Assembly: GCF_000613905.1 (NCBI RefSeq)
Contig: NZ_BAJW01000011.1
Span: forward strand, 1-64,000
Reading direction: 5' to 3'
Origin: Acetobacter persici JCM 25330
GTDB lineage: Bacteria; Pseudomonadota; Alphaproteobacteria; Acetobacterales; Acetobacteraceae
DNA: 64,000 bases
The translations under genes and the position numbers were made by a program. Shown here piece by piece: positions 1 through 64,000 of this stretch. The number at the start of each line of letters is the position of its first letter. The stretch's first letter is position 1. The notes beneath the pieces were generated by a model. That model was given only the letters and a program-made list of their open reading frames with translations. It was not told the origin of the DNA and ran no database searches.

Positions 1-22
1 AAGAGACAGAGCCAGACGGTGT

Positions 23-47
23 GTCTTATGACATAAATTCATAAGAC
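23..47. promoter_or_regulatory. inverted repeat, operator- or terminator-like
   Basis: Perfect 9-bp inverted repeat GTCTTATGA / TCATAAGAC around a 7-base A/T-rich spacer. No T-tract follows it. It may be an operator or the tail of a gene lying left of the window; the sequence does not decide. Confidence 0.3.
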
Positions 48-400
48 AGAGCTTCATATGCCATGATGACAATGGTTCCCGCAGGACACAGCAGAATGAG
101 ATTACCTGTGAGAAGACGGAGTGTGGAGCCAACTGGAAAACTGTCCCGACCGTATTGAGCGAAGCATGATGACAAGAGTTCAGTGGCGAACGTCATGAGA
201 ATTTCACGGAGACAGCATTTATCTGCGGTCGATCAGCACTTTGCTCAGGTTCTGGGCTATAGTGTTCACGTTGAACCGGATGTTAAAATAAAAAGAGAAA
301 GGCACGATACTCTCTGTGACCATATGTTTGAAACTCCCAGTTCTCTCCTGTTCATTCCTTACGCCTGGTACGCCGTTTCGTGGTTGATCGATCGGGTGCC
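48..400. other. no convincing gene; leader of the fetAB operon
   Basis: An open frame at 183-413 exists but has no recognisable motif, no good ribosome site and runs into the ABC ATPase in another frame, so I do not call it. The stretch presumably contains the promoter for the downstream transporter genes, but I see no clear -35/-10 pair. Confidence 0.4.
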
Positions 401-1066
401 ATGGCGGAGTTAATGTTTACGCAGTCGTCTTCTCATATGTCTGGAGTGTCAGGCTCAGTTCTTGCACATGGGCTTTCTGTCAGAGGGTTGCGTCATGCTC
501 ATGTGGGACCATTTGATATTGATGTGCCAGCAGGATCCTGTCTGGTGGTGACAGGCCAGTCCGGCGCAGGGAAATCGGTCTTGTTGCGCATGATTGCGGA
601 TCTTGATCCGCATCAGGGTGACGTCGCGTTGGACGGCTATTTTTGTTCACGCATGCCAGCGCATCTGTGGCGGAGGCAGGTTTTATATCTTCCTGCAGAC
701 CCTGGATGGTGGAGCGATATTGTTCTGGATCATGTGCCTGACAAGGATTGTACCCATGATTTGATGGAACAGGTGGGCCTGCGTCGGGGTGTGTTGTACG
801 ATCCGATACATCGTCTCTCCACAGGTGAAAGGCAACGCCTTGCCTTGATACGTGGGCTCTTGAATGCACCACGCGTCATGTTGATGGATGAGCCATGTTC
901 AGCGCTGGATGCCACAACGACGCTTCTGGTCGAAGCTGTGTTGCGGACTAAAATAGAAGAGGGCATGACGATTATTCTTGTCTCACATGATCTGTCACAG
1001 GCTGTGCGGATGGCAGATACGCATTGCGAAATAGTCCGCGGATGCTTGCATGAGGATGTCTCGTGA
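401..1066 (+). CDS. fetA: ABC transporter ATP-binding protein, FetA/YbbL-like
   Basis: This is the nucleotide-binding subunit of a small ABC transporter. Visible motifs in order are Walker A GQSGAGKS, the ABC signature LSTGERQRL, Walker B VMLMDEP followed by SALD, and the H-loop SHD. At about 220 residues it is as short as FetA, the ATPase of the FetAB exporter linked in E. coli to iron efflux. It overlaps the next gene, a FetB-type permease, by four bases, so the two are translationally coupled. The substrate (iron or another metal) is inferred from the family only. The start is uncertain: an upstream GTG at 380 and the ATG at 401 are both possible and neither has a strong ribosome site. Confidence 0.8.
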   Translation: MAELMFTQSSSHMSGVSGSVLAHGLSVRGLRHAHVGPFDIDVPAGSCLVVTGQSGAGKSVLLRMIADLDPHQGDVALDGYFCSRMPAHLWRRQVLYLPADPGWWSDIVLDHVPDKDCTHDLMEQVGLRRGVLYDPIHRLSTGERQRLALIRGLLNAPRVMLMDEPCSALDATTTLLVEAVLRTKIEEGMTIILVSHDLSQAVRMADTHCEIVRGCLHEDVS

Positions 1067-1857
1067 CCCCAGTCTTACTCACGTCTAAAGATATGATACT
1101 GGCGGGAGGACTACTCTTCAGCAGTATCGTGCTGTCTCTGGTCATGTCTCTGGGGCTTCAGCAGGCGCTGGTGATTTCGGCTGTGCGTATGACTGTGCAG
1201 TTGGCTCTGACTGGCAGCATGTTGTTGCTGATCTTTGACCGCCCCTCTGTCTGGCTGACGATAGCGATGCTGGTTTTGATGTTCGGCGCGGCTTCATACG
1301 AGGTTGGTTCGCGTCAGCTGGTCAAACTGACCCCTGGGTGGCATTTTGGCATTGGCGGGAGCAGTACCGTTATTGGTACGGTGATTGTCGTCTTGATTGG
1401 CCTGCTGACAGCGTTGCAGCCGCATCCATGGTATCAGGCACGCACAGCAATTCCGATGACGGGTTTGCTGCTGGGGAATGTCATGAATGCTGTCAGCCTG
1501 ACGATGAACACCCTGCTTTCCACAATATCGCGTGACCGTTCGGCTATAGAGGCGCGTCTGACACTTGGTGCAACCAGAGCTGAAGCCATGAATGGTTCCA
1601 TCCGACAGGCAATTCGTACGGGCTTGATTCCAACGCTCAATCAGATGGCTGCAGCAGGGATTATTACCTTGCCGGGAATCATGACGGGACAAATTCTTGC
1701 GGGAATGAATCCGCTGGAAGCTGCAAAATATCAGATCGTGCTGATGAGTCTGATTGTGAGTGGCAACATCATAGGCACGACGTTGGCGGCTACCCTGACG
1801 GCAGCGCGGTTGAGTGATGCCCGGGGGCGGTTGCGGTTAGATCATCTGGTGAGATGA
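1063..1857 (+). CDS. fetB: FetB/UPF0014 family membrane permease
   Basis: A 264-residue integral membrane protein of the UPF0014/FetB family, the permease partner of the preceding ATPase. The sequence is a run of hydrophobic segments with the family-typical mid-protein stretch that includes GLLLGNVMNAVSL and LTLGATRAEA, and PGIMTGQILAG further on. Translation starts with GTG inside the stop region of fetA (GTGA overlap). Length matches E. coli FetB (about 260). It should form the membrane channel of a cytoplasmic-membrane metal exporter; the direction and metal are inferred from the family. Confidence 0.85.
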   Translation: MTPVLLTSKDMILAGGLLFSSIVLSLVMSLGLQQALVISAVRMTVQLALTGSMLLLIFDRPSVWLTIAMLVLMFGAASYEVGSRQLVKLTPGWHFGIGGSSTVIGTVIVVLIGLLTALQPHPWYQARTAIPMTGLLLGNVMNAVSLTMNTLLSTISRDRSAIEARLTLGATRAEAMNGSIRQAIRTGLIPTLNQMAAAGIITLPGIMTGQILAGMNPLEAAKYQIVLMSLIVSGNIIGTTLAATLTAARLSDARGRLRLDHLVR

Positions 1858-1862
1858 TCTAA
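1837..1862 (+). terminator. perfect hairpin overlapping the fetB stop
   Basis: An 11-bp perfect stem (TTAGATCATCT / AGATGATCTAA) with a GGTG loop covers the fetB stop codon. There is no T-tract, so it could end transcription weakly or protect the 3' end of the mRNA. Confidence 0.5.
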
Positions 1863-2083
1863 GCTCTGTGCTTATGATAGAAAATACATCTATCAATATG
1901 TGATATCAAGAACAGGTATATCAATGTCAGGATTTTAATTGGGCACTATTTATAATATTAAAATCAACCAATGGAACTTATAAAAAACACATAAAACTAC
2001 AATTGCAACGTAACAAAATTTCTTTCGAGGACGTGATAGAAACCCGAAAAATGTCGTGATCGCTACGGGGTGGCCGTGCGGCG

Positions 2084-4515
2084 ATGTATATTTGGAGGGG
2101 TTTGGTGTATCCCGTTTTTTCTTTTAGTGATCGTAGCGAGAAGAACGAGCACGCAAAATGTAAGAGATGGACAGGATCTATCCTTATGTGCGCTATTGTG
2201 ATTTTTGGTGCGACACACGCGACCGCAGCGACAACTCCAGTGTCGGATAATGCTGAAAGCAAACTGACGAAAACGAAGAAAAAGGCAAAGAAAGGTTACG
2301 CGACAAAAAATTCGATTCAGCCAAAACAGTTGAGACGAACAAGACGAGCCTTGCTTCTGCCGCAGGTAATAGTGAAACAATTATGGTAAGCGGCCATAGC
2401 CAGATTGATTCCGCGGCCTATCAGGCACCCACCAAGGCACCGTTGAGCGCCTACCAGCCAACATCGGTTATCAGTCAGCATTTTATTGAGAATAATATCC
2501 CGCCTTCTGGTGGATACGATACAATGGCAGCACTCTCCCCCAGCGTTATGACTATCGGGTCAAATGGGCCAGGACTTGCGGAAAATAAGGTCTCAGTCCG
2601 TGGTTTTTCGGATGGACAGTATAATGTTTTGTTTGACGGTATCCCATTTGCAGATGGTAATAATTTCACGCACCATACGACCGCTTATTATACCGCTCAT
2701 GATCTGGGTGGCATTAGTGTTGATCGTGGTCCGGGCGATGCCAGCACTCTGGGCTATGCGACGTTTGGCGGGACCATTGCTGTGGAGGGAAAGGCTCCCT
2801 CTCAGCAACGCTCTGTTGAGGCTTACGGCAGTATGGGGGCGTGGAATACCTATACATATGGCGGGGAATTCAATAGCGGCCGCATGAAGAAACTGAACGA
2901 TGCGTCGTTCGTGTTCGACGCCGGCGGTGTGCAGAGCGACGGTTATCTTACTTATGCCGGGCAAAAGCGTTATAATTTCTATGGGAAATGGATTCAGTCG
3001 ATCGGTAAGCATACAACTCTGACTTTTATGGGGATGTACAACAATCTGGTCCAGTATGTGCCGCCCGGCGTAACCAAAGATCTTATTGCGATGTATGGAC
3101 CGGATTATGGATTATCAAACAATCCAAATTCGCAAAATTACTACAAATATAATATGGACACGATTCAGACTGACATGGCCTATGTCGGTTTGAATTCTGA
3201 CCTTGGTGATGGCTGGAAACTCGAAAACAAGCTCTATACATACGCTTATTATCACCACGGCCATAACGAAAATGACGTTAATGGCACGACGCAGGCGCAG
3301 TATCATGAGACGACGCCGGTTGATGCAAAAGGGCAAACTGTTACCTGTGGCGGAACGTATGGGAATAAAATGACCTATAATTCCGGTCCGGGTTGCGAAT
3401 ATGGTCAGGCAATGCGGCAGGACTATCGTGCATGGGGCGATACATTTGCGCTCAAGCGCGATTTTGGTCTGGCAAAGCTCGATCTTGGTTTCTGGCTGGA
3501 ACATCAGAGTGATACCCGGCAGCAAGGAAATATCAACTGGGCGACAAATACGTTTACCGATGCTGCAATGCCGCTCAATCGGCTTATGACATTGGATAAC
3601 TTCAGCGCGCAGCCTTACGTGCAGGTGACGTTCAGGCCTCTGCCAAATCTGGAGATTTCGCCGGGTTTCAAATACGCGCTTATGGATCGCCAGATCAACG
3701 CACCGGTTAATCAGAAAACGGGCACGCCGCTCATATATCAGCAGACCTATGGTGCTCCCATGCCATCACTGAATGTGCACTATATGGTTAACTCAAACTG
3801 GTCGGCATATCTTCAGGTTGCACGCGGCTTTTTGGCGCCGGATGCTGCGTATTTTTATACGCCCAATCCATCTGCCAATAAGGTCAGTCCTGAAAATACG
3901 ATGAACTACCAGATTGGTACAGCCTGGCAGAGTCGGCGCTTCACTCTGTCAGGTGATATTTATTATATCAATTTCAGCAATTTTGTAACCAGTTCAAATC
4001 AAAATATCCCTGGCTATGGCCTTATGTCTGTTTATTACAATCAGGGCGGTGTTAATTACTACGGTATGGAGGGTGAAGCATCCTATCATATCGGCTCGGG
4101 CTTTACTATTTTTGCCAATGGCAGCCTCAATCAGTCCAAAACACAAGGTACTGGTGCGCCTATCGCTAACGCACCGGACGCTACGGCAGCCGGGGGTGTC
4201 ATTTACGAGCATGGTGGGATGTATGCATCGGTCATTGACAAATGGATTGGTGCCCGGGCCGGCCTGATTGATACCCATGGCAAAGCGCAGAATGGTCTTG
4301 ATCCATTTAATCAGCTGGATGTCTCAATAGGATATACGGTTCACAGCAAGAACCATTTCGTGCCACCGGTTAAATTTCAGCTTAGTATAACAAATCTTGC
4401 TGATAGTAAAAAGATCTTTTCATACTATGGCACGACTGCAGAAGGGGTAGCACTCTGGAACACCCAGCCTGGTCGTGGCTTTTTTGGATCCATTTCGGTG
4501 CCAATCGGCTTTTGA
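2084..4515 (+). CDS. TonB-dependent outer-membrane receptor, frame change near its N-terminus
   Basis: The main open frame (from 2383) encodes about 710 residues with a TonB plug (SVRGFSDGQYNVLFDGIPF) and a long beta-barrel ending in an aromatic residue (SVPIGF). It lacks a signal peptide. A signal-peptide-like segment (ILMCAIVIFGATHATAA) and a Lys-rich linker lie upstream in the other frame (2084-about 2308). The main frame is open back to 2257 and reads ETNKTSLASAAGNSETIMVSG, a normal receptor N-terminus. The two frames meet at the A-run 2305-2310, which in the upstream frame reads A AAA AAT, a classical -1 slippery heptamer. This may be a sequencing indel, a mutation or frameshifting. The substrate is unknown; the neighbours suggest a phosphorylated or metal-bound compound. 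The exact start codon is not clear. Confidence 0.75.
2305..2311 (+). promoter_or_regulatory. A AAA AAT heptamer at the receptor frame junction
   Basis: In the frame of the signal-peptide segment the codons are ACA AAA AAT. A one-base backward slip gives AAA AAA TTC and enters the long receptor frame. The heptamer fits the X XXY YYZ pattern for -1 frameshifting. I see no obvious strong hairpin 5-10 bases downstream, which weakens a programmed mechanism and leaves a missing A (sequencing or mutation) as the simpler reading. Confidence 0.35.
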
Positions 4516-4576
4516 GGCAGAGCGTCTTGAAACATAGATGTGCATTGTCCTGTTCGGATATAATGAAAGAAAAAGT

Positions 4577-5629
4577 ATGTCGGTAATTTCCAGATTACTC
4601 TTAGTTCTTTTGCTGCTGGCTTCGGCTGAGCCCGGGTTTGCAGAAAGTCTTTCAAAGCAGGTTGCTCTTCAGGCCAGTTCCGGAAGTTCTGAAATCAATA
4701 TGCTCAAAAATCTGCCTGGGCCGGATGGGCGTTATGATTATGCCAGTTTTGATGAGGCGACGGGACATCTGTATGTTGCACGTGCCACGTCAGTCACTGA
4801 TTATGACATAAAAAATGCATCTGCTGCGAAAAGTATAGGGCACATTGCACATGGCCATGCAGTTCTCTTCCTGCCGCATAGTTCTGATCTTTTGGTGACA
4901 AGTGGAGAGGATTCAACCGTTCGTTTTATTGATCGGAATACTGGGCATCAGACAGGACAGATCACGGTTGGAACTGACCCGGATGGTGCGGTCATCGATA
5001 CAGATCATGATATTGCGTATGTCATGAATGCCAAAAGTGGAACGGTATCAGTTATTGATCTGTCGGCTCGTAAGGTTGTCAAAACCATAGTTCTCAAGCC
5101 GGGACTAGAGTTTCCGGCTCTTGGGAAAAATGGAACGCTTTTTGTGAATAATGAAGATGAGAACGAAATCGAGACTATTGATACGCGGCGGTTGACAGCT
5201 GGTTCATCAATCGTTCTGGCTGATTGTACTAGGCCGAGCGGTCTTGCCTATGATGCAGTTTCGGATCATCTTATTTCAGCTTGCGCCAATGGTAAGGCAG
5301 CACTTGTTTCGGCGGGTAATCGGAAAGTCATTGGTCTGCTAGACATTGGTTCCAAGCCGGATGCGGTTATTCTTGATGCACATCGTCGTCGTGCTTACAT
5401 TCCTTGTGGAGGGAACGGTGAGCTCGATGAAATTTCGCTCGTCTCAACACCTGCTGTAACGAAGCGTATTCCCACGGAGTTCGGGGCCCGAACTGGTGCT
5501 TTGGATGGGCAGAACGGTACACTTTACCTTCCGACGGCCCGGTATCTTCAGACCGCAGGGGAGAAGCACCCTCCCATGGTTGCCGGAAGCTTCCACGTGC
5601 TTGTTGTAAACCCGGATGAGAAAAACTGA
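4577..5629 (+). CDS. secreted YVTN-type beta-propeller protein
   Basis: A periplasmic or surface beta-propeller of about 350 residues. The N-terminus is a signal peptide (MSVISRLLLVLLLLASAEPGFA). The body has repeated blades such as GHLYVARATS, DIAYVMNAKSGTVSVIDL and RRAYIPCGG, the pattern of YVTN/YncE propellers. I prefer the ATG at 4577 over the in-frame one at 4538 because AATGAAAG lies at the right distance and the signal peptide starts there. It lies between a TonB receptor and a PAP2 phosphatase on the same strand. Propellers of this kind often accompany TonB receptors, perhaps as ligand-binding partners; the ligand is unknown. Confidence 0.75.
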   Translation: MSVISRLLLVLLLLASAEPGFAESLSKQVALQASSGSSEINMLKNLPGPDGRYDYASFDEATGHLYVARATSVTDYDIKNASAAKSIGHIAHGHAVLFLPHSSDLLVTSGEDSTVRFIDRNTGHQTGQITVGTDPDGAVIDTDHDIAYVMNAKSGTVSVIDLSARKVVKTIVLKPGLEFPALGKNGTLFVNNEDENEIETIDTRRLTAGSSIVLADCTRPSGLAYDAVSDHLISACANGKAALVSAGNRKVIGLLDIGSKPDAVILDAHRRRAYIPCGGNGELDEISLVSTPAVTKRIPTEFGARTGALDGQNGTLYLPTARYLQTAGEKHPPMVAGSFHVLVVNPDEKN

Positions 5630-5767
5630 ATTATAAAAAAATTATTTTGTGCCGAGGTCGGGCTTCGGTGCGATCTTTTCCGTCCAGTTTACTGAAGACT
5701 TGTTCGCTTATATCTAGCGAAAGTTTTCTGCTCTTACATCTACTGTTTAGAATAGGATGATAATCAG

Positions 5768-6490
5768 ATGAAAATGAATGCAATGACAGCTTGCGCAAGT
5801 ATCGGCCTGATGCTGAGCGTAGCGATGATTCCAGTTGCTCAGGCGGCAGAACATCATTTGCAGTATTTGCAGCCAGTCGACATTCAGGTCACAGCCCTGT
5901 TGCCTGCGCCGACTGAAGACAATTCACCGTCTACCAAGGCCGAACTTGGTGAACTTCATGCTCTTATCACCGCGAGTTCGTCAGAGCGTCTTGCTCGGGC
6001 AAAGTGGGACAATGACCATGAAGATCCCTCATTATTTGATACCGTATTTGATTTTAAATTAGAGAAATTTCCAAAAACATGGTCACTTTTAAAAATGGTA
6101 CAGAATGAAGGCGACGCCTCGGCTGACGTCTTTAAGGAACATTTCCACCGTAAGCGTCCATGGGCTGTAGATCCTTCGATGCCGCGTTGTGATGGATCGT
6201 CCACAGCTCATCCCTATCGCTCTTATCCGAGCGGCCATTCGACGCTGGGTTATTCGACGGGTTATGTTCTTGCGCAGCTTCTGCCCGGGCAATCACAGGC
6301 TATTCTCGATCGTGCGTCAGATTATGCTGAAAGTCGGAAAGTATGCGGTGTGCATTACCCATCTGATACAGAAGCAAGTCATGTATTAGGCACGTATATT
6401 GCCACAAAATTGATGGCTGATCCACGTTTCCTGAAACTGTTTGAAGATGCTCGGGTGGAACTTAAAGCTGCTCACGCAAAGGGTTCATGA
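5768..6490 (+). CDS. PAP2-family acid phosphatase (class A type), secreted
   Basis: A 240-residue periplasmic phosphatase. It begins with a signal peptide ending near VAQAA. All three motifs of the PAP2 catalytic site are visible: the KRPW block, PSGHS, and SRKVCGVHYPSD, where the His is the expected acid/base residue. The layout matches class A bacterial non-specific acid phosphatases (PhoN/PhoC). It probably removes phosphate from organic esters in the periplasm. It follows the receptor and propeller genes after a 138-base gap, which suggests a scavenging function for the set. The IS element begins six bases after the stop codon, so any downstream partner has been separated. Confidence 0.88.
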   Translation: MKMNAMTACASIGLMLSVAMIPVAQAAEHHLQYLQPVDIQVTALLPAPTEDNSPSTKAELGELHALITASSSERLARAKWDNDHEDPSLFDTVFDFKLEKFPKTWSLLKMVQNEGDASADVFKEHFHRKRPWAVDPSMPRCDGSSTAHPYRSYPSGHSTLGYSTGYVLAQLLPGQSQAILDRASDYAESRKVCGVHYPSDTEASHVLGTYIATKLMADPRFLKLFEDARVELKAAHAKGS

Positions 6491-6495
6491 ACTAG

Positions 6496-7907
6496 CACTA
6501 CAGTTGCATTTTGTGTTGATTTCTGAAACTAAGGGCAACCATGATTCAGGATATGATGAGTGGCGGTGCATCTGTTGAAAAGACGCTGGATTTGTGGGCG
6601 TCCGGTCTTCGGTCCGCCAAGGAACGGATCGTGCCGCTGTTTACGCAAAAGCGCGTTGCGTCTTCTGCCTGTGCCTTCCTTGACGTTCTGATTGGCAATG
6701 AACCCCGCAAGACAGGTTGGATGCGTGCGGAATCGGCAGGAGATCTTGGCCCCTGGCGGCAGCTGGCGCTTCTTGGTCGCGGGCACTGGGATGCCGATGC
6801 CCTGCGTGATGTCGTCAGGGATTATGTGATCGAGCATCTGGGCGCTGTAGATGGCGTGCTGGTCATCGATGAGACCGGATTTCTGAAGAAAGGTGCAGGT
6901 GTCCTGCGGTGTCGGGCGGCAGTATACGGGTTCTGCCGGCAAGATCACGAACTGCCAGATTGGTTTATTTGCCACCTATGTCTCGGCACGGGGCCATGCC
7001 TTTGTTGACCGCGCCCTGTATCTTCCGAAAAACTGGACGTCGAACCGTGAGCGCCTGAAGAAGGCCCACGTTCCCGATGATGTGGTGTTTGCAACCAAAC
7101 CGGCGTTAGCCTCGATGATGATTGAGCGGAGTATTGAGGCTAGAGTGCCTTTCCGCTGGGTTGCAGCAGACAGCGTGTATGGCGTCGGCGATGTGGAACG
7201 CACGCTTCGCCGGTCAGGAATTGGATATGTTCTTGGCGTCAGAGGCAATCACTGGTTCGGATCATGGACAACGGAACCGCTGATTGCTGGAGAGGCGAAA
7301 GATATTGCAGCAGGACTGCCAGACCAGGCCTGGCGTCGTCTGTCAGCGGGGCACGGCACAAAAGGTGAGCGGCTGTATGACTGGGCGTATCTTCCGCTTA
7401 CTGATCTGGGTGCTGAAAAATTTGACTGCCCTGTAGCCGGATTATGGACACGTGGCCTGTTGATCCGCCGAAACATCGCTGACGGGGATCTTGCCTGTTT
7501 TACGACATGGTGTCCGAAAGGAACAACTATGCAGGAACTCGTGAACGTTGAAGGCACGCGCTGGAGAATCGAAGAAGGGTTCGAGACGGCCAAAAACGAA
7601 TTCGGTCTTGATCATAACGAAACCCGCTCCTGGCATGGTTGGCATCGGCATGTCTCTCTGGTCATGCTGGCCTATGCCGTCATGGCCAGTGTCCGTTACC
7701 AGGCAAACTCACTGAAACCGAAAAAAATACTGCACCGGAAACGACAGTCCTTGTCCGCTGGTCCATACAGGAAATCAGGCGTCTCGTCGTAAAACTCTTA
7801 CAACGCAGACTGCAGGTCGCCCACATCCTCAGATGGTCTGTCTTTCGACGAATATATCAGGCCACTGCTATCCGCGCTCATTCACAACACAAAATGCAAC
7901 TGTAGTT
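6496..7907 (+). mobile_element. IS701-family insertion sequence, 1412 bp
   Basis: The ends are inverted repeats: 22 bases starting ACTACAGTTGCATTTT at 6497 are matched exactly by the complement of 7885-7906, with only the outermost base differing. A CTAG duplication flanks the element (6492-6495 and 7908-7911), which fits the YTAR target of IS701 elements. The single transposase gene inside is frame-broken in two places. The element sits directly after the PAP2 phosphatase stop codon. Confidence 0.92.
6541..7905 (+). pseudogene. IS701-family transposase, two frame breaks
   Basis: A DDE transposase of about 450 residues read in three pieces. The first (from 6541) contains VLVIDETGFLKKG with the first catalytic Asp. 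The second reads SCGVGRQYTGSAGK, DSVYG (second Asp region) and RWRIEEGFETAKNE with the catalytic Glu. The third restores the family C-terminus (VRWSIQEIRRL ... RRIYQATAIRAHS) and stops at 7905 inside the right repeat. The first break near 6901 looks like one extra base; the second lies in a seven-A run (7721-7727) and looks like one missing base. Fixing both gives a full-length protein, so the copy is either newly broken or mis-sequenced. Confidence 0.85.
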
Positions 7908-7911
7908 CTAG

Positions 7912-8140
7912 TCATTTTTTCAGTTATATACGAGTGCAACGATGGTCCATCCAGACATGATTTATGCAAGACCAATTGTGTCTTCCATAGACAGTGCAGT
8001 GTTGGCGAGAGATGGCGCATTCGTTGACGTGGCGACAATGTCGGTGATCACGATCTGCGCCTTCGGTGCACACCACGCACAGACTCAGCAAGCCCGTCTC
8101 GTACGTCGGAAGCAGCATCTACGCAAATACAGCTTCAATG
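7912..8140. other. no recognisable gene between the IS and the first integrase
   Basis: Short open frames exist on both strands (for example 7942-8211 plus and 7924-8118 minus) but none shows a motif or a good ribosome site. The left attachment site of the first integrase element should lie here or further left; I could not find a copy of the core. Confidence 0.4.
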
Positions 8141-9775
8141 TCATAGTCTCTGTCTCAAATAGAGTGTCGGATACCTTACAGCTTCCACTGTTTGCCAGAG
8201 GTTTTCGATAGTAATACCTGAGAGATAGGTTGTAGCCCCCTGGCTCTTATGACTGGCCTCATGACCCAACAGGGCATCCATCCAGAGCTCTCTGAGGTCT
8301 CCGGTCTGATTGCGCAGGCGTGTGGATACTGTGTGCCGAAAGCTATGGAAGGTGATGGCGGCAGGAAGGCCAATCGTTGTTTTGAACTTCGAGAAATTCC
8401 GGCCAAAGTCTGTGCCACGCGGGCCGGTTTTGGGTGTCTTTAGTTCCGAAAACAGGAATTTCTCGCCGTCTTTCTTAAAATTCAGAATACCCCATTCCAG
8501 CAAAGCACTATGGATCGGCACATTACGGGTGCCTGCTTCTGTTTTCGGTGTCCATTTATCTTCCGGGTGAGGGCGGATAAGGAAACAGGGAATACCATCA
8601 ACCTCCTGAATGTCTTCATTCCGCAGGTTACAGATTTCTCCCAACCTCATACCGCTATAAGCGGCGACAAGTGTGATACCTGCGAAGGTAGCCTGTGAGA
8701 TGGTGCTGCACGTCCATGGTGAAGAGGACAGCAGAGCCAGTTCATCGTCTGTCCATGCCCTACGTGGGTTCCTCTTGGTCAGGTCAAAGTCCCAGTTGCT
8801 CCACGGGTTCTTTTCCGCAATTTCGCGACGGATAAGCTGGTTCCACAAGGCCGAAAGACGCATGAAGTGATTCTTCATGCTCTTGCCGCTTAAGGTCGGC
8901 AGGTCAAACTCCTGCGCCCGCTCGACCTCAGCGTTTAAATCCATGTCCTGCTTGCTCTTGGCGTAGGAAGAGGGGAGAGAGAAAAGCAGGTCTCGAAATT
9001 CCCCGGCAATCCGACCAGTAATCTCCTGAACGGGTTTATCGCCAAAAGCCTGAACAAAGAGTGCTACCGTGCGGGCGGTTTCTTTTTTGGTAGCGTCACT
9101 CTTCTGGGTGTCTGCCAGCAAAGCTGTCTGAAGGGCTTCTGTCAGGCGTGGGGAGGACGTGATGGCTGATGGAGCCGGAGACAGTGTGGGAGAGGAGGTC
9201 AACTGGTGGGAGGGAGGCACTGCACCGGGAGCCTGAGAAAGGGCTGGGCCTGTCTGAAACAGTTTGACCAGTGTGTCATGCAACCGTTCGATTTCTTCGG
9301 TCTTGCTGGCAAGACTGGCTTTGTCCTGCATTTTGCCGGTGATCATGTCCTGACGCAGCGTGATGATATGCTGATTCAGCCGTTCCAAAGCGTCTGTGGA
9401 GTAAGTCAGAAAGGCTCTGGTTTTGAGCAGGTCTTCATAACGGGTCATGCTGGCTGTGTAGCGCTCGACCTTGAGCTGTTCTGCTGCATTTCGTTCGGTA
9501 GTCTCGATAACCTCTTCTTGTCTTTTGATGATGTCTTCATACAGCGCCAGAAGGTCGTCCTTGGTGATGGGTTTGTTCTGGGCAGGGTCAGTCATGGTGC
9601 GGGCGGTCCTGAAAAGCGCGCTGGTCCGGGCATGGAGAGCCATGGCCGAGAGGCGGGCTTCTGATTTGTTCCCTGTTTTGAGGGAAATCCAGAATTCAGT
9701 TTTGCCGAAGAGGGGGCGCAAGGCAACGGGGACGACGCGACGGAAATGGTAGTGGGTGCCTACGAGAGCCAGCAT
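8141..9775 (-). CDS. tyrosine integrase (element A)
   Basis: A site-specific tyrosine recombinase of about 540 residues. The N-terminus (HYHFRRVVPVALRPLF) is the short DUF6538-like segment found in phage-type integrases; a long helical middle and a core-binding domain follow. The catalytic domain shows the first Arg in YSGMRLGEIC, the HxxR box in FHSFRHTVSTRLR, GHEASHKS, and the nucleophile Tyr in TTYLSG. The start at 9775 (MLALVGTHYHF) is chosen by alignment with the two other integrases of the window; an in-frame ATG at 9829 is possible. It lies 98 bases left of an att-like core. It is one of three related enzymes in tandem, the likely cause of element stacking here. Confidence 0.88.
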   Translation of the reverse strand: MLALVGTHYHFRRVVPVALRPLFGKTEFWISLKTGNKSEARLSAMALHARTSALFRTARTMTDPAQNKPITKDDLLALYEDIIKRQEEVIETTERNAAEQLKVERYTASMTRYEDLLKTRAFLTYSTDALERLNQHIITLRQDMITGKMQDKASLASKTEEIERLHDTLVKLFQTGPALSQAPGAVPPSHQLTSSPTLSPAPSAITSSPRLTEALQTALLADTQKSDATKKETARTVALFVQAFGDKPVQEITGRIAGEFRDLLFSLPSSYAKSKQDMDLNAEVERAQEFDLPTLSGKSMKNHFMRLSALWNQLIRREIAEKNPWSNWDFDLTKRNPRRAWTDDELALLSSSPWTCSTISQATFAGITLVAAYSGMRLGEICNLRNEDIQEVDGIPCFLIRPHPEDKWTPKTEAGTRNVPIHSALLEWGILNFKKDGEKFLFSELKTPKTGPRGTDFGRNFSKFKTTIGLPAAITFHSFRHTVSTRLRNQTGDLRELWMDALLGHEASHKSQGATTYLSGITIENLWQTVEAVRYPTLYLRQRL

Positions 9776-9872
9776 TGAGAACTTCTCCAGTTTGGAGAAG
9801 GACTGTGGAGAAGCGGGTTTACACTTCACCTCTTTTGGGTTTTTCCAACAAAATCAATACCTTAAGGTATGA

Positions 9873-9889
9873 GAACTGTGGGACTCGAA
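9873..9889. repeat. att-like core, copy 1
   Basis: GAACTGTGGGACTCGAA differs by one base from the cores at 22415 and 26448. It resembles a decayed tRNA T-arm and acceptor end read on the minus strand. It is the probable boundary between element A on the left and the A+T-rich element B on the right. Confidence 0.6.
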
Positions 9890-9959
9890 TACACAGTGAG
9901 TCCCGATTTTTCGCATAACATACTGATTCATATAGACATTTTGAAGCGTCTTTCGTTCT

Positions 9960-9981
9960 CACTGTAGAAAATCGCTGTAGG
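9960..9981. repeat. arm-type repeats at the left end of element B
   Basis: CACTGTAGA (9960-9968) and CGCTGTAGG (9973-9981) lie about 70 bases inside the element from att core 1. The same CACTGTAGA occurs twice near the other end (22326, 22339 region). Repeats at both ends are typical of integrase arm-binding sites. Confidence 0.5.
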
Positions 9982-9985
9982 ATTT

Positions 9986-10597
9986 TCAAGTGCCCTGAGG
10001 GAGGGCAGGAACAAGGCCCAACATTGGATTTTCTTTTACAAAGGTTTCAATATGGGCTGAAAGAGCTGTGTCATTTACGGCATCTTGGAAAATGGCGTCT
10101 AACGCAGTCTGCATGTCATCAAGCATAGTACTATAATCAAGCAGGCAAGCTTCTATGGGTTGGCCATTAGGCTTCCAAGTCATCATTTGCAAATGATTTC
10201 CTTTGTGGGTTAATAATAATGACCATTCGCGCCAGTGTTTTTTATAATTTTTCCTTTCTTTGTAGGTTCTGTCAGGAACTAAGCTTAAGGAATGAATTAA
10301 TCCACATCGCATAACCATGTATATCTGCTCTGGAACGTCTTTTATATTGTTATGTGTCTTATATGAAGGTATTCTATATTGCGGAAGTCTATCATCAAAT
10401 AATTTTGATATTTTATGAAGTGTAGATGATACTTTATGTGTGCAATTAAGTTTTGCTACTATTTCCACTAAACAACCCATTAAAACAAAATCCCATATGC
10501 TACCATTGAGCCTATCTACCTCTGACTTGATGCTTTGTGCGGTTCTTAGCTCTTGAATTCTATCGTTGATCCAAGTTTGATAGGATAATAGAGTCAT
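9986..10597 (-). CDS. unknown protein with an Rx4H (HEPN-like) motif
   Basis: A 203-residue protein that I do not recognise as a family. It is mostly helical in composition, without signal peptide or membrane segments. A segment reads MVMRCGLIHSLSL: Arg, four residues, His is the spacing of the HEPN ribonuclease motif (Rx4-6H), and the surrounding RCGLIH pattern is seen in some HEPN-like proteins. This is suggestive only. It is the first gene inside the left boundary of element B, a common place for cargo such as defence genes. It reads toward the att site, and no partner toxin or antitoxin gene is adjacent. Confidence 0.55.
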   Translation of the reverse strand: MTLLSYQTWINDRIQELRTAQSIKSEVDRLNGSIWDFVLMGCLVEIVAKLNCTHKVSSTLHKISKLFDDRLPQYRIPSYKTHNNIKDVPEQIYMVMRCGLIHSLSLVPDRTYKERKNYKKHWREWSLLLTHKGNHLQMMTWKPNGQPIEACLLDYSTMLDDMQTALDAIFQDAVNDTALSAHIETFVKENPMLGLVPALPQGT

Positions 10598-10711
10598 ATT
10601 AATTAATCCTTTTCTTTAAAAACATGATACATGCTGGTGTGTTGTTTATATATATTCGTGGAGAACTTAATCATCAAAATCTGGAATTATAATAAGCTCA
10701 CCTAACGCATC

Positions 10712-11614
10712 TCATTTCCCTTCCTTTATATTTTTGTTATTCACATAATTTAGATACCACCTATGAAATTCTTTCAGATCGTCCTTGGTTAGTTTTGTAG
10801 AATTCGAGGGAATAACAGAGACCAGCTTATTAATTTCGTGAATATCATTAATGCTCTTGTTTCTAAGATACTGCCTTACTCTGAGAGCATAATCAGTCTG
10901 ATTTTTTGGACGAATGATAGAGATTTTTATTTTAATGCTTTCTATCGTCTCCCAAAATTTCATAGCTCTTCTTTTAAAATCTTGGGACGCATTAGCATTT
11001 TGAATAAAATACATATCGAAAGTTGATAATAGGATTAACCCTGCATCATCATCTGTGAATTCTGTGGGTTTAGGTTCTGATTTATCCACTTTGACATCAT
11101 TAATATCCGATAGAACTTTAATCGCTGATATCATCTCATCAGAGTAGCTATCAAAACTGTGGTTCACTTTGTCTGAAACTACCTTTTCAATAGTCGGTTC
11201 TGACTTTTCGTTAATAACAATTTCATCAGACCGCACTATATTTATATTGTTTTTGTTATTAACAATATTCTGAAGTTCCTTATATCTAGCTTTGAGGTCT
11301 TCATCGTTCAGATTGAATGCCAGAGCGACAGATTCTTCATGAAGTAGAGAAGATTGCTCATTATTTGTTTTCAGCATTTCAAGATTATGCTCTTTGAACA
11401 ATCTCTCTTTTTCGTAATTCATAATATATTCTCTCATATTCTTTAAACGAGTATGAGCAGATTTTTCAGATTGTGTCATACCGTCAGTATTGTGAAACTG
11501 TTTGAGTAATTCTGATTGCTTGTTTCTTTTTTCATCAATTTCAGGTTCCATATCTCTATATTTTTTATATAAATCGACATAAGCATCTTCATGAAAATAT
11601 TCAAAATCATCCAT
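10712..11614 (-). CDS. unknown coiled-coil protein of element B
   Basis: A 300-residue, highly charged (Lys/Glu/Asp-rich) protein with no family I recognise. The first 100 residues look like a coiled coil (many heptad-spaced Leu with Glu/Lys). A middle linker rich in Ser/Asp/Glu follows, then a helical C-terminus. No signal peptide or membrane segment. Base composition is strongly A+T-rich like the rest of the element. Three copies of the dispersed GTKAWTMAC motif lie within the gene (10736, 11210, 11255), encoding V-N-N or V-I-N. It may be a structural or DNA-associated element protein. Confidence 0.6.
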   Translation of the reverse strand: MDDFEYFHEDAYVDLYKKYRDMEPEIDEKRNKQSELLKQFHNTDGMTQSEKSAHTRLKNMREYIMNYEKERLFKEHNLEMLKTNNEQSSLLHEESVALAFNLNDEDLKARYKELQNIVNNKNNINIVRSDEIVINEKSEPTIEKVVSDKVNHSFDSYSDEMISAIKVLSDINDVKVDKSEPKPTEFTDDDAGLILLSTFDMYFIQNANASQDFKRRAMKFWETIESIKIKISIIRPKNQTDYALRVRQYLRNKSINDIHEINKLVSVIPSNSTKLTKDDLKEFHRWYLNYVNNKNIKEGK

Positions 11615-11741
11615 GAATTTTATTCGTTCAAGATAGTTCTTTAATGGTCTATTTCTAAAAAACTCAATATCACAATAATTCTTTATAATATCTGTTATGT
11701 GATAAGACCTATGAATAGGTGAAGCTCGTCCCTCTTTGACA

Positions 11742-12101
11742 TCAATAAATTTTTTTTCTATCTATTTCATAACAATTTTTTGCGATTTCATCTTGAACTT
11801 TTGAGTGAAAATCTTTTCTAAGTTCTTCTGGAATATGTTTTTTTAAAAATTCACGATAATCGAACCCACTATAGTCTCCTGGAAAATAGTTGTTTCTCCG
11901 AGAATAGACTGGACCATGTTTTTCATATGATACAAAGCCAGCTAACTGAATAAATCCGTCAAAGACGCTATTCAGAAGCTGTTGTCTCCGTTTTTGGCGC
12001 TCAAGATTAGACATGGCTTTCCCATGCTTTGTTGGTCTCCCACGTTTTTTGGGTTCAGAGACTACAGGAGCAGAGGCATCATGATTATCGGTATCAGACA
12101 T
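11742..12101 (-). CDS. small basic protein with an AT-hook-like motif
   Basis: A 119-residue protein. Near the N-terminus it reads KKRGRPTKHGKAM, where RGRP is the core of an AT-hook, a minor-groove DNA-binding motif. A basic helical stretch (LERQKRRQQLLNSVF) follows. The rest is not recognised. In an A+T-rich mobile element such a protein could be an accessory replication, relaxosome or nucleoid factor; this is inference. A copy of the dispersed motif (GTTAATAAC, 12118) lies 17 bases upstream of its start codon, a position where an operator could act. Confidence 0.6.
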   Translation of the reverse strand: MSDTDNHDASAPVVSEPKKRGRPTKHGKAMSNLERQKRRQQLLNSVFDGFIQLAGFVSYEKHGPVYSRRNNYFPGDYSGFDYREFLKKHIPEELRKDFHSKVQDEIAKNCYEIDRKKIY

Positions 12102-12153
12102 AAAAAAATCCCATTTCGTTAATAACGATAATAGGATTCATTGTATGTAAACA

Positions 12154-12200
12154 CAAGCCTAAAGGCTTGCCCTCTGGGCCAGCAAGAGCTTGCTCTTGCT
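12154..12200. repeat. three tandem G+C-rich hairpins
   Basis: Three short perfect stems follow one another: CAAGCC/GGCTTG (12154-12169), GCCC/GGGC (12169-12179) and AGCAAGAGC/GCTCTTGCT (12181-12200). They form a G+C island in an A+T-rich element, between the exonuclease gene and the AT-hook gene. They may be a transcription terminator, or part of a replication origin, since the element encodes a HUH initiator. Confidence 0.5.
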
Positions 12201-12213
12201 CATATGATCGCAT

Positions 12214-12738
12214 CTAATCAAACACGTATGAGATACGCTTATCGTCTCTTAACTTATTGATAAGCTTAGATATTACTAAGCAATCATTGGTGGAAGAGTA
12301 TCTTTTTCCTTCCCATTCTATTCCATAATTATAAGCTACTGCATCCATCCTGGGCCAGCATCTCTCAGGAGGAGAAACGATACTTCTTACATCAACAAGA
12401 CGCTTCCTGATGAGCTTGATGGTTTCAAAATCAGCATTCATCGAATGAGCTGTTTTTATTAATTTGTTAATAACAAAATCTTCTGACCAGCAATAAATTT
12501 TATCAGCATCTCGAACAATTGGTTCTATTTTTTGAAGAACATCAATAATGCTCGGTTCATTTTTTAGCATATTATCTGTAATGCCATTTAAACGAGTAGC
12601 CATCGCTGACATACTAACTGTCGGCTTAATGCGTGAATAGAATAATATATTCCCATCCAGGTCAGATATTGCTAATTCAACAATTTCATCTTTTCTATCA
12701 ATACCTGTTGTTTCTACATCTAAAATAATACCTTTCAT
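12214..12738 (-). CDS. DnaQ-like 3'-5' exonuclease (DEDD superfamily)
   Basis: A 174-residue exonuclease-fold protein. The Exo I motif LDVETTGID provides the first Asp/Glu pair, with a hallmark NGIT segment following. In the C-terminal region SSTNDCLVISKL occupies the Exo III position and keeps the Asp, but the usual His is not obvious. DnaQ-family enzymes remove 3' nucleotides from DNA or RNA; with weakened Exo III the activity is uncertain. It is a single domain without polymerase parts. It lies between the serine recombinase and the AT-hook gene on the same strand and may form an operon with them. It could serve element replication or repair. Confidence 0.7.
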   Translation of the reverse strand: MKGIILDVETTGIDRKDEIVELAISDLDGNILFYSRIKPTVSMSAMATRLNGITDNMLKNEPSIIDVLQKIEPIVRDADKIYCWSEDFVINKLIKTAHSMNADFETIKLIRKRLVDVRSIVSPPERCWPRMDAVAYNYGIEWEGKRYSSTNDCLVISKLINKLRDDKRISYVFD

Positions 12739-12844
12739 ATAATTATCTCCATTTATCTGAGATAATTATATCATACATATTGTTATATATACTTAACTGG
12801 TATTTTTCTATATTTATTCAATGATTATGTGATTCACGAATTAA

Positions 12845-13510
12845 TTAAGACAATAGCAAATTCCGCACTACATTCGGATGCCAAGTTTCTTTTTTATGAT
12901 AAGTTTTAATTCCTAATTCAGCAAGTTGACTGCAAATTTTTCTGTAAGATAATCCAGCATCTCTCAAATCTCTGATTACTGGAATGACACGATTTCTATA
13001 AGCGATCTCTTTTTCTCGACGTGCAAGCGTAGCTTTCTCGATATCATGCGGGTTGAAGCGGTGGCTTTTCTTACGCCATCCTCCCAATTTTTTGCCTCCT
13101 GCTTTCAGGACGGCTAACCCTTCTTTAGTTCGTTTACTAATCATTTCACGCTCTTGCTGAGCCAAGAGAGCCATTATCCCAACGGTCATGACGTTTGCAT
13201 CAGGCATATCGCATGCAGTGAATGGAACATCTCCTCTTTGAAGCTGTAGGAGAAACACCGCATCACGGCTTAGACGATCCAATTTTGCGATTAATAATGT
13301 AGCTCCATACAATCTGCATTGTTCCATCGCTTGCTGTAGCATTGGCCTGTCATTTTTCTTCCCTGATTCAACCTCTCGAAATTCTTTCAACAAGATACCA
13401 TTTTTGTGATTAACATAATTGATGACGGTATCTTTTTGTGCTTGCAGTCCGAGTCCAGATTCCTTCTGCTTCTTTGTAGAAACTCTATAATAACTAATAA
13501 ATCTATTCAT
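12845..13510 (-). CDS. serine recombinase (resolvase family)
   Basis: A small serine recombinase of about 220 residues. It starts NRFISYYRVSTKKQ, where the Ser of YRVST is the expected nucleophile. The conserved IAKLDRLSRDA and EREMISKRTKEGL follow, with the E helix and a C-terminal helix-turn-helix region (SYRKICSQLAELG). I choose the ATG at 13510 over TTG 13525 because GAGGGAG precedes it at the right distance. Such enzymes resolve multimers or cointegrates. In this element it may resolve replication or transfer intermediates, complementing the tyrosine integrase that does the integration. Confidence 0.85.
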   Translation of the reverse strand: MNRFISYYRVSTKKQKESGLGLQAQKDTVINYVNHKNGILLKEFREVESGKKNDRPMLQQAMEQCRLYGATLLIAKLDRLSRDAVFLLQLQRGDVPFTACDMPDANVMTVGIMALLAQQEREMISKRTKEGLAVLKAGGKKLGGWRKKSHRFNPHDIEKATLARREKEIAYRNRVIPVIRDLRDAGLSYRKICSQLAELGIKTYHKKETWHPNVVRNLLLS

Positions 13511-13531
13511 ATAATACTCCCTCAACGCCCG

Positions 13532-13564
13532 TTGACAGTATTATACACAATTATATGCTATAAT
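13532..13564 (+). promoter_or_regulatory. candidate promoter with extended -10
   Basis: A perfect TTGACA (13532-13537) and the extended -10 TGCTATAAT (13556-13564) lie upstream of the small gene at 13604. The spacing between the two (21 bases) is too long, so the extended -10 alone, or TTGACA with an alternative -10 at about 13554, is more likely. Confidence 0.45.
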
Positions 13565-13603
13565 ATTTATTGAGTCTTAAAGACCGTAAAAATGGAGATT
13601 ATT

Positions 13604-13873
13604 ATGATAGATATTGAAGATAAAAAATATAGCGTAAAAACCATGTCTGATTATTTAGGCGGATACGGCTGGTGGCGTGCTGGCAATAATGTAGGTGATG
13701 AAAGTAGACTGTGTGAGCTTGTCCGATTTGACGATGATGGAGGATATGCTCCGGCTTTTTCTGTAGTACTTCCTAAAAATGAAGGTCAGACGTTCAAGAA
13801 GTTTGGGATGAACTGGAGCAGAATTATCAGGGAGAGTTTTCTGACATCCGAGCAAATTTTTCTAATTTCATGA
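13604..13873 (+). CDS. small hypothetical protein
   Basis: An 89-residue soluble protein that I do not recognise. It begins MIDIEDKKYSVKTM and contains GGYGWWRAGNN, a glycine/tryptophan-rich turn, then ends with hydrophobic residues. The ATG at 13604 has GGAG seven bases upstream and is preferred over 13592. It is divergent from the serine recombinase and followed at 53 bases by another unknown gene on the same strand. Its reading frame, ribosome site and the promoter in front support it as a real gene; the function is unknown. Confidence 0.5.
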   Translation: MIDIEDKKYSVKTMSDYLGGYGWWRAGNNVGDESRLCELVRFDDDGGYAPAFSVVLPKNEGQTFKKFGMNWSRIIRESFLTSEQIFLIS

Positions 13874-13926
13874 AAAAATATGAAAGCAACAACTCTATAG
13901 AAATAAAAAGATAAAGGAATCCTATT

Positions 13927-14739
13927 ATGAGTGAATATAAAAACCCATACAATTTTTTAAAAAGTATTAAAGAAACAGAACAAACTGAAGAGCAGAAAAT
14001 TGAGGCAAAATTTAAGATAATAAGTTCTAGTTTTTTGCTCTCTGTTAATAACGAAATTAACAAACCTCATCCAACTCTGAAGCCGGATGATTTAAACATG
14101 GAAAAAATTAGACACGATATCTTCAACTCTACGAATGAAGTTACTGAGCAATTAAAGTTGTTCAAGGGTCAGAAAAAGCAACTTGAAGAATCTATTCAGA
14201 AACAGCAAGCAGAACGCCAAAGAGCCTTCATGCAAAAAGGTATAAGAGGAAAGGATTTTGAGATTCCTCCCGAGACTGTAGAACAATTAGAAATGCTTTC
14301 AGCACACATTGCTGAATGTGCGAGATTTATAGCTGGAACAATTTTGCATAAGTTTGGTCTTGGTCCTCATCCTGGTCCATATCGTCCTTCATTGACACAA
14401 GACCAGATGAAAGAGTTGGAGATACAGCAATCTCAAAACCATCTTATGCAGATAATATCTGCTGATGGTTCAGTTCGAGATAACGTTGAGCGAGCTATTG
14501 TTGAATGTCATGAGTCTAAAAAAAAGCGTTTGAACGAATGGGAAAATCGGCCCGAAGCTAAAGAAGCCCAAGAAAGGCTTAATAAGTTCAGCGTAATCAT
14601 GTCAGGAAATATGGCTGACTCATTCAAGAAGAAAATATGTGGAATGAATTGTGATGAGGTTTTTGAGTTGCTTGATAAAATTGATATGCAAGATGGTAAA
14701 ATTTTAGCAAAATCAAAATCTCCATCCATAAATATGTGA
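13927..14739 (+). CDS. unknown helical protein of element B
   Basis: A 270-residue protein that I do not recognise. It is charged and largely helical, with a coiled-coil-like middle (LKLFKGQKKQLEESIQKQQ) and a short Pro-rich segment (GLGPHPGPYRPSL) after a helix with AHIAECARFIAG. No membrane segments. AAAGGAATCC precedes the ATG as a ribosome site. The gene is followed by a clear rho-independent terminator. A copy of the dispersed 9-mer lies near its start (14044) and another overlaps its TGA stop codon (14736-14744). Its location next to the mobilisation genes makes a structural or transfer-related function possible. Confidence 0.55.
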   Translation: MSEYKNPYNFLKSIKETEQTEEQKIEAKFKIISSSFLLSVNNEINKPHPTLKPDDLNMEKIRHDIFNSTNEVTEQLKLFKGQKKQLEESIQKQQAERQRAFMQKGIRGKDFEIPPETVEQLEMLSAHIAECARFIAGTILHKFGLGPHPGPYRPSLTQDQMKELEIQQSQNHLMQIISADGSVRDNVERAIVECHESKKKRLNEWENRPEAKEAQERLNKFSVIMSGNMADSFKKKICGMNCDEVFELLDKIDMQDGKILAKSKSPSINM

Positions 14740-14758
14740 ATCACATAATATTATAATA

Positions 14759-14783
14759 GGGAGCTTCAATAGCTTCCTTTTCT
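14759..14783 (+). terminator. rho-independent terminator
   Basis: A seven-base stem GGGAGCT / AGCTTCC (one G-T pair) with a TCAAT loop, followed by TTTTCTT. It ends the 13604-14739 transcript. Confidence 0.7.
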
Positions 14784-14834
14784 TATTATATTATTGGTTA
14801 AAGGAGTAGTCTCAGAACCCACTACATAATGGGA

Positions 14835-15092
14835 TTATAGAGCATCCCAAAATGCTTTATTCGCTTTATCTCTTGCATCAGCTTCGGCCAGCCTGGAAGC
14901 TTTTTCAGCTTCATATGAAGCACGATATTCTCCTTCAAGTCCCTGAGCTTTGATATCAATATCTTTGTTAAGAGTATTAAAAAGCTGTCTATGAGATGTT
15001 GATAACGATGCTTCTCTATAGGAATTTATGCGAGCTTTTTTTTCGTTGTTAATTTTCTGAATCTCTTGAAGAACTTCTTGAATGGCGTCCAT
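14835..15092 (-). CDS. small helical protein, unknown
   Basis: An 85-residue, Ala/Glu/Lys-rich protein, predicted to be almost entirely helical and probably a coiled coil (ASYEAEKASRLAEADARDKANKAF at the end). AAAGGAG stands eight bases before the ATG, a strong ribosome site. It is transcribed away from the mobC-relaxase pair. I do not recognise a family; small helical proteins next to mobC genes are sometimes relaxosome accessories, but nothing in the sequence proves that. Confidence 0.5.
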   Translation of the reverse strand: MDAIQEVLQEIQKINNEKKARINSYREASLSTSHRQLFNTLNKDIDIKAQGLEGEYRASYEAEKASRLAEADARDKANKAFWDAL

Positions 15093-15224
15093 AAGTGTAA
15101 TCTCCTTTATTATTGATATATTACCATAAATATTTATCTAAGTCAATATTTATCAATGTAATACATATATTATATGATAATTTTCATCATATTCAATAAT
15201 ATTCATCAACATATACTATAATTA

Positions 15225-15300
15225 GATGCCAGGCGTGGATTACGTTTATCCGTTTCACGGAACACTACATCCAGACTGGCAAGGGGCTTTGCCCCGTTGA
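15225..15300. other. candidate origin of transfer (oriT)
   Basis: A G+C-rich patch in A+T-rich surroundings directly upstream of mobC. It has nested inverted repeats: GGAT/ATCC, CCGT-TTC-ACGG and GGGGC-TTT-GCCCC. An oriT beside mobC, with hairpins next to a nick site, is the usual arrangement of mobilisable elements. The nick position cannot be read from sequence alone. Confidence 0.4.
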
Positions 15301-15328
15301 CCCCATTTGAACCCATAGGATTAAGGAA

Positions 15329-15708
15329 ATGAATACTAATGTGAATAACAAAAAACCCGGAAGACCCAATATGAACAGGATGGAATCCAGATTGTCCATT
15401 CGTGCAAGTCGCACTGAATTGGATGCCTGGAAGGCTACAGGAAAAGCAGAGGGCTTTGATAATTTAGCAAGCTATTTTCGTTCTCTCATGAATTCGCGCC
15501 AATATGTGAATAACGAAAAAACCATTTTGTTGATGAACTAAAAGAAGCAGTTAATCAGGTGGCTAGGTGTGGCAATAATCTGAATCAGATTGCTCATCAT
15601 TTGAATGCAAATAATGCCATTCAATCTGAGCAGACTTTTGATGCTGTTGCAGAATGCAGAGACCTTATCAGAACTGCAAAACGTATCATTCGAGATATTA
15701 AAAAATGA
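15329..15708 (+). pseudogene. mobC: MobC-type relaxosome protein, one frame break
   Basis: The first frame gives a ribbon-helix-helix-like start (GRPNMNRMESRLSIRASRTELDAWK) and stops at 15541. The continuation in the next frame reads DELKEAVNQVARCGNNLNQIAHHLN and ends RDIKK, the hallmark MobC C-terminus (ARxGNNLNQIA). The frames join in a six-A run (15516-15521), where one missing A explains everything. With that base restored the protein has about 126 residues. MobC binds oriT and helps the relaxase open the DNA. The stop overlaps the relaxase start (ATGA), as in working mob operons, so the break may be a sequencing error. Confidence 0.75.
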
Positions 15709-17423
15709 TACTTGGCTCTGAACCTAAACCTACAAGCCAGGGACCATCTGAAACCTGCGACCATGTGTTTCGTGGTGAAGCAAATGAAGAGATACAGGTT
15801 CTTCAAGGTTCAGAATTCGATGTGATGGGCATGTATGATAATGCATTGGCTCATGGTGATAAGTATGCGACTTGTCATTTTAAAATTAATCCGAAGAAAA
15901 ATATTTCCTATGATGAAATGATGCAGACCGTTTCCATGATGGCTATGGAATTCGGTTTCTCAGTTGATGAATGCACTATTGTTAAACACAAAAAACCAAA
16001 GGCTGGTGAACCAGATGCTAATGAGCATTATCATGTTTATGCACCATGGCGAACTGAAAATGGGAAATGTATCAATAGTAGTTTTTCTAGAGTGAAGCAG
16101 GAAAAGATATCAAGAGTATCAGAATACTTATTTGGACATGATATCGTAAAAGGAAAACATCAAGTCGCAGTTATAAAACAATTAAGAGATGAAGGAAAAA
16201 CTGATATTGCGGATTATATAGAAGAGCATACTCCTAATTTATATGAAGCTGTTCAATCAGCTTTTACATCTACTCAACATCAGATGGCTCAACGTCAGGG
16301 AATTAACCTTGGACAGTTGAAGAATTCAATCAAGGAACTCAGGATATCATCTGAATCCTTCAAGGATATGATTGATGGATTAGATGGTCTGGGAGTTGCT
16401 ATTAAAAAGGGAGACAAGCCAGATACATACATTATTGTTAATAACGAAAACGATAAATTTTTAGGGTCTGCTAACAGATTATTTGGAATGAAAAAGGCTG
16501 ACTTCAAGCATCAGTATGAAGCTTTGCAAGCTGGCCAGGATACAAAGTTTGAGCCATTGGAAGCTATTATCGCTCCTATTGCTTCAGATGAAAAAGCACC
16601 TCTTCAGAAGCCCGTGGAAGCGCCTATCGAGCCAGACAGAGAGAATGTTCCGTCAAAGAGTGCAACAGCACCACAGCCTCAAAAATCAGGTCACTGGCTA
16701 TCTGGGATTAATCTTACATCTCCTGCATCTACAGAAGCTCATCATGCAGTGGCTACAGATGCTATGTCATATGCTGAAAAGATTGCTATCTCTGATTATA
16801 ATAAACGTGAATCACAAAATAAAAACGAACTCGATAAATATCTTTCAGACCAGAAGAAATTTGCAGAGCTTCTTATAAAGATAGAGCAAGAGTTATCCGA
16901 ATTAATGAGAAAGCGATATCAGGCATTACCAAGAGAGCCATTTGCTAATCCTGAATTGCGCGATTCACATTATATAAGTCAGTCATTGCATGACATACTG
17001 GACCCATTGAGAAGCTCTTATCTAAAGAAAAAGTCCCGTTGGTTATCATCTGCTAAGTCAGAGCTAAGAGCTTTTAATGAAAAGATGAAAGAGCTTCGAT
17101 TTAAAGAATTTACTGGATTAGATATCTACAACAATCAAAAAGATTATGATTATGTTATTAACAATATGTCCGATTTATATGTATCATCACGACAGAAACG
17201 CCATGACGAATGGTCTAATAATTTAGATGTTATAAATTATGTTAATCACAAAAATAATATTGATAATTTAATCAGCTATATCAAAGAGCATAAAGATGAG
17301 GAGATTTTGCAATTAGCAATAAAATCGCCATTACTCGCTATTGATAGAATCAAGATGAACAAAGAAGAAAATAATAAAACGAACATTTCAAATACGGCTA
17401 TCAGCAATAAATTATCTATATGA
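15705..17423 (+). CDS. relaxase / mobilisation protein (MobA-like)
   Basis: A 572-residue relaxase. The N-terminal 200 residues are the nuclease: a catalytic Tyr is expected near the start of the conserved region (MGMYDNALAHG), and NEHYHVYAPW supplies the HxH metal-binding motif. A helical region, a Pro-rich linker (near residues 300-340) and a long charged helical tail follow. It nicks oriT and pilots the strand during conjugal mobilisation; no type IV secretion genes are present, so it would depend on another element's machinery. It is translationally coupled to mobC. The gene contains four copies of the dispersed 9-mer (16437, 16807, 17154, 17241). Confidence 0.78.
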   Translation: MILGSEPKPTSQGPSETCDHVFRGEANEEIQVLQGSEFDVMGMYDNALAHGDKYATCHFKINPKKNISYDEMMQTVSMMAMEFGFSVDECTIVKHKKPKAGEPDANEHYHVYAPWRTENGKCINSSFSRVKQEKISRVSEYLFGHDIVKGKHQVAVIKQLRDEGKTDIADYIEEHTPNLYEAVQSAFTSTQHQMAQRQGINLGQLKNSIKELRISSESFKDMIDGLDGLGVAIKKGDKPDTYIIVNNENDKFLGSANRLFGMKKADFKHQYEALQAGQDTKFEPLEAIIAPIASDEKAPLQKPVEAPIEPDRENVPSKSATAPQPQKSGHWLSGINLTSPASTEAHHAVATDAMSYAEKIAISDYNKRESQNKNELDKYLSDQKKFAELLIKIEQELSELMRKRYQALPREPFANPELRDSHYISQSLHDILDPLRSSYLKKKSRWLSSAKSELRAFNEKMKELRFKEFTGLDIYNNQKDYDYVINNMSDLYVSSRQKRHDEWSNNLDVINYVNHKNNIDNLISYIKEHKDEEILQLAIKSPLLAIDRIKMNKEENNKTNISNTAISNKLSI

Positions 17424-17435
17424 ATAGATGAGGTA

Positions 17436-17783
17436 TTATCTCATATTCAATATTTTATATGATGTTAAAATATTTAATGATATCAATATAGATATAGAAA
17501 CCGGTCTTATATGGTCTAATATAAATTCTGATATATTGAACTTTTCTTTTTCCATTGATTTTTCGGAAATATATTTCATTCTCAAATATTTCTTTATATC
17601 ATCTACTTTTATTTTATCTTTATCATCACGATAAAAATAATCCTTTTCATTTTTATCTATATATTCCTTAAAAAAATTAATTACTTTTTTATCGAATACT
17701 GAAACCATGTCATCATTTTTATATGTGTCGTCTTGTTCGGTAAATGAAAAATCTGGTTCGTAAAAATCATCGTCAGTTGCCAT
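17436..17783 (-). CDS. small hypothetical protein with acidic N-terminus
   Basis: A 115-residue protein that I do not recognise. The first 30 residues are strongly acidic, the middle is Lys/Asp-rich and helical (KKVINFFKEYIDKNEKD), and the last 25 are hydrophobic (VSISILISLNILTSYKIL), possibly a tail anchor. AGGAG precedes the ATG at the right distance. It converges on the relaxase gene (12-base gap) and is divergent from the small gene at 17890, with a dispersed 9-mer copy in the shared promoter region (17832). Function unknown. Confidence 0.5.
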   Translation of the reverse strand: MATDDDFYEPDFSFTEQDDTYKNDDMVSVFDKKVINFFKEYIDKNEKDYFYRDDKDKIKVDDIKKYLRMKYISEKSMEKEKFNISEFILDHIRPVSISILISLNILTSYKILNMR

Positions 17784-17889
17784 AAATTTTCTCCTGTTAT
17801 GTTAATTATATCAGAGAAATATTCTATTTTTGTTATTCACATAAATATCAATATTTGGTATTATCACTATGAAGCGAAAGGATAATCAT

Positions 17890-18114
17890 ATGTTCAGCGT
17901 TCTTGATATGCAGACAAACGAGACTACTAGCAAGATGACTGCGGATGAAGTTGCTGATTATCTTGTCAGTAAGGGTGCATTGATTGAAAAACCAATGCAC
18001 AGCGATGGATTAGTGTTTGAAAACGCTGAGTGGCTGGATAAGTATTTAGTTAAGTGTGAAGGAAGTGAAGATATTGAAAAAGCATATGCTGAACTCAGAA
18101 CTGCATTGGAATAA
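17890..18114 (+). CDS. small hypothetical protein
   Basis: A 74-residue acidic protein, MFSVLDMQTNETTSK at the start, with a central segment TADEVADYLVSKGALIEKP that looks like a small helical DNA- or protein-binding unit. The ATG at 17890 is chosen over 17869 because AAAGGA stands eight bases upstream. A pair of hairpins follows the stop codon. No family is recognised. Its separate promoter region and terminator-like end support it as a real gene. Confidence 0.5.
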   Translation: MFSVLDMQTNETTSKMTADEVADYLVSKGALIEKPMHSDGLVFENAEWLDKYLVKCEGSEDIEKAYAELRTALE

Positions 18115-18124
18115 TGATTATCCC

Positions 18125-18159
18125 GATGGTGTTTTCAATGTACCATCAGGTGGCCTGAT
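18125..18159 (+). terminator. overlapping hairpins after the 17890 gene
   Basis: GATGGT/ACCATC (18125-18147) and ATCAGG-TGG-CCTGAT (18145-18159) share bases and could form alternative stems. No strong T-tract follows; a weak terminator or processed 3' end. Confidence 0.4.
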
Positions 18160-18284
18160 ATTCTGATTCGGTTGTGCTTTGATGTTGGTAGTTTCCTGTA
18201 TCCTTATAATAATCTGATGCAGTTCTCCCAATCCTGCACTGATATGAGTTATTATGTCTTTGCGTGAACTGGATAAGTCAATTC

Positions 18285-19706
18285 CTACCCTGCAAATGGT
18301 GGGGGTTGACCCCTCAATTGATTACATTGATAATCAAAAAATACACCTAATACATTCTTGGTATTTATATATAAATAACTTTTACCATTAACTGAATTAA
18401 CAGAATAAGTATTATATATTTTCCTATATTTCTTATATTTATATGGTATTCTTTTTGGATTGAGATATTCTCTCATTTTTGTAATAGAGATGAATCTAGA
18501 ACATGTTTCTATATAATCTATCTTATTATCGTTCTGACCTAATTTATTGATTCTATCATCTCTAAAGCCAGATATAGAAAAAAGAGTATATGCAGGTGAT
18601 ACGGTATACATATCTGTATCATGGTTAATATTTTGTCCTGTTCGGTATTTTTCTAATCCTTGTTTATTGAGGTATGTTGTTTCCTCTTTTACGGACATTA
18701 ATTGCTTTGCTATCCACATTCTCTCATCTGACAGATAAGAGAGAGATGAATCTCCATAATCATCTGTATAGAGGCTGTTCCAGACTTTTTTGATATCTTT
18801 ACGTAATCCGATGAATCCTGTTCTGACATTGGGTTCTCCATGGTCTTTAAAGAGATAACCAAGCACGCCATCGAAATATGTAATTTTCTGATTAATTGAG
18901 TAATTTTTCTCCCATCGTTCTTCTTCTTGTTGAAAATATTTGAAGAAAATTTTTGTAAGTTTATCTAAATCTTTTTTATTATCGTTATTCACGAAATATA
19001 TTATGTGGAGATGTGGGGTTTCATCTTTGTGGCCGTGAATTTTGTATATCCCTAGCCATAAGATATCAGCACGTTCAGCATCGCGTTTAATACCATTCAA
19101 TCTGCGATTAATTTCATCATTCGCTTGCTCGTAGGTCATGGAATGATATTTCCCAGGTAACGTAAGGGAAATAAAATACCCTGATTCATGTGCAGAAGGT
19201 GTTAATCCAGCTAATCGTGCAGATGCTTCCAGGCATTCAGATATAGCCCAGTCTCTGGCTTTATTGTTTTTCTTCTTTTTATCAATGGAATCCTGAACAC
19301 TAAATCCATTATATTTTATCGACTTATATCGACTAGCTTTATCAGCATCGAACTTCTGCTGAACTTCATCATCATCTTTAGAAATGCTTAGAGCTTTACG
19401 TATGTTGATACGAGCTTTATCAGCTTTGGCTGATAACTTTTGTCCTGTGATTCCGTAATGCTGTCTTAATTCTGCATATGAAAGAGATACCAATTCGAAG
19501 GTATCAACGACTGATTTTTTGAGTCGTGGAAGCATTTTAAGGACATTCAAAGCCCATTCACAAGCATCGCAATCATCTGATAAACGGCTGTTTTCTTTGA
19601 TTTTCTGATATAGCTTATAGCGATAGAAGGGGGTGAGAGCAGTAATGATATCATATGTGTTGATATCATGTTCATGGATGTGTTGCTCTAACTTTTCATA
19701 ACTCAA
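18285..19706 (-). CDS. HUH-family replication initiator (phage gpA / Rep type)
   Basis: A 473-residue protein resembling the replication gene A family of phages and plasmids. The key features are YFISLTLPGKYHSM, which matches the F-TLT-P-KYH signature of the family, and HKDETPHLHIIYFV, the HUH metal-binding motif. The segment GVLGYLFKDHG stands where the catalytic Tyr helix (Y-x-x-K) is expected. The protein would nick its origin and start rolling-circle replication of the excised element. It is one of two HUH enzymes of element B, the other being the relaxase. GGAGT stands upstream of the ATG. One dispersed 9-mer lies inside (18984). Confidence 0.78.
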   Translation of the reverse strand: MSYEKLEQHIHEHDINTYDIITALTPFYRYKLYQKIKENSRLSDDCDACEWALNVLKMLPRLKKSVVDTFELVSLSYAELRQHYGITGQKLSAKADKARINIRKALSISKDDDEVQQKFDADKASRYKSIKYNGFSVQDSIDKKKKNNKARDWAISECLEASARLAGLTPSAHESGYFISLTLPGKYHSMTYEQANDEINRRLNGIKRDAERADILWLGIYKIHGHKDETPHLHIIYFVNNDNKKDLDKLTKIFFKYFQQEEERWEKNYSINQKITYFDGVLGYLFKDHGEPNVRTGFIGLRKDIKKVWNSLYTDDYGDSSLSYLSDERMWIAKQLMSVKEETTYLNKQGLEKYRTGQNINHDTDMYTVSPAYTLFSISGFRDDRINKLGQNDNKIDYIETCSRFISITKMREYLNPKRIPYKYKKYRKIYNTYSVNSVNGKSYLYINTKNVLGVFFDYQCNQLRGQPPPFAG

Positions 19707-19818
19707 AATACTCCTTACCCAGAAACTTCTACAAAACCTCAGGAGTATGTGCTATTATAAAGAAATAGCTCTCCTGTTGTTTTGGTTTGTGGTAAAATTA
19801 TTATAGCAGAGATTGTTA

Positions 19819-19840
19819 AGGGATAGAGAAATCTATCCCT
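19819..19840. terminator. hairpin with T-tract on the plus strand
   Basis: AGGGATAGA-GAAA-TCTATCCCT followed by TTTTTT. It lies just beyond the end of the minus-strand gene 19849-20709 and probably ends that transcript or protects against read-through from the left; the T-tract is on the plus side. Confidence 0.5.
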
Positions 19841-19848
19841 TTTTTATT

Positions 19849-20709
19849 TCATATATGTTTTGATAGTTCATCTTTATGAACCAGATATCCAATTTTATTC
19901 AAATGTCCGTATAGAGAATCCATTTGGCTTTTAAGTTGTTCAGCATATTTTTTGTTGAAAAATAATTCATCAAGACGATTTCCAAATATAACAGACGTAT
20001 CTACTATATATTTTACTGCGGAATATATTTCATTTTCCTTAATTGATCTCCAAACAATACGTGAACCTGATTCTGAAATATGATTACTAAGAGAATTTTC
20101 TGAGATATGGCAGTGGGTATTGGATATGAAACGATAGTTTAAATATACCGTGTCGCTCTGCCATTCATCTTGTGTAAAATCGTAAAAAGTTCCCGCATCT
20201 GTTCTTTTTTTCGTATTTAAAGATTTTAATTGACTCTGTATTCGTGAATTAATTTCGTCTATCTTTTCTTGTACGCCTTCGTAAATATCCTTTAAGTAAG
20301 AGCTATTCTCAATGTGTTTTATCATAGAATTGCTAAATTTTACTCTATCATCATTGGAAATATTTATAAAATATTCCTCATCTTTTATTGCGCAAGCTAA
20401 TGCAAGGTAACATTCTTGCATATTCCTTATTATTGAATAAGAATCTGAATTCACGCCATAACTAATCAATATAATAGAAGATTGTAAGCTCTGACAAAAC
20501 CTAACCCCTAGTATGTTTGAAATTTTTTCTATTCTAGAATTATTTGGGTCTAAAGAACTTATTATATTTTGTAGAAGTCGGTTTGTCTTTCTAAGAATAT
20601 CAAATTCTTCATTATATATATATTTTAGATCGCTTCTATGTTCTTCTACATAATCAGAAATAAATCCTTCGGTTTCAAATGTGCTTTTATTTTCGGATGA
20701 ATGGCTCAT
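19849..20709 (-). CDS. DUF5677-like protein coupled to the integrase
   Basis: A helical protein of about 286 residues. The pattern RFCQSLQSSIILISYGVNSDSYSIIRNMQECYLAL and a later HISENSLSNH resembles the DUF5677 family, whose function is not known; I make this assignment by pattern only. The ATG at 20709 overlaps the stop codon of the integrase gene (ATGA) and AAAGGATAA precedes it, so it is translated together with the integrase. That suggests a function in excision, stability or element defence. No signal peptide or membrane segment. Confidence 0.5.
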   Translation of the reverse strand: MSHSSENKSTFETEGFISDYVEEHRSDLKYIYNEEFDILRKTNRLLQNIISSLDPNNSRIEKISNILGVRFCQSLQSSIILISYGVNSDSYSIIRNMQECYLALACAIKDEEYFINISNDDRVKFSNSMIKHIENSSYLKDIYEGVQEKIDEINSRIQSQLKSLNTKKRTDAGTFYDFTQDEWQSDTVYLNYRFISNTHCHISENSLSNHISESGSRIVWRSIKENEIYSAVKYIVDTSVIFGNRLDELFFNKKYAEQLKSQMDSLYGHLNKIGYLVHKDELSKHI

Positions 20710-22301
20710 TGTATTATCCTTTCGATATTCCAAAACACAGGATACGTGACACTATCAGCAACTTTCTTAAGATTTTCCACATCAATCTCATCGAGATAGA
20801 CAGTATTGCCGACTGATTTATTCTGACCTTCATGACCCAAGAAGTTATCAATCCAAACTTCACGCAAACCGCCATTTCCGCTGTCAGAAATGTTTCTCAG
20901 CTTTGTAGAGACGTTATGCCTAAAGCTATGAAAATCTACTCCACGAGGAATGCCATTCCTGAGCTTGAACTTTGAGAATGACTGCTGAAAACCTTGAGAG
21001 CGTTTTTTATCTTTTCCCATAAATTTTAGCTCAGAAAAAAGATAATAATTCTTTTTATTGTTATTCACGAAATCCAGAAAGCCAGCATTAATAAGAGCAT
21101 CGCCAATAGGAACAACTCTCTCGCCAGCTTCTGTCTTTGGGTTCCAGCTTTCCCAGGGTCTATTTTTTCGTGCCGTATGCTCTCTGATGAGTATGCAAGA
21201 AATGCCACGGATTTCCTTGATATCTTCAAGCCTAATCCTGCAAATCTCTTCTAACCTCATACCGCAATATGAACCCAAGCCGACTATATACGCATAGGTT
21301 TTTCGGGAGATTGTTGTACTGTTCCACAATGAATTCATCAGCGATTGAAGCTGTTCATCATTCCATCGAATTCTTTTAATTTTTGGCTTTGCATCGAACT
21401 TCCAGCCAACAAAGATATTACGGTCAACAAGTTCACGCAGGAGATAATATCTCCAGATTGCTGACAATCTTGCGAAGTGATTTTTGATAGTTTTCTCAGA
21501 GATTCTTGGAAGTTTCGCTTTTTGGCAATAAACAACAAGCTCCTGAACTGTCCTAACGTCCTTACTGCTCTTGCCATAATTCTCAGGCATTTTCTCCATC
21601 ATCTCTTTGAACTTGCCAGAATCCTCACCTGTATAATCTCTGATATCGTGGTCCCCACATACTTCTATGAATCTCTGAGCCGTATTGCGAAAACCTCTTG
21701 AGTCAGAGTCATTCATCTTTTCTGAATGAGCTTTAAGATACTCATCCACAGCTACAGAGAATATGGGAGACTTCTTCTTCTCAGGAGGCTTAACCCACCC
21801 CTGAATATCCATGAACTGCTGTTGCATCTGCTGGATAGAGTTATATGCATTAAAGTCTTTATGTTCTCTCATATATGAAAGAACAGCATCAATCTGAGGC
21901 TTTGATGCATTAATGATATCATCTACTTTTTTATATCTTTGATAGTCTTCCATGCGCTGAAGATAATGCTCAGCTTGAGCCAGCTTATATTGAGTTTTCA
22001 ATTCCTTAATGTGAGCTTCATACGTATCAATAATATCTTTGATAGTACGTTCATCGTGAGAGCCATCAGCGACATTAATCATGTCATCATAGAGATAGCT
22101 CTTACTCAATGTGTTTCTCACAATAGAAAAAAACTGACTTGTTAAGCCAAAAATTGCACATCCTCGAATTTTTGCAACTTCGACATCAGAAGTTTCAAGT
22201 GAGTGCCACATCTCATTTTTTTTGAGAATCTTACGAAGATCGAGTGGAACCCATCTCCGCAGATTATAAGTCGCTCCGATTCGCACGAGTTTCATTGGCA
22301 T
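20706..22301 (-). CDS. tyrosine integrase (element B)
   Basis: A tyrosine recombinase of about 531 residues, related in layout to the integrases at 8141 and 24979. The N-terminus (ATYNLRRWVPLDLR) is the same short DUF6538-like segment. The catalytic domain carries the Arg in YCGMRLEEIC, FHSFRHNVSTKLR, GHEGQNKS and the Tyr in TVYLDEI. AGGAAGC precedes the ATG at 22301, which I prefer over 22328. It is A+T-rich like the rest of its element, unlike the two other integrases. It lies about 110 bases from att core 2, with arm-type repeats between. It should integrate and excise element B. Confidence 0.9.
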   Translation of the reverse strand: MPMKLVRIGATYNLRRWVPLDLRKILKKNEMWHSLETSDVEVAKIRGCAIFGLTSQFFSIVRNTLSKSYLYDDMINVADGSHDERTIKDIIDTYEAHIKELKTQYKLAQAEHYLQRMEDYQRYKKVDDIINASKPQIDAVLSYMREHKDFNAYNSIQQMQQQFMDIQGWVKPPEKKKSPIFSVAVDEYLKAHSEKMNDSDSRGFRNTAQRFIEVCGDHDIRDYTGEDSGKFKEMMEKMPENYGKSSKDVRTVQELVVYCQKAKLPRISEKTIKNHFARLSAIWRYYLLRELVDRNIFVGWKFDAKPKIKRIRWNDEQLQSLMNSLWNSTTISRKTYAYIVGLGSYCGMRLEEICRIRLEDIKEIRGISCILIREHTARKNRPWESWNPKTEAGERVVPIGDALINAGFLDFVNNNKKNYYLFSELKFMGKDKKRSQGFQQSFSKFKLRNGIPRGVDFHSFRHNVSTKLRNISDSGNGGLREVWIDNFLGHEGQNKSVGNTVYLDEIDVENLKKVADSVTYPVFWNIERIIQ

Positions 22302-22324
22302 ATGAAGCTTCCTGGGAAGCTTCC

Positions 22325-22355
22325 TCACTGTAGATACCCACTGTAGAAGCTACAG
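22325..22355. repeat. arm-type repeats at the right end of element B
   Basis: Two direct copies of CACTGTAGA followed by an inverted CTACAG. The same CACTGTAGA occurs near the left end (9960). They lie between the integrase start and att core 2, where arm-binding sites of tyrosine integrases are usually found. Confidence 0.5.
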
Positions 22356-22408
22356 CGGGTGAGGTTGTGGGAACCTCAAAAAATCTAATGAAATCAGTGA
22401 GTTATAAT

Positions 22409-22433
22409 TGGTGCGAACTGCGGGACTCGAACC
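22409..22433 (-). repeat. att core 2, tRNA 3'-end-like
   Basis: Read on the minus strand this is a T-arm (GTGGG TTCGAGT CCCGC) followed by AGTTCGC and ACCA, the 3' end of a tRNA with discriminator A. A tRNA-Leu is likely but not proven. No 5' half with GCGAACT is found nearby, so it is a displaced copy. The 25 bases are identical to 26442-26466. Confidence 0.75.
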
Positions 22434-22661
22434 CACGCGCTTCGCTTGCAACCAGTCAGACAACCTATTGAAACAGAACGATAATTTCAGACGAAATCAT
22501 CCTTCATATGGTGACTGCGGGTTCACTGTGGGAGCAAACCCGTGGGGCAGTCAAGAGAATGGCGCAGCGTTCAATTCAGCGGACTGCTTATAAGTGTTTC
22601 GTTGTTGAATGGCGCCAATAGCCTCTGCTATGTAATACGGGTTGTATTATGGAGATGTGTC
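22434..22661. other. left end of the third element, no gene
   Basis: Between att core 2 and the antitoxin gene. Contains ACTGCGGG and ACTGTGGG side by side (about 22513-22530), resembling the core and possible binding sites. An open frame starting in the tRNA-like core (22408) is an artefact of reading tRNA sequence. Confidence 0.4.
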
Positions 22662-22889
22662 ATGGAAACAGTTGTTGTGCGGAAACAGGGAAATTCTATT
22701 GGAATTACCCTTCCTGCTGAAACACGTATTCGGCTGGGTCTGGAAGTAGGGCAGGAACTCACACTCGTTGAGATGGCCGATGGTATTAAGCTGGTGAAGC
22801 GTAATTTGAAGTTGGAACGTCAGATGCAAATGGCGCGAGAAACGTTGCGAGAGCAGGCTGATGTGCTTCAGGAACTGGCTAAGCGGTAA
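22662..22889 (+). CDS. AbrB/MazE-type antitoxin
   Basis: A 75-residue protein with an N-terminal swapped-hairpin AbrB fold: VVVRKQGNSIGITLPAETRIRLGL, then VGQELTLVEMADGIKL. The C-terminal 30 residues form a charged helix (LERQMQMARETLREQADVLQEL), the likely toxin-binding part. It binds its own promoter in related systems. It overlaps the next gene by one base (TAATG). The start at 22662 is chosen because the AbrB domain begins there. Doc toxins usually come with Phd antitoxins; an AbrB-type partner is less usual. Confidence 0.85.
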   Translation: METVVVRKQGNSIGITLPAETRIRLGLEVGQELTLVEMADGIKLVKRNLKLERQMQMARETLREQADVLQELAKR

Positions 22890-23287
22890 TGGCGAAGAAA
22901 CCAGAGTTTCTTGAACCTGATGTCGTGCTGTTCATGCATGACCAGGCACTCAGGGAATATGGTGGAACACAAGGTGTCAAAAGCGAAGACTTGTTGCATA
23001 GCGCGTTAGCACGGCCAGAAAATCGTTGGCATTATGCGGAGAGTGAAGCGCCGGATATGGCTACTCTGGCGGCTGCCTATGCTTATGGCATTGCTCGTAA
23101 CCACCCTTTTAATGATGCGAATAAACGGACAGCCTGGAGTTGTTGTGTGCTGTTTCTGAGAGTGAATGGGGTGCGTATTCAGGTCCATGCACCAGAGGCT
23201 GTAGAGGTCATGGTGACACTTGCTTCAGGTGGTATGGAAGAAGAGGCATTTGCTGTCTGGCTACGACAGCATTTTGTTTGTCATTAA
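22889..23287 (+). CDS. doc: Doc-type toxin (death on curing, Fic fold)
   Basis: A 132-residue toxin of the Doc family. The signature HPFNDANKRTA is visible in full, including the catalytic His and the phosphate-binding Asn-Lys-Arg. Doc enzymes phosphorylate elongation factor Tu and stop translation. The start overlaps the antitoxin stop (TAATG), as in other toxin-antitoxin operons. The length is normal for Doc (about 126). The pair probably stabilises the 4-kb element between att cores 2 and 3. Confidence 0.9.
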   Translation: MAKKPEFLEPDVVLFMHDQALREYGGTQGVKSEDLLHSALARPENRWHYAESEAPDMATLAAAYAYGIARNHPFNDANKRTAWSCCVLFLRVNGVRIQVHAPEAVEVMVTLASGGMEEEAFAVWLRQHFVCH

Positions 23288-23458
23288 AGTTTTCTCTGCA
23301 AGTTAGGACGCAATATTTAAGAAGCCAGCCGTGCAAAGCAGCGGACAAGTTGTGTCGCGATGGTTTCCTAGCATCAAAGCTTCAGTATAGTTTTATAGCG
23401 TTTTGCTATTGTTGAAGATTGGTTACAGTCTCATTTATCAGGGGCAGTTCATGGGGAT

Positions 23459-24010
23459 ATGATGCGATTCAGTCGAAACATTGCAATTAGTGGCACTAAA
23501 GCTGTTTGTTCTTATCGCAGGATTGCGGGGATTGAAAATGACAACGAACTGCCGGAAATCTTTTTGGGTAGCTGGATTGCCCGCTCGCTCCATGACGATT
23601 TTCAGGTTAATGCTCGCGTCGAATGCTCCTTCACGCGAATGGCGCAAGATCTCGGGCTCGATGTGGATTCAGAACTGAAACGCATAATGGGAAGCTGGCG
23701 CGCCGATGTCGCTATTTACGAAGAAGGCCGACCGACAGCGGTGATCGAGATCAAGATTTTCGACGAAGGACGCCGCGCTCAATCCGTGCTTCGTGACCTG
23801 AGAAAAATGAGAGAGTTATCGAGTAGAACGGGGATTGAGACGTATCTGGCCGTCTTAATCACATCGACGTCAGGAGCGACATGCGAGACCAGAGTACGAT
23901 CGCTCAGCAATTTTCTGGGGCATGACTTCGACTACATTGATTCTCCGGTAGTTGCGGGGGGCGGCTCGGCGGACTGGTCGTGGCGGTTTGCGTGTGGTGC
24001 TTTTCTCTAA
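23459..24010 (+). CDS. PD-(D/E)XK-like protein, unknown function
   Basis: A 183-residue protein. The segment WRADVAIYEEGRPTAVIEIKIF carries an Asp, then ExK after a strand, the core of the PD-(D/E)XK nuclease fold. The beginning and end do not match a family I know. Such proteins are found in restriction, repair and anti-phage systems. It lies between the Doc operon and a small membrane protein gene, all on the same strand, and may act with the latter. Its base composition is near that of the host and unlike element B. Function inferred from fold only. Confidence 0.55.
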   Translation: MMRFSRNIAISGTKAVCSYRRIAGIENDNELPEIFLGSWIARSLHDDFQVNARVECSFTRMAQDLGLDVDSELKRIMGSWRADVAIYEEGRPTAVIEIKIFDEGRRAQSVLRDLRKMRELSSRTGIETYLAVLITSTSGATCETRVRSLSNFLGHDFDYIDSPVVAGGGSADWSWRFACGAFL

Positions 24011-24040
24011 ATTGAACAGTGGATATTGGGTAGCGGTATC

Positions 24041-24655
24041 ATGGCGAAATTCAAGGTGGACATCTTACTCAGCCGTAGTTCCTTACCCATTATAACTGAA
24101 GTCGACGCGCAAAACAGACGGGACGCTGAGGCCCTCATAAAACGTCAATACTCACCGTATTGTATTCGGCGGATAGAGGAAATAAAAGAATCCTGCAAAA
24201 GCGAGCCTCAGAAATCTAAATCGACGGCGGCCAAAATACTACAAGGATTCCTGTTCTTAGGGTTTCTTGTGTTTGGGATTGCGACTGAGAAAAATCATGA
24301 AAGCACCAAAAATGTCGACGTTGCCAATGAGGCCTCATCCTTAGACAAGCCATCGTCCACAATTGCCTCCGGCTCGCAGGCCGGGCAAGATTCGCCGGAA
24401 AAAACGATGTCTCCGAAATTCTTGGAAGGGCGGAGCAGCCGGCGTAAATGGGAAACATGGATTGCTACTCTGACAGGCGACGAGCGCAAGGGGGCAGAAT
24501 ACTGGGCGGGAGAACGTAGCAAACCTGCTCCCGATGGCTGTGATGGAACGCTTGAATTCTCTCATGGATGCTTTGAGGCCCAACGACGCCTTTTCGATGT
24601 AGACAAGGCCCGACATTCTGACCCTGATTTCAGGCAAGGCTGGAATACGCCTTAG
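24041..24655 (+). CDS. single-span membrane protein, unknown
   Basis: About 204 residues. The N-terminal 60 residues form a small soluble domain (FKVDILLSRSSLPIITEVDAQNRRDAEALIKRQY), one hydrophobic span follows (ILQGFLFLGFLVFGIA), then a Ser/Pro-rich linker and a C-terminal domain with two Cys (DGCDGTLEFSHGCFEAQ), perhaps disulfide-bonded outside the cytoplasm. The ATG at 24041 is preferred over 24026 because the first domain begins there. It is 30 bases downstream of the PD-(D/E)XK-like gene, so the two likely share a transcript. No family is recognised. Confidence 0.5.
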   Translation: MAKFKVDILLSRSSLPIITEVDAQNRRDAEALIKRQYSPYCIRRIEEIKESCKSEPQKSKSTAAKILQGFLFLGFLVFGIATEKNHESTKNVDVANEASSLDKPSSTIASGSQAGQDSPEKTMSPKFLEGRSSRRKWETWIATLTGDERKGAEYWAGERSKPAPDGCDGTLEFSHGCFEAQRRLFDVDKARHSDPDFRQGWNTP

Positions 24656-24978
24656 CAATACAGTGTCAGTTCATTCTGTCCTTTAATTTTTCATGCCTCC
24701 AACGCTTTTCGGAAAGCTCGAATTTCACGCGGTCTACCTCGGAGAACGGCCCTAAATTCTTTATTTTTCCGATCCCAAAAACGAATTGCAGCGGTAGTGC
24801 TAACAATGTCAGCTTTCAGGAAAACATTATAATAGCTTGGATGTCTGACATGCAGGCGTAAGCAGTCATTAGATCAAACCTCATTTTTTTGCGCTGTAGG
24901 GGTCAACGGGGGAGGTACTCCCCCTTGCCAGCTGTCGAATGCTACTTTGGGTAGCCATTTGACACTGCTGGCTCCCTT
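24656..24978. other. intergenic region with hairpins, no gene
   Basis: Between convergent genes. It holds a perfect stem GGGGGAG-GTA-CTCCCCC (24908-24924) and an imperfect one around 24935-24965 (GTCGAATG ... CATTTGAC). They probably terminate the integrase transcript coming from the right. I see no coding potential. Confidence 0.5.
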
Positions 24979-26352
24979 TTAAAACGGTATCTTTTTGAAG
25001 GCTGTTTCCGGGTAGCTTATGGCCTCTATGGTTTGCCTGAGATTGGCTGTTGAGATTCCGGTCAGATAGGTGGTTGTCCCTTGGCTCTTATGGGTGGCTT
25101 CATGACCCAGCAGGCGGTCAATCCAGACCTCCCGGATATTGGCATCTGTGTTTCTGAGCTGGGTCGAGACTGTGTGCCGGAACGAATGGAAGGTGATTTC
25201 AGCGGGGAGACCGATACGGGTCTTGAGCAATGAGAAAGCCCTGCCAAGAGCTGCGCCCCTGGCGCCCTGTTTCGAGGTTTCCAGACCGGGAATGAGGTAC
25301 GGGCCGTCTGTGGTATCCTTAAGGGCCAGCACACCAGCTTCAATCAGCTTTGAGTGGACTGGCACCATACGAGTGCCTGCTTCCGTCTTGGGTGTCCAGC
25401 CGGTTTCGGTATGAGGACGGATAAGGAAACAGGGGATACCATCGACAGTCTGGAGGTCTTCTTTCCGCAGGGTGCAGATTTCACCCAGCCTCATGCCCGA
25501 ATAGGCAGCAATAAGGGTGACCAGTCGGAAAGTCTGTTCTGGCACGGATGTGCTGTGCCATGAGGCAGAGGCCAGCAAAGCAAGTTCCTTTGTCGTCCAG
25601 CTTCTGCGTATGGTCTTCTGCCCATTCTCGAAATTCCAGCCTGTCCACGGGTTACGTGTGACCAGTTCCCGCTGGTGTAACTGGTTCCAGAGGGCTGAGA
25701 GGCGCATCATATGGTTCTTGACGCTTTTTCCGCTCAGGGTTGGCAGACCTTCCTCGCTGGCCTTCTGCGCCTCTTCTGCAAGTGTCAGGCTGCTCTTACG
25801 TTTGCCCAGCGATGCGGGAAGGGAAAATAGCAGGTCACGGAAGGCTCCGGCCTTCTCGCCCCCTATGATGGACACAGGGGCATCGCCAAACTCTTGCAGA
25901 AAAAGGTCTATGGCCCGCTGGGTGGCTTTCTTGGTGTCGGCACTGGCATGAGGATTATCCAGCACGAAGCGTTTTAAGGCACCCGAAAGCATAAGGGGAG
26001 TAGCCTTGGGTGCTTTGGCCGTTTTCTTCATCGTTCGGGGCTTTGGCATCGGTGCTGGAACCGGCAGGGACCCCGTTTCCTGAGCAGATGAAGGGAGGTT
26101 CACGCTCTGCAAATCCCGCAGTGAAACCCGCAGTCCCTCAAGCCTGCTTAAAGCGTCTGGTTCAGAGAGGGCCAGGTGGGCCTGAGAAAAGAGTTCTGTG
26201 GTTTTGGCATGAAGGAGGGATGCCTTTTTGCGGGCTTCGTTCTGGTAGCCTGTTTTCAGAGAAACCCAGATTTCCCGCCGGTTTAAGGCTGCTCTCAGGG
26301 CAGGGGGAACAATACGGCGGAAGTGGTAAGTGGTGCCTCGGACACGGAGCAT
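24979..26352 (-). CDS. tyrosine integrase (element C)
   Basis: A tyrosine recombinase of about 457 residues. It starts MLRVRGTTYHFRRIVPPALR; AGGGAAG precedes this ATG, which I prefer over 26388. A core-binding domain follows, then the catalytic domain with YSGMRLGEIC, FHSFRHTVSTQLR, GHEATHKS and TTYLTG. It is very close in sequence to the element A integrase in the catalytic half but has a shorter middle. It lies about 90 bases from att core 3. Together with att cores 2 and 3 it defines a 4-kb element carrying the Doc pair and two unknown genes. Confidence 0.9.
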   Translation of the reverse strand: MLRVRGTTYHFRRIVPPALRAALNRREIWVSLKTGYQNEARKKASLLHAKTTELFSQAHLALSEPDALSRLEGLRVSLRDLQSVNLPSSAQETGSLPVPAPMPKPRTMKKTAKAPKATPLMLSGALKRFVLDNPHASADTKKATQRAIDLFLQEFGDAPVSIIGGEKAGAFRDLLFSLPASLGKRKSSLTLAEEAQKASEEGLPTLSGKSVKNHMMRLSALWNQLHQRELVTRNPWTGWNFENGQKTIRRSWTTKELALLASASWHSTSVPEQTFRLVTLIAAYSGMRLGEICTLRKEDLQTVDGIPCFLIRPHTETGWTPKTEAGTRMVPVHSKLIEAGVLALKDTTDGPYLIPGLETSKQGARGAALGRAFSLLKTRIGLPAEITFHSFRHTVSTQLRNTDANIREVWIDRLLGHEATHKSQGTTTYLTGISTANLRQTIEAISYPETAFKKIPF

Positions 26353-26441
26353 AAAATCTTCCCTTAGTGGGGAAGGACGATGGAGCAAAGACAGTCTTTG
26401 CCCCTCTATCAGCCGAAAAATCGTGCTATTTCAGGTGTCTG

Positions 26442-26466
26442 TGGTGCGAACTGCGGGACTCGAACC
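26442..26466. repeat. att core 3
   Basis: Identical to 22409-22433 over 25 bases. The following bases create an 8-bp inverted repeat ACTGCGGG / CCCGCAGT (26450-26482). The T-stem is imperfect here, and no complete tRNA lies to the right. Confidence 0.7.
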
Positions 26467-26686
26467 TGCATCAACCCGCAGTGACACTTTTCTAACCCCT
26501 TGAAGCAGCAAAAAGAATGCGGCGTGCTGTCTTCCGGTTAGTGTTCTGGTTCCCAGAATTGGTTAAACAATCTGGGAACACCTTGAGGAAAGTCTAACCG
26601 TATTTTGGTGATTTTGGAAAGAGGTTAATAACGGTCAATATATAAAAAATATTCAGATTATTCTGAGAAAAGATGAATTTATAAAA
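26467..26686. other. intergenic region right of att core 3
   Basis: Holds a 9-bp inverted repeat GTTCCCAGA / TCTGGGAAC (26549-26579, 13-base spacer) and the only copy of the GTKAWTMAC motif that I found outside element B (GTTAATAAC, 26624). The parB transcript from the right ends here. No gene seen. Confidence 0.4.
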
Positions 26687-27570
26687 TTAGTTCGGATCAA
26701 GAGATGTTGCGGATACAATGGTTCTGAATTCAGCGATAATTTCTGGATAACGTGCTTCAAGATACCCAACAATATTGGTATTTTGTATAAGACGTCCGAG
26801 ATAACGAGATGCTAGAACAAGCTGAAGAACATCATCTCCAAAGGTTGCTTCAAGAGCTTGATAATCTTTAGTCAGACTTTCCATCTCGCGCTCCATTCTA
26901 GCCATCTGCTCAGATGTAAGACCTGAAACTGACTTGGGCCGGTCCGGTTTCGCAAGATCCGTTTGCTTCGACGCCGCAAGAATTGCCTTAGCGTAAGTGG
27001 CCGTAAAATTATTCATCGCCACCATAAGTTCGGCCGTTTCGGTTTGTTTGAGTGGCTTCATCTTCCGCAGAATATTAAAAACATGTGGGTTAATCGGTCG
27101 ATCCTTCAGAAGCTCAACTGCGCTTGGAGCAATGCCGTCAAGCAGGTTGCGTCGATGTAAAACAACTTTTTCATCAATGCCCAAAGCTTTGGCAATCATG
27201 GCTGGAGGTACGCCACGATCAATGGCACGGGAAATCATGTAATGTTCTTGCACCGTTGCCAGACGGTTAACGCGCTTATTATAGGTGAAGGCTTCATCAT
27301 CGTCAGAAATAATACAAAGAGTGCTTTCTATATTTTGTTCTCGGAGGGCATGTACCGTAAATGGCCATCAAGAAGCATATGTCGCCCATCTCGACCAGCT
27401 TTGGCAACGACCAGAGGCTCAATCACACCAACTGCACCAACAGAAGTTGCAATCCGTTCATACCGTTTTGAGTCTGTAATCCGTTTGGTCATAGGACGGA
27501 GAGGAAGGATTGAATCAAGAGGCACTTTGTGCGCCTCCCGCTCAAAAGAAATGCGAACAGGCTTACTCAT
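26687..27570 (-). pseudogene. ParB/RepB-like protein 2, one frame break
   Basis: Two frames make one protein of about 294 residues. The N-terminal part (to 27328) has the ParB-like nuclease/CTPase fold with DGRHMLLDGHLRY. The C-terminal part, open from about 27350 in the next frame, continues ALREQNIESTLCIISDDDEAF and then an HTH region (MIAKALGIDEKVVLHRRN) and a RepB-type C-terminal domain. One missing G near 27349 (ATGCC for ATGGCC) explains the break. It overlaps the preceding parB gene (ATGA). Partitioning or DNA-binding activity with the recombinase is inferred. Confidence 0.7.
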
Positions 27571-28442
27571 GACCGACCTTGCCCAATACCAAGTCGGTCT
27601 GCAATCGGTTGGGGCAGGGTGGCTAACCCTTCTGCTCTCAGTAATTGCACGAAAAGATCTTCAGTCAGTAATTTCCCCATCGCCCCAACAACGAAAGTAA
27701 GACGACCTTGGGTAAGATGCGCTTTTTTCACTAGCATTTTCTGCCGATCTACTTCTTTTTGATAAGCGCGAACCAAGGCCGTAGCAGTTGCCGGCTGTCC
27801 GGCTCTATTACTAGGTCGTGCTGATCGCATACCTTTACCAATGGTGTTGCGATCTCCAACAATCCGACGAATGGCCAGAACCTGGCTTCCCGGAAGCTCT
27901 CCAGATTCATAAGCTTCCGTAAGCGCTCTCTGAACATCGGCATCCGTTGCCCTCGCAATTTCTGCTGCGATTGTGTGAGGAACGATCCCGCGCTCTACAG
28001 CATCAAGTAATCGTTCCTCACCTTTTTCCAAAAGGCTATTAATGGAATAGACATAGTCAGCGCTAAATCCGACCTTTTCCGCTATTTCAGCGTTGCTATA
28101 TCCTCGCTCACGCAGAGAACCAACTTCACGGATAAGCTCAAGAGGAGAGAGGTTCCTTCGTGCTAAATTTTCGACCAAACTCATCACAAAGCATTCGTCG
28201 CGCGTTGCTTCGATGACCATGGCCGGTATCTCTATTTGACCAAGCTTTTGAAAGGCCTCCAGTCGTCCTTGACCACAGATGAGTTCGTAATGCTCACCAT
28301 TTGGTGCATGTCGGACAGTAATGGGACGCTTCAAGCCAACTTTGCGAATGCTCTCGACCAACTCTTCAAATATTTTCTTGTTGCGAACGCGTGGGTTCAA
28401 AACCTCTATAGAATTCGTGGGGATCATGACGATTTCGGACAT
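27567..28442 (-). CDS. ParB/RepB-like protein 1
   Basis: A 291-residue ParB-family protein. The N-terminal domain contains ICGQGRLEAFQKLG, matching the GxxR motif of the CTP-binding pocket, and LVENLARRNLSPLE (the ENLQR box). The HTH region follows (NAEIAEKVGFSADYVYSINSLL), then a RepB-type C-terminus. Its start overlaps the recombinase stop by one base (TAATG) and its end overlaps the second parB (ATGA), so all three are translated in one operon. No ParA lies nearby, so this is unlikely to be a classical partition system; it may position or regulate the recombinase. Confidence 0.82.
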   Translation of the reverse strand: MSEIVMIPTNSIEVLNPRVRNKKIFEELVESIRKVGLKRPITVRHAPNGEHYELICGQGRLEAFQKLGQIEIPAMVIEATRDECFVMSLVENLARRNLSPLELIREVGSLRERGYSNAEIAEKVGFSADYVYSINSLLEKGEERLLDAVERGIVPHTIAAEIARATDADVQRALTEAYESGELPGSQVLAIRRIVGDRNTIGKGMRSARPSNRAGQPATATALVRAYQKEVDRQKMLVKKAHLTQGRLTFVVGAMGKLLTEDLFVQLLRAEGLATLPQPIADRLGIGQGRS

Positions 28443-29995
28443 TACAGCGGTCCTTCCAACGTATGACGACGCAGCAAGTGAAAAAGAGGGGACAAATCAT
28501 CTGTTCTGAAAGAGTCTAGGTTAATCCCGTTATCTTCCGCCATTCCCAGCTTGGGTTTGTGACCAATATCCAGCCACGGCAGAAGGTAATAATCTTTCAC
28601 AGTTTTATTGTCCGGGTTGAGTCTGACAACGACAGTCACATCCGGTCGCAAACTGGTATCCAGACGAACCTTCCAGCGAAGAGAGCCAGCAGTAGTGCTC
28701 TGACAACGAGAAATAACGAACGCAAGCGTTACTTCATGATTCACCAAAAGCAGGTCATTGCGAGCGTTAGAGATCACACTGCCACCAATGGCTTCAATTC
28801 CTGCGATGGTTTCAGCGACCACTTCTGGGTGCATCAGTCGAAGCTGACGGTTAGTCTCGACGTAACGGTAATCGCGTGAAGGCTGATAACCAATGAGTTC
28901 ATAGGCACGGAGAAGACTGCCAAAACGATGCCGGTAAGCAGCACTCGACGGCATTTCCTCAACTTCGTTGATAATCATGCCCGAAAGAATACCGCGACAG
29001 GCAAGAAGATCGGACAGCATTTTCAAAAGCTCTTCATTAGTAAAGCGACGAGCTCTTTGTGCGAAAATTGTTTGCGCTGCTTCAAATAAGGCAGGGTCGA
29101 CAATTCCTTCAAAAACGCCGTCACCACGAACCCACATATCGGCATCATTCACAACGCGTTTCTGTTTCAGTTTGAAAGAAACACGATTGTAAACATTGTT
29201 CCCTATATACTTCTCGTTGCTTAAAATCTGACGGATGACTGCATGCGTCCAGGGTTTTCCTAGGTCTGTTGTTCGACCTTCGCCATTGAGTATTGTTGCA
29301 ATTTCACGTTCTGAGCGGTGCTCAAGAATAAACAGCTTATAAATCTGGCTGACCGTCTCAACTTCTTCATCCGGTCCGGGGACAAGGATAACGCGATCAG
29401 TTTGAAGACTTTTGTGTTCCCCTCGGGCGAGGGGAGCCTTGGGCTCATTATTTTCGTTTACGAGAAAGCGCCTCAGGCCATAGCCAGCAGGGCCACCCTG
29501 CCGATAACCAAGCGTAATCAGGCGACATTGCCCGGTGAAAACCTTACCGGACAACTCGCGGCTATATTCTCCAGCCATCACGCGCTTGATACTTTTCATG
29601 ACATTAGATGACAGGCTTCCATCGTTATCAAATTGTTCAGCACAATAATGGATGTTAATCCCACGTTCGCGGCATATAAACTCGTAATAGGCGCTTTCAT
29701 CGGCATCCTGAAAACGCCCCCAACGACTGATATCGTAGACGAGAATTGCCTCGAAATCGGCGGCTCCACTTCGGACGTCTTCAATCAAGCGTTTTAGAGA
29801 GTCACGTCCAGCAATATTGAGGCCGCTACGTCCTTCGTCGGCATAATTGCGAACAATCTGAAAATTCCTCCGTCCAGCATAGGCAGCGATAATTTCCGCC
29901 TGATTTTCTGTGGAGTATTTTTGATGGTCGGTTGACATCCGCACATATTGGGCGGCCCGCACCGGAATCGTTGCTCCTACTGCTTCCACTCTCAT
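28442..29995 (-). CDS. large serine recombinase
   Basis: A large serine recombinase of about 517 residues. The N-terminal catalytic domain reads RAAQYVRMSTDHQKYS, with the nucleophile Ser in RMST, then YADEGRSG and VYDISRWGRFQD. The Recombinase domain follows (YGLRRFLVNE ... REIATILNGEGRTTDLGKPW ... QILSNEKYIGNNVYNR), then a long C-terminal part without the usual zinc ribbon. I choose ATG 29995, preceded by GAGCTGGGG; an in-frame ATG at 30106 is possible but would overlap the divergent regulator's leader. It is the first gene of a coupled operon with two parB-like genes, and presumably an integrase or DNA-rearranging enzyme. Confidence 0.85.
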   Translation of the reverse strand: MRVEAVGATIPVRAAQYVRMSTDHQKYSTENQAEIIAAYAGRRNFQIVRNYADEGRSGLNIAGRDSLKRLIEDVRSGAADFEAILVYDISRWGRFQDADESAYYEFICRERGINIHYCAEQFDNDGSLSSNVMKSIKRVMAGEYSRELSGKVFTGQCRLITLGYRQGGPAGYGLRRFLVNENNEPKAPLARGEHKSLQTDRVILVPGPDEEVETVSQIYKLFILEHRSEREIATILNGEGRTTDLGKPWTHAVIRQILSNEKYIGNNVYNRVSFKLKQKRVVNDADMWVRGDGVFEGIVDPALFEAAQTIFAQRARRFTNEELLKMLSDLLACRGILSGMIINEVEEMPSSAAYRHRFGSLLRAYELIGYQPSRDYRYVETNRQLRLMHPEVVAETIAGIEAIGGSVISNARNDLLLVNHEVTLAFVISRCQSTTAGSLRWKVRLDTSLRPDVTVVVRLNPDNKTVKDYYLLPWLDIGHKPKLGMAEDNGINLDSFRTDDLSPLFHLLRRHTLEGPL

Positions 29996-30117
29996 CCCCA
30001 GCTCTATGCTTTCAAGACGGAGAAGCAACCCGCCTACATTTGCATCACGATCACGGTGCGGTCGATCTGAATCGATCGCATCCAGACAATCGTTTTTGTA
30101 ATGCAAAGGAACGTGAA

Positions 30118-30504
30118 ATGTCGTTTACAAAAAAGGACCGAAATTTTCGCGCAAACAAAGGAAATAAATTTCCTCTGGATCCATCGGCTGATACGGAAGC
30201 GGCCTTTGCAAACATTATTGCGGATGCACTCCGACGAGATTTTGGAAGCACGCCAGCACACATAAAACATATCGCTCGACTAACAGGAGCTAATGTACGA
30301 ACAGTGGGCAATTGGTTGAGTGCTCGCAACGGTCCTAGCGGTGCCAGCCTTGTTGTTCTGATGCGCCATTCTGATGAGGTCACTATAGCTGTCTTGAAAT
30401 TATCAGCACGCTTTAGCTTGTGGAGGGCAATGTCGGAAACAAAGAGTAGGAAAGAACTGTACCGAGCCGTAACTGAGTTTATGAAATATATTCCAAAGCC
30501 GTAA
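30118..30504 (+). CDS. helix-turn-helix regulator divergent from the recombinase
   Basis: A 128-residue protein. The middle reads FGSTPAHIKHIARLTGANVRTVGNWLSARNGPS, a clear helix-turn-helix with a typical recognition helix. The C-terminus is helical. The ATG at 30118 has AAAGGAACG upstream and is preferred over 29932, which would run through the recombinase gene. It is transcribed divergently from the recombinase operon over about 120 bases and is followed by a strong terminator. It likely controls the operon. Confidence 0.75.
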   Translation: MSFTKKDRNFRANKGNKFPLDPSADTEAAFANIIADALRRDFGSTPAHIKHIARLTGANVRTVGNWLSARNGPSGASLVVLMRHSDEVTIAVLKLSARFSLWRAMSETKSRKELYRAVTEFMKYIPKP

Positions 30505-30527
30505 AAATATAATATTTTATTTAATGG

Positions 30528-30562
30528 AAGCCGTTCTTTTATATGAAAGAACGGCTTTTTTG
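30528..30562 (+). terminator. strong rho-independent terminator
   Basis: A perfect 12-bp stem AAGCCGTTCTTT / AAAGAACGGCTT with a six-base loop followed by TTTT. Ends the regulator gene and, on the other strand, the Fic gene. Confidence 0.9.
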
Positions 30563-30571
30563 AATTTTAAG

Positions 30572-31761
30572 TTATCGTTCCCCGAATGGTCTGTTGATGA
30601 TAGCCATAACCTCGGGGGCAGAAAATATCCGGTTTCTGGCATATCCGGTGCGTTCCACTAAAATGCCTGCGGCCTGTAGTTGTTCCAGCGCAGTCTTGAT
30701 TGCAGGAGCAGAAATGTCTAGAATTTTCCCTAGTCGTGTCGCTGTAATGACCGGGCAATCAACCAGAACATCCAGTGCTCTCAGCGCTGCGGAGTTCTTT
30801 CTGTATGAACGTCTGCTCAGCCAGTCTACTTTCAGCATTTCGGTCGCCTTCCTGACAGCTTTGAATTCCTGCACAGTCCCAATAATGGCCTGTGACATGA
30901 AGGCAATCAGGGGGAGCCAGTTCAGTTTCTGCTGCGCCTTTTTCAGTGCGTCATAATAATCCTGTTTGTAAGCTTCAATGTAGGAAGAGAGATAGAGAGG
31001 TGGCTCTTTTTCTGCTGCGAGTATCATCGGGATCAGAAGTCTGCCAACCGTCCATTGCCGTCCCTGAATGGGTGGACAGCTTCAAAATGGGCATGGGCGA
31101 TAGCAACCCGCGTGATGAGTGATTGGGTCATCATCTGCATGCCATCCCCCGCCATATAATCCAGTGTGTTTTGAAGACATTGGGGCACATGATCAGGTGG
31201 GGGCGGGTTGTAGGTGGAATAGGCGATGTTATGTCTGCTGCCACCAATCCAGACAACGGTCGTTCGTAATGCGCCGGGATTACCGATATAGGATGTGTCA
31301 TGCTTCATGACTTCTCGATGCAGTGCCAGCACGGTGTCGAGCGTGAAAACGGTTCTGCCTGATGCAGCGGCCAAGGGCAGGAATTTTTCAAGCGCCAACG
31401 CATAGTCCCTGACCTGACGTGTTTCCTGCGTAGCCAGTTCATCGTCTTCGTCAACGATCAGGAGTTCATCAAGGGTGCTATGGGTGCCTTCCATCGCGGA
31501 ACTGCTGACGGCCTCCCTGCTGCGAAGGGTTCTGCTGATGAGATAGGGATCGGTTGACGTCCGTGCCCACTCTGCAATTTCTCCCAGAGCGGCCATTGCT
31601 TGAGAGTGCAAGGCGGTGATGTCATCCAGATACACCCCACTTTCAGGCGGAGGTGGTGGAACAACACCATAATGGTTCTCATAAGGGGGGGGCAGACGGG
31701 CCAGACACTCTCTGACGCCTCCCGTTAAATCCTGACGGTTCACCAGAAAAACCTTAAACAT
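30572..31761 (-). pseudogene. Fic-family protein, one frame break
   Basis: Two pieces of one Fic protein of about 397 residues. The first (31761-31033) has the Fic/DOC N-terminal domain with the inhibitory-helix-like SREAVSSSAMEGTHST (S-x-x-x-E-G/N), and the catalytic loop HPFRDGNGR, then runs out of frame. The second (to 30572) continues LLIPMILAAEKEPPLYLSS and ends with a winged-helix domain (ATRLGKILDISAPAIKTALEQL). One missing base in the G/C run at 31048-31049 explains the break exactly within HPFRDGNGR-VGRLL. Fic enzymes AMPylate target proteins. Either a decayed gene or a sequencing indel. Confidence 0.85.
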
Positions 31762-31779
31762 GGGACAAGATTACGATCC

Positions 31780-31841
31780 GTATTTAAGTTTTTATCATAA
31801 ACCTAATTTATAATCTATCGCTGTATGCTGTATTTAAGTTT
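31780..31841. repeat. direct repeat upstream of the Fic gene
   Basis: GTATTTAAGTTT occurs at 31780-31791 and 31830-31841, 50 bases apart (near five helical turns). It lies in the leader of the Fic gene and may be an operator for the Fic winged-helix domain or another regulator. Confidence 0.4.
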
Positions 31842-31854
31842 ATTGAAAAGTATT

Positions 31855-32496
31855 TCATACATCACAATGGGTGTCAGATTGAATTTCTGTCGTCGTTTCC
31901 CTCGTATCATGGGATCGGGCAATTCGGGAGACTGCACTTTCACTGAGCCCATAGGTTGTTGCCAAAGACTTGAGAGTGATTCCGTTTTGTCTTTTTACTC
32001 TGATTTCCCGTTTCTGAGCGGTGGTCAGTCTGGATGGTCGTCCCATCTGCTTTCCCTGCTGGATGGCTCTGACCCGGCCCTCTGATGTTCTGGTTCTGAT
32101 CAGATCGCGTTCAACATCAGCAAGGCCCCCAAGGACCGCAAGCATCAGCCGTCCTGTGCTGGTGCTCGTATCAGTCCATGGCTCAGCTATTGAATGAAAC
32201 TGTGCTTTTTTATTCGTAATCTCTTTAACTATAGAAAAGAGATCGAAAGTACTGCGGGCGAGTCTGTCGATACGCGTGACAACCACGATGTCACCTTCAC
32301 CCAACGAGGCTATCAGCTTTTTAAGCTGTGACCGCTCGGAATCTGCTCCGCTTGCTTTTTCGCGGTAAATTTTTACGCAACCAAATTCTTTTAAATTTTT
32401 TACTTGTATATCAAGGGTCTGTCCAACTGTGCTGACCCGCGCATACCCTATTTTCTGCCCCACGCTCCACCTCTTTCCCGTGTAGGAAAGGGGCAT
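31855..32496 (-). CDS. serine recombinase, resolvase/invertase family
   Basis: A small serine recombinase of about 200 residues. The motifs are IGYARVSTVGQTLDIQ (nucleophile Ser in RVST), KASGADSERSQL, VVVTRIDRLARST, and a C-terminal HTH (TLKSLATTYGLSESAVSRI). The sequence is closest in pattern to Tn3-type resolvases and Hin/Pin invertases. A GTG at 32463 with AGGTGGA just upstream may be the true start. There is no transposase next to it. A 15-bp inverted repeat pair begins 27 bases from its upstream end, a possible substrate. Confidence 0.85.
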   Translation of the reverse strand: MPLSYTGKRWSVGQKIGYARVSTVGQTLDIQVKNLKEFGCVKIYREKASGADSERSQLKKLIASLGEGDIVVVTRIDRLARSTFDLFSIVKEITNKKAQFHSIAEPWTDTSTSTGRLMLAVLGGLADVERDLIRTRTSEGRVRAIQQGKQMGRPSRLTTAQKREIRVKRQNGITLKSLATTYGLSESAVSRIARSHDTRETTTEIQSDTHCDV

Positions 32497-32522
32497 CTTA
32501 GCACGATGTCTGTTTGAGTAAT

Positions 32523-32663
32523 TCCTGATTTACGCAAAAAATATCTGTTAGGTTTTTTCTGTTTCAGTTGATGTTTTTGTTGTGCAAACAATTTTTCTAT
32601 GAAATAAAACTCAGGAGAATTTCATGGAGCAGGTGGGACTTACCTCACTTGCGTAAATCAGGA
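32523..32663. repeat. 15-bp perfect inverted repeats enclosing 111 bp
   Basis: TCCTGATTTACGCAA (32523-32537) and its exact complement (32649-32663). The right arm contains most of the ribosome site (AGGAG) of the Hint gene. The enclosed A+T-rich segment has promoter-like sequence (TTTTTG ... TATGAA) and a short open frame with its own AGGAG (32624-32656, MEQVGLTSLA). It could be a small mobile or invertible segment, next to a serine recombinase gene. Confidence 0.6.
32624..32656 (+). CDS. possible 10-residue leader peptide
   Basis: ATG with AGGAG nine bases upstream, coding MEQVGLTSLA and stopping just before the Hint gene's ribosome site. The right inverted repeat overlaps its end. It may be a leader peptide or a duplicated ribosome site; no function can be read from it. 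Confidence 0.25.
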   Translation: MEQVGLTSLA

Positions 32664-32674
32664 GATACGCAACT

Positions 32675-34732
32675 ATGGCAGACTCAAATCCAGCGAACAG
32701 CGTTACTATCGTAAGTGACAAGACTGGTTCGACAACAACAAGTTATCCGTTCGGGGATTTTTTGCACGTAAATCCAATATATTCAAATACAAGAACAATT
32801 GAAACCTCTAATGGTCTTACTTATACTGTAACCACACATAATTATACGCTCGCTAATATCCAATCTGGGGTTTCTTATGATGTCAGTATAACCGATGCAT
32901 CTGGGGCATCCGTTTTCGACCAAGAAAATATTAATCGTGGCTTGAACATTCTTAATGTGATCCAGATCGCAGCAAGTGGCGATGTTATTTCAGGTGCAAA
33001 TGACTCTGCAGTTCTTATAAATATTGCAAGTATTGGCAACTATGTTAGTCTTCCGGGATCTACTGGTGACTTTACGGTAGGTGTTGGTGGGTTAACTGCA
33101 AATACGTACTACATAGGTGGCGACACATCCATCGATGGACTTGCTAATCTTCTCACCGGCACCACAGTTAATGTGGTTGGGGGAACTGCGACATTAACCG
33201 GAACAGGAGGGAGCGCTCTTGTGGGGGCCTTGAATGGTTCAACTGTTAATATCGAATATGGCGGCACATTAAATACAGGAGCAGCGCTCGCAAGCGTTCT
33301 GGAAGGCTCTACTGTCAACTTCGGGACAGGTGGCGGTACTGTTATCATCAATGGTGGCGGTACACTCATTAGTCTTTTGGCTAGCGGTTCGCTGAATGCA
33401 ACAACATTTAACAATTACGACCCATCAAAAGACACGATCGAACTTCAGAATACAACTAATCCGATTGCGACCTACACCATAGAAAACGGCGGTCTTTTTG
33501 GGCTGGATTCATCTCAGAAAGTCATTGTTCTTAAAGATTCTTCCGGAAATACTGTTGCCGAATATGCTGTTAAACCAGCTGATGGTGTTACGCTTAATAA
33601 CGATACATATAATGTTAATGATTTAACCAATAACCCTCTGAAAATCACTTATTTGAACGGTAATACTTATATCGGTGCTTGTTTCTTGGCAGGAAGTATG
33701 ATCCGTACCGTAGATGGTGATGTTGCTGTCGAAGATGTTTGTATTGGCGATAAAATTGTTGCTTTTGACTGGCGGAATAATACAGACGTCGTGCGTCCTG
33801 TTGTCTGGGTCGGTAAAGCGCATGTCAATGTTCACCACGGCCTGCCGGATGACGAGGCTGGTTGGCCTGTTCGTATCCTGAAAGACGCGATTGATAATGG
33901 CGTTCCGTATAAGGATATGCTGATTACAGCCGAACATTGCCTTTTCTTTAAAGACCGTTTTGTGCCAGTCCGGATGCTGGTCAATGGTGTGTCTATTTTC
34001 TACGACAAATCCATTACGTCTTACGACTACTATCATGTGGAAACTGAACAGCATTCTGTCATCACAGCCGACGGCATGCTGACCGAAAGCTATCTGGATA
34101 CCGGTAACCGGTCTTCCTTCCGTCAGGAAGGCAAGATTGCGACCCTTCGTGGTTCAGTCAAAAGCTGGGAAGACGACGCTGGTGCTCCTCTGGGTGTTGA
34201 ACGTTCTTTTGTTGAGCCTCTGTTCCGTGCCATCGAATGGCGCGAAGATAAGGTCTCAAAAGAGCAAGCGCCCGCTGCTCCTGAATTGACCAACGATCCG
34301 GACCTGCATCTCATTACAGAAACAGGTGCAGTCATTCGCCCCATGCGTCGTACCAGCAAAGAGTACAGCTTCATGCTGCCGCCGGGCACTCAGTCCGTCC
34401 ACATTGTTTCACGGGCCAGCCGTCCTAGTGATGTGATCGGTCCCTTTGTGGATGATCGCCGTTATATGGGGGTTGCAGTTGGAGCTGTTCGTTTGCTGAG
34501 CGCAAAACGGCCTGTTGAAATCACATCACACCTGACCACGGAAAAGCCTCAAGGCTGGCACTCTGACATGGAGTGGCAGGGGGCTGCCTGGACGGACGGT
34601 AATGCAACTCTGCCGCTGGGTGATCTGCTGAAGCACGGCAAGATGGGGATCCTCTCAGTCAGCGTTCTTGCTGCAGGGCCTTATCTTAAGAACGAGAAAA
34701 AGACAGTGACGCTATCTGTTCGCTCTGCCTGA
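32675..34732 (+). CDS. Hint-domain protein with repetitive beta-rich N-terminus
   Basis: A 685-residue protein. The first 250 residues are rich in Gly, Ser, Thr and Val with short repeats (TVNVVGGTATLTG, TVNIEYGG, TVNFGTGGG), as in secreted adhesin- or passenger-like proteins. A Hint domain begins at about Cys336 (ACFLAGSMIRTVDGDVAVEDV) and includes TAEHCLFF near residue 420. Hint domains of hedgehog and intein type cleave or splice themselves; this Hint_2-like form is common in Acetobacteraceae. No N-terminal signal peptide is visible. AGGAG lies ten bases before the ATG inside an inverted repeat. A strong terminator follows. Confidence 0.75.
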   Translation: MADSNPANSVTIVSDKTGSTTTSYPFGDFLHVNPIYSNTRTIETSNGLTYTVTTHNYTLANIQSGVSYDVSITDASGASVFDQENINRGLNILNVIQIAASGDVISGANDSAVLINIASIGNYVSLPGSTGDFTVGVGGLTANTYYIGGDTSIDGLANLLTGTTVNVVGGTATLTGTGGSALVGALNGSTVNIEYGGTLNTGAALASVLEGSTVNFGTGGGTVIINGGGTLISLLASGSLNATTFNNYDPSKDTIELQNTTNPIATYTIENGGLFGLDSSQKVIVLKDSSGNTVAEYAVKPADGVTLNNDTYNVNDLTNNPLKITYLNGNTYIGACFLAGSMIRTVDGDVAVEDVCIGDKIVAFDWRNNTDVVRPVVWVGKAHVNVHHGLPDDEAGWPVRILKDAIDNGVPYKDMLITAEHCLFFKDRFVPVRMLVNGVSIFYDKSITSYDYYHVETEQHSVITADGMLTESYLDTGNRSSFRQEGKIATLRGSVKSWEDDAGAPLGVERSFVEPLFRAIEWREDKVSKEQAPAAPELTNDPDLHLITETGAVIRPMRRTSKEYSFMLPPGTQSVHIVSRASRPSDVIGPFVDDRRYMGVAVGAVRLLSAKRPVEITSHLTTEKPQGWHSDMEWQGAAWTDGNATLPLGDLLKHGKMGILSVSVLAAGPYLKNEKKTVTLSVRSA

Positions 34733-34760
34733 ACTATCAGGTTGTAACGAATGATGCGAG

Positions 34761-34795
34761 CCAGGCTCTTCTTTGCAAGAAGGGTCTGGTTTTTT
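34761..34795 (+). terminator. rho-independent terminator of the Hint gene
   Basis: A 13-bp stem CCAGGCTCTTCTT / AAGAAGGGTCTGG (two G-U pairs), loop TGC, then six Ts. Confidence 0.9.
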
Positions 34796-34834
34796 CGTTT
34801 TTTTATAATAATTCAATATAGTCATGGTTTTTAA

Positions 34835-37800
34835 ATGAGCGGAAAAACATTACAGGAAACACACCTGCCGCTCACAACAGTCCAGCGCGGCGTATGGATG
34901 GGAACCTTGCTGCGCACGCAGGGCGGCACGTTCAACATTGCGGAAGCAGTGGAAATTCTTGGCCCGGTTGATCCCGCCCTGTTCCGTGCCGCTCTTGTTC
35001 AGGTGGCGCAGGAGGCGGAAACCACGCGGGTAAGCATCCGCATGGGGGCGGATGGCCCCTATCAGGTCATTCTGCCCACACTACGCTGTCCCCTGCCGTA
35101 TGTGGATTTCTCCCCCCGGCCCGATTCCGCAGCGCAGGCGCAACACTGGATGATGGAGCGCATCAGTCAGCCGGTTGATCTGGCGGAAGATCCGTTATGG
35201 ACCTGTGCGCTAATCAAGCTTTCTTCTGACAATTTCATCTGGTTTCATTGTTGTCACCATATCGCGCTTGATGGTTTTTCCGGTGGTCTGATTGTGGCGC
35301 GCGTGGCGGAACTGTACAATGCATGGTGGAAGGGCGCCAACCCGCACCCTGCACGTTCCTGCCCCTTGAACGGCTTGTTGCGCAGGAAGCCGCTTACCGC
35401 ACCAGCCCCCGGCGCGAGAAAGATCAGGCTTACTGGCAACACCAGCTTGCCGCCCCGCCCGAGGCAGTCACACTGGCCTCTCCTCTGCCGCCCAGTGCGC
35501 CGGAAGCACCTTTGCAGCGGCTGGGGTTTGTGGAACGCAATGTGCTTGTGCCGCCCGCCATGGTGGGGCAGATGCAGGGGCTGGCACAGCAGACTGGCGT
35601 TACGCTGCCGCAAATGCTCACGGCCCTGCTGAGCACTTACATCTTCCGCATGACAGGGCAGGAAGACCTCACGCTCGGCATGCCCGTTACTGGCCGCACA
35701 GACCGGGAGATGCGGCGTGTGCCCGGCATGGCGGCAAACGCCGTGGTGTTGCGTTTTGCCATGGCGCACACTCTGGGTTTTTCAGAAATCTTGCTTCAGG
35801 CGCGCCGCGCCCTGCACGGGGCGCTCCGGCATCAGGCTTTCCGGTACGAGGATCTGCGGCGCGTTCTGAGTTTTCATGATACACAGCAGCATCTCTCGCG
35901 CATCGGCATTAATATAGAGCCGTTTGATTACCATCTCTCCTTCGGTGGCAGCCCAGCGCGGAACCGGAACCTTAGCAATGGGGTGATGGAAGATCTGACA
36001 TTTTTTGTATTTGACCGTCAGGACGGGCAGGGGCTGGCATTGTGCCTTTACGCCAACCCGACTCTGTATGATGGCGCGGCGCTGGAGCGCCATCTGCGCC
36101 ACGTGATGCGTTTGATAAAGGCCATTCTGGCTGATCCTGCCCAGCCCATCGGCGCTTATCCCCTTCTTGACGCTGCCGAATGCAAGGCTTTGCTGGCGGA
36201 TGAAACCGCAACCGCCTGCAACTGGGGCCCACGCGCCCTTGTGGCAGATCTGGCGCGGCATGCCGCCTACGCCCCTACGGCAACGGCGGTGACGGATGGG
36301 CGCGGCCCTGTGTCCTACGCGGCTCTTCTTCATGCAGCGCAAGGTCTGGCGGAGCATCTGATGGCGTGCGGCATCGGTCCTGGTGATGTTGTCGGCCTGA
36401 TGCTGCCCAGAGACAGACGGCAGGTGATCGGCATGTTGGCTACCATGGCCGCCGGGGCGGCGTGGCTCTCGTTGGACAGATGCGGCCCGCGTGAGCGCAA
36501 TGCCGCCATTATCGCCAATGCCCGGCCCGCCCTTTTTCTAACAGAAGACACCCTGCCAACTGGCCTGCCAGATGGTTCGGCCGTTCTGGGGCTTGCGGAA
36601 GACGGCTCACCGGCAACAGTGTTTTCCAACCCGGATGCCCAGCGTGCGCCTGTGGTGCCGCAGGGTACGGCCTATGTCATCTATACTTCCGGCACTACCG
36701 GCACACCCAAAGGCGTGGTGGTGCCATGGTCCGCCCTGACCAACCTTTTGTGCACCATGCAGGATAAACTGGCGTTGGGCGCAGAGGAATGCTGGTTATC
36801 CGTTACGTCTGTCACATTTGATATTTCCATTCTGGAACTGCTGTTGCCGCTTCAGGCCCGTGCGCATCTGGTGCTGGCCAGACGCGAGACCGTGACAGAC
36901 CCCACACTGCTGTCCGCCATCGTGCAACACTATGGTGTCACCCTCATGCAGGCCACGCCAACCTTGTGGCAGATGCTGGTTGGGGCCGGGCAGGGCCGGT
37001 GTCTGGCGCAGGTGCGCGTGCTTTCTGGCGGGGAGCCCCTGCCAGTGCCCCTAGCGCGCACGCTTCAGAAACATGCGCGCGCTGTCTATAATGTTTATGG
37101 ACCAACCGAGACCACAATCTGGTCTACCTTCCATGCCGTCACTGCGGAAGATGGTTCACGCGGCCAGCCCATCCCAGCGGGGCGGCCATTGGCCAATACT
37201 CAATGTTATGTTCTGGACCCCGCAGGCTGCCTGCTGCCCGTGGGTACGCCGGGGCAACTGGCTATTGCGGGCGCTGGCGTTGCCACGGGCTATCTGGACC
37301 GCCCAGATCTGACACAGGCGGTTTTCCAGCCAGACCCATTCAGCAAAATACCGCATGCGCGAATGTATCTTACCGGAGATCGCGCCGTCCGGCAGCCTGA
37401 TGGTACCATCACCGTGCTCGGCCGCACGGATGCGCAGATCAAGATAAAAGGCGTGCGGGCAGAACCGGCGGAAATTGAAGCTGCATTGCTTACTCTGCCC
37501 GGCATTGTACAGGCTGCGGTGCGGGTGTGGCCAAAGGCGCAGGGTCCGCTTCTGGTGGCGTATCTGGTGCCTGCTGCTGCCGCACAGACGGAGACCATGA
37601 CGCCAGAGGAAGAAGCCCAGAATTTTGTGTTGTTCCGCACCCATTTGCAGGAGCTTCTGCCAGCAGATGGTGCCCTCCCGTTTTGTGGTGCTGGCTTCGC
37701 TGCCGCTTACAGCATCGGGTAAACTGAATAGAAAAAGGCTGCCAGAACCGGAGGATGCCGAGCACACCCCCCAGTATGAAAACCCGCAAACAGCGCAGGA

Positions 37801-38878
37801 ACAGCTTCTGTTTACCTTGTGGTCTGATATTCTGGAGCGCAAGGATTTCGGTATAAACGAGAATTTTTTCGATCTTGGTGGCGATAGCCTCGCTGCCGTG
37901 CAGGTTGCCACAGCCCTGACTGAACAGGGTTATGAACTCCCCGTGGCGTCCCTATTCGGTGCGCCCACCATCGCCCGGCTGGCCCCGCTTTTGCAGCACC
38001 AGCATGCCGTGCCAGATATGTTTGAGGAAACGGTTGTGCCCCTGCGCGCCGAGGGCACAGGCCAGCCGATTTTCTGTTTTCCGCCCATTCTGGGGGTGTC
38101 TCTCGGTTTTACGGCGTTACTGCCGCATCTTCCAGCGGAACGGCCCGTTTATGGCTTGCAGGATATGGGGCTGCTGCACGGCCCCCACCGGCCGCAGACC
38201 ATTCAGCAACTGGCAGAACTTTATCTGGAGCAGATCCGTGCGCTTCAGCCGCATGGGCCTTACAGTTTTATCGGCTGGTCCATGGGCGGGTTGGTGGCCC
38301 ATGCTGTGGCGGCCCGTCTGATGGCGGAAGGCGAGCCTCTTTCCGCACTGGTCATGCTGGATACATACCCGCTGCATGATCCGGCAGCGCTGGAGGCTGG
38401 TCAGGATCTGGCCCGGATGGATGATGCCTGGTTGGTGAAAAACGCCATTGCCATGCTGGGGATCGATTTTTCTGAAAACATGCCAGAAACACTGGATGAT
38501 CTGGCTGATCGGATTGTAGAGATCATGCTTCCGGAAGCGCAGGCTTTTGTGCAGGATGAAGCCGCCTTTTCAACCCTTTTGCAAACCATACGGCAGGGTG
38601 TCAGCCATAATCTGGAAACGATGCGTAACTGGCAACCGCAGCGTGTGCAGGCAGACCTGCTGTTTCTGCGCGCCACGCAGCGGGGCACGGAAGACGTGGC
38701 GGATACCCCCGCTTTCTGGCAGAATTACATAACGGGCAAGCTGATGGTGACAGATATCAACTGCACCCATATGGAAATGCTGGACCCTGAAAATGCACCA
38801 ATTATTGCAGATCAGTTTATGGAATTTGAGCGCAGGAAACCTGACACACTCAAAGGCTGCGTAAACAACGAGCGATAG
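34835..38878 (+). pseudogene. one-module NRPS (C-A-PCP-TE), two frame breaks
   Basis: Three overlapping frames together encode about 1340 residues. The first begins a condensation domain, with the motif HHIALDGFSGG (HHxxxDG). The second continues it and adds an adenylation domain: YTSGTTGTPKG (A3), YGPTET (A5), YLTGDRAVRQPDG (A7) and GRTDAQIKIKG (A8). The third has A10 (LPLTASGKLNRK), a carrier domain with FFDLGGDSLA (the Ser takes phosphopantetheine) and a thioesterase with GWSMGG and a C-terminal His. The layout is that of EntF-type enzymes, which condense, release and may cyclise an acylated amino acid. Breaks lie near 35322 (one base missing) and 37670. The glycosyltransferase gene converges on it. 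The substrate is unknown. Confidence 0.8.
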
Positions 38879-38985
38879 AAAAAAACATCGGGGAGCGGAG
38901 CCGTGCTTGAAGTGCAGAGCTAAGCTTACGAGAAGAAATCTGCCTCTTTTCAGCGTGTGACGACGCGGCTGGAAATCTTGGGCGT

Positions 38986-40248
38986 TTAAGCTTTTCTGTG
39001 CAGAAGCCCCCAGCGTTCAAGCTGAGTTATGGCATTTGTCACACCATCTTCCGCCCGGACCAAGCTGCCCAGCCGGTCTGAATTGGCCACTATATGCGGG
39101 GATGTCGCCTGAAGCATGGCATCGCCCAGTGCCTGTGCGGTTAAGGTGCGCAGGCTCTGTGTGGGTGTTGCAACACCAATGCGGTGCAACTGCCACCCCC
39201 AGAAATACTGGTCTCCCACAAACGGCACTGGTACGGTGGGTATCCCGGCGCGCACGGCAGCAGCAGCGGTACCCGCGCCACAATGGTGCACCGCCAGACG
39301 CATTTTTGAAAAAAGCCATTCATGCGGCACATGATCCACCACATGAATGCGTGCGGAACTGGGCAGAAACTTCCCAAGCTTGGACCACCCACTTCCCACT
39401 ACGGCACGCAGGCCCGCATGCTCCACGGCTGCCTGCACGATGGCGGCCAGTGCTTCGGCTTCTCCGCTCACCATGCTGCCAAAGCCGATATAGGCTGGCT
39501 TGTCTCCCGCCTGCAAAAAGCGGGCCAGATCAGCATCCGGTGTGTAGTCGGCATTTTTTGCAGACACAAAATAGCCCGGCATGGCAATGCGTGCGGGCCA
39601 TTCCAGCTGGCGGGGCACCATATGCTGGCTGAACCCAAACAGAATATGGCCGCCTGTTGCCTTGGGGTTATGCCACGGTCCCTTTAAAGGATAGGGCGGT
39701 AAATCCAGCGCGCGGCGCATGCGGTTTGCCGTGTTCAGCAGCAGCAACCATGCTGTCTGGCGCAGCGTGCGATGGAGCGCAAAATTGACAGATGCAGGCA
39801 ACGGACGGGGTCTGAACCATACGGGCGGCAGCGCATGGCTGGCTTCAAGCGGTTGCAACTGGGTCTGCACAAACGGCACCTGTAACCGCTCTGCCAGACT
39901 GGCTGCCAATAACGAGACATTGCCAGACCCAATCAGCAATGTTGCGCCTTCTGCCGCTTTCAGCCCCTGTGCGGGCCAGTCCTGCGCCATGCGGCGTGTT
40001 TCCGCCACCACCACGCGGGCCGCCGCCATGCCGCTGCGGCCATCCAGCGCCTGCGGGTTATGACGCATCATTCCGGAAAAATCAGCGGTCAGAGGAGAAA
40101 ATTCCAGTCCTGCTCTGGTAACGGCGGTTTCAAAACCGGGGTCTGCCGCCAGCCTTACAGTGTGCCCTCGGGCCAGAAGCCCTTCACCAAGGGCAATGTG
40201 GGGGCGCACATCCCCTTCCGTGCCAACGGTCATGATCACAATGGTCAT
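38986..40248 (-). CDS. GT1-like glycosyltransferase (UGT/MGT type)
   Basis: A glycosyltransferase of about 420 residues with the GT-B fold. The N-terminus reads MTIVIMTVGTEGDVRPHIALGEGL, matching the T-GDV-P start of UDP-glycosyltransferases. The donor-site C-terminus is AVHHCGAGTAAAAVRAGIPTVPVPFVGDQYFWG, the signature of rhamnosyl-, sterol- and macrolide glycosyltransferases. The ATG at 40248 is preferred over 40329 because AGGATAG precedes it and the fold starts there. Members of this group glycosylate lipids, sterols or natural products. It lies convergent with the NRPS gene, so a shared product is possible but not shown. Confidence 0.85.
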   Translation of the reverse strand: MTIVIMTVGTEGDVRPHIALGEGLLARGHTVRLAADPGFETAVTRAGLEFSPLTADFSGMMRHNPQALDGRSGMAAARVVVAETRRMAQDWPAQGLKAAEGATLLIGSGNVSLLAASLAERLQVPFVQTQLQPLEASHALPPVWFRPRPLPASVNFALHRTLRQTAWLLLLNTANRMRRALDLPPYPLKGPWHNPKATGGHILFGFSQHMVPRQLEWPARIAMPGYFVSAKNADYTPDADLARFLQAGDKPAYIGFGSMVSGEAEALAAIVQAAVEHAGLRAVVGSGWSKLGKFLPSSARIHVVDHVPHEWLFSKMRLAVHHCGAGTAAAAVRAGIPTVPVPFVGDQYFWGWQLHRIGVATPTQSLRTLTAQALGDAMLQATSPHIVANSDRLGSLVRAEDGVTNAITQLERWGLLHRKA

Positions 40249-40774
40249 AATTTTTATTCTATCCTGAAGTTTCCGGTTTCTTATTGTTTTACATAGTCTG
40301 ATTTTTCTACCCAGTGTAGCTAGTCGCATAATTTGGAAGCAAAAAATACTGAATTGAGCCTAACGCAAAATAACGCTCGAACAGTTCTTAACTGACGTCT
40401 GAAGCAGGGGGTAACTGCAGGCTCTGAAACCTCCATCGGAAATGGGGTATGGAGGCAGAAACTTGCTTGCCTGCCGTAGCATCCAGATCCTGCATCATCA
40501 GCCGTGCCCGCAATAACCTGCGCAAAACATCATGGGTTAAGTTTGTGAGCGCCGCTCTCTGCGCCTTGGCGCGGACACGGCCAGTTCACGGGGGTCTGGA
40601 GCAGCCACCACATCCAGAGCTTGTTGCCCTACATTCAGATGGCCTCACCGGGCTGCAGAACGTCCATACTACCCGCCAACCAATCCTAACGCGCCTTGTA
40701 ATCTTTCCCCATAGGAACTTGTAACGACATTGTTCAACTGGCGTGATAAACATAAAAGGATACAGCATTTATGC
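40249..40774. other. 526 bases with degraded or no coding content
   Basis: Between the glycosyltransferase and the relaxase. Open frames on both strands (40449-40724 plus; a minus frame reading KAQRAALTNLTHDVLRRLL) have partial coding character but no start with a ribosome site and no family match. Most likely a decayed gene at the island edge. Confidence 0.4.
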
Positions 40775-42481
40775 TCAGCGCTCGAACCCCTCTGAAGGTT
40801 TATGGGAGAGTGAGCGTTTCGCAAGGGAAGTCTGTCTTGCTTTTTCTTCTTTTTGCTTCTGCTCTGCGATTTTGAGTTCCTCAACTTCCTTACGTCTTTT
40901 TTCGACGGTCTGGCGAAGATCCTCGTTCTTCAACCGAAAGCCGTACTCAACGGCAAGGTCCACAACGCGCGCTTTGAAATCGTCGGTCCCGGTAATTTTG
41001 ACTTGATCCCATCTGCTGGCTGCCAGTTGCAAGGATGCCAGGATGATTTCCCGATCTGTGGTGTCGCAGACATCGATCCGATCGCCACGATCGGAAAAGG
41101 CAATATGTTCTGGATCGGTAAGTCTGCAATAATGGACATAGGCTCCCCGCACGACAGACCTGAAGCCCGGGATGCTGTAAACTCGCCTCTCGCTATCGGA
41201 ACGTGTCCCATGTCCCTCGAGACGCATGAAGTGCTCTGGGTGTGTCCACAGCGCCGCCAGAAACGGATCCCTGTTCGCCTTCAACCACTCCTCTACCGTG
41301 GGGAAGGGAGGCAATCGCTTTCGATTGGCAAGGCGTTCTTGCTTCTGCTGTTCATGGAGAAGGCGAAGGGCTGTCCTATGTTCGTCAGCCAGCGCATGCC
41401 GTAAGGCGTTAAGTGCCACGCCACGTCGCCGCCATCTACCCTTCAGAACGGTCTCGCGTTCCCGGCGCTGCATTTCCTTCAGGCTGGTCCTCTGGTCTGC
41501 ATGCTGACGGGCAACGTCTGATAATGCTTTTGTTCTCGCCGCTTCGTAGTCTTTGCGCTCCTGGTGGTAGTCGCTCAAATCGACATCCTCCGGTCTCATC
41601 AGGAGAGGAATGGTAAGAGTGCCGTCAGCGGGTATTTCCGCAGCCTCATCAGGCTCTTCGTACGGTCCCAACCTGCGTTGCATCTGGATGAAGCTGATCT
41701 GCCGATCAGCCTGACTGGCTTTGACTGGTGTATCCCCAATCATAATGACAGCGCCATTGCCATGTCGGCGGTAGCTCATGCCTTTCCGTGCCAGACTCTC
41801 ATGAACCTCAGCCCAGCATGTTGCTGCTTTAATGACAGGAACCGCCTCTTCAATGGCGACATCCCGTATAGAACGTCTACCTGTTCTGCGCTCCACTTTT
41901 TTGCTATCGGTTTTGACTGGAGTTGTCTTATCTCCGGGGCGATTGCAGCGAACCAGTTTTCCATCCCGGTCGACCTGATAAAGACCATTTTCCTCGCGTG
42001 ACCATCCCTGACCGTGCTCAATCAAAGCGATGGCCCTGTGACCAGCTTCAATGTCAAATCCTCGATTGATTTCGGTGCATCGGAGTGTCTCTGGATCTAC
42101 ACGATTGACCACAACATGCAGATGACGATTGTCGGTGTCTGCGTGCAGTCCGTAGGCAATCTGATGCTGTTCCAGTCCCATCTCTCTTTGTAGCAGTGTG
42201 ACGGCGTCATCCACCTGTTCTGTCGTCGGACTTTCGCCGCGTTTCCAGCTTAGCACGTAGTGGTTCACGGTGTCAGCAGACCGCGCGGCTTCAGTTGCAA
42301 GTGCGATCATCTCCGCGATCTGACTGTTAAGAGGATCCGTCAGAAAACCCCGCGCTCCGAAATAGATACATTTTTCAGACGTGTCTGTTTTTTCCGGACT
42401 TGTGACGTAGAGAATCAACCGCCTGATCCGCTCAGATTTGGACGTCGATTTCTTTGGATTTTTAACCTTCTTGATGATCAT
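40775..42481 (-). CDS. relaxase with LPD7 domain
   Basis: A relaxase of about 568 residues. The nuclease domain contains VNHYVLSWKRGE and HADTDNRHLHVVVNRVDP, the HxDxxxxHxH metal-binding motif of MobP/VirD2-like relaxases. The C-terminal region (VYSIPGFRSVVRGAYVHYCR ... KITGTDDFKARVVDLAVEYG) matches the LPD7 domain often fused to such relaxases, then a Lys/Glu-rich tail. It overlaps the mobC fragment at 42462. The protein looks intact although integrase and mobC next to it are truncated. It would act on an oriT no longer evident here. Confidence 0.82.
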   Translation of the reverse strand: MIIKKVKNPKKSTSKSERIRRLILYVTSPEKTDTSEKCIYFGARGFLTDPLNSQIAEMIALATEAARSADTVNHYVLSWKRGESPTTEQVDDAVTLLQREMGLEQHQIAYGLHADTDNRHLHVVVNRVDPETLRCTEINRGFDIEAGHRAIALIEHGQGWSREENGLYQVDRDGKLVRCNRPGDKTTPVKTDSKKVERRTGRRSIRDVAIEEAVPVIKAATCWAEVHESLARKGMSYRRHGNGAVIMIGDTPVKASQADRQISFIQMQRRLGPYEEPDEAAEIPADGTLTIPLLMRPEDVDLSDYHQERKDYEAARTKALSDVARQHADQRTSLKEMQRRERETVLKGRWRRRGVALNALRHALADEHRTALRLLHEQQKQERLANRKRLPPFPTVEEWLKANRDPFLAALWTHPEHFMRLEGHGTRSDSERRVYSIPGFRSVVRGAYVHYCRLTDPEHIAFSDRGDRIDVCDTTDREIILASLQLAASRWDQVKITGTDDFKARVVDLAVEYGFRLKNEDLRQTVEKRRKEVEELKIAEQKQKEEKARQTSLAKRSLSHKPSEGFER

Positions 42482-42728
42482 TACTGATCGCCTCAATTGC
42501 CGCTTTCAGGGCGTGCAGGGTGGCTAGTGTTTCCTGTGCATGGTCACCGTTGCTTGATAGGTAGAGATGTTTGAGGAGTCCTCCCAGGCGGCGCAGTTCC
42601 CGGATCATGACGATATCAGCGTGGGCGATAATCGGCCGGCCAAAATAACGGCGTCGGACCAGCTCAGAGACACTCATTCCAGCAAGGTCAGCCTTGCTCG
42701 ATTGACCACCTGATGAGCCACACCACAT
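42462..42728 (-). pseudogene. mobC: MobC fragment (C-terminal part)
   Basis: An 88-residue frame. From residue 18 on it reads GMSVSELVRRRYFGR, IRELRRLGGLLKHLY and ends in a helix with AIEAISN, the C-terminal two-thirds of a MobC relaxosome protein. The usual N-terminal ribbon-helix-helix part is missing and replaced by sequence shared with the truncated integrase. The gene overlaps the relaxase start. A deletion joining integrase and mobC explains both ends. Confidence 0.65.
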
Positions 42729-43353
42729 CAGGGTAGTGCCTGAAAACCCCGTCGGACCGAGAAGCAGCTCGCAGAAGTTCGGCTTCTTCGCCGTCCCTCA
42801 ATCTCCGGTTTCTCTTGCGATCCGCGCCCTCGGGCCGTTTGGTCCGCTTGGCAGATGCGTGATTGAGGATTGTCGTGTCCCATTCCGAGTTGGCGTATTC
42901 GACGATGGCCGCAATCATGTTCAGCCGTTTGACGACGGTTCCCTTGGCCAGTCCCGCTGCCAGCATGGCGTCACGAAAATCCCGAACATCGCCATTGGTC
43001 CATTTGTCGATTTTCAATGAGGCAATGCTGGACCCCAGAAGGGCCGGAAGATGGCCCATACGATCAGCATCGCGTTCTGTCATGCGCTCCCGGCCGAAGC
43101 GCTCAAAGAGTTCACCAAAAGTGATCTGGTTTCTCTTGCGTGCGGGTGGCTCAAGCTGGCCCACATGTGCCTTGGCCCGTACGTCCTGGAGCCAGCGGCG
43201 GGCAAGACTGGCTGACGCAAAGGTTTCGCGGTGACGCTTGCCGTTCACCATTTTGCGGGCCTGATACTGGCCGGGGCCACGATACCAGACGCCCTTGGGC
43301 AACGGCTTCCCTGTCACAGGGTCCTTGAGGGTCTCTTTTGGTGATTTGGTCAT
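42688..43353 (-). pseudogene. tyrosine integrase fragment (N-terminal part)
   Basis: About 220 residues. It has the arm-binding start (PVTGKPLPKGVWYRGPGQYQARKMVNGKRH) and the SAM-like core-binding domain (ITFGELFERFGRERMTERDADRM ... LAKGTVVKRLNMIAAIVEYA), then ends at FRHYPDVVW just before the first catalytic Arg would be expected. All catalytic residues are missing. The gene starts next to tRNA-Glu, so it was the integrase of the island inserted there. The break coincides with the truncated mobC start, pointing to one deletion. Confidence 0.8.
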
Positions 43354-43441
43354 CGTTATTCGATCCTCTCCCAGTTTGGCTCGGGATTGGCTCAAAAATC
43401 AACGATTTTCAGATTAACCTGCTGCAAGTCCTTGAAAAACT

Positions 43442-43517
43442 TGGTGTCCCGTACGGGATTCGAACCCGTGTTGCCGCCGTGAGAGGGCAGTGTCCTAGGC
43501 CTCTAGACGAACGGGAC
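43442..43517 (-). tRNA. tRNA-Glu (anticodon CTC)
   Basis: A complete cloverleaf with acceptor GTCCCGT/ACGGGAC, T-arm CGGGTTCGAATCCCG, anticodon stem CTGCC/GGCGG and loop CTCTCAC giving anticodon CTC, and an encoded CCA. Its 3' end faces the decayed integrase island. Confidence 0.95.
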
Positions 43518-43655
43518 ATAGAGGGGTGAGCGACTACTACGAGAAAATTGTGCCTGACACAAGCGGAGAAGTGGCGGGAGAGCCAGGTGTGCTTTGCAGG
43601 TAACAGTGGAAGATGGAAGGCAGAGGATTGGACATGGCAGGTAGAAATTACGTTG

Positions 43656-43676
43656 ATACGTTATATCATAACGTAT
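43656..43676. promoter_or_regulatory. palindromic operator-like site upstream of the TonB receptor
   Basis: Perfect 9-bp arms ATACGTTAT / ATAACGTAT around ATC, ending 46 bases before the receptor start. The size and position suit a repressor or iron/metabolite-responsive operator. Confidence 0.5.
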
Positions 43677-43722
43677 AAGACCCTGATCAGATCGTTTCCA
43701 AAACCTTGAGGGTCACTCTCTG

Positions 43723-46134
43723 ATGCTGGTATCTCGTCTTTCTTTTTTGCTGGCATGCTCAACTGTCTGCACAACAGCCGGATTTCTGTTCTGTATAGAA
43801 AATGCACAGGCTCAGACTGCGTCCACAGGCACAGTTCAGGTCGCGCAGACAGTTCAGCCGACAAGTAAGAAAAAAACTGCTGGCGAGAAAAAAGCGGTAC
43901 AAACATCCACATCCACATCCACATCCACATCCACATCCACATCCACATCCACATCCACGTCCACGTCCACGCGCACGGCGCGCGCTCTGGATACCGGTCG
44001 CGGCAGACCTACGGGGCAGGAGACCGTTTCCATTCAGCCCGGTCTGGCCAGCACGCCGGAACGTGTGACGGTTACCGCGCATCTGGACAGGGCAAGATCA
44101 GAGCTTCAGCCGGATACAGGGGCTACGGTTTATCGTTTCGACCGACAGGCACTGGAGACCATTCCGGGTGGGGATAACGCCCCGCTTAATCAGGTTCTGT
44201 TACAGGCTCCCGGTGTGGCGCAGGATAGTTACGGCCAGATCCATGTGCGTGGAGACCATAATGAAGTGCAGTTCCGGCTGGATGGCGTGCAGCTTCCGGA
44301 AGGTCTGAACGTGTTCGGGCAGGCGCTAATGACGCGTTTTGCGGACAGCATGTCTCTGACAACGGGCGCACTCCCGAGTGAATTCGGATTTTTGCAGGCA
44401 GCCGTTGTTGATATCACCACCAAAAATGGCACGACGAATTCTGGCGGCATCGCGTCTGTTTACGGCGGTGCGCGGGACTATTTCCTGCCATCACTCCAGT
44501 ATGGTGGCCATAAGGGTAAATGGGATTACTTCGCGACGGCCGATTTTGTGCATGATCGTGTGGGTATTGAAAATACAACCAGATCCTTTAACGCCGTTCA
44601 TGATCTGAGTAACCAGTATCACTTCCTCGGGCATCTGCGGTATACAGCCGATGAAAATACCCGTATCAGCTTTATTGCGGGTGTTTCCAATGCTGAATAC
44701 CAGTTGCCGAATAATCCTGGCCAGCAGACCCAGTTTTCTGAACCGTCTTACGCCGGGAGTGATCTGGCGCAGAAGCTGAACGGTAGCGTGGACAGCGCCA
44801 GCCTGAACGAACGCCAGAAGCAGATCACAGATTTTGCTATTCTGGCATTGCAGAAAGAAATTGGGGATTTCAGCCTGCAAAGTTCTGTGTTTACCCGCTA
44901 TAGCAGCCTGCGTTATTCGCCGGATGAACTGGGGGATCTGGTTTATAACGGTATTGCACAGCGCGCAGCACGCTCCGTTTTCTCCACGGGGACGCAGCAT
45001 GACGTGACATGGCATGCTGCAAAAGATCATACAGTACGCTTTGGCTTTCAGGTTTTTGTTGAACGCACGATTTCCAAGACGGATTCAACCGTGTTTGGCG
45101 CGAATGGTGTGGATGAGGACGGTAACCCGACGTTTGATCCTACTCCGATCAAGGTTTATGACGGGAGTGGCAAGACAGGCACGGTATATGGCCTGTATGC
45201 GCAGGATGAATGGACGCCTTTGCGGAACCTTACGGTCAATTACGGCCTGCGTTTTGACGGTGTGAGTGAATATACCAGTGAAAAACAGGTGAGCCCGCGT
45301 CTGAATGTCGTATGGAAGCCCTGGAAAGGGGCGACACTGCATGCAGGCTATTCCCGCTATTTCACGCCACCGCCGTTTGAGGTGGTCAGCAGCTCGGCGC
45401 TGTATAAATTTGCAAATACAAGCTCTGCCTCAGAAGTTATGCAGAACTCAACGGTTAAGGCCGAGCGCGATCACTATTTTGACGCGGGTATTCAGCAGCA
45501 GATCCTGCCGGGCTGGCGTGTATCTTTTGATGCCTATTACAAGCTGGCGAATAATCTGATTGATGAAGGCCAGTTTGGTGCGCCGATCGTGCTCAGTGGC
45601 TTTAACTATCGCAAAGGGCAGGTGAACGGTTATGAGGTCAGCACCTCATACGACAAAGGTCCGCTGTCTCTTTACGGGAACTTCTCGTGGTCCCGTGCTA
45701 TTGGTAAGGATATTACCAGTGCGCAGTTCAACTTTGGGCAGGATGATCTGGATTATATCCGGCACCGCTGGATTCATCTGGATCATGACCAGCGCTGGAC
45801 GGCATCGGCCGGTGCGGCTTACAGCTTCTTCCACAGAAGCTGGCATCCGCTGCGCGTTTCCACCACGATGGTTTATGGCAGTGGTCTGCGTGCAGATGGT
45901 GATGTGCCGAACGGAGCGGTTGTGCCGCAATATGCAACGTTCAACTTTGCGGCTGTGCAGACTTTCAAAAATCTGTTTGGCCATTCCTTCCTTGGTAACA
46001 CGCAGATCAGGCTGGATGTTACCAACCTGTTTGACCGCACCTATCTGCTGCGTGACGGTAGCGGGATTGGGGTTGGTGCACCGCAATACGGCCTGCGCCG
46101 CACAATCCTGACCGGCATTACGCAAAGCTTCTAA
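43723..46134 (+). CDS. TonB-dependent outer-membrane receptor with Thr-Ser repeat
   Basis: An 803-residue receptor. A signal peptide ends near ENAQAQ. A low-complexity linker follows with 11 Thr-Ser repeats encoded by a hexanucleotide repeat, then the plug (ETIPGGDNAPLNQVLLQAPGVAQDSYGQIHVRGDHNEVQFRLDG) and a beta-barrel. The C-terminal residues (TGITQSF) end in Phe, as outer-membrane barrels do. GAGGG precedes the start. The linker lies where a periplasmic extension or TonB-box region is expected, so repeat number could change its reach. Substrate unknown. A palindrome upstream suggests single-gene regulation. Confidence 0.9.
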   Translation: MLVSRLSFLLACSTVCTTAGFLFCIENAQAQTASTGTVQVAQTVQPTSKKKTAGEKKAVQTSTSTSTSTSTSTSTSTSTSTSTRTARALDTGRGRPTGQETVSIQPGLASTPERVTVTAHLDRARSELQPDTGATVYRFDRQALETIPGGDNAPLNQVLLQAPGVAQDSYGQIHVRGDHNEVQFRLDGVQLPEGLNVFGQALMTRFADSMSLTTGALPSEFGFLQAAVVDITTKNGTTNSGGIASVYGGARDYFLPSLQYGGHKGKWDYFATADFVHDRVGIENTTRSFNAVHDLSNQYHFLGHLRYTADENTRISFIAGVSNAEYQLPNNPGQQTQFSEPSYAGSDLAQKLNGSVDSASLNERQKQITDFAILALQKEIGDFSLQSSVFTRYSSLRYSPDELGDLVYNGIAQRAARSVFSTGTQHDVTWHAAKDHTVRFGFQVFVERTISKTDSTVFGANGVDEDGNPTFDPTPIKVYDGSGKTGTVYGLYAQDEWTPLRNLTVNYGLRFDGVSEYTSEKQVSPRLNVVWKPWKGATLHAGYSRYFTPPPFEVVSSSALYKFANTSSASEVMQNSTVKAERDHYFDAGIQQQILPGWRVSFDAYYKLANNLIDEGQFGAPIVLSGFNYRKGQVNGYEVSTSYDKGPLSLYGNFSWSRAIGKDITSAQFNFGQDDLDYIRHRWIHLDHDQRWTASAGAAYSFFHRSWHPLRVSTTMVYGSGLRADGDVPNGAVVPQYATFNFAAVQTFKNLFGHSFLGNTQIRLDVTNLFDRTYLLRDGSGIGVGAPQYGLRRTILTGITQSF
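43903..43968 (+). repeat. hexanucleotide tandem repeat in the receptor gene
   Basis: Nine ACATCC units followed by two ACGTCC units, 66 bases, coding 11 Thr-Ser pairs. Gain or loss of units keeps the frame. The reverse strand reads Met-Trp repeats, an artefact. Confidence 0.95.
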
Positions 46135-46488
46135 AACTGCAAACGTCAGAAAATACTTTACTACGATAGGTAAAATATTTTCTGACTTCCAAGGGTTTTG
46201 CCCCGCAACGGTTTTCTTAAAGCCTTTATAACTTGAGAAGGCTCTTGAAAACGCACAATCCTCCATGACTCGTCATAAACGGGTGATGGAGGATTGTGTG
46301 TTGAGAGGCTGTTGCAAAAATCTGTCAGGCTGACCACATGTTGAAGCGATGTTGGGTGTACGGGCTCTACGCGCCTCTGCCATGTTACCTGGCTGGAATG
46401 CAGTCTTAAATTGTAAACAGGCCTCGGGCACGCTAAAAGCCGCATCTGTATACGAAAGCCGGTATCGGATGTTAGGGAGAGCGTGGAA
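46135..46488. other. intergenic region with two hairpins
   Basis: Besides the hairpin at 46147 it holds a long stem at 46254-46298 (20 bp with two mismatches, CACAATCCTCCAT ... ATGGAGGATTGTG, five-base loop). Directly after it GAGGCTGTTGCAAAAA (about 46306) looks like the end of an insertion sequence. I find no gene. Confidence 0.45.
46147..46184 (+). terminator. hairpin after the TonB receptor
   Basis: CAGAAAATACTTTAC pairs with GTAAAATATTTTCTG with one mismatch and an eight-base loop, just after the receptor stop codon. A likely terminator, although A/T-rich and without a long T-tract. Confidence 0.5.
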
Positions 46489-46926
46489 ATGGTAAAACCG
46501 AGGCAGAACATACCCGGTCTATCTGATCAGCCTGAAAACCATGCAAGTCACACAGAGGACCAGATGATTGTCTCTCCCGGTGCTGATCTGGGCCAGAGGA
46601 TGAAAATTCTGCGTAAGGCAGCCGGGTTAACCCAGCAGCAGGTGGCGGATGCTCTGGGCGTATCACGCCCGGCCATCGCGTTTTGGGAAACCGGGCGGGA
46701 AGGTAGTGCGAGAAAGCACATCCCGAAACTTGCGGCGCTGTTTGGCGTCGAGCCGGACATTTTCCTTACAGGCTATGTGCAGGAAGATATTGCTCTGACA
46801 GTCTCCCCGGATGAGTATGATATTCTCCGCCTGTACCGCATGCTTGACCCATCCCGGAAGGTTTCTGCCCAGAAATGGATGGAAAGACAGGTTAGAATGT
46901 TGCGCAAAAGCGAAGAGGACTTCTGA
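46489..46926 (+). CDS. XRE-family transcriptional regulator
   Basis: A 145-residue regulator. The HTH domain is clear: LGQRMKILRKAAGLTQQQVADALGVSRPAIAFWETG, then KHIPKLAALFGVEPDIFL. The N-terminal 30 residues are disordered and the C-terminus (YDILRLYRMLDPSRKVSAQKWMERQ) is a helical effector or dimerisation part. The ATG at 46489 has GGGAGA upstream; GTG 46483 is also possible. It stands alone between the receptor and yceI, so its targets cannot be inferred beyond possible self-control. Confidence 0.85.
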   Translation: MVKPRQNIPGLSDQPENHASHTEDQMIVSPGADLGQRMKILRKAAGLTQQQVADALGVSRPAIAFWETGREGSARKHIPKLAALFGVEPDIFLTGYVQEDIALTVSPDEYDILRLYRMLDPSRKVSAQKWMERQVRMLRKSEEDF

Positions 46927-47076
46927 AGTCTCTCTCGGGTTACCGGGGTTTGATAACAGAATAGTCAGAAATCGGGCGCCCGTTGCAGGGGTAAGGTCCG
47001 GGTCTGCGCGGGAACTCTCACCTGTCTCAATCACTTAAAGATCAGTTAAAGGAGTGATTGGGACAGGGAGAGCACA

Positions 47077-47724
47077 ATGAAGCGTGCCGCCTTTTTTCTG
47101 CTGGCTGTGTTGGTGTTTGTGTTGAGGCTGAGCGCCGTTGAGGCTGCGCATGCGTCAGACATGACACCTGTTATGGCGGAAGCCCCGGTGGTGGAAAAGG
47201 GTGTGTATCATGTTGATGGCCTGCGCACGCAGGTTGTGTTTTCCGTGACCTGCCTGAGTTTCAGCCACTATCACGGCATGTTTTCCGGAGTGTCTGGCTC
47301 CCTTTTGCTGGATTCCGCTCATCCTGAATTGTCCCATGTGGCGTTACGGTTGCCCGTGCAGTCTTTGATGACAACGGCCGGGTCCGTGACTGAAGCCCTT
47401 TGGGGAGAGGACTGGCTGGATGCCCGGAAATACCCGGATGCCGAATTTGTTTCGACGCAGATTGTCTCGGAAGGGCCATCACAGGCCAGCGTCTCCGGGC
47501 GTCTGACATTGCATGGTGTGACACGGCCCGTGACGCTGCATGTTCATTTTGTCGGAGCCGGGACAAATCCGCTGGATCAGGCCTATACGGTCGGCTTTGA
47601 AGCGCGGGGAACCATCCAGCGGAGCGCATTTGGGATGAGAAGCGCGATAACAGCCGTGGGCGATGATGTCAAACTCACTCTGACAGGTGTTTTTGAGAAA
47701 GGTCGCGCAGGACAGGACGAATAA
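47077..47724 (+). CDS. YceI-family periplasmic protein
   Basis: A 215-residue exported protein. A signal peptide (AAFFLLAVLVFVLRLSAVEAAHA) is followed by the YceI lipocalin-like barrel: GVYHVDGLRTQVVFSVTCLSFSHYHGMFSGVSGSL, LDARKYPDAEF and LTLHGVTRPVTL. In related proteins the barrel binds isoprenoid lipids. Expected in the periplasm. The gene is monocistronic in appearance and converges on the serine hydrolase gene with a 29-base gap. Confidence 0.88.
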   Translation: MKRAAFFLLAVLVFVLRLSAVEAAHASDMTPVMAEAPVVEKGVYHVDGLRTQVVFSVTCLSFSHYHGMFSGVSGSLLLDSAHPELSHVALRLPVQSLMTTAGSVTEALWGEDWLDARKYPDAEFVSTQIVSEGPSQASVSGRLTLHGVTRPVTLHVHFVGAGTNPLDQAYTVGFEARGTIQRSAFGMRSAITAVGDDVKLTLTGVFEKGRAGQDE

Positions 47725-47753
47725 ATAAATATTCTGACTTTCCGCCGGTATGC

Positions 47754-48929
47754 CTATCCGGCTTGCAGGGCAAGTGCTGCTGCGGTTGCGATGTCTTTGC
47801 GCAAGGCGATGACGTTTCCTTTCCCGTCCGGGTGAACCCGGTTTGTCAGAATCAGAACAAATGTTTCCATCTCCGGCACCAGCCACAGCGATGTGCCGGT
47901 AAAGCCGGTATGGCCGAAGGAACTGGCCGGGAAGTGCTCTCCGCGCGGGGAGGAATAATGTGTTGCAATATCCCACCCCAGCCCGCGCAGATCAGACTTT
48001 CCGGCAGGTTGTTGGGGGGTGGACATCAGCACAAGTGTTTCCGGCCGCAAGGGAAACGCTGAGGGCAGGCCAGCCCGGCGTGCCAGCAGGGCGTGGGCGT
48101 AAGTCAGCATATCATCCGCGCAGGAGAACAGCCCGGCATGGCCTGCTACACCATCCATCCGGCGGGTTGTCGGGTCATGCACCACGCCACGGAGCATCTG
48201 GTTTTGTTCGTCATACTGGGTTGGGGCAATGCTGTCATGCAGGGCGCTGTCTGGCAGGAAAAAGGTGCGGGAAAGCCCGAGGGGCTGGAGAATATTCCGG
48301 GTTGCGTAAATATCCAGCGGAAGACCTGAAAGTTTTTCAACAATCAGCCCGAGGGTAATGAAATTGATATCGCTATAGACAAACTGCTCCCCAGGCGGAT
48401 GCGCCGGGCGGGCATCCATCACGCGCTGAACGGCAGCTTCCTTGCCGTGCCATGGTGTGGACAGGTCAAGATCCGGGGCCAGCCCGGAATAATGCGTGAG
48501 CAGCAGGCGCACCGTAATGGCCTGCTTCCCGTTGGTGGCAAAGGCCGGAAGATACGTGCTGACCGGCGCATCCAGTCTGACAAGGCCGCGTTCATAAAGC
48601 TGCATGATGGCAGGCGCTGTAATCAGCACCTTTGTCAGAGAAGCCATGTCGAACAGTGTTGCCCACGTCATCGGTTCCTGCCGCGGCACCAGAGCACGAT
48701 GGCCAAATACACCTTTCCATACCGTATTGCCTGCCTGACCGATGGCCGCGACGGCACCGGGCGTTTTGCCCTCCTGCACGGCCTTCTGGAAAATCTGATC
48801 CAGCGCGGCAAAGCGGTTTTCCGGTGTGCTTTGGGCTTTTGCCGTATGTGCGCCGAGCAGGCTGAGACCTGCGGCCAGTGCGCTGTTTTGCAGAACCATA
48901 CGGCGGGAGAAGCGGGAGAAAGACGGCAT
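47754..48929 (-). CDS. serine hydrolase, class C beta-lactamase / esterase family
   Basis: A 391-residue exported enzyme. The N-terminus has a twin-arginine-like signal (FSRRMVLQNSALAAGLSLLGAHTAKA). The active-site motifs of the beta-lactamase/EstB family are visible: SLTK (SxxK, with the nucleophile Ser), YSDIN in place of YxN, and GHTGFTG near the C-terminus in place of KTG. It may act as an esterase, peptidase or beta-lactamase; the HTG motif points more to esterase/DD-peptidase-like members. It acts in the periplasm. Confidence 0.82.
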   Translation of the reverse strand: MPSFSRFSRRMVLQNSALAAGLSLLGAHTAKAQSTPENRFAALDQIFQKAVQEGKTPGAVAAIGQAGNTVWKGVFGHRALVPRQEPMTWATLFDMASLTKVLITAPAIMQLYERGLVRLDAPVSTYLPAFATNGKQAITVRLLLTHYSGLAPDLDLSTPWHGKEAAVQRVMDARPAHPPGEQFVYSDINFITLGLIVEKLSGLPLDIYATRNILQPLGLSRTFFLPDSALHDSIAPTQYDEQNQMLRGVVHDPTTRRMDGVAGHAGLFSCADDMLTYAHALLARRAGLPSAFPLRPETLVLMSTPQQPAGKSDLRGLGWDIATHYSSPRGEHFPASSFGHTGFTGTSLWLVPEMETFVLILTNRVHPDGKGNVIALRKDIATAAALALQAG

Positions 48930-49047
48930 GGGGAAAAGTCCTGAATCAGGAGGCTGGCGGAAAGTGATGGAAGTGTAAGAGGAAACCTCTTGTTGCGCCA
49001 GCGTGATGGAACCTGTGGGCTGGTATCGGAAAAAAGCAGAAAACGCC

Positions 49048-49746
49048 TTACCGCCCGGCCGGGGCGACGAAACGGAATGTCAGATTAAAACGGGTCGGGC
49101 CGGTCAGTGGATGCACGCCTTGTTCCAGCGGTTTGACGCCGTGATAATGCAGCCGGGCTTTGCCGCCCCAGACCAGAACATCCCCATGTTCCAGCAGGAT
49201 GGGGTGCGGGCGTGTGGTCCGCTGGAGGCCGCCCCACAGAAACAGGATGGGAAGCCCGAGCGAGACAGAGACAATCGGCTGCGTGATATCGCCTTCATCC
49301 TTATCCTGATGCGCCGTCATACGGGTTCCGGCTTCATACCGGTTGATCAGGCAGGCATTGGGCTGAAACCCTTCAAAACCCGCTGCGGCGGCACTCCGGC
49401 TGGCGAGGTGAAAAAGAAGGTCTGGCATGGGCGGCCAGAGCGCCTCTGTTGTGGGGTCCGTGTGGGTATACCGATACCCTGCCTGATCCGTGACCCACCC
49501 CCATGTGCCACAACTGGTCATGGCGACGGACATTTGCCGCCCGCCGGGTGTCAGCATGTGGCGGAGGGGTGCTGCGCTGAGGATCGGGGAGAGGGCGCGC
49601 CATAGCGCTTCTGCGTCCTCAAGCGCGAAGCCCCGCAACAGGGTGGCACCGGGGCTGAGGGTGACCCGCTTTGGCCGAGTGTCTGCCAGCCCGAGGTCCA
49701 TCTGTCCGGAACCCGTTGGAAACAGAGGCGGCGTGCGGTCCGGCAT
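49048..49746 (-). CDS. alkB: AlkB-type 2-oxoglutarate/Fe(II) dioxygenase
   Basis: A 232-residue DNA repair dioxygenase that removes alkyl groups from bases by oxidation. The Fe(II) ligands are visible: HQDKDE (HxD) and the distal His in RLHYHGV; RFNLTFR carries the Arg pair that binds 2-oxoglutarate. MQDLGL-like MDLGLAD and CGTWGWVTDQAGYRYT are typical of AlkB. The ATG at 49746 is chosen because AGAAGGA precedes it and E. coli AlkB has 216 residues; an upstream in-frame ATG at 49842 would add an unlikely extension. Confidence 0.88.
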   Translation of the reverse strand: MPDRTPPLFPTGSGQMDLGLADTRPKRVTLSPGATLLRGFALEDAEALWRALSPILSAAPLRHMLTPGGRQMSVAMTSCGTWGWVTDQAGYRYTHTDPTTEALWPPMPDLLFHLASRSAAAAGFEGFQPNACLINRYEAGTRMTAHQDKDEGDITQPIVSVSLGLPILFLWGGLQRTTRPHPILLEHGDVLVWGGKARLHYHGVKPLEQGVHPLTGPTRFNLTFRFVAPAGR

Positions 49747-49844
49747 GACGGTCCTTCTGGCAGGGTGAGAGGGCTGAGTGAGAAGGCAGGGTGCCCAAGC
49801 AGACGCGGCGGAGCAATGAAAATTATCAGCGCAGAAATGCAAAA

Positions 49845-49874
49845 CCCCGCCGCGACGGACATGTCGCGGCGGGG
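49845..49874 (-). terminator. rho-independent terminator of the symporter operon
   Basis: A perfect 12-bp G+C stem CCCCGCCGCGAC / GTCGCGGCGGGG with a six-base loop, followed on the minus strand by TTTTGCATTT. Confidence 0.9.
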
Positions 49875-49932
49875 TCTGATGATGGGCGCAGGTGCTGTTG
49901 CTAAAGGTTAATCAGCACGCAGCTTTGGGGTT

Positions 49933-51407
49933 TTATGCGCGGTCAGCCTGACCAGCCTCTGTGAGAGCCGGAAGTTCGGCGGCGGGTTTGACGAGAGTCA
50001 CCAGCCCGACCACAACCAGATTCACAATAAGAGACAGCAGCCCGGTAGAGACCATGCCGGAGAGCGGACCCAGTGTGACCATGTGGATGGGCTTCAGCCC
50101 GTCCATCCAGCATAGCCCGAGGCCGAAAATCCCGCCGACAGCCCAGCCAGCCAGCATGGCAGTGGCTGAAAAGCGGATGCGCAGCAGACCAAGGACAAGT
50201 GCCGGGAAGGTCTGCAGAATGATCACCCCGCCCAGAAGCTGGAAATCAATCGCGAATTTCGCATTCAGGAACAGCACGCAGAACAGAGCACCGACTTTGA
50301 CAGCCAGAGCCGTAATGCGGCTGGTGCGGACGGGGTTCTTCTGCGGAGGCAGCAGGTTGCTGGTCACAAGGTTTGCAGCCCCGATGGCCATGACGGCAGC
50401 CGGAACCAGAGCGCCCACGGCAATGGCGGCAAAGCAGAAGCCGCTGAACCATGCCGGGAAAATCTGCTGGAACAGCAGAGGCACAACCATGGTGGCGTTA
50501 TCCGTCTTGATGCCTGCGGTGTGCGCCATCAGGCCCAGCATGGCAATCAGCCCCAGCACAACGGTATAGATGGGCAGGAAGACGGCGTTCTGGCGGATGG
50601 TATCCGCCGATTTTGCTGCCAGAATCCCGGTGAGCGTGTGCGGATACAGGAACGCTGCCAGCGCGGAAGAAAGCGCCAGCGTGGCATACGGCAAACCCTG
50701 ACCGGCATGCAGGACCGGCTGCGTTGTGTCAGCCCCGGCAAACAGCGCGGAATATCCCCCCATATGCAGGGGAATAACCGTAACAGCCACCAGCACGGCG
50801 ATGTAGATCATGATGTCTTTAATAAAGGCCGTCAGCGCCGGGGCATGCAGTCCGCCCAGCCATGTGTAGGCCGCCAGGGAGACAAAGGCGATAACCAGCG
50901 GAATATCTCCCGGCAGGCCAAGCGCCTGAATGACCGTGCGGATCCCGACGAGCTGAAGCGCAATATACGGCATGACGGCGATCAGCCGGTAAGGGCGACC
51001 ACAATTTCCAGCCCGCGGCTGTTAAAGCGGGCGCGGACAAGATCTGCCGCAGTGGAGTGGCCACCGGCATGCGCCAGCTTCCACAAGCGCGGCATGACAA
51101 GGAAGATAAACGGATAGACGATAATGGTGTAGGGGAGCGCAAAGAAGCCGTAGCCACCTGCCGCATAGACCAGTGCTGGCACGGCGATGACGGTATAGGC
51201 GGTATAGAAATCGCCCCCGACCAGAAACCATGTGACCCACGCACCAAACTGGCGGCCGCCGAGAGACCATTCCTCGTCAGAGGAGACGGTGGCACTTTTC
51301 CCCCCGCCAAACAGCCCGCGCAGCCACTGGATAGAACTGCCGATGATGATGGTTGCCGCAAAGAAGAGGATAAAGACGCCGAGCGCCCACGGGTTAATGC
51401 CGTTCAT
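49933..51407 (-). pseudogene. sodium:solute symporter (MctP-like), one frame break
   Basis: An SSS-family permease of about 490 residues split in two frames. The first piece (51407-50982) has the N-terminal helices and WSLGGRQFGAWVTWFLVGGDFYTAYT. The second starts MPYIALQLVGIRTVIQALG and carries the remaining helices to the C-terminus. Adding one C at about 50985 (ACCGGCTGATC to ACCGGCCTGATC) joins them as ALTGLIAVMPYIALQ, the expected sequence. The layout and the coupled DUF3311 gene resemble the monocarboxylate permease MctP. It would take up short organic acids with sodium or protons. The break may be a sequencing error, since the rest is perfect. Confidence 0.85.
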
Positions 51408-51583
51408 GCGTCATGCCCCTTTTTCCAGACAATCCAGATCAGGACGGAGGTTACCGGCACCCAGGCAAGCTGGTACCAGTAGAAAAAGGGGAAGCCGAAC
51501 AGTACGGGCGTATAGCGGTCGTACAGGGGCGTCCAGAGCAACCCCAGAAAGGGCAGCAGGAGCAGCAGATTCAGGATTTTCAT
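51404..51583 (-). CDS. DUF3311-type small membrane protein, symporter partner
   Basis: A 59-residue protein with two membrane spans: MKILNLLLLLPFLGLLW and FPFFYWYQLAWVPVTSVLIWIVW, then WKKGHDA. Small DUF3311 proteins are regularly encoded directly before MctP-like symporters. Its stop codon overlaps the symporter start (ATGA), so the two are translationally coupled. Exact function is not known; an accessory or stability role is usual. Confidence 0.8.
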   Translation of the reverse strand: MKILNLLLLLPFLGLLWTPLYDRYTPVLFGFPFFYWYQLAWVPVTSVLIWIVWKKGHDA

Positions 51584-51822
51584 GTTAAGACGACCGGAGT
51601 TTGTTATTTTTTATTTTGGACCGGATCAGTCATGCATGTGGCTGCACGGGTGTCAATCGCCTGACGGGGAGTTGAAGGCGATTGCTGTCTGAATTGTGTT
51701 TTTCCTGCTGGATAGCAGCATTTTTGCCAGACTTGTCATAACACGAAGCCGTGTCTGGCGCATTTGTGATGGGACCTTTCAGGCGCGTGGCCTGAAGGGG
51801 CCTAGAGACACAGGTAAGAAAA

Positions 51823-52302
51823 TCAGTTGGTTTTTCTGTGTTGTAACACAGTATTGAGGTGGTCACTGTACTGGCGATAGCTGCCTTCGGGCACGCAGCC
51901 CATTTCTTCCAGATCTTCCAGATCCGCACCATGGTTGATCCATGTGTTGACTTCCCGGAAGTCCAGTGCGGCGGGGATGGTATGGGCTTCATACACCAGC
52001 GGGTTTTCCTCTCCCTGTGTGGCGCCAAACGGCATGAAGGTTTCCGCCGCCGGAACCTTGGTGCCATGCAGGCTGATTTCCCCGCAGACAATCTGTTTGT
52101 CCCCAGAGGTGTGGGTGCTGATTTTTCTGAAATGCGGTTTGTCTTCCGCAAAGCGCTTGCTCAGCATGGCCAGAGTGGATTTTACAAACGGGCTTGCATT
52201 CTTGTCGCTGCCATCAACCACCGTCTGCGCCTGTGCCGCGCTGAAAGAGGGGAGCAGACACAGGCTTTGCAGGCCGAGGCAAAGAATAAGGGCACGTTTC
52301 AT
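51823..52302 (-). CDS. secreted hypothetical protein
   Basis: A 159-residue protein with a signal peptide (ALILCLGLQSLCLLPSFSAAQAQ). The mature part contains KQIVCGEISLHG and PAALDFREVNTWINHGADLEDLEEMGC; the two Cys may form a disulfide. No family is recognised. The ATG at 52302 is chosen because the signal peptide starts there; the open frame runs further upstream but overlaps anmK. It is the last gene before the symporter leader, on the same strand as anmK with a 90-base gap. Confidence 0.65.
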   Translation of the reverse strand: MKRALILCLGLQSLCLLPSFSAAQAQTVVDGSDKNASPFVKSTLAMLSKRFAEDKPHFRKISTHTSGDKQIVCGEISLHGTKVPAAETFMPFGATQGEENPLVYEAHTIPAALDFREVNTWINHGADLEDLEEMGCVPEGSYRQYSDHLNTVLQHRKTN

Positions 52303-52391
52303 GATCAGGTCCTTCTTGCATGCGGGGCGCATGGTGCCTTGCCAGAACCGGAAGATCAATCGCTCCGCTGGTTCTGGCAAAAGAGAGTATC

Positions 52392-53561
52392 TTATAATCT
52401 GCGGCCCGCGGGGCTGATGCCGCCACAGGTCAGCCGTCCACCGGGCATGGGGTAAGGGACGCCGGTGGTGGCAGGTAGAGAGAGCGGCAGACCGCGCAGG
52501 CTCCGTACGGCCAGAAACCCGAAACATTCAGCCTCCAGCGCATCCCCGTCCCAGCCCAGAGCCTCCACCGGCTGCACCGTGCCGGGGACATGGTCCGCCA
52601 GCATGCGCATCAGCGTTGGGTTGCGGCGCCCCCCTCCGCAGACAAACCAGTGGAACGGTTCTTCCGGCAGGGGCGTACGGGCAATGGCCGCAGCCGTAAA
52701 GGCGGTGAGCGTTGCCGCGCCGTCCTCAACGCTCAGGCGGGAGACCAGTTCCAGCGCCTGATGGAAGCTCAGCCGGTCAAGTGATTTCGGAGGTGGTTTA
52801 CGGAAGAACGCATGGGCCATGAGGGTAGACAGCAGAGCGGTATCGACCGTGCCCTTTGCTGCGCAGGCTCCGTCAAAATCACAGGGCTGGCCAGTGTGGC
52901 GGAACATCCAGTCATCCAGAAGAGCATTGCCCGGTCCGGTATCACACGCCAGAACGTCGCCCGTGCGCGTCATGAGGGTGAGATTGGCAACACCGCCAAT
53001 ATTCAGCACAGCGGCGGGTGTGCTGTGTCCATGCAGCAGGGCAGCATGGTAAAGGGGGGCCAGCGGTGCGCCTTCTCCGCCTGCCAGCACATCGGCAGTC
53101 CGGAAATCATGCACGACGGGCAGATCTGTTGCGGCGGAAAGGCGGCTGGCGTTGCCAATCTGCCACGTGCGGCCCGGCGCATGCAGAATGGTCTGTCCGT
53201 GCAGGCCAATGATATCAATCTGCCGCTCTCCAGCCTGCGCGCGGACGGCCTGCACGGCCTGTGTATGCACATCCGTCAAAGCCTGTTCCGCCTCCAGCAG
53301 ATCGGCATCGTCAGGGGAAAGGGTGGCTGCGCGGTCCAGAATGGCACGGACTCTGGCGCGGAGAGAGGCATCATACGGCACTGTCAGAGACGGGCCGTGG
53401 TCAAACACTCTGATCCCGTCCGTTGTGATCAGGGCGGCATCCACCCCGTCCAGCGAGGTGCCGCTCATCAGGCCAATGGCCGTCAGCGGGGCGTGAGGTG
53501 AGGCATCCTGTGCAGCGTCTGTGGTTATGGCAACGTGTTCTGGCGACTGAGGCTGCATCAT
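52392..53561 (-). CDS. anmK: anhydro-N-acetylmuramic acid kinase
   Basis: A 389-residue kinase of murein recycling. It phosphorylates and opens 1,6-anhydro-MurNAc to MurNAc-6-phosphate. The family signature IGLMSGTSLDGVDAALI is near the N-terminus, followed by IIGLHGQTILHAPG, NIGGVANLTL, CDTGPGNALLDDW and VCGGGRRNPTLM. Length matches AnmK (about 370). The first 30 residues are an extra hydrophilic extension. Its start overlaps the stop of the upstream small membrane protein (ATGA). In many alpha-proteobacteria anmK lies near tyrS; here it follows the pyridoxine genes. Confidence 0.93.
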   Translation of the reverse strand: MMQPQSPEHVAITTDAAQDASPHAPLTAIGLMSGTSLDGVDAALITTDGIRVFDHGPSLTVPYDASLRARVRAILDRAATLSPDDADLLEAEQALTDVHTQAVQAVRAQAGERQIDIIGLHGQTILHAPGRTWQIGNASRLSAATDLPVVHDFRTADVLAGGEGAPLAPLYHAALLHGHSTPAAVLNIGGVANLTLMTRTGDVLACDTGPGNALLDDWMFRHTGQPCDFDGACAAKGTVDTALLSTLMAHAFFRKPPPKSLDRLSFHQALELVSRLSVEDGAATLTAFTAAAIARTPLPEEPFHWFVCGGGRRNPTLMRMLADHVPGTVQPVEALGWDGDALEAECFGFLAVRSLRGLPLSLPATTGVPYPMPGGRLTCGGISPAGRRL

Positions 53562-53914
53562 GGTGCGGCTCCTGCCGGATGGACCGCGCCTTCCACGCCG
53601 GGAAGCAGATGATCCGTCCCGATCTGCCAGAGCAGAATACGGTCCTGCCCGTTATCCGCAATGTGCAGAGCCATCAGCCCGTCCTGCACGCGGGCCATGC
53701 TGATCAGGCGTGTTCCGGCAGGCAGAACCGGCGGGGCTGCGGCATTCTGTAACGGAACCGCCCGAGCCGCGATCGCTGCGCCGGACGGAGGGGTATGGCT
53801 CCCCATACGGTGGATGATAACGCCCACCAGCGCGACCGTGCCCACCACAATCAGAAGTCCCATCCCGATGACGGCCGCCATCAGTCCTTTAGGTGTGCCG
53901 GGCGTTTGTTCCAT
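53558..53914 (-). CDS. small single-span membrane protein
   Basis: A 118-residue protein with one N-terminal membrane span (GLMAAVIGMGLLIVVGTVALVGVII). The C-terminal part (LISMARVQDGLMALHIADNGQDRILLWQIG) looks like a short beta-rich periplasmic domain. It resembles the short DUF6476-type proteins of alpha-proteobacteria, though I assign this only tentatively. It lies between pdxJ and anmK, overlapping the latter by four bases, so it belongs to that operon. Function unknown. Confidence 0.65.
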   Translation of the reverse strand: MEQTPGTPKGLMAAVIGMGLLIVVGTVALVGVIIHRMGSHTPPSGAAIAARAVPLQNAAAPPVLPAGTRLISMARVQDGLMALHIADNGQDRILLWQIGTDHLLPGVEGAVHPAGAAP

Positions 53915-53952
53915 GTCTGTCCTGTTCTGGTGCGGTCTGCGCGGGTGAGGTT

Positions 53953-54687
53953 TTAGCGTGCGGAAGCGGCGTGGATATGGCGCTTCATGGTCTGGATCAC
54001 GGTGGGCAGGCCGTCAAAAATCGCCTGCCCGATCAGGAAGTGCCCGATATTCAGTTCCATGATGTCGGGGAGGGCCGCAATCGGGCCAACATTCTCATAG
54101 GTCAGGCCATGCCCGGCATGGACTTCCAGCCCTTTTGCGGCGGCGTGTGTTGCGGCAGCGCGCAGGCGGTCCAGTTCTCCCGCGCGGTCTTCCGCATAGG
54201 CTCCGGTGTGCAGTTCCACCACCTGCGCACCCGTAGCAACGGCGGCGTCAATCTGGGCAGGATCAGGGTCAATAAACAGGGAAACACGAATACCTTTTTC
54301 CACCAGTGCCTGCACACGGGGTTTTAAGGAGGCCAGTTGCCCGGCAACGTCCAGCCCGCCTTCCGTTGTCAGCTCTTCCCGGCGTTCCGGCACAATGCAG
54401 CAGGCATGGGGCAGGAGTGTGCTGGCGAGAGAGACCATCTCATCCGTCGCAGCCATTTCCATATTAAGCGGGGCTTTGACGTCCGCGCGCAGGCGCTGGA
54501 GGTCGGCATCGCGGATGTGGCGGCGGTCTTCCCGCAAATGGGCCGTAATGCCGTCCGCGCCGGACTGTACGGCCAGCAGCGCTGCGGCAACCGGGTCCGG
54601 ATGTGTGCCGCCACGGGCGTTTCTGACGGTCGCCACGTGGTCAATATTCACGCCAAGCCGAATGGGGGGGCGGGGAGTGCGTGTCAT
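53953..54687 (-). CDS. pdxJ: pyridoxine 5'-phosphate synthase
   Basis: A 244-residue TIM-barrel enzyme that condenses 3-amino-2-oxopropyl phosphate (made through PdxA) with 1-deoxyxylulose 5-phosphate to form pyridoxine 5'-phosphate. Signature segments are [16 protein letters not shown] at the N-terminus, [29 protein letters not shown] and [11 protein letters not shown]. The ATG at 54687 is chosen because the enzyme always begins just before the LGVNIDH motif. It overlaps the 3' end of pdxA by 47 bases, so the two are expressed together. Confidence 0.95.
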
Positions 54688-55663
54688 GAGCCTTCCTTCG
54701 GTTTTCGGCCAGTTGTGCGGCCAGTTTGAGGGCTGCCAGCAGGCTGCCGGGGTCTGCCTTGCCGGTTCCGGCAATATCAAACGCTGTGCCGTGGTCGGGA
54801 GAGGTGCGGATAATGGGCAGACCCAGCGTGATATTCACGCCCTCTGCCATGTCGAGCGTCTTGAGTGGGATCAGGCCCTGATCATGATACATGCAGAGCG
54901 CCACATCATACCGGGCCCGCGCATCCGGCGTGAACATGGTGTCAGGGGGCAAGGGGCCGAAAATGGTCATGCCTTCTGCCTGCAGGGCGCGGATGGCCGG
55001 AATAATGCAGTCCAGCTCTTCCCGCCCCATCAGGCCGCCTTCTCCCGCATGGGGATTCAGGCCCGCTACAGCCACGCGCGGGCTGGTCAGCCCAAAATCA
55101 CGTTTCAGCCCCTGCACGGTTGTGCGGGCTGTGCGGATGATCAGCTCCGGGGTGAGCTGTTCGATGGCCGTACGCAGCGCGACATGCACCGTTACCGGCA
55201 CAACCCGGAGGGACGGGCCAGCCAGCATCATCACATCCTGACCGGGCACCCCGCAGAGTTCCGCCAGATATCCTGTGTGGCCGGGGTGCGTAAAACCGGC
55301 CTGTTTCACCACGTCCTTGCTGATCGGGTTGGTCACGACCGCAGAGCCTTCCCCGGCCTGCACAAGGCGCACCGCCTGCGTAATGCTGTCAATTACGCTG
55401 CCTGCGTTCCGGCTGTCCGGTGTGCCGGCGGTGGCGGGCACTGCCAGAGAGAGTGGCAGCACCGGGATGGCATCCCGGAAGATGCTTCCGGCTTCCCGCA
55501 CGTTGTTCACGATGCGCACGGGGGCCACTGTTTCCAGAAGAGCCGGGTCGCCCAGAAACACAAAGGCCGGCCCGTTTTCCCGCAGGGCCTGCCAGACCTT
55601 CACGGTAATTTCGGGGCCTATGCCAGCCGGGTCACCCTGTGTCAGCACCAGCATGTTGGTCAT
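54641..55663 (-). CDS. pdxA: 4-hydroxythreonine-4-phosphate dehydrogenase
   Basis: A 340-residue dehydrogenase of vitamin B6 synthesis that acts directly before PdxJ. The N-terminus [16 protein letters not shown] is typical; [26 protein letters not shown] with the metal-binding His, [16 protein letters not shown] and [14 protein letters not shown] follow. The ATG at 55663 is preferred over the in-frame 55726 on the basis of the family start. The end of the gene (about 25 residues after the conserved part) overlaps pdxJ. It is probably cotranscribed with the upstream peptidase gene, 17 bases away. Confidence 0.95.
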
Positions 55664-55680
55664 ATCCTCAAAGGGTGATC

Positions 55681-57078
55681 TTAGGGAGCGGTCCGGGCCG
55701 CCAGCGCATACAGTACCCGGATCCATGAACGCATGCCTTTATGGAAGCAGGAGAGATCATACTTCTCATTAGGGGAATGTACGCGGTCATCCTCCAGCCC
55801 GAAGCCGATCAGCAGGGAGTCCATCCCCAGAGCGTCCTGCACTTCCGTCACAACGGGGATGGAGCCGCCACACCCGATAACAGCCGCCGGATGCTGCCAT
55901 TCTTCTTCCAGCGCTTTCAGTGCTGGCGGGAGGAAAGGCATATCCGCCGGGACAATGCTGGCTCTGGAGCCGCCATGCGCTGTAAATTCTGCCGTGCAGT
56001 CCGCGGGCAGGCGGGTTTCCACATGGGCGCGGAAGGCTGCGCGAATGGCGTCCGGGTCCTGCTTGCCGACCAGACGGAAGGAGACTTTCGCCATGGCTTT
56101 TGAGGGCAGAACAGTCTTGAACCCCTTTTCCTCATACCCGCCGCTGATGCCGTTAATCTCGCAGCTCGGGCGGGACCATGTCTGCTCAAGGGCGGTGTAG
56201 CCAATCTCGCCTGCAGGCAGGCTCAGGCCAACAGGGGCAAGACCGTCTTCATCACTCGGGCCAATTTTCCGCCACAGGGCACGGGTTTCTTCCGGGATAA
56301 CGGGCACGCCCTCATAAAACCCCTGCAACGTCACCCGGCCTGTCGCGCCATCCCGCAGGTCAGAAAGGATATCGCACAGAAGCTGGATCGGGTTGCGGGC
56401 GGCATTGCCATACATGCCCGAATGAAGGTCACGATTCGCGCAGGTAATGGTCACTTCCTCGCCCACCATGCCGCGCAGCATGGTGGTGATGGCAGGCATG
56501 CCCCGGCCCAGCATCCCGGTATCGCAGATCAGCGCGACATCGGCTTTCAGCTCATCCCGGTTGGCTTTCAGGAAGGGCAGCAGGTTTACGCCGCCAGATT
56601 CTTCCTCGCCTTCAATCAGCATGGTGACACTCAGCGGCAGTGCGCCATCCGCAGCGCGCAGGGCGCGGCAGGCTTCCACAAAGGTCATGACCTGCCCTTT
56701 GTCATCCGCCGCCCCGCGCGCGGTAATTTCCATCTCACCTGTGGGGCCTTTCACCAGCACAGGCTCAAACGGGGCAGAGGTCCATAAATTCAGCGGGTCC
56801 ACCGGCTGTACGTCATAATGACCATAGAACAGCACATGCGGTGCGCCTTCCGGTCCTTTGGCGTGGGCCACAACCATCGGGTGGCCGGGTGTTTCCCGTG
56901 TGCTGGCGTCAAAACCAATCTCACGCAGTTCCGCGACCAGCCATTCCGCGGCCTTGCGGCAGTCGGGTGCGTGGTCGGGCTGGGTGGAAATGCTGGGAAT
57001 GCGCAGCAGGTCAAAAAGACGTTTCAGGCTGTCATCCAGCCCCTTATCTGCCAGATCAAGAGCGGCCTGTTCGGTCAT
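55681..57078 (-). CDS. M20-family metallopeptidase (dipeptidase-like)
   Basis: A zinc-dependent peptidase of about 465 residues. Zinc and catalytic motifs of family M20 are visible: VLFYGHYDVQP (His and Asp), ARGAADDKGQ (bridging Asp), MLIEGEEESGG (catalytic Glu and ligand Glu) and a C-terminal His in RVHSPNEKYD. The dimerisation domain with NRDLHSGMYGN lies in the middle. The group includes carnosine-type dipeptidases and ArgE/DapE relatives; the HYDVQP start and length favour a dipeptidase. Cytosolic. The ATG at 57078 is preferred over 57144, which would add an unrelated extension. Confidence 0.9.
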   Translation of the reverse strand: MTEQAALDLADKGLDDSLKRLFDLLRIPSISTQPDHAPDCRKAAEWLVAELREIGFDASTRETPGHPMVVAHAKGPEGAPHVLFYGHYDVQPVDPLNLWTSAPFEPVLVKGPTGEMEITARGAADDKGQVMTFVEACRALRAADGALPLSVTMLIEGEEESGGVNLLPFLKANRDELKADVALICDTGMLGRGMPAITTMLRGMVGEEVTITCANRDLHSGMYGNAARNPIQLLCDILSDLRDGATGRVTLQGFYEGVPVIPEETRALWRKIGPSDEDGLAPVGLSLPAGEIGYTALEQTWSRPSCEINGISGGYEEKGFKTVLPSKAMAKVSFRLVGKQDPDAIRAAFRAHVETRLPADCTAEFTAHGGSRASIVPADMPFLPPALKALEEEWQHPAAVIGCGGSIPVVTEVQDALGMDSLLIGFGLEDDRVHSPNEKYDLSCFHKGMRSWIRVLYALAARTAP

Positions 57079-57171
57079 TTTGTCATCCTCTGCGTCGTTT
57101 GGCGTCAAACATGGCAGGCGCTGCGGCCTGTAGTGCTCATGCAATCACACGATTTGGAAGCAGAGGAAAGG

Positions 57172-57834
57172 TCAGAAACCGTCCGGGGTGAAATCGGCCA
57201 GAAATTGATACAGTAGGTTAGGCGTATATCCGTATTCGACTGCCTGCACGGCCTGCGGGTGTGTGACGCGATACCATGCCGGGTCAAAATGGCGGGAAAG
57301 CTGCACGGTATCCGGCATGCTTTTGCTGGCGTGGAGCAGATGGATAAAAGGAGAAAGGGCGGCAAGGTCCGGGTTTTCTGGCCGGTTGCGGAGATACATG
57401 TCCGGGTTGAAAAACAGATGCCCCGACCGATGCTCCTTATCCCCTGAGCGCAGAAAATGGTCATAGCCGTTGGCAAACCCGTTTTTCTCAAGGTTTGCCA
57501 GACTCATATCCGCTGCACTGGCGGTATAATACCGTTCCGAGAACAGATAATGCGGGGACTGCGTCTTAAACCCTTTCTGGCAGTAATGCTCAAAGCCGGA
57601 GCGGTACTGGCCGTCCACAATTTCGGCCAGTGCTTCCGAGCAGTTCCGCCGGTACCATTCTTCATCAAAATAGCGGTTGGGCGAGTGGCCGGAAAAAGCG
57701 CCCTGATCCTCATACCAGGCCTGAAGCTGCGCATCGGGAAGCGCGCGGACGTCTCCCAGAACAGTTTTATATTCCTCCCGGTACCAGTCCGGATCAAAGG
57801 CTTTCCAGAGAGGAGGTAACTGGAATGACGTCAT
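57172..57834 (-). CDS. protein with repeated FD-x-x-WY units, unknown
   Basis: A 220-residue protein built from about four similar units of 45-50 residues, each with an aromatic start such as FDPDWYREEY, FDEEWYRRN, FSERYYTAS, FNPDMYLRN and FDPAWYRVTH, and mostly also with a Gly/His turn (GFEHYCQKG, GYDHFLRSG). Such units occur at the ends of some glycosyltransferases and polysaccharide proteins, where their function is not established. No signal peptide or membrane span. A free-standing copy may bind a sugar polymer or partner enzyme; this is speculation. The gene stands between the peptidase and secB genes on the same strand. Confidence 0.65.
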   Translation of the reverse strand: MTSFQLPPLWKAFDPDWYREEYKTVLGDVRALPDAQLQAWYEDQGAFSGHSPNRYFDEEWYRRNCSEALAEIVDGQYRSGFEHYCQKGFKTQSPHYLFSERYYTASAADMSLANLEKNGFANGYDHFLRSGDKEHRSGHLFFNPDMYLRNRPENPDLAALSPFIHLLHASKSMPDTVQLSRHFDPAWYRVTHPQAVQAVEYGYTPNLLYQFLADFTPDGF

Positions 57835-57881
57835 TGCATCAGGCTTTCTTCAGGTGGGAGAAGAGGGGGCACTGGTGTTTA

Positions 57882-58385
57882 TCAGCCCTGCGCGCGGCGG
57901 CTCCGCCAGAGTTCTCCAAAGTCGATCTGCTGGACAACAATCGGCAGGAAGCCTGCCTCACGGCTCAGCGTTGTCAGCAGGTTGCGCGCACCGGGGAACA
58001 GCATACGGGGGGCTTCAACCAACAGGAGCGGCTCAAAAGTTTCCGCCGTGGAGTGGTTGAGCGTAAAAATCCCTGCATAAACCAGTGTTGTTTCAAACAA
58101 ACGCACCGGTTCTTCCCCATTCGGGCCGGGGGCCGTCTGGCCCTGACACTGCATGACCAGTTCAACTTCAAAATTGGGCATGTTTTCGCCAATCTGATTG
58201 GCGCGAACATCGACCATAATGGCAATCTGGGGCCGTTCCTGAGCCCGCGCAAACACTGCGGGCGCACCGGCGACCTGAAATGTGACGGATTTAACGTACT
58301 GGATTCCCATCAGAACGCCGGGTCTGCCTGCGGCACTTGCTGCGCCGCCAATTGAATCTGTCGTAAAATTAGTCTGATCGGCCAT
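57882..58385 (-). CDS. secB: protein-export chaperone SecB
   Basis: A 167-residue cytosolic chaperone that keeps preproteins unfolded and passes them to SecA. Family features include QYVKSVTFQV, NFEVELVMQC, ETTLVYAGIFTL and the C-terminal half with LFPGARNLLTTLSREAGFLPIVVQQIDF. The ATG at 58385 starts MADQTNFTT, the expected beginning; the in-frame 58448 adds an unlikely extension. It is divergent from the lapA-pyrF-trpF group. Confidence 0.93.
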   Translation of the reverse strand: MADQTNFTTDSIGGAASAAGRPGVLMGIQYVKSVTFQVAGAPAVFARAQERPQIAIMVDVRANQIGENMPNFEVELVMQCQGQTAPGPNGEEPVRLFETTLVYAGIFTLNHSTAETFEPLLLVEAPRMLFPGARNLLTTLSREAGFLPIVVQQIDFGELWRSRRAQG

Positions 58386-58634
58386 GGTGTCCGGAGGCTC
58401 CTGTGGGCAAATTTTCAATGTCTGCGCGTTAAATAAGAAATGCGGCAAAGTTAGGCGAGCAGTAACAGATTAGTCCCGCCTGTGCGAGGGGGCAGTTTGT
58501 TAAGAGAGCAGTGTGAACGGTCTTCAGCGCTCAGAGTTTAACAGAAATCCTGCGGGGAGTGGGGCTGCCTGCTTTTGCGTCTTTCTTCAATCTGTTTTCT
58601 TGCTCTCCTTACCCCGGAAGGCTACGAGGTATCC

Positions 58635-58982
58635 ATGATCAGACTCACTGTTGTTATCCCCTTTCTGCTGGCTCTTGTCATTTTCAGCGCCAGTAATCAG
58701 GACCCGCTGGATATGTGGCTGCTCACCTATAGCTGGAAATGTTCAGCGGGTGTGCTGGCGCTGAGTGTCGCGGCAGTCGCCTTTATTATGGGCGCGTTCT
58801 GCCTCTGGGCTGCTGAGCTGGTGCAGCGCCGCCGTGCGCGCAGGGCAGAACAGCGGATTAAGGAGCTGGAAGCACAACTCGCGCAGGTGCAGGCGGCCTC
58901 CGCCATAGTGCAGCAGCCCGTTGTTCCGGCACCGTCAGTGGCTGTTCATTCTTCTTCTCCCGTGCAGGATGATCGTATCTGA
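58635..58982 (+). CDS. LapA-domain membrane protein
   Basis: A 115-residue inner-membrane protein with two membrane spans (VVIPFLLALVIFSASN and VLALSVAAVAFIMGAFCLWAAEL), then a coiled coil (AEQRIKELEAQLAQV) and a disordered Pro/Val/Ser-rich tail. This is the LapA/DUF1049 layout, a protein involved in envelope lipopolysaccharide assembly in enterobacteria. The ATG at 58635 is chosen over 58575 from the family start. One base separates it from pyrF, a linkage seen in many alpha-proteobacteria. Confidence 0.85.
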   Translation: MIRLTVVIPFLLALVIFSASNQDPLDMWLLTYSWKCSAGVLALSVAAVAFIMGAFCLWAAELVQRRRARRAEQRIKELEAQLAQVQAASAIVQQPVVPAPSVAVHSSSPVQDDRI

Positions 58983-58983
58983 C

Positions 58984-59687
58984 ATGACGCGCAAGACAGG
59001 CCTGATTGCGGCACTCGACACACAAAATGCAGCGACGGCGCAGGCATGGGCGCAGGCTGTGGCCCCCTCAGCAGGCGCGGTGAAGCTGGGCCTCGAATTT
59101 GCGTATGCAGCAGGGTTTCAGGCCGTTGCGGACGTTGCCGGGGCAACGCCACTGTTTCTGGACCTCAAGCTGCACGATATTCCCAACACGGTGGCAGCAG
59201 CCATTCAGTCTCTCTCCAGCCTGCGGCCTAAAATGCTGACCCTGCATGCGTCTGGCGGTCTGGCGATGATGGAAGCTGCCCGCAAAGCCTGTGATGAGGC
59301 ATTCCCGGCGGATGCACGCCCTGCGCTGCTGGCTGTGACCGTGCTGACCAGTCTGGATGATCACGCTCTGGCGGAAACCGGGGTGATGGATGGCGCGCGT
59401 GCGCAGGTGCTGCGCTTGGCAAGCTGGCCATGCAGGCTGGTATCGACGGGCTGGTGTGCTCCGCGCATGAACTTGCTCCCCTGCGGGATACGCTGGGGGA
59501 TGCGCCTCTTCTGGTCACGCCGGGGATTCGCCCTGCCGGTAGTCAGGCCGGGGACCAGAAACGGATCATGACGCCGCGGCAGGCCAGTCAGGCCGGGGCC
59601 GACTGGATTGTGGTGGGGCGGCCCATCACCCAGGCCGCAGATCCGGCAGCCGCGGCCGCAGCTATTGCGGCAGAACTGGCCGCTTAA
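58984..59687 (+). pseudogene. pyrF: orotidine 5'-phosphate decarboxylase, one frame break
   Basis: The last enzyme of UMP synthesis. The first frame starts MTRKTGLIAALDT and contains FLDLKLHDIPNT (the catalytic D-K-D tetrad region) up to AQVLRLA. The rest is in the next frame: [24 protein letters not shown] and [13 protein letters not shown]. Adding one G at about 59418 (TTGGCAAG to TTGGGCAAG) restores a normal 235-residue PyrF. Loss of pyrF would make the cell need uracil, so this break is one of the best arguments that some frame breaks in the window are sequencing indels. It is followed two bases later by trpF. Confidence 0.9.
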
Positions 59688-59688
59688 C

Positions 59689-60354
59689 ATGACCCAGCAG
59701 CCCGTCCCCGCAGCCCATACGGGCGTAAAAATCTGTGGGCTGACAGAGGGCGCCGGGTTTGATGCCTGCGTGGAGCATGGTGCGGACTGGGTCGGGTTTG
59801 TTTTTTTTGATCGCTCACCCCGGTGTGTTACCCCGGAGCAGGCCCGGAGTCTGTCGGCCCGCCATGCGGGTGGGCCGGTGCGTGTCGGGCTTTTTGTGCA
59901 TCCTGATGATGAGACGCTGGCGCGCGTGCTGGATGGCGTCTCTCTTGATGTTTTACAGATTTACGCCTCGTTTGAACGGGCGGCGGACGTCTCTTCACGG
60001 TTTGGGGTGCCTGTCTGGTTGTCTCAGCCCGTCTCAGCCCGGGCTGATCTACATTCAGGCTGTCCTGCGGGGGTAGAACGCCTTCTGATAGAACCAAAGC
60101 CACCAGCCAGTGCCACACGTCCCGGAGGGAATGCGCAGCAACTGGACTGGAGCTTGATGCAGGGCTGGAAACCGTCTTTTCCGTGGATGCTGGCAGGGGG
60201 GCTGAGCCCGGAGAATGTCGGGCAGGCTGTGACGATAACCGGGGCTCCGGCTGTGGATGTTTCCTCCGGGGTGGAAAGTGCTCCCGGCATCAAAAGCCCG
60301 GAGGCGATTGCCCGCTTCATCCGGAATGCCCGATCCGTCACTTTTTCTGCCTGA
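59689..60354 (+). CDS. trpF: phosphoribosylanthranilate isomerase
   Basis: A 221-residue TIM-barrel enzyme of tryptophan synthesis. KICGLTEGAGFDA contains the catalytic Cys, WVGFVFFDRSPRCVTPEQA and VRVGLFVHPD follow, and the C-terminal phosphate site reads MLAGGLSPENVGQA and AVDVSSGVESAPGIKS with the catalytic Asp. The ATG at 59689 begins directly after the pyrF stop, so the genes are coupled. In many alpha-proteobacteria trpF lies between pyrF and trpB; here tRNA-Ser and a mobile region follow instead. Confidence 0.95.
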   Translation: MTQQPVPAAHTGVKICGLTEGAGFDACVEHGADWVGFVFFDRSPRCVTPEQARSLSARHAGGPVRVGLFVHPDDETLARVLDGVSLDVLQIYASFERAADVSSRFGVPVWLSQPVSARADLHSGCPAGVERLLIEPKPPASATRPGGNAQQLDWSLMQGWKPSFPWMLAGGLSPENVGQAVTITGAPAVDVSSGVESAPGIKSPEAIARFIRNARSVTFSA

Positions 60355-60419
60355 AGCAGAAAAACGGTCGTTTTCCCTCTTGCCTGATCCGTCAAACTTG
60401 CTATTACCACACCCGCGCC

Positions 60420-60510
60420 GGAGAGATGGCCGAGTGGCTTAAGGCGCACGCTTGGAAAGCGTGTGTACGTTAATAGCGTACCCAGGGTTCGAATCCCTGT
60501 CTCTCCGCCA
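60420..60510 (+). tRNA. tRNA-Ser (anticodon GGA)
   Basis: A class II tRNA with acceptor GGAGAGA/TCTCTCC, anticodon stem-loop CGCTTGGAAAGCG giving GGA, a long variable arm (TACGTTAATAGCGTA), T-arm AGGGTTCGAATCCCT and encoded GCCA end. Its 3' end borders a region of mobile genes, as an integration site would. Confidence 0.95.
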
Positions 60511-60860
60511 AAATAAAAAAATATATCAATAAAATCAGATAGTTATAGACCCTCCTCTCGTTGGTCCCATCATACATCCCATCTTATGGTTTGCGGTTTC
60601 CTGCGGCTTCGGGCGGCGTAAGAAGCGCTCCTGACAATTTATGTTGGCAATAGGGGCTGGGCTCTGATAGAACAAAACGAGATTTTGCTGAGGAGCTTTA
60701 TCTTTAACTGCCCTTCCACGTCATCCTCATACCTTCCCAACGAAGATAACTTTTCAATACGACATCTCCCCAAGACAGCTCCAATCACCTGATGCTCCTC
60801 AGCATGGTGGTTTCGACAAGATGGCTGGTTGTCAGCCGTCAGGCTTGAGGAGTGCGTATC
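60511..60860. other. edge of a mobile region; no confident gene
   Basis: Directly follows tRNA-Ser. A minus-strand frame at 60639-60941 reads HHAEEHQVIGAVLGRCRIEKLSS, but has no start signal or family match and overlaps the next gene. Possibly decayed DNA at an island boundary. Confidence 0.4.
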
Positions 60861-61172
60861 ATGCACGATACAGACATATTGGTCCCAAAGGGGCCGTTCG
60901 TTACCCGGAAGGAGGCGGCGGAAATTCACCTCCGTTGCCACGTGAAAACAATCGATCGTTATGTCGCCGCGGGAAGGCTCCCCAAATACAAATTCGGGCG
61001 CAAAACACTGTTTTTACTGGCCGATGTTTTGGCACTTATAAAATGCGTGGGTGTTTTGCCTCCCATCTCCGGCCGTGGGCGGGCATGTGCTCCTTTTCTG
61101 TCTTTGGATATGGTGACTTTTATTGCTTTGAGCGTTGCCACTTTGTGGATAACGTTCTTTCTCTTGCATTAG
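60861..61172 (+). CDS. excisionase/MerR-like HTH protein with C-terminal membrane span
   Basis: A 103-residue protein. The first 70 residues form a small winged helix: FVTRKEAAEIHLRCHVKTIDRYVAAGRLPKYKFGRKTLFLLADVLAL, as in excisionases and MerR/AlpA-like DNA-binding proteins. The last 20 residues are hydrophobic (MVTFIALSVATLWITFFLL), an unusual tail anchor, or a sign that the true frame ends earlier. The ATG at 60861 is preferred over 60852. A 9-bp inverted repeat follows the stop. It is the first gene of the tRNA-Ser-linked mobile region. Confidence 0.65.
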   Translation: MHDTDILVPKGPFVTRKEAAEIHLRCHVKTIDRYVAAGRLPKYKFGRKTLFLLADVLALIKCVGVLPPISGRGRACAPFLSLDMVTFIALSVATLWITFFLLH

Positions 61173-61476
61173 TGAGATAGCTTTGGAGCGACATGGGGAC
61201 GTTTTCTTTGATGTCTGTCCCCATGGTTGCCTTTCAGGCGAGGACTCCTCTTCTAAGTGCATCATGCGGAGAAATTTTGGACATTACCTGAGAAAATAAA
61301 AGTAGGTAAAACACTCAGGGTTTTTTGCATGGATGCAAGAGTAGGATCTAATAACACGCTATTTGAATTATTTATACTTGAAAAATAGTCCACAAATAAG
61401 CGGGCGTGGAGAATACACGTTTGTATCCCCCGCATGGCAAGCTCATATCAAGCTTAAACGATTAAAAATGCTGAAT
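61173..61476. other. intergenic region with one inverted repeat
   Basis: CATGGGGAC (61192-61200) and its complement GTCCCCATG (61217-61225) could end the preceding transcript. The remainder is A/T-rich and without coding potential. Confidence 0.4.
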
Positions 61477-62286
61477 TCAGTTCCCCGCAATCGCGTTGAC
61501 AGCATCTTGCGATCCGAGAGTTATTTCAATTGAACAGGAACGTCGATAGGGCGGCTGCTGGCTCATGCGGATCGTCCCACGGCATTGATCGCGCATGTTA
61601 GCAGTAAATGGATTGCTTTTTATCACGGCAGCCCATGAAATAATGGAGGGCGGTGCCTGCGTCATGGCACTCTGGAACTCCGCGACTGCAGCATCATGCT
61701 CATGGGCAGCGATGACGACTTCGGTTGCATGCTTCTCAGCCTGTGCGACCTTGTTTTGGGCTTCTTCCCTCTCCTGATCAATCTGGACGCTTGCTGCGCT
61801 TACGGTCTGGGCCAACTGGCGACTCATGGCGTCCTGTTCCATTATAACGCCGAACAAAAACGAAGAGAAAATCAGTCCACCAAAAAGCAGCAGCCGATAT
61901 CCTGGTCGTCTGAGGAATGGAAGTACATCGGCAGCCAGTTCGAAGAAGACCGCGAGCATTCCATGCGGGGCTCCCACGACGTGACCTTCGAGGGTCTTTG
62001 GCGGAGGAGGGGGCGTGGGAGAATGTTTCGTAAGAAGAACAGAGATCTGAGTGATTCGGTAGACGGCTTCCTGCAGCCTCTGTAGCGTCTCATCTTGCCG
62101 ATTTTCGTTCTCTTCAAAACGGGCCGCCAGTGCCTCGAATAGACGATCTGTGGCCTCTACCCAGGCATGAAGTGGATCTCCAGGTCTGATACCGGCCTGT
62201 TCCGCCTTGCGGCGATACTCCTCCAGTGCGGCGGAGAGTTCGGAAAGAGGGAGTTGAGTGTTGCGTGGGGTGATGGGCGATGTCAT
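61477..62286 (-). CDS. TraM-like membrane coiled-coil protein
   Basis: A 269-residue protein: a charged helical N-terminus (LSELSAALEEYRRKAEQAG, ENENRQDETLQRLQEAVYRI), a Pro-rich linker (PTPPPPPKTLEGH), one or two membrane segments (LLLFGGLIFSSFLFGVIM), a coiled coil (VQIDQEREEAQNKVAQAEKHA) and a C-terminal domain with Cys. The start overlaps the ATPase stop (ATGA). The order small DNA-binding protein, P-loop ATPase, membrane protein resembles traK-traL-traM beside oriT in IncP-type plasmids; the match is by position and features. Confidence 0.6.
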   Translation of the reverse strand: MTSPITPRNTQLPLSELSAALEEYRRKAEQAGIRPGDPLHAWVEATDRLFEALAARFEENENRQDETLQRLQEAVYRITQISVLLTKHSPTPPPPPKTLEGHVVGAPHGMLAVFFELAADVLPFLRRPGYRLLLFGGLIFSSFLFGVIMEQDAMSRQLAQTVSAASVQIDQEREEAQNKVAQAEKHATEVVIAAHEHDAAVAEFQSAMTQAPPSIISWAAVIKSNPFTANMRDQCRGTIRMSQQPPYRRSCSIEITLGSQDAVNAIAGN

Positions 62287-63116
62287 GTGAACTGGCCTTC
62301 CGCTGGTATCCAGGGTAGATCGACGTTTGCTTCCCAGAAGCGTTCGGCAACGGTGCGAAGCCACTGAACCAGCATTTGACGTTTGATGGGACCCAGAGGT
62401 GGTATGTCGACAGATTGCCGGTTCTGAACAGCCTCATAAAATCGCAGACGTTTTCGGTCGATATCCGCTGCCGGCAATAGGTCCGGGAGCGAGATCATAC
62501 GTGCTCCACGTTGCAGAACGTCTCCCAACTGTCTACTGCGCATGATCGTTTCAAAGGCAATTTCAACAGACTGAGAAGAAGGTTTTATGAATTCGTTTAA
62601 AACTACAATCGTTTTTTCTGGGCGGAAAAGACCATCTTCCTCAAGGCTCGCCAGATAAGCAAGATAATCCAGATCGGCTCCTAGATGGTGAAAAAGGACA
62701 GGCTGGATAGCGTAATCACGAAAAAAACCGACAAGATCAAGACGGAGAGCGAGATTTTTTAAAACAAGATCACCACCCCCAAAATCCAGAATCAGATGAT
62801 ATTTTTCTTCGATTTGACGTTCTAGAATATCTTCCAGGAATGTCATGACATCCTTGTCATCGGCGGTTCGAGGTGCTTCAACCAGATTAGGATAGAATGC
62901 CGTCATTGTGGCATTTGTTCTGTCTATATCAGCTATTTTCAGAGATAATCCAGATCTTTCGATCCACTCTGCATGCAGTCGGGCATGTGTGCTTTTGCCG
63001 GTTCCTCCCCGCCCCGCAAAGATCAGGCAGCAGGGGGTGATGGCACTCTTCTGGGCAAGACTGGTTTTTAGTGTGACTGGCACTTCATGGTCTGGAACGG
63101 GTTTAATCGTTTTCAT
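62283..63116 (-). CDS. ParA/MinD-like P-loop ATPase, TraL/StbB-like
   Basis: A 277-residue ATPase. The deviant Walker A motif reads FAGRGGTGKSTHARLHAEW, and LILDFGGGDLVLKN stands at the Walker B position. The remaining sequence has the fold pattern of ParA/MinD enzymes but with a long C-terminal part. The ATG at 63116 has GAGGGAAG upstream and is chosen over 63146. It is between the TraK-like and TraM-like genes and overlaps the latter. P-loop proteins in this position (TraL, StbB) help DNA transfer or placement of plasmid DNA. Confidence 0.72.
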   Translation of the reverse strand: MKTIKPVPDHEVPVTLKTSLAQKSAITPCCLIFAGRGGTGKSTHARLHAEWIERSGLSLKIADIDRTNATMTAFYPNLVEAPRTADDKDVMTFLEDILERQIEEKYHLILDFGGGDLVLKNLALRLDLVGFFRDYAIQPVLFHHLGADLDYLAYLASLEEDGLFRPEKTIVVLNEFIKPSSQSVEIAFETIMRSRQLGDVLQRGARMISLPDLLPAADIDRKRLRFYEAVQNRQSVDIPPLGPIKRQMLVQWLRTVAERFWEANVDLPWIPAEGQFT

Positions 63117-63252
63117 GGCTTCCCTCCGATATGGTAGAGGGTGCATTATTTATGCCGTGAGTCCATCTTCTTATTTTGCATCATCTCGGATGGTAAAAGA
63201 GTTTTTTATCAGATTAAAACAAATGATATATGATCCATTAGTGAAAACCATA

Positions 63253-63287
63253 GACGCCTGAGGACGCAGGACGACGCAGAAAGACGC
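63253..63287. promoter_or_regulatory. four GACGC units at exact 10-bp spacing
   Basis: GACGC at 63253, 63263, 63273 and 63283, one per helical turn, in the leader of the ATPase gene. All sites face the same side of the helix, as expected of a cooperative DNA-binding protein, for example the TraK-like product of the next gene. Confidence 0.6.
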
Positions 63288-63350
63288 AAGATTTTTGGAA
63301 AGAAGATTCAGAAAAATACAGAACCTGACAGAATAGTCATAGAATCACAT

Positions 63351-63806
63351 TTAAGTGATATCGTCCTCGGTGAGGGGGCGGGGACGTTGGACAGTCGTCC
63401 GGAAGAGATTCTGCCGAATTCGCTGCAGGTCGGGGTGAAGATCAGCAGGCGCAGACGGATCTTCTTCCCTTGGGCGCGGTGGTGCAGCCTGAACGGTCCG
63501 ACGGTCGGGTTGCAGGCGGTGACGCGGGCCCGGATGTAGCGCTGCCTGAGCGGCCTTTTTCTGGGCCCGCACCCGTTGCCACGCTTTCCGAGCGGTCTCA
63601 ATCGTTGGATGATTCCCGTTGGCATCACGCAAGTCGAGTTGCCGAAAAAGCTCAAGCCATATCGGCCACCGAACACGCTTCGTGCCCAGTTCGGCCAGTA
63701 ATGCGTCATGACGATATTCCAGCCATGCCGTCAATGAACTTCGCCCGGCTTCTCCAGCTGCTTCGGAGAGCATCGCTGACAGCGGGCCCTGCTGGTCGTA
63801 TTTCAT
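63351..63806 (-). CDS. TraK-like small DNA-binding protein
   Basis: A protein of about 151 residues. The N-terminal half (LTAWLEYRHDALLAELGTKRVRWPIWLELFRQLDL ... HPTIETARKAWQRVRAQKK) has the pattern of the TraK/StbA-like helical DNA-binding units that recognise oriT. The second half is Arg/Pro-rich and disordered. AGAGCAGAAG precedes the ATG at 63806. The frame is open up to 63992, so a longer start such as 63908 is possible, and the window edge hides what lies further upstream, where an oriT would be expected. Confidence 0.55.
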   Translation of the reverse strand: MKYDQQGPLSAMLSEAAGEAGRSSLTAWLEYRHDALLAELGTKRVRWPIWLELFRQLDLRDANGNHPTIETARKAWQRVRAQKKAAQAALHPGPRHRLQPDRRTVQAAPPRPREEDPSAPADLHPDLQRIRQNLFRTTVQRPRPLTEDDIT

Positions 63807-64000
63807 GTTCTTCTGCTCTTCTGTGGGGTTCTGGCTGTTCCAGTCTGACACCAGGTTTTTGAAAAATCCAGACAGTTTCGGTCTCAAAGCGGGACAAGAA
63901 AGGGACATTATTGTTGGGAGGCTTTTTTGGCAGGGGCGTAATTCTGGCTTTCTGCCCCCTGAGATGCGGTTATTTTCGCTCTCCAGAGGCACTTTTTCGT

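Follow-up and report, generated by a model that had tools for sequence, protein, structure and literature searches.

The element and its palindromic sites

A mobile element of 12 kb (34.9% G+C) occupies positions 9831-22400 of the window, the 64-kb stretch of DNA from the acetic acid bacterium Acetobacter persici JCM 25330 that was analysed here. The element carries genes for an integrase and a relaxase and a broken mobC, and it may be an integrative mobilizable element. Its genes are listed in Table 1 together with the 18 copies of the 9-bp palindrome GTKAWTMAC that are distributed over them.

Table 1. Genes of the element and positions of the palindromic core in the window.
Feature	Position	Strand	Remarks
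AT-hook/basic protein gene, candidate binder	10712..12101	-	two ORFs in window: 11742-12101 and 10712-11614
DnaQ-type exonuclease	12214..12738	-	PF00929
Serine recombinase	12845..13507	-	PF00239 (domain scan took 12845-13525)
ORF 13927, function unassigned	13927..14739	+	coiled-coil-like match below cut-off; homologs in sister elements
mobC, 5' part	15329..15541	+	frame broken relative to homologs
MobA/VirD2-like relaxase	15705..17423	+	PF03432, E 1.3e-4, slightly below Pfam cut-off
Rolling-circle replication initiator (Rep), phage GPA-like	18285..19706	-	PF05840, E 5e-7, slightly below cut-off; phrog_91
Tyrosine integrase of element	20706..22328	-	
Palindrome site	10736..10744	.	within C-terminal part of AT-hook gene
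Palindrome site	11210..11218	.	within C-terminal part of AT-hook gene
Palindrome site	11255..11263	.	position common to both Gluconobacter elements
Palindrome site	12118..12126	.	16 bp upstream of AT-hook start codon; candidate autoregulatory operator
Palindrome site	12466..12474	.	exonuclease gene; position common to Gluconobacter Dm-62
Palindrome site	12829..12837	.	intergenic, 90 bp upstream of exonuclease start
Palindrome site	13406..13414	.	serine recombinase gene; position common to Dm-62
Palindrome site	14044..14052	.	ORF 13927; not in either Gluconobacter homolog
Palindrome site	14736..14744	.	overlaps ORF 13927 stop codon
Palindrome site	15341..15349	.	close to mobC frame start
Palindrome site	15506..15514	.	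mobC; L034 has one in same mobC stretch
Palindrome site	16437..16445	.	relaxase gene; position common to L032, L033, L034, Dm-62, G. thailandicus
Palindrome site	16807..16815	.	relaxase gene, out of Val frame; position common to Dm-62
Palindrome site	17154..17162	.	relaxase gene; window only
Palindrome site	17241..17249	.	relaxase gene; position common to both Gluconobacter elements
Palindrome site	17832..17840	.	between divergent ORFs, 48 and 28 bp upstream of starts
Palindrome site	18984..18992	.	replication-initiator gene; position common to G. thailandicus
Palindrome site	21060..21068	.	integrase gene; position common to both Gluconobacter elements

An exact search of the window recovered all 18 positions named in the original prediction and one further isolated copy at 26624, giving 19 copies, whereas 100 dinucleotide shuffles contain 1.40 on average and never more than 4. 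Under Markov models of order 1-4 the expectation for the element is 0.37-0.47 copies; the earlier hand estimate was fewer than one per 11 kb. The half-sites GTKA and TMAC pair 18 times in the element at a spacing of 1 and never at spacings of 0 or 2-7, and when 1792 degenerate half-sites were compared at gaps of 0-8 without prior knowledge of the motif, GTKA-N1-TMAC came out first (18 versus 0.45 expected). The full unit is a 17-bp palindrome, TWWYGTKAWTMACRWWA, consisting of the GTKAWTMAC core and its flanks. All 18 sites score at least 15.3 bits with the matrix built from them, while the next-best scores in the element are 14.7 (15981), 13.4 (10838) and then 7.5. The flanks, described earlier as R(A/T)A following the core, are symmetric (TWWY/RWWA) rather than one-sided. 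DnaA boxes, whose consensus TTATNCACA is contained in GTTATTCACA, were also considered; the symmetry of the site and the variation in both of its halves led to their rejection.

Constraint on DNA and turnover of sites

Similar arrays are present in homologous elements of Gluconobacter sp. Dm-62 (21 core copies; 18 places of at least 15 bits) and Gluconobacter thailandicus (14 core copies, 10 + 4). These sister elements came from a motif scan of 397 family genomes and a search with the AT-hook protein. Integrase relatives, matched in 46 of 100 genomes, were abandoned as a route to array-bearing sisters, since the 13 regions fetched there (L021-L033) hold only 0-4 core copies.

The three elements together contain 53 copies, of which 37 are genic, 12 are intergenic and 4 straddle the end of a gene; 30 of the 37 encode V-N-N, V-I-N or V-N-H. 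As the original prediction had it, most copies in the window are genic and usually encode these peptides, one lies outside the Val frame at 16807, another overlaps a stop codon at 14736, and three are intergenic. The wholly intergenic ones are 12118, 12829 and 17832. Its further claim that the constraint is on DNA and not on protein is upheld by codon shuffles, out-of-frame copies and motif-preserving codon switches. The 13 element ORFs examined (mobC excluded) contain 12 copies, whereas synonymous-codon shuffles give a mean of 1.58 and a maximum of 6, with none of 2000 reaching 12, and codon-order shuffles give a mean of 0.26. Orthologous copies keep the motif despite GTT/GTG and AAC/CAC switches, the latter of which alters the amino acid (Asn/His). 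These motif-preserving Asn/His changes and the seven genic sites out of the Val frame place the constraint on DNA. A protein-level explanation through V-N-N peptides is ruled out by the synonymous shuffles and the out-of-frame copies.

Sites are both conserved and turned over. Dm-62 keeps 7 of 11 alignable coding sites (0.89 expected) and G. thailandicus 5 of 9 coding windows (0.51 expected), counted in gap-free alignments of genes with a window counterpart, which mobC lacks. Among more distant homologs, the motif is missing in every row shown at 8 of the 9 coding sites with rows, so the sites were probably gained by amino-acid-changing substitutions. At 17241, for example, Leu-Lys-Ala or Ile-Lys-Ala stands in 10 of the 12 rows from more distant homologs, which come from 7 elements and include duplicates. 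Small insertions are not favoured as the origin of the sites because most of them replace aligned codons without gaps; gaps do occur at some sites, e.g. Dm-62 4466.

Distribution of the motif and the AT-hook protein

The strict 15-bp pattern is concentrated in the element, which has 17 of the 20 matches in its own genome, with 2 in a related element and 1 elsewhere; the control pattern has 1 match. The other 48 genomes of the genus hold at most 4 strict matches each, or 48 together versus 31 in the control (summed by hand). The 11 strict matches in G. thailandicus all lie on two contigs, which we take to be parts of one element. Thus, the genome-wide enrichment expected of a DNA uptake sequence was found neither in the genus genomes nor in G. 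thailandicus, contrary to the suggestion of an uptake sequence from the donor. The 9-bp core occurs 62 times in the own genome, and the 43 copies outside the window exceed the 14 of the reversed control (whole genome); therefore, some core copies elsewhere may matter too.

The AT-hook protein was found in 3 of the 397 family genomes. The two largest motif excesses (20 versus a control of 1 in G000, 11 versus 0 in G302, G. thailandicus) are both in carriers of its gene, and the third carrier (G023) has 2 versus 0; the motif draw and the protein search were of the same size (397) and agree in the handles listed, a partial comparison. As a point against the AT-hook protein, most of this co-occurrence reflects descent from a single element lineage; all three array elements also share Rep, relaxase, mobC and ORF 13927. 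A site precedes the start codon of the AT-hook gene by 16 bp in the window, 18 bp in G. thailandicus and 20 bp in A. orleanensis (starts chosen by us), and Dm-62 has a one-mismatch site at the same upstream place. Similarly, a small MSIFDD gene has a site 16 and 18 bp before its start in two elements.

Shorter proteins sharing RGRP-x5-AM(S/T)N-x-ERQ are encoded in L085, L086 and L088, behind clusters of TTTCGTGTNACACGAAA-type palindromes that are 24-25 bp apart and sit at -201 to -254 and -514 to -565. The similarity between the long and short proteins covers about 24 residues (58% identity, E 7e-5), and the remainder of the short protein is weakly like TraD (E 0.06, below cut-off). The short protein matches 24 places in 20 further genus genomes (excluding the L085-, L086- and L088-type). 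The nine of these places that were inspected encode longer proteins in a different context, presumably TraD-like genes beside a MobA-like gene (with a weak Pfam match).

Domain and PDB sequence searches recognised no known DNA-binding domain in the AT-hook protein and no PDB entry like it, and its structure model is poor (mean pLDDT 45, five-row alignment). The window has its 18 copies although its AT-hook gene, one open frame in three homologs, is split in two. This split goes against the AT-hook protein as binder, as do the domain result and the poor model, the sites in L033 and L034 and the variant palindromes in L087 and L092, elements lacking a detectable gene for it. Searches of plasmids returned no AT-hook protein, no ORF 13927 and no Dm-62 element, one partial copy of Rep (A. 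ascendens) and eight relaxase records, all below 60% identity. The AT-hook protein was also absent from the phages searched, and scans of viral contigs gave no relatives. No paper dealing with the motif, the elements or the protein stood among the literature matches listed; of 384 papers holding such 9-mers, none of the 20 listed has a title on mobile elements of acetic acid bacteria.

Putative operators, rival readings and known systems

At close to an even chance, we consider the sites to be dispersed putative operators of an element-encoded, self-silencing regulator, with the AT-hook/basic protein as the likeliest binder. Of what had been proposed earlier, binding by an element protein, with the AT-hook protein named as an example, fits best. 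An element protein would bind the 17-bp palindrome as a dimer; in the AT-hook protein, the RGRP hook could contact the A+T-rich flanks and the basic stretch could contact the GTKA half-sites. At sites just upstream of start codons, among them the start of the gene for the binder itself, initiation would be repressed, and sites within the integrase, replication initiator, relaxase, mobC, recombinase and exonuclease genes would block or dampen transcription over the length of the element. This would keep the element silent, and the sequence of the sites may let it distinguish related elements. It is possible, though doubtful, that this is a self-silencing system of a new kind, in which members of an AT-hook/basic protein family matching no described domain family each read their own palindrome (GTKAWTMAC, GTGTNACAC), sites are written into core genes by amino-acid-changing substitutions, and separate specificity groups exist as in phage immunity groups.

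Centromere- or nucleoid-like sites are a somewhat unlikely alternative, in which a protein of this kind would coat or fold the element through many scattered sites, so that it is stably inherited or its excised circle stays together, with regulation secondary. The spread of mostly genic copies over most of the element would suit this, as would the variant palindromes of the relatives, whose clusters lie at conserved positions before the short AT-hook gene and resemble plasmid stability loci such as R388 stb. However, the distances of 16-20 bp repeated before start codons point to operators, the DUF5677 gene has no copy in the window or G. thailandicus, and Pfam searches of 12 window ORFs gave no ParA/ParM-type partner NTPase above cut-off, although single-protein partition systems remain compatible with this result. 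Less probably, another element protein, such as an RHH-like MobC or an unrecognised protein, binds the sites and the array serves transfer. The four proteins common to all three array elements fit this idea, as do the mobC or relaxase sites that persist in L033 and L034, elements with 3 and 2 places of at least 15 bits and no detectable AT-hook gene, and the variant palindromes of L087 and L092, likewise without the gene (two of those in L087 lie 25 bp apart). Yet in L087 only 2 places reach 15 bits, despite homologs of MobC (77% identity to the G. thailandicus protein), ORF 13927 (49%), Rep (54%) and the relaxase (38%), and L086, with a 74% identical recombinase, has none.

Reading of the sites by a host DNA-binding protein is very improbable: the excess of the 9-bp core outside the window would favour it, but the near confinement of the strict pattern to the element and its low counts in the other 48 genus genomes go against it. 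An uptake sequence, a methylation target or a chance product of Val-Asn-Asn peptides can hardly be credited. The predominance of the three Val-frame peptides speaks for the last of these, but synonymous shuffles that keep those peptides yield 1.6 copies versus 12, and the frame bias can be explained by the code itself, since stop codons frequently arise when the site is read in either of the remaining frames. No strict excess comparable to that of the element occurs in other Acetobacter genomes, which counts against uptake, as do the two contigs that hold all matches of G. thailandicus. The methylation target that had also been suggested is unlikely in view of the rarity of the strict pattern elsewhere and of the 12 window ORFs, where no methyltransferase family scored above the Pfam cut-off.

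The putative operators resemble several known systems in part but qualify neither as stoperators nor as KorB operators. Stoperators of Cluster A mycobacteriophages (L5, Bxb1) comprise 20-30 repressor sites, most of them off promoters, with a proposed autoregulatory site, and their consensus diverges along with the repressor (PMC6550527, in part). The likeness lies in the many copies of one site over one element, here 18, 21 and 14 core copies. However, stoperators are 13 bp long, asymmetric and mostly in one orientation relative to transcription, whereas a symmetric 17-bp palindrome, mostly genic, is found here on a small element with a relaxase, and no homologous repressor was found. RK2 carries about a dozen dispersed palindromic KorB operators. 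KorB silences replication and transfer genes on this plasmid, near to or far from promoters (PMC11790492, in part). Common to both cases is an element that bears replication and transfer genes and has palindromic sites scattered over it, but KorB belongs to the ParB family, whereas the candidate here has no ParB domain, only sub-cutoff ParB-type matches were found in Rep, and the sites are mostly intragenic. StbA repeats are clustered at their own operon. Loss of StbA or the stb operon of R388 affects both stability and transfer (PMC3098194, in part). The sites here are dispersed, though relatives of the element have them clustered by the gene of the short AT-hook protein. H-NS- and Lsr2-type proteins bind A+T-rich DNA with little specificity, whereas the site here is a specific 17-bp palindrome. 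The element-encoded xenogeneic silencer Sfx of R6K is a case of a mobile element silencing its own transfer genes (PMC13250579, in part).

Should the self-silencing reading hold, a small mobile element would have reshaped its own proteins to accommodate a code in its DNA, a clear case of DNA-level selection acting via protein-coding sequence. The stoperator idea would then reach beyond phages to integrative elements, a new family of DNA-binding proteins would be named, and a natural set of diverging protein-site pairs (GTKAWTMAC and GTGTNACAC) would become available for the study of specificity evolution. Further, these pairs would offer a way to study how mobile elements of vinegar and food bacteria avoid each other.

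Abundance and symmetry of the motif

An exact pattern search recovered all 18 copies of GTKAWTMAC that the original prediction had placed in the A+T-rich element, against 0.37-0.47 copies expected under Markov models of the 12.6-kb element (34.9% G+C); one further copy lies outside it, at 26624. The claim also withstood codon-preserving shuffles. In 13 ORFs of the element, a set without mobC that holds 12 actual copies, synonymous-codon shuffles yielded 1.58 copies, with 0 of 2000 reaching 12, and codon-order shuffles yielded 0.26. In addition, a scan of symmetric half-sites made blind to the motif ranked GTKA-N1-TMAC first.

The 18 window copies align as a 17-bp palindrome, TWWYGTKAWTMACRWWA. 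In the pooled set of 53 core copies (three elements), information drops beyond about five bases outward of the core on both sides, the central base is A in 28 and T in 25, and half-sites are present in all four G/T and A/C combinations. This palindromic form is what a reader acting as a symmetric dimer would be expected to need.

The element and its sister arrays

Features of the A. persici element and of neighbouring window sequence
Feature	Coordinates	Strand	Remarks
Tyrosine integrase	20706-22328	minus	in element
Rolling-circle initiator, GPA-like			in element; just below Pfam cut-off
Relaxase, VirD2-like			in element; just below Pfam cut-off
mobC frame	15329-15541		broken relative to homologs
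AT-hook protein gene	10712-12101		split into two frames
Serine recombinase			in element
DnaQ-type exonuclease			in element
ORF 13927			in element; function without assignment
DUF5677 gene	19849-20733
Related tyrosine integrase	8141-9829	minus
Related tyrosine integrase	24979-26388	minus

The three related tyrosine integrases lie in a row, which may reflect a stacking of integrative elements at a single attachment site.

A strict 15-bp pattern occurs 20 times in the A. persici genome, 17 of them inside the element (reversed control, 1); of the others, two belong to a related element (contig C223) and one lies on contig C234. The isolated C234 site, at 16043, has a distant relaxase homolog (10844-12397) about 4 kb away. 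The other 48 genomes of the genus have at most four strict matches each, with a total, added up by hand, of 48 versus 31 for the control. Searched for across the A. persici genome, the looser 9-bp core is found 62 times, with 43 copies lying beyond the window, against 14 for the control, a mild excess. Among 397 family genomes, one other stands out, that of Gluconobacter thailandicus NBRC 100600, with 11 strict matches (control, 0), all confined to two contigs.

Related elements carry arrays as well: G. thailandicus has 10 and 4 core copies on the two contigs, which we infer to be one element, and the element of Gluconobacter sp. Dm-62 has 21, with 18 places scoring at least 15 bits. The G. 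thailandicus contigs encode homologs of the integrase (86%) and DUF5677 (90%), and also of Rep, relaxase, mobC, ORF 13927 and the AT-hook protein. Between the Acetobacter and Gluconobacter elements the DUF5677 gene (7021-7905 in the related region L095) is 90% identical, and it holds no motif copy, unlike the adjoining rep and int genes.

Retention and probable gain of sites within genes

Genes contain 37 of the 53 copies, of which 30 are in the Val frame and 7 out of it; 12 copies are intergenic and 4 span gene ends. Against the number expected from every window in the genes concerned, alignable coding sites are retained in excess, both between the window and Dm-62 (7/11; 0.89 expected) and between the window and G. 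thailandicus (5/9; 0.51 expected). Retained sites swap GTT/GTG and AAC/CAC, the latter replacing Asn with His and leaving the motif intact. Further, some sites are lineage-specific, such as 14044 in the window and 4718 in Dm-62. Nine window coding sites had aligned rows of more distant relatives; at eight of these, no row shown has a copy, and at 17241 the window encodes Tyr-Val-Asn-His versus Tyr-(Leu/Ile)-Lys-Ala in 10 of 12 rows (seven elements). Sites were thus probably gained through amino-acid-changing substitutions. The site inside mobC (15506 in the window; 9598, 8082 and 8693 in the related regions L085, L086 and L034) is roughly palindromic in distant elements, with a different core sequence, hinting that this internal site is old.

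A candidate reader and a proposed role of the array

The AT-hook protein has an N-terminal RGRPTKHGKAMSNxERQK stretch, and the remainder is predicted, with low confidence, to be helical; no match to described DNA-binding domains was found. It was found in 3 of 397 family genomes (A. persici, A. orleanensis and G. thailandicus) and, among 26 Gluconobacter genomes, in two: G. thailandicus and G482, the latter with a match at the same contig position as the Dm-62 locus. In an equally large draw, A. persici and G. thailandicus showed the strongest motif excesses, with A. orleanensis at 2 versus 0. With start codons picked by us, a site lies 16, 18 and 20 bp upstream of the AT-hook start in the window, G. 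thailandicus and A. orleanensis, respectively, and Dm-62 has a one-mismatch site there. Similarly, a site precedes the start of another small gene by 16 and 18 bp in two elements. The association between AT-hook gene and array is mostly co-inheritance. In the window the AT-hook gene is in two frames and mobC is shorter than its homologs, through either genuine decay or errors in the draft; the binder may thus have lost its activity in this element, or the draft sequence may be wrong.

In three more distantly related elements (L085, L086 and L088), a shorter protein sharing the RGRP-AM(S/T)N-ERQ stretch is located behind TTTCGTGTNACACGAAA-type palindromes; each of the three has them 24-25 bp apart, at -201 to -254 and -514 to -565. 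The long and short proteins have only about 24 residues detectably in common. Set beside the window palindrome, such variants (GTGTNACAC) have like flanks and a different core; S-centred copies (GTKASTMAC) occur in some relatives, four of them in L085. Two further regions (L087 and L092) have variant palindromes and lack the AT-hook gene, and in L033 and L034 the gene was not detected, yet three and two places of 15 bits or more are present. Together with the split window gene, the short overlap between long and short proteins, the missing domain match and the co-inheritance, this counts against the AT-hook protein as reader. A second palindrome, TGTMNKACA, is clustered at mostly about 21-22 bp spacing (L088, 14420-14973; L086, 4063-4656; L085, 6815-7274) next to a HicB/RHH-like gene, so called from a Pfam match under the cut-off. 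This gene adjoins the short AT-hook gene, and relatives of it are found on Gluconobacter, Komagataeibacter, Acetobacter, Novacetimonas and Roseomonas plasmids.

The array may alternatively serve in a centromere- or nucleoid-like way. As an operator array it would work like two known systems: Cluster A phage stoperators, which damp transcription from dispersed sites (PMC6550527), and RK2 KorB, which acts from distal operators (PMC11790492). The array belongs to neither class: its site has dyad symmetry, and the analysis turned up no homolog of a phage repressor or of ParB-type proteins. Novelty relative to published work was checked in a limited set of literature searches. The simplest account is that the copies are operators of an element-encoded regulator, likely the candidate AT-hook protein, which would bind them as a dimer and quiet both the element and its own gene: intragenic sites would damp transcription along genes, and the regulator would repress its own gene via its operator.
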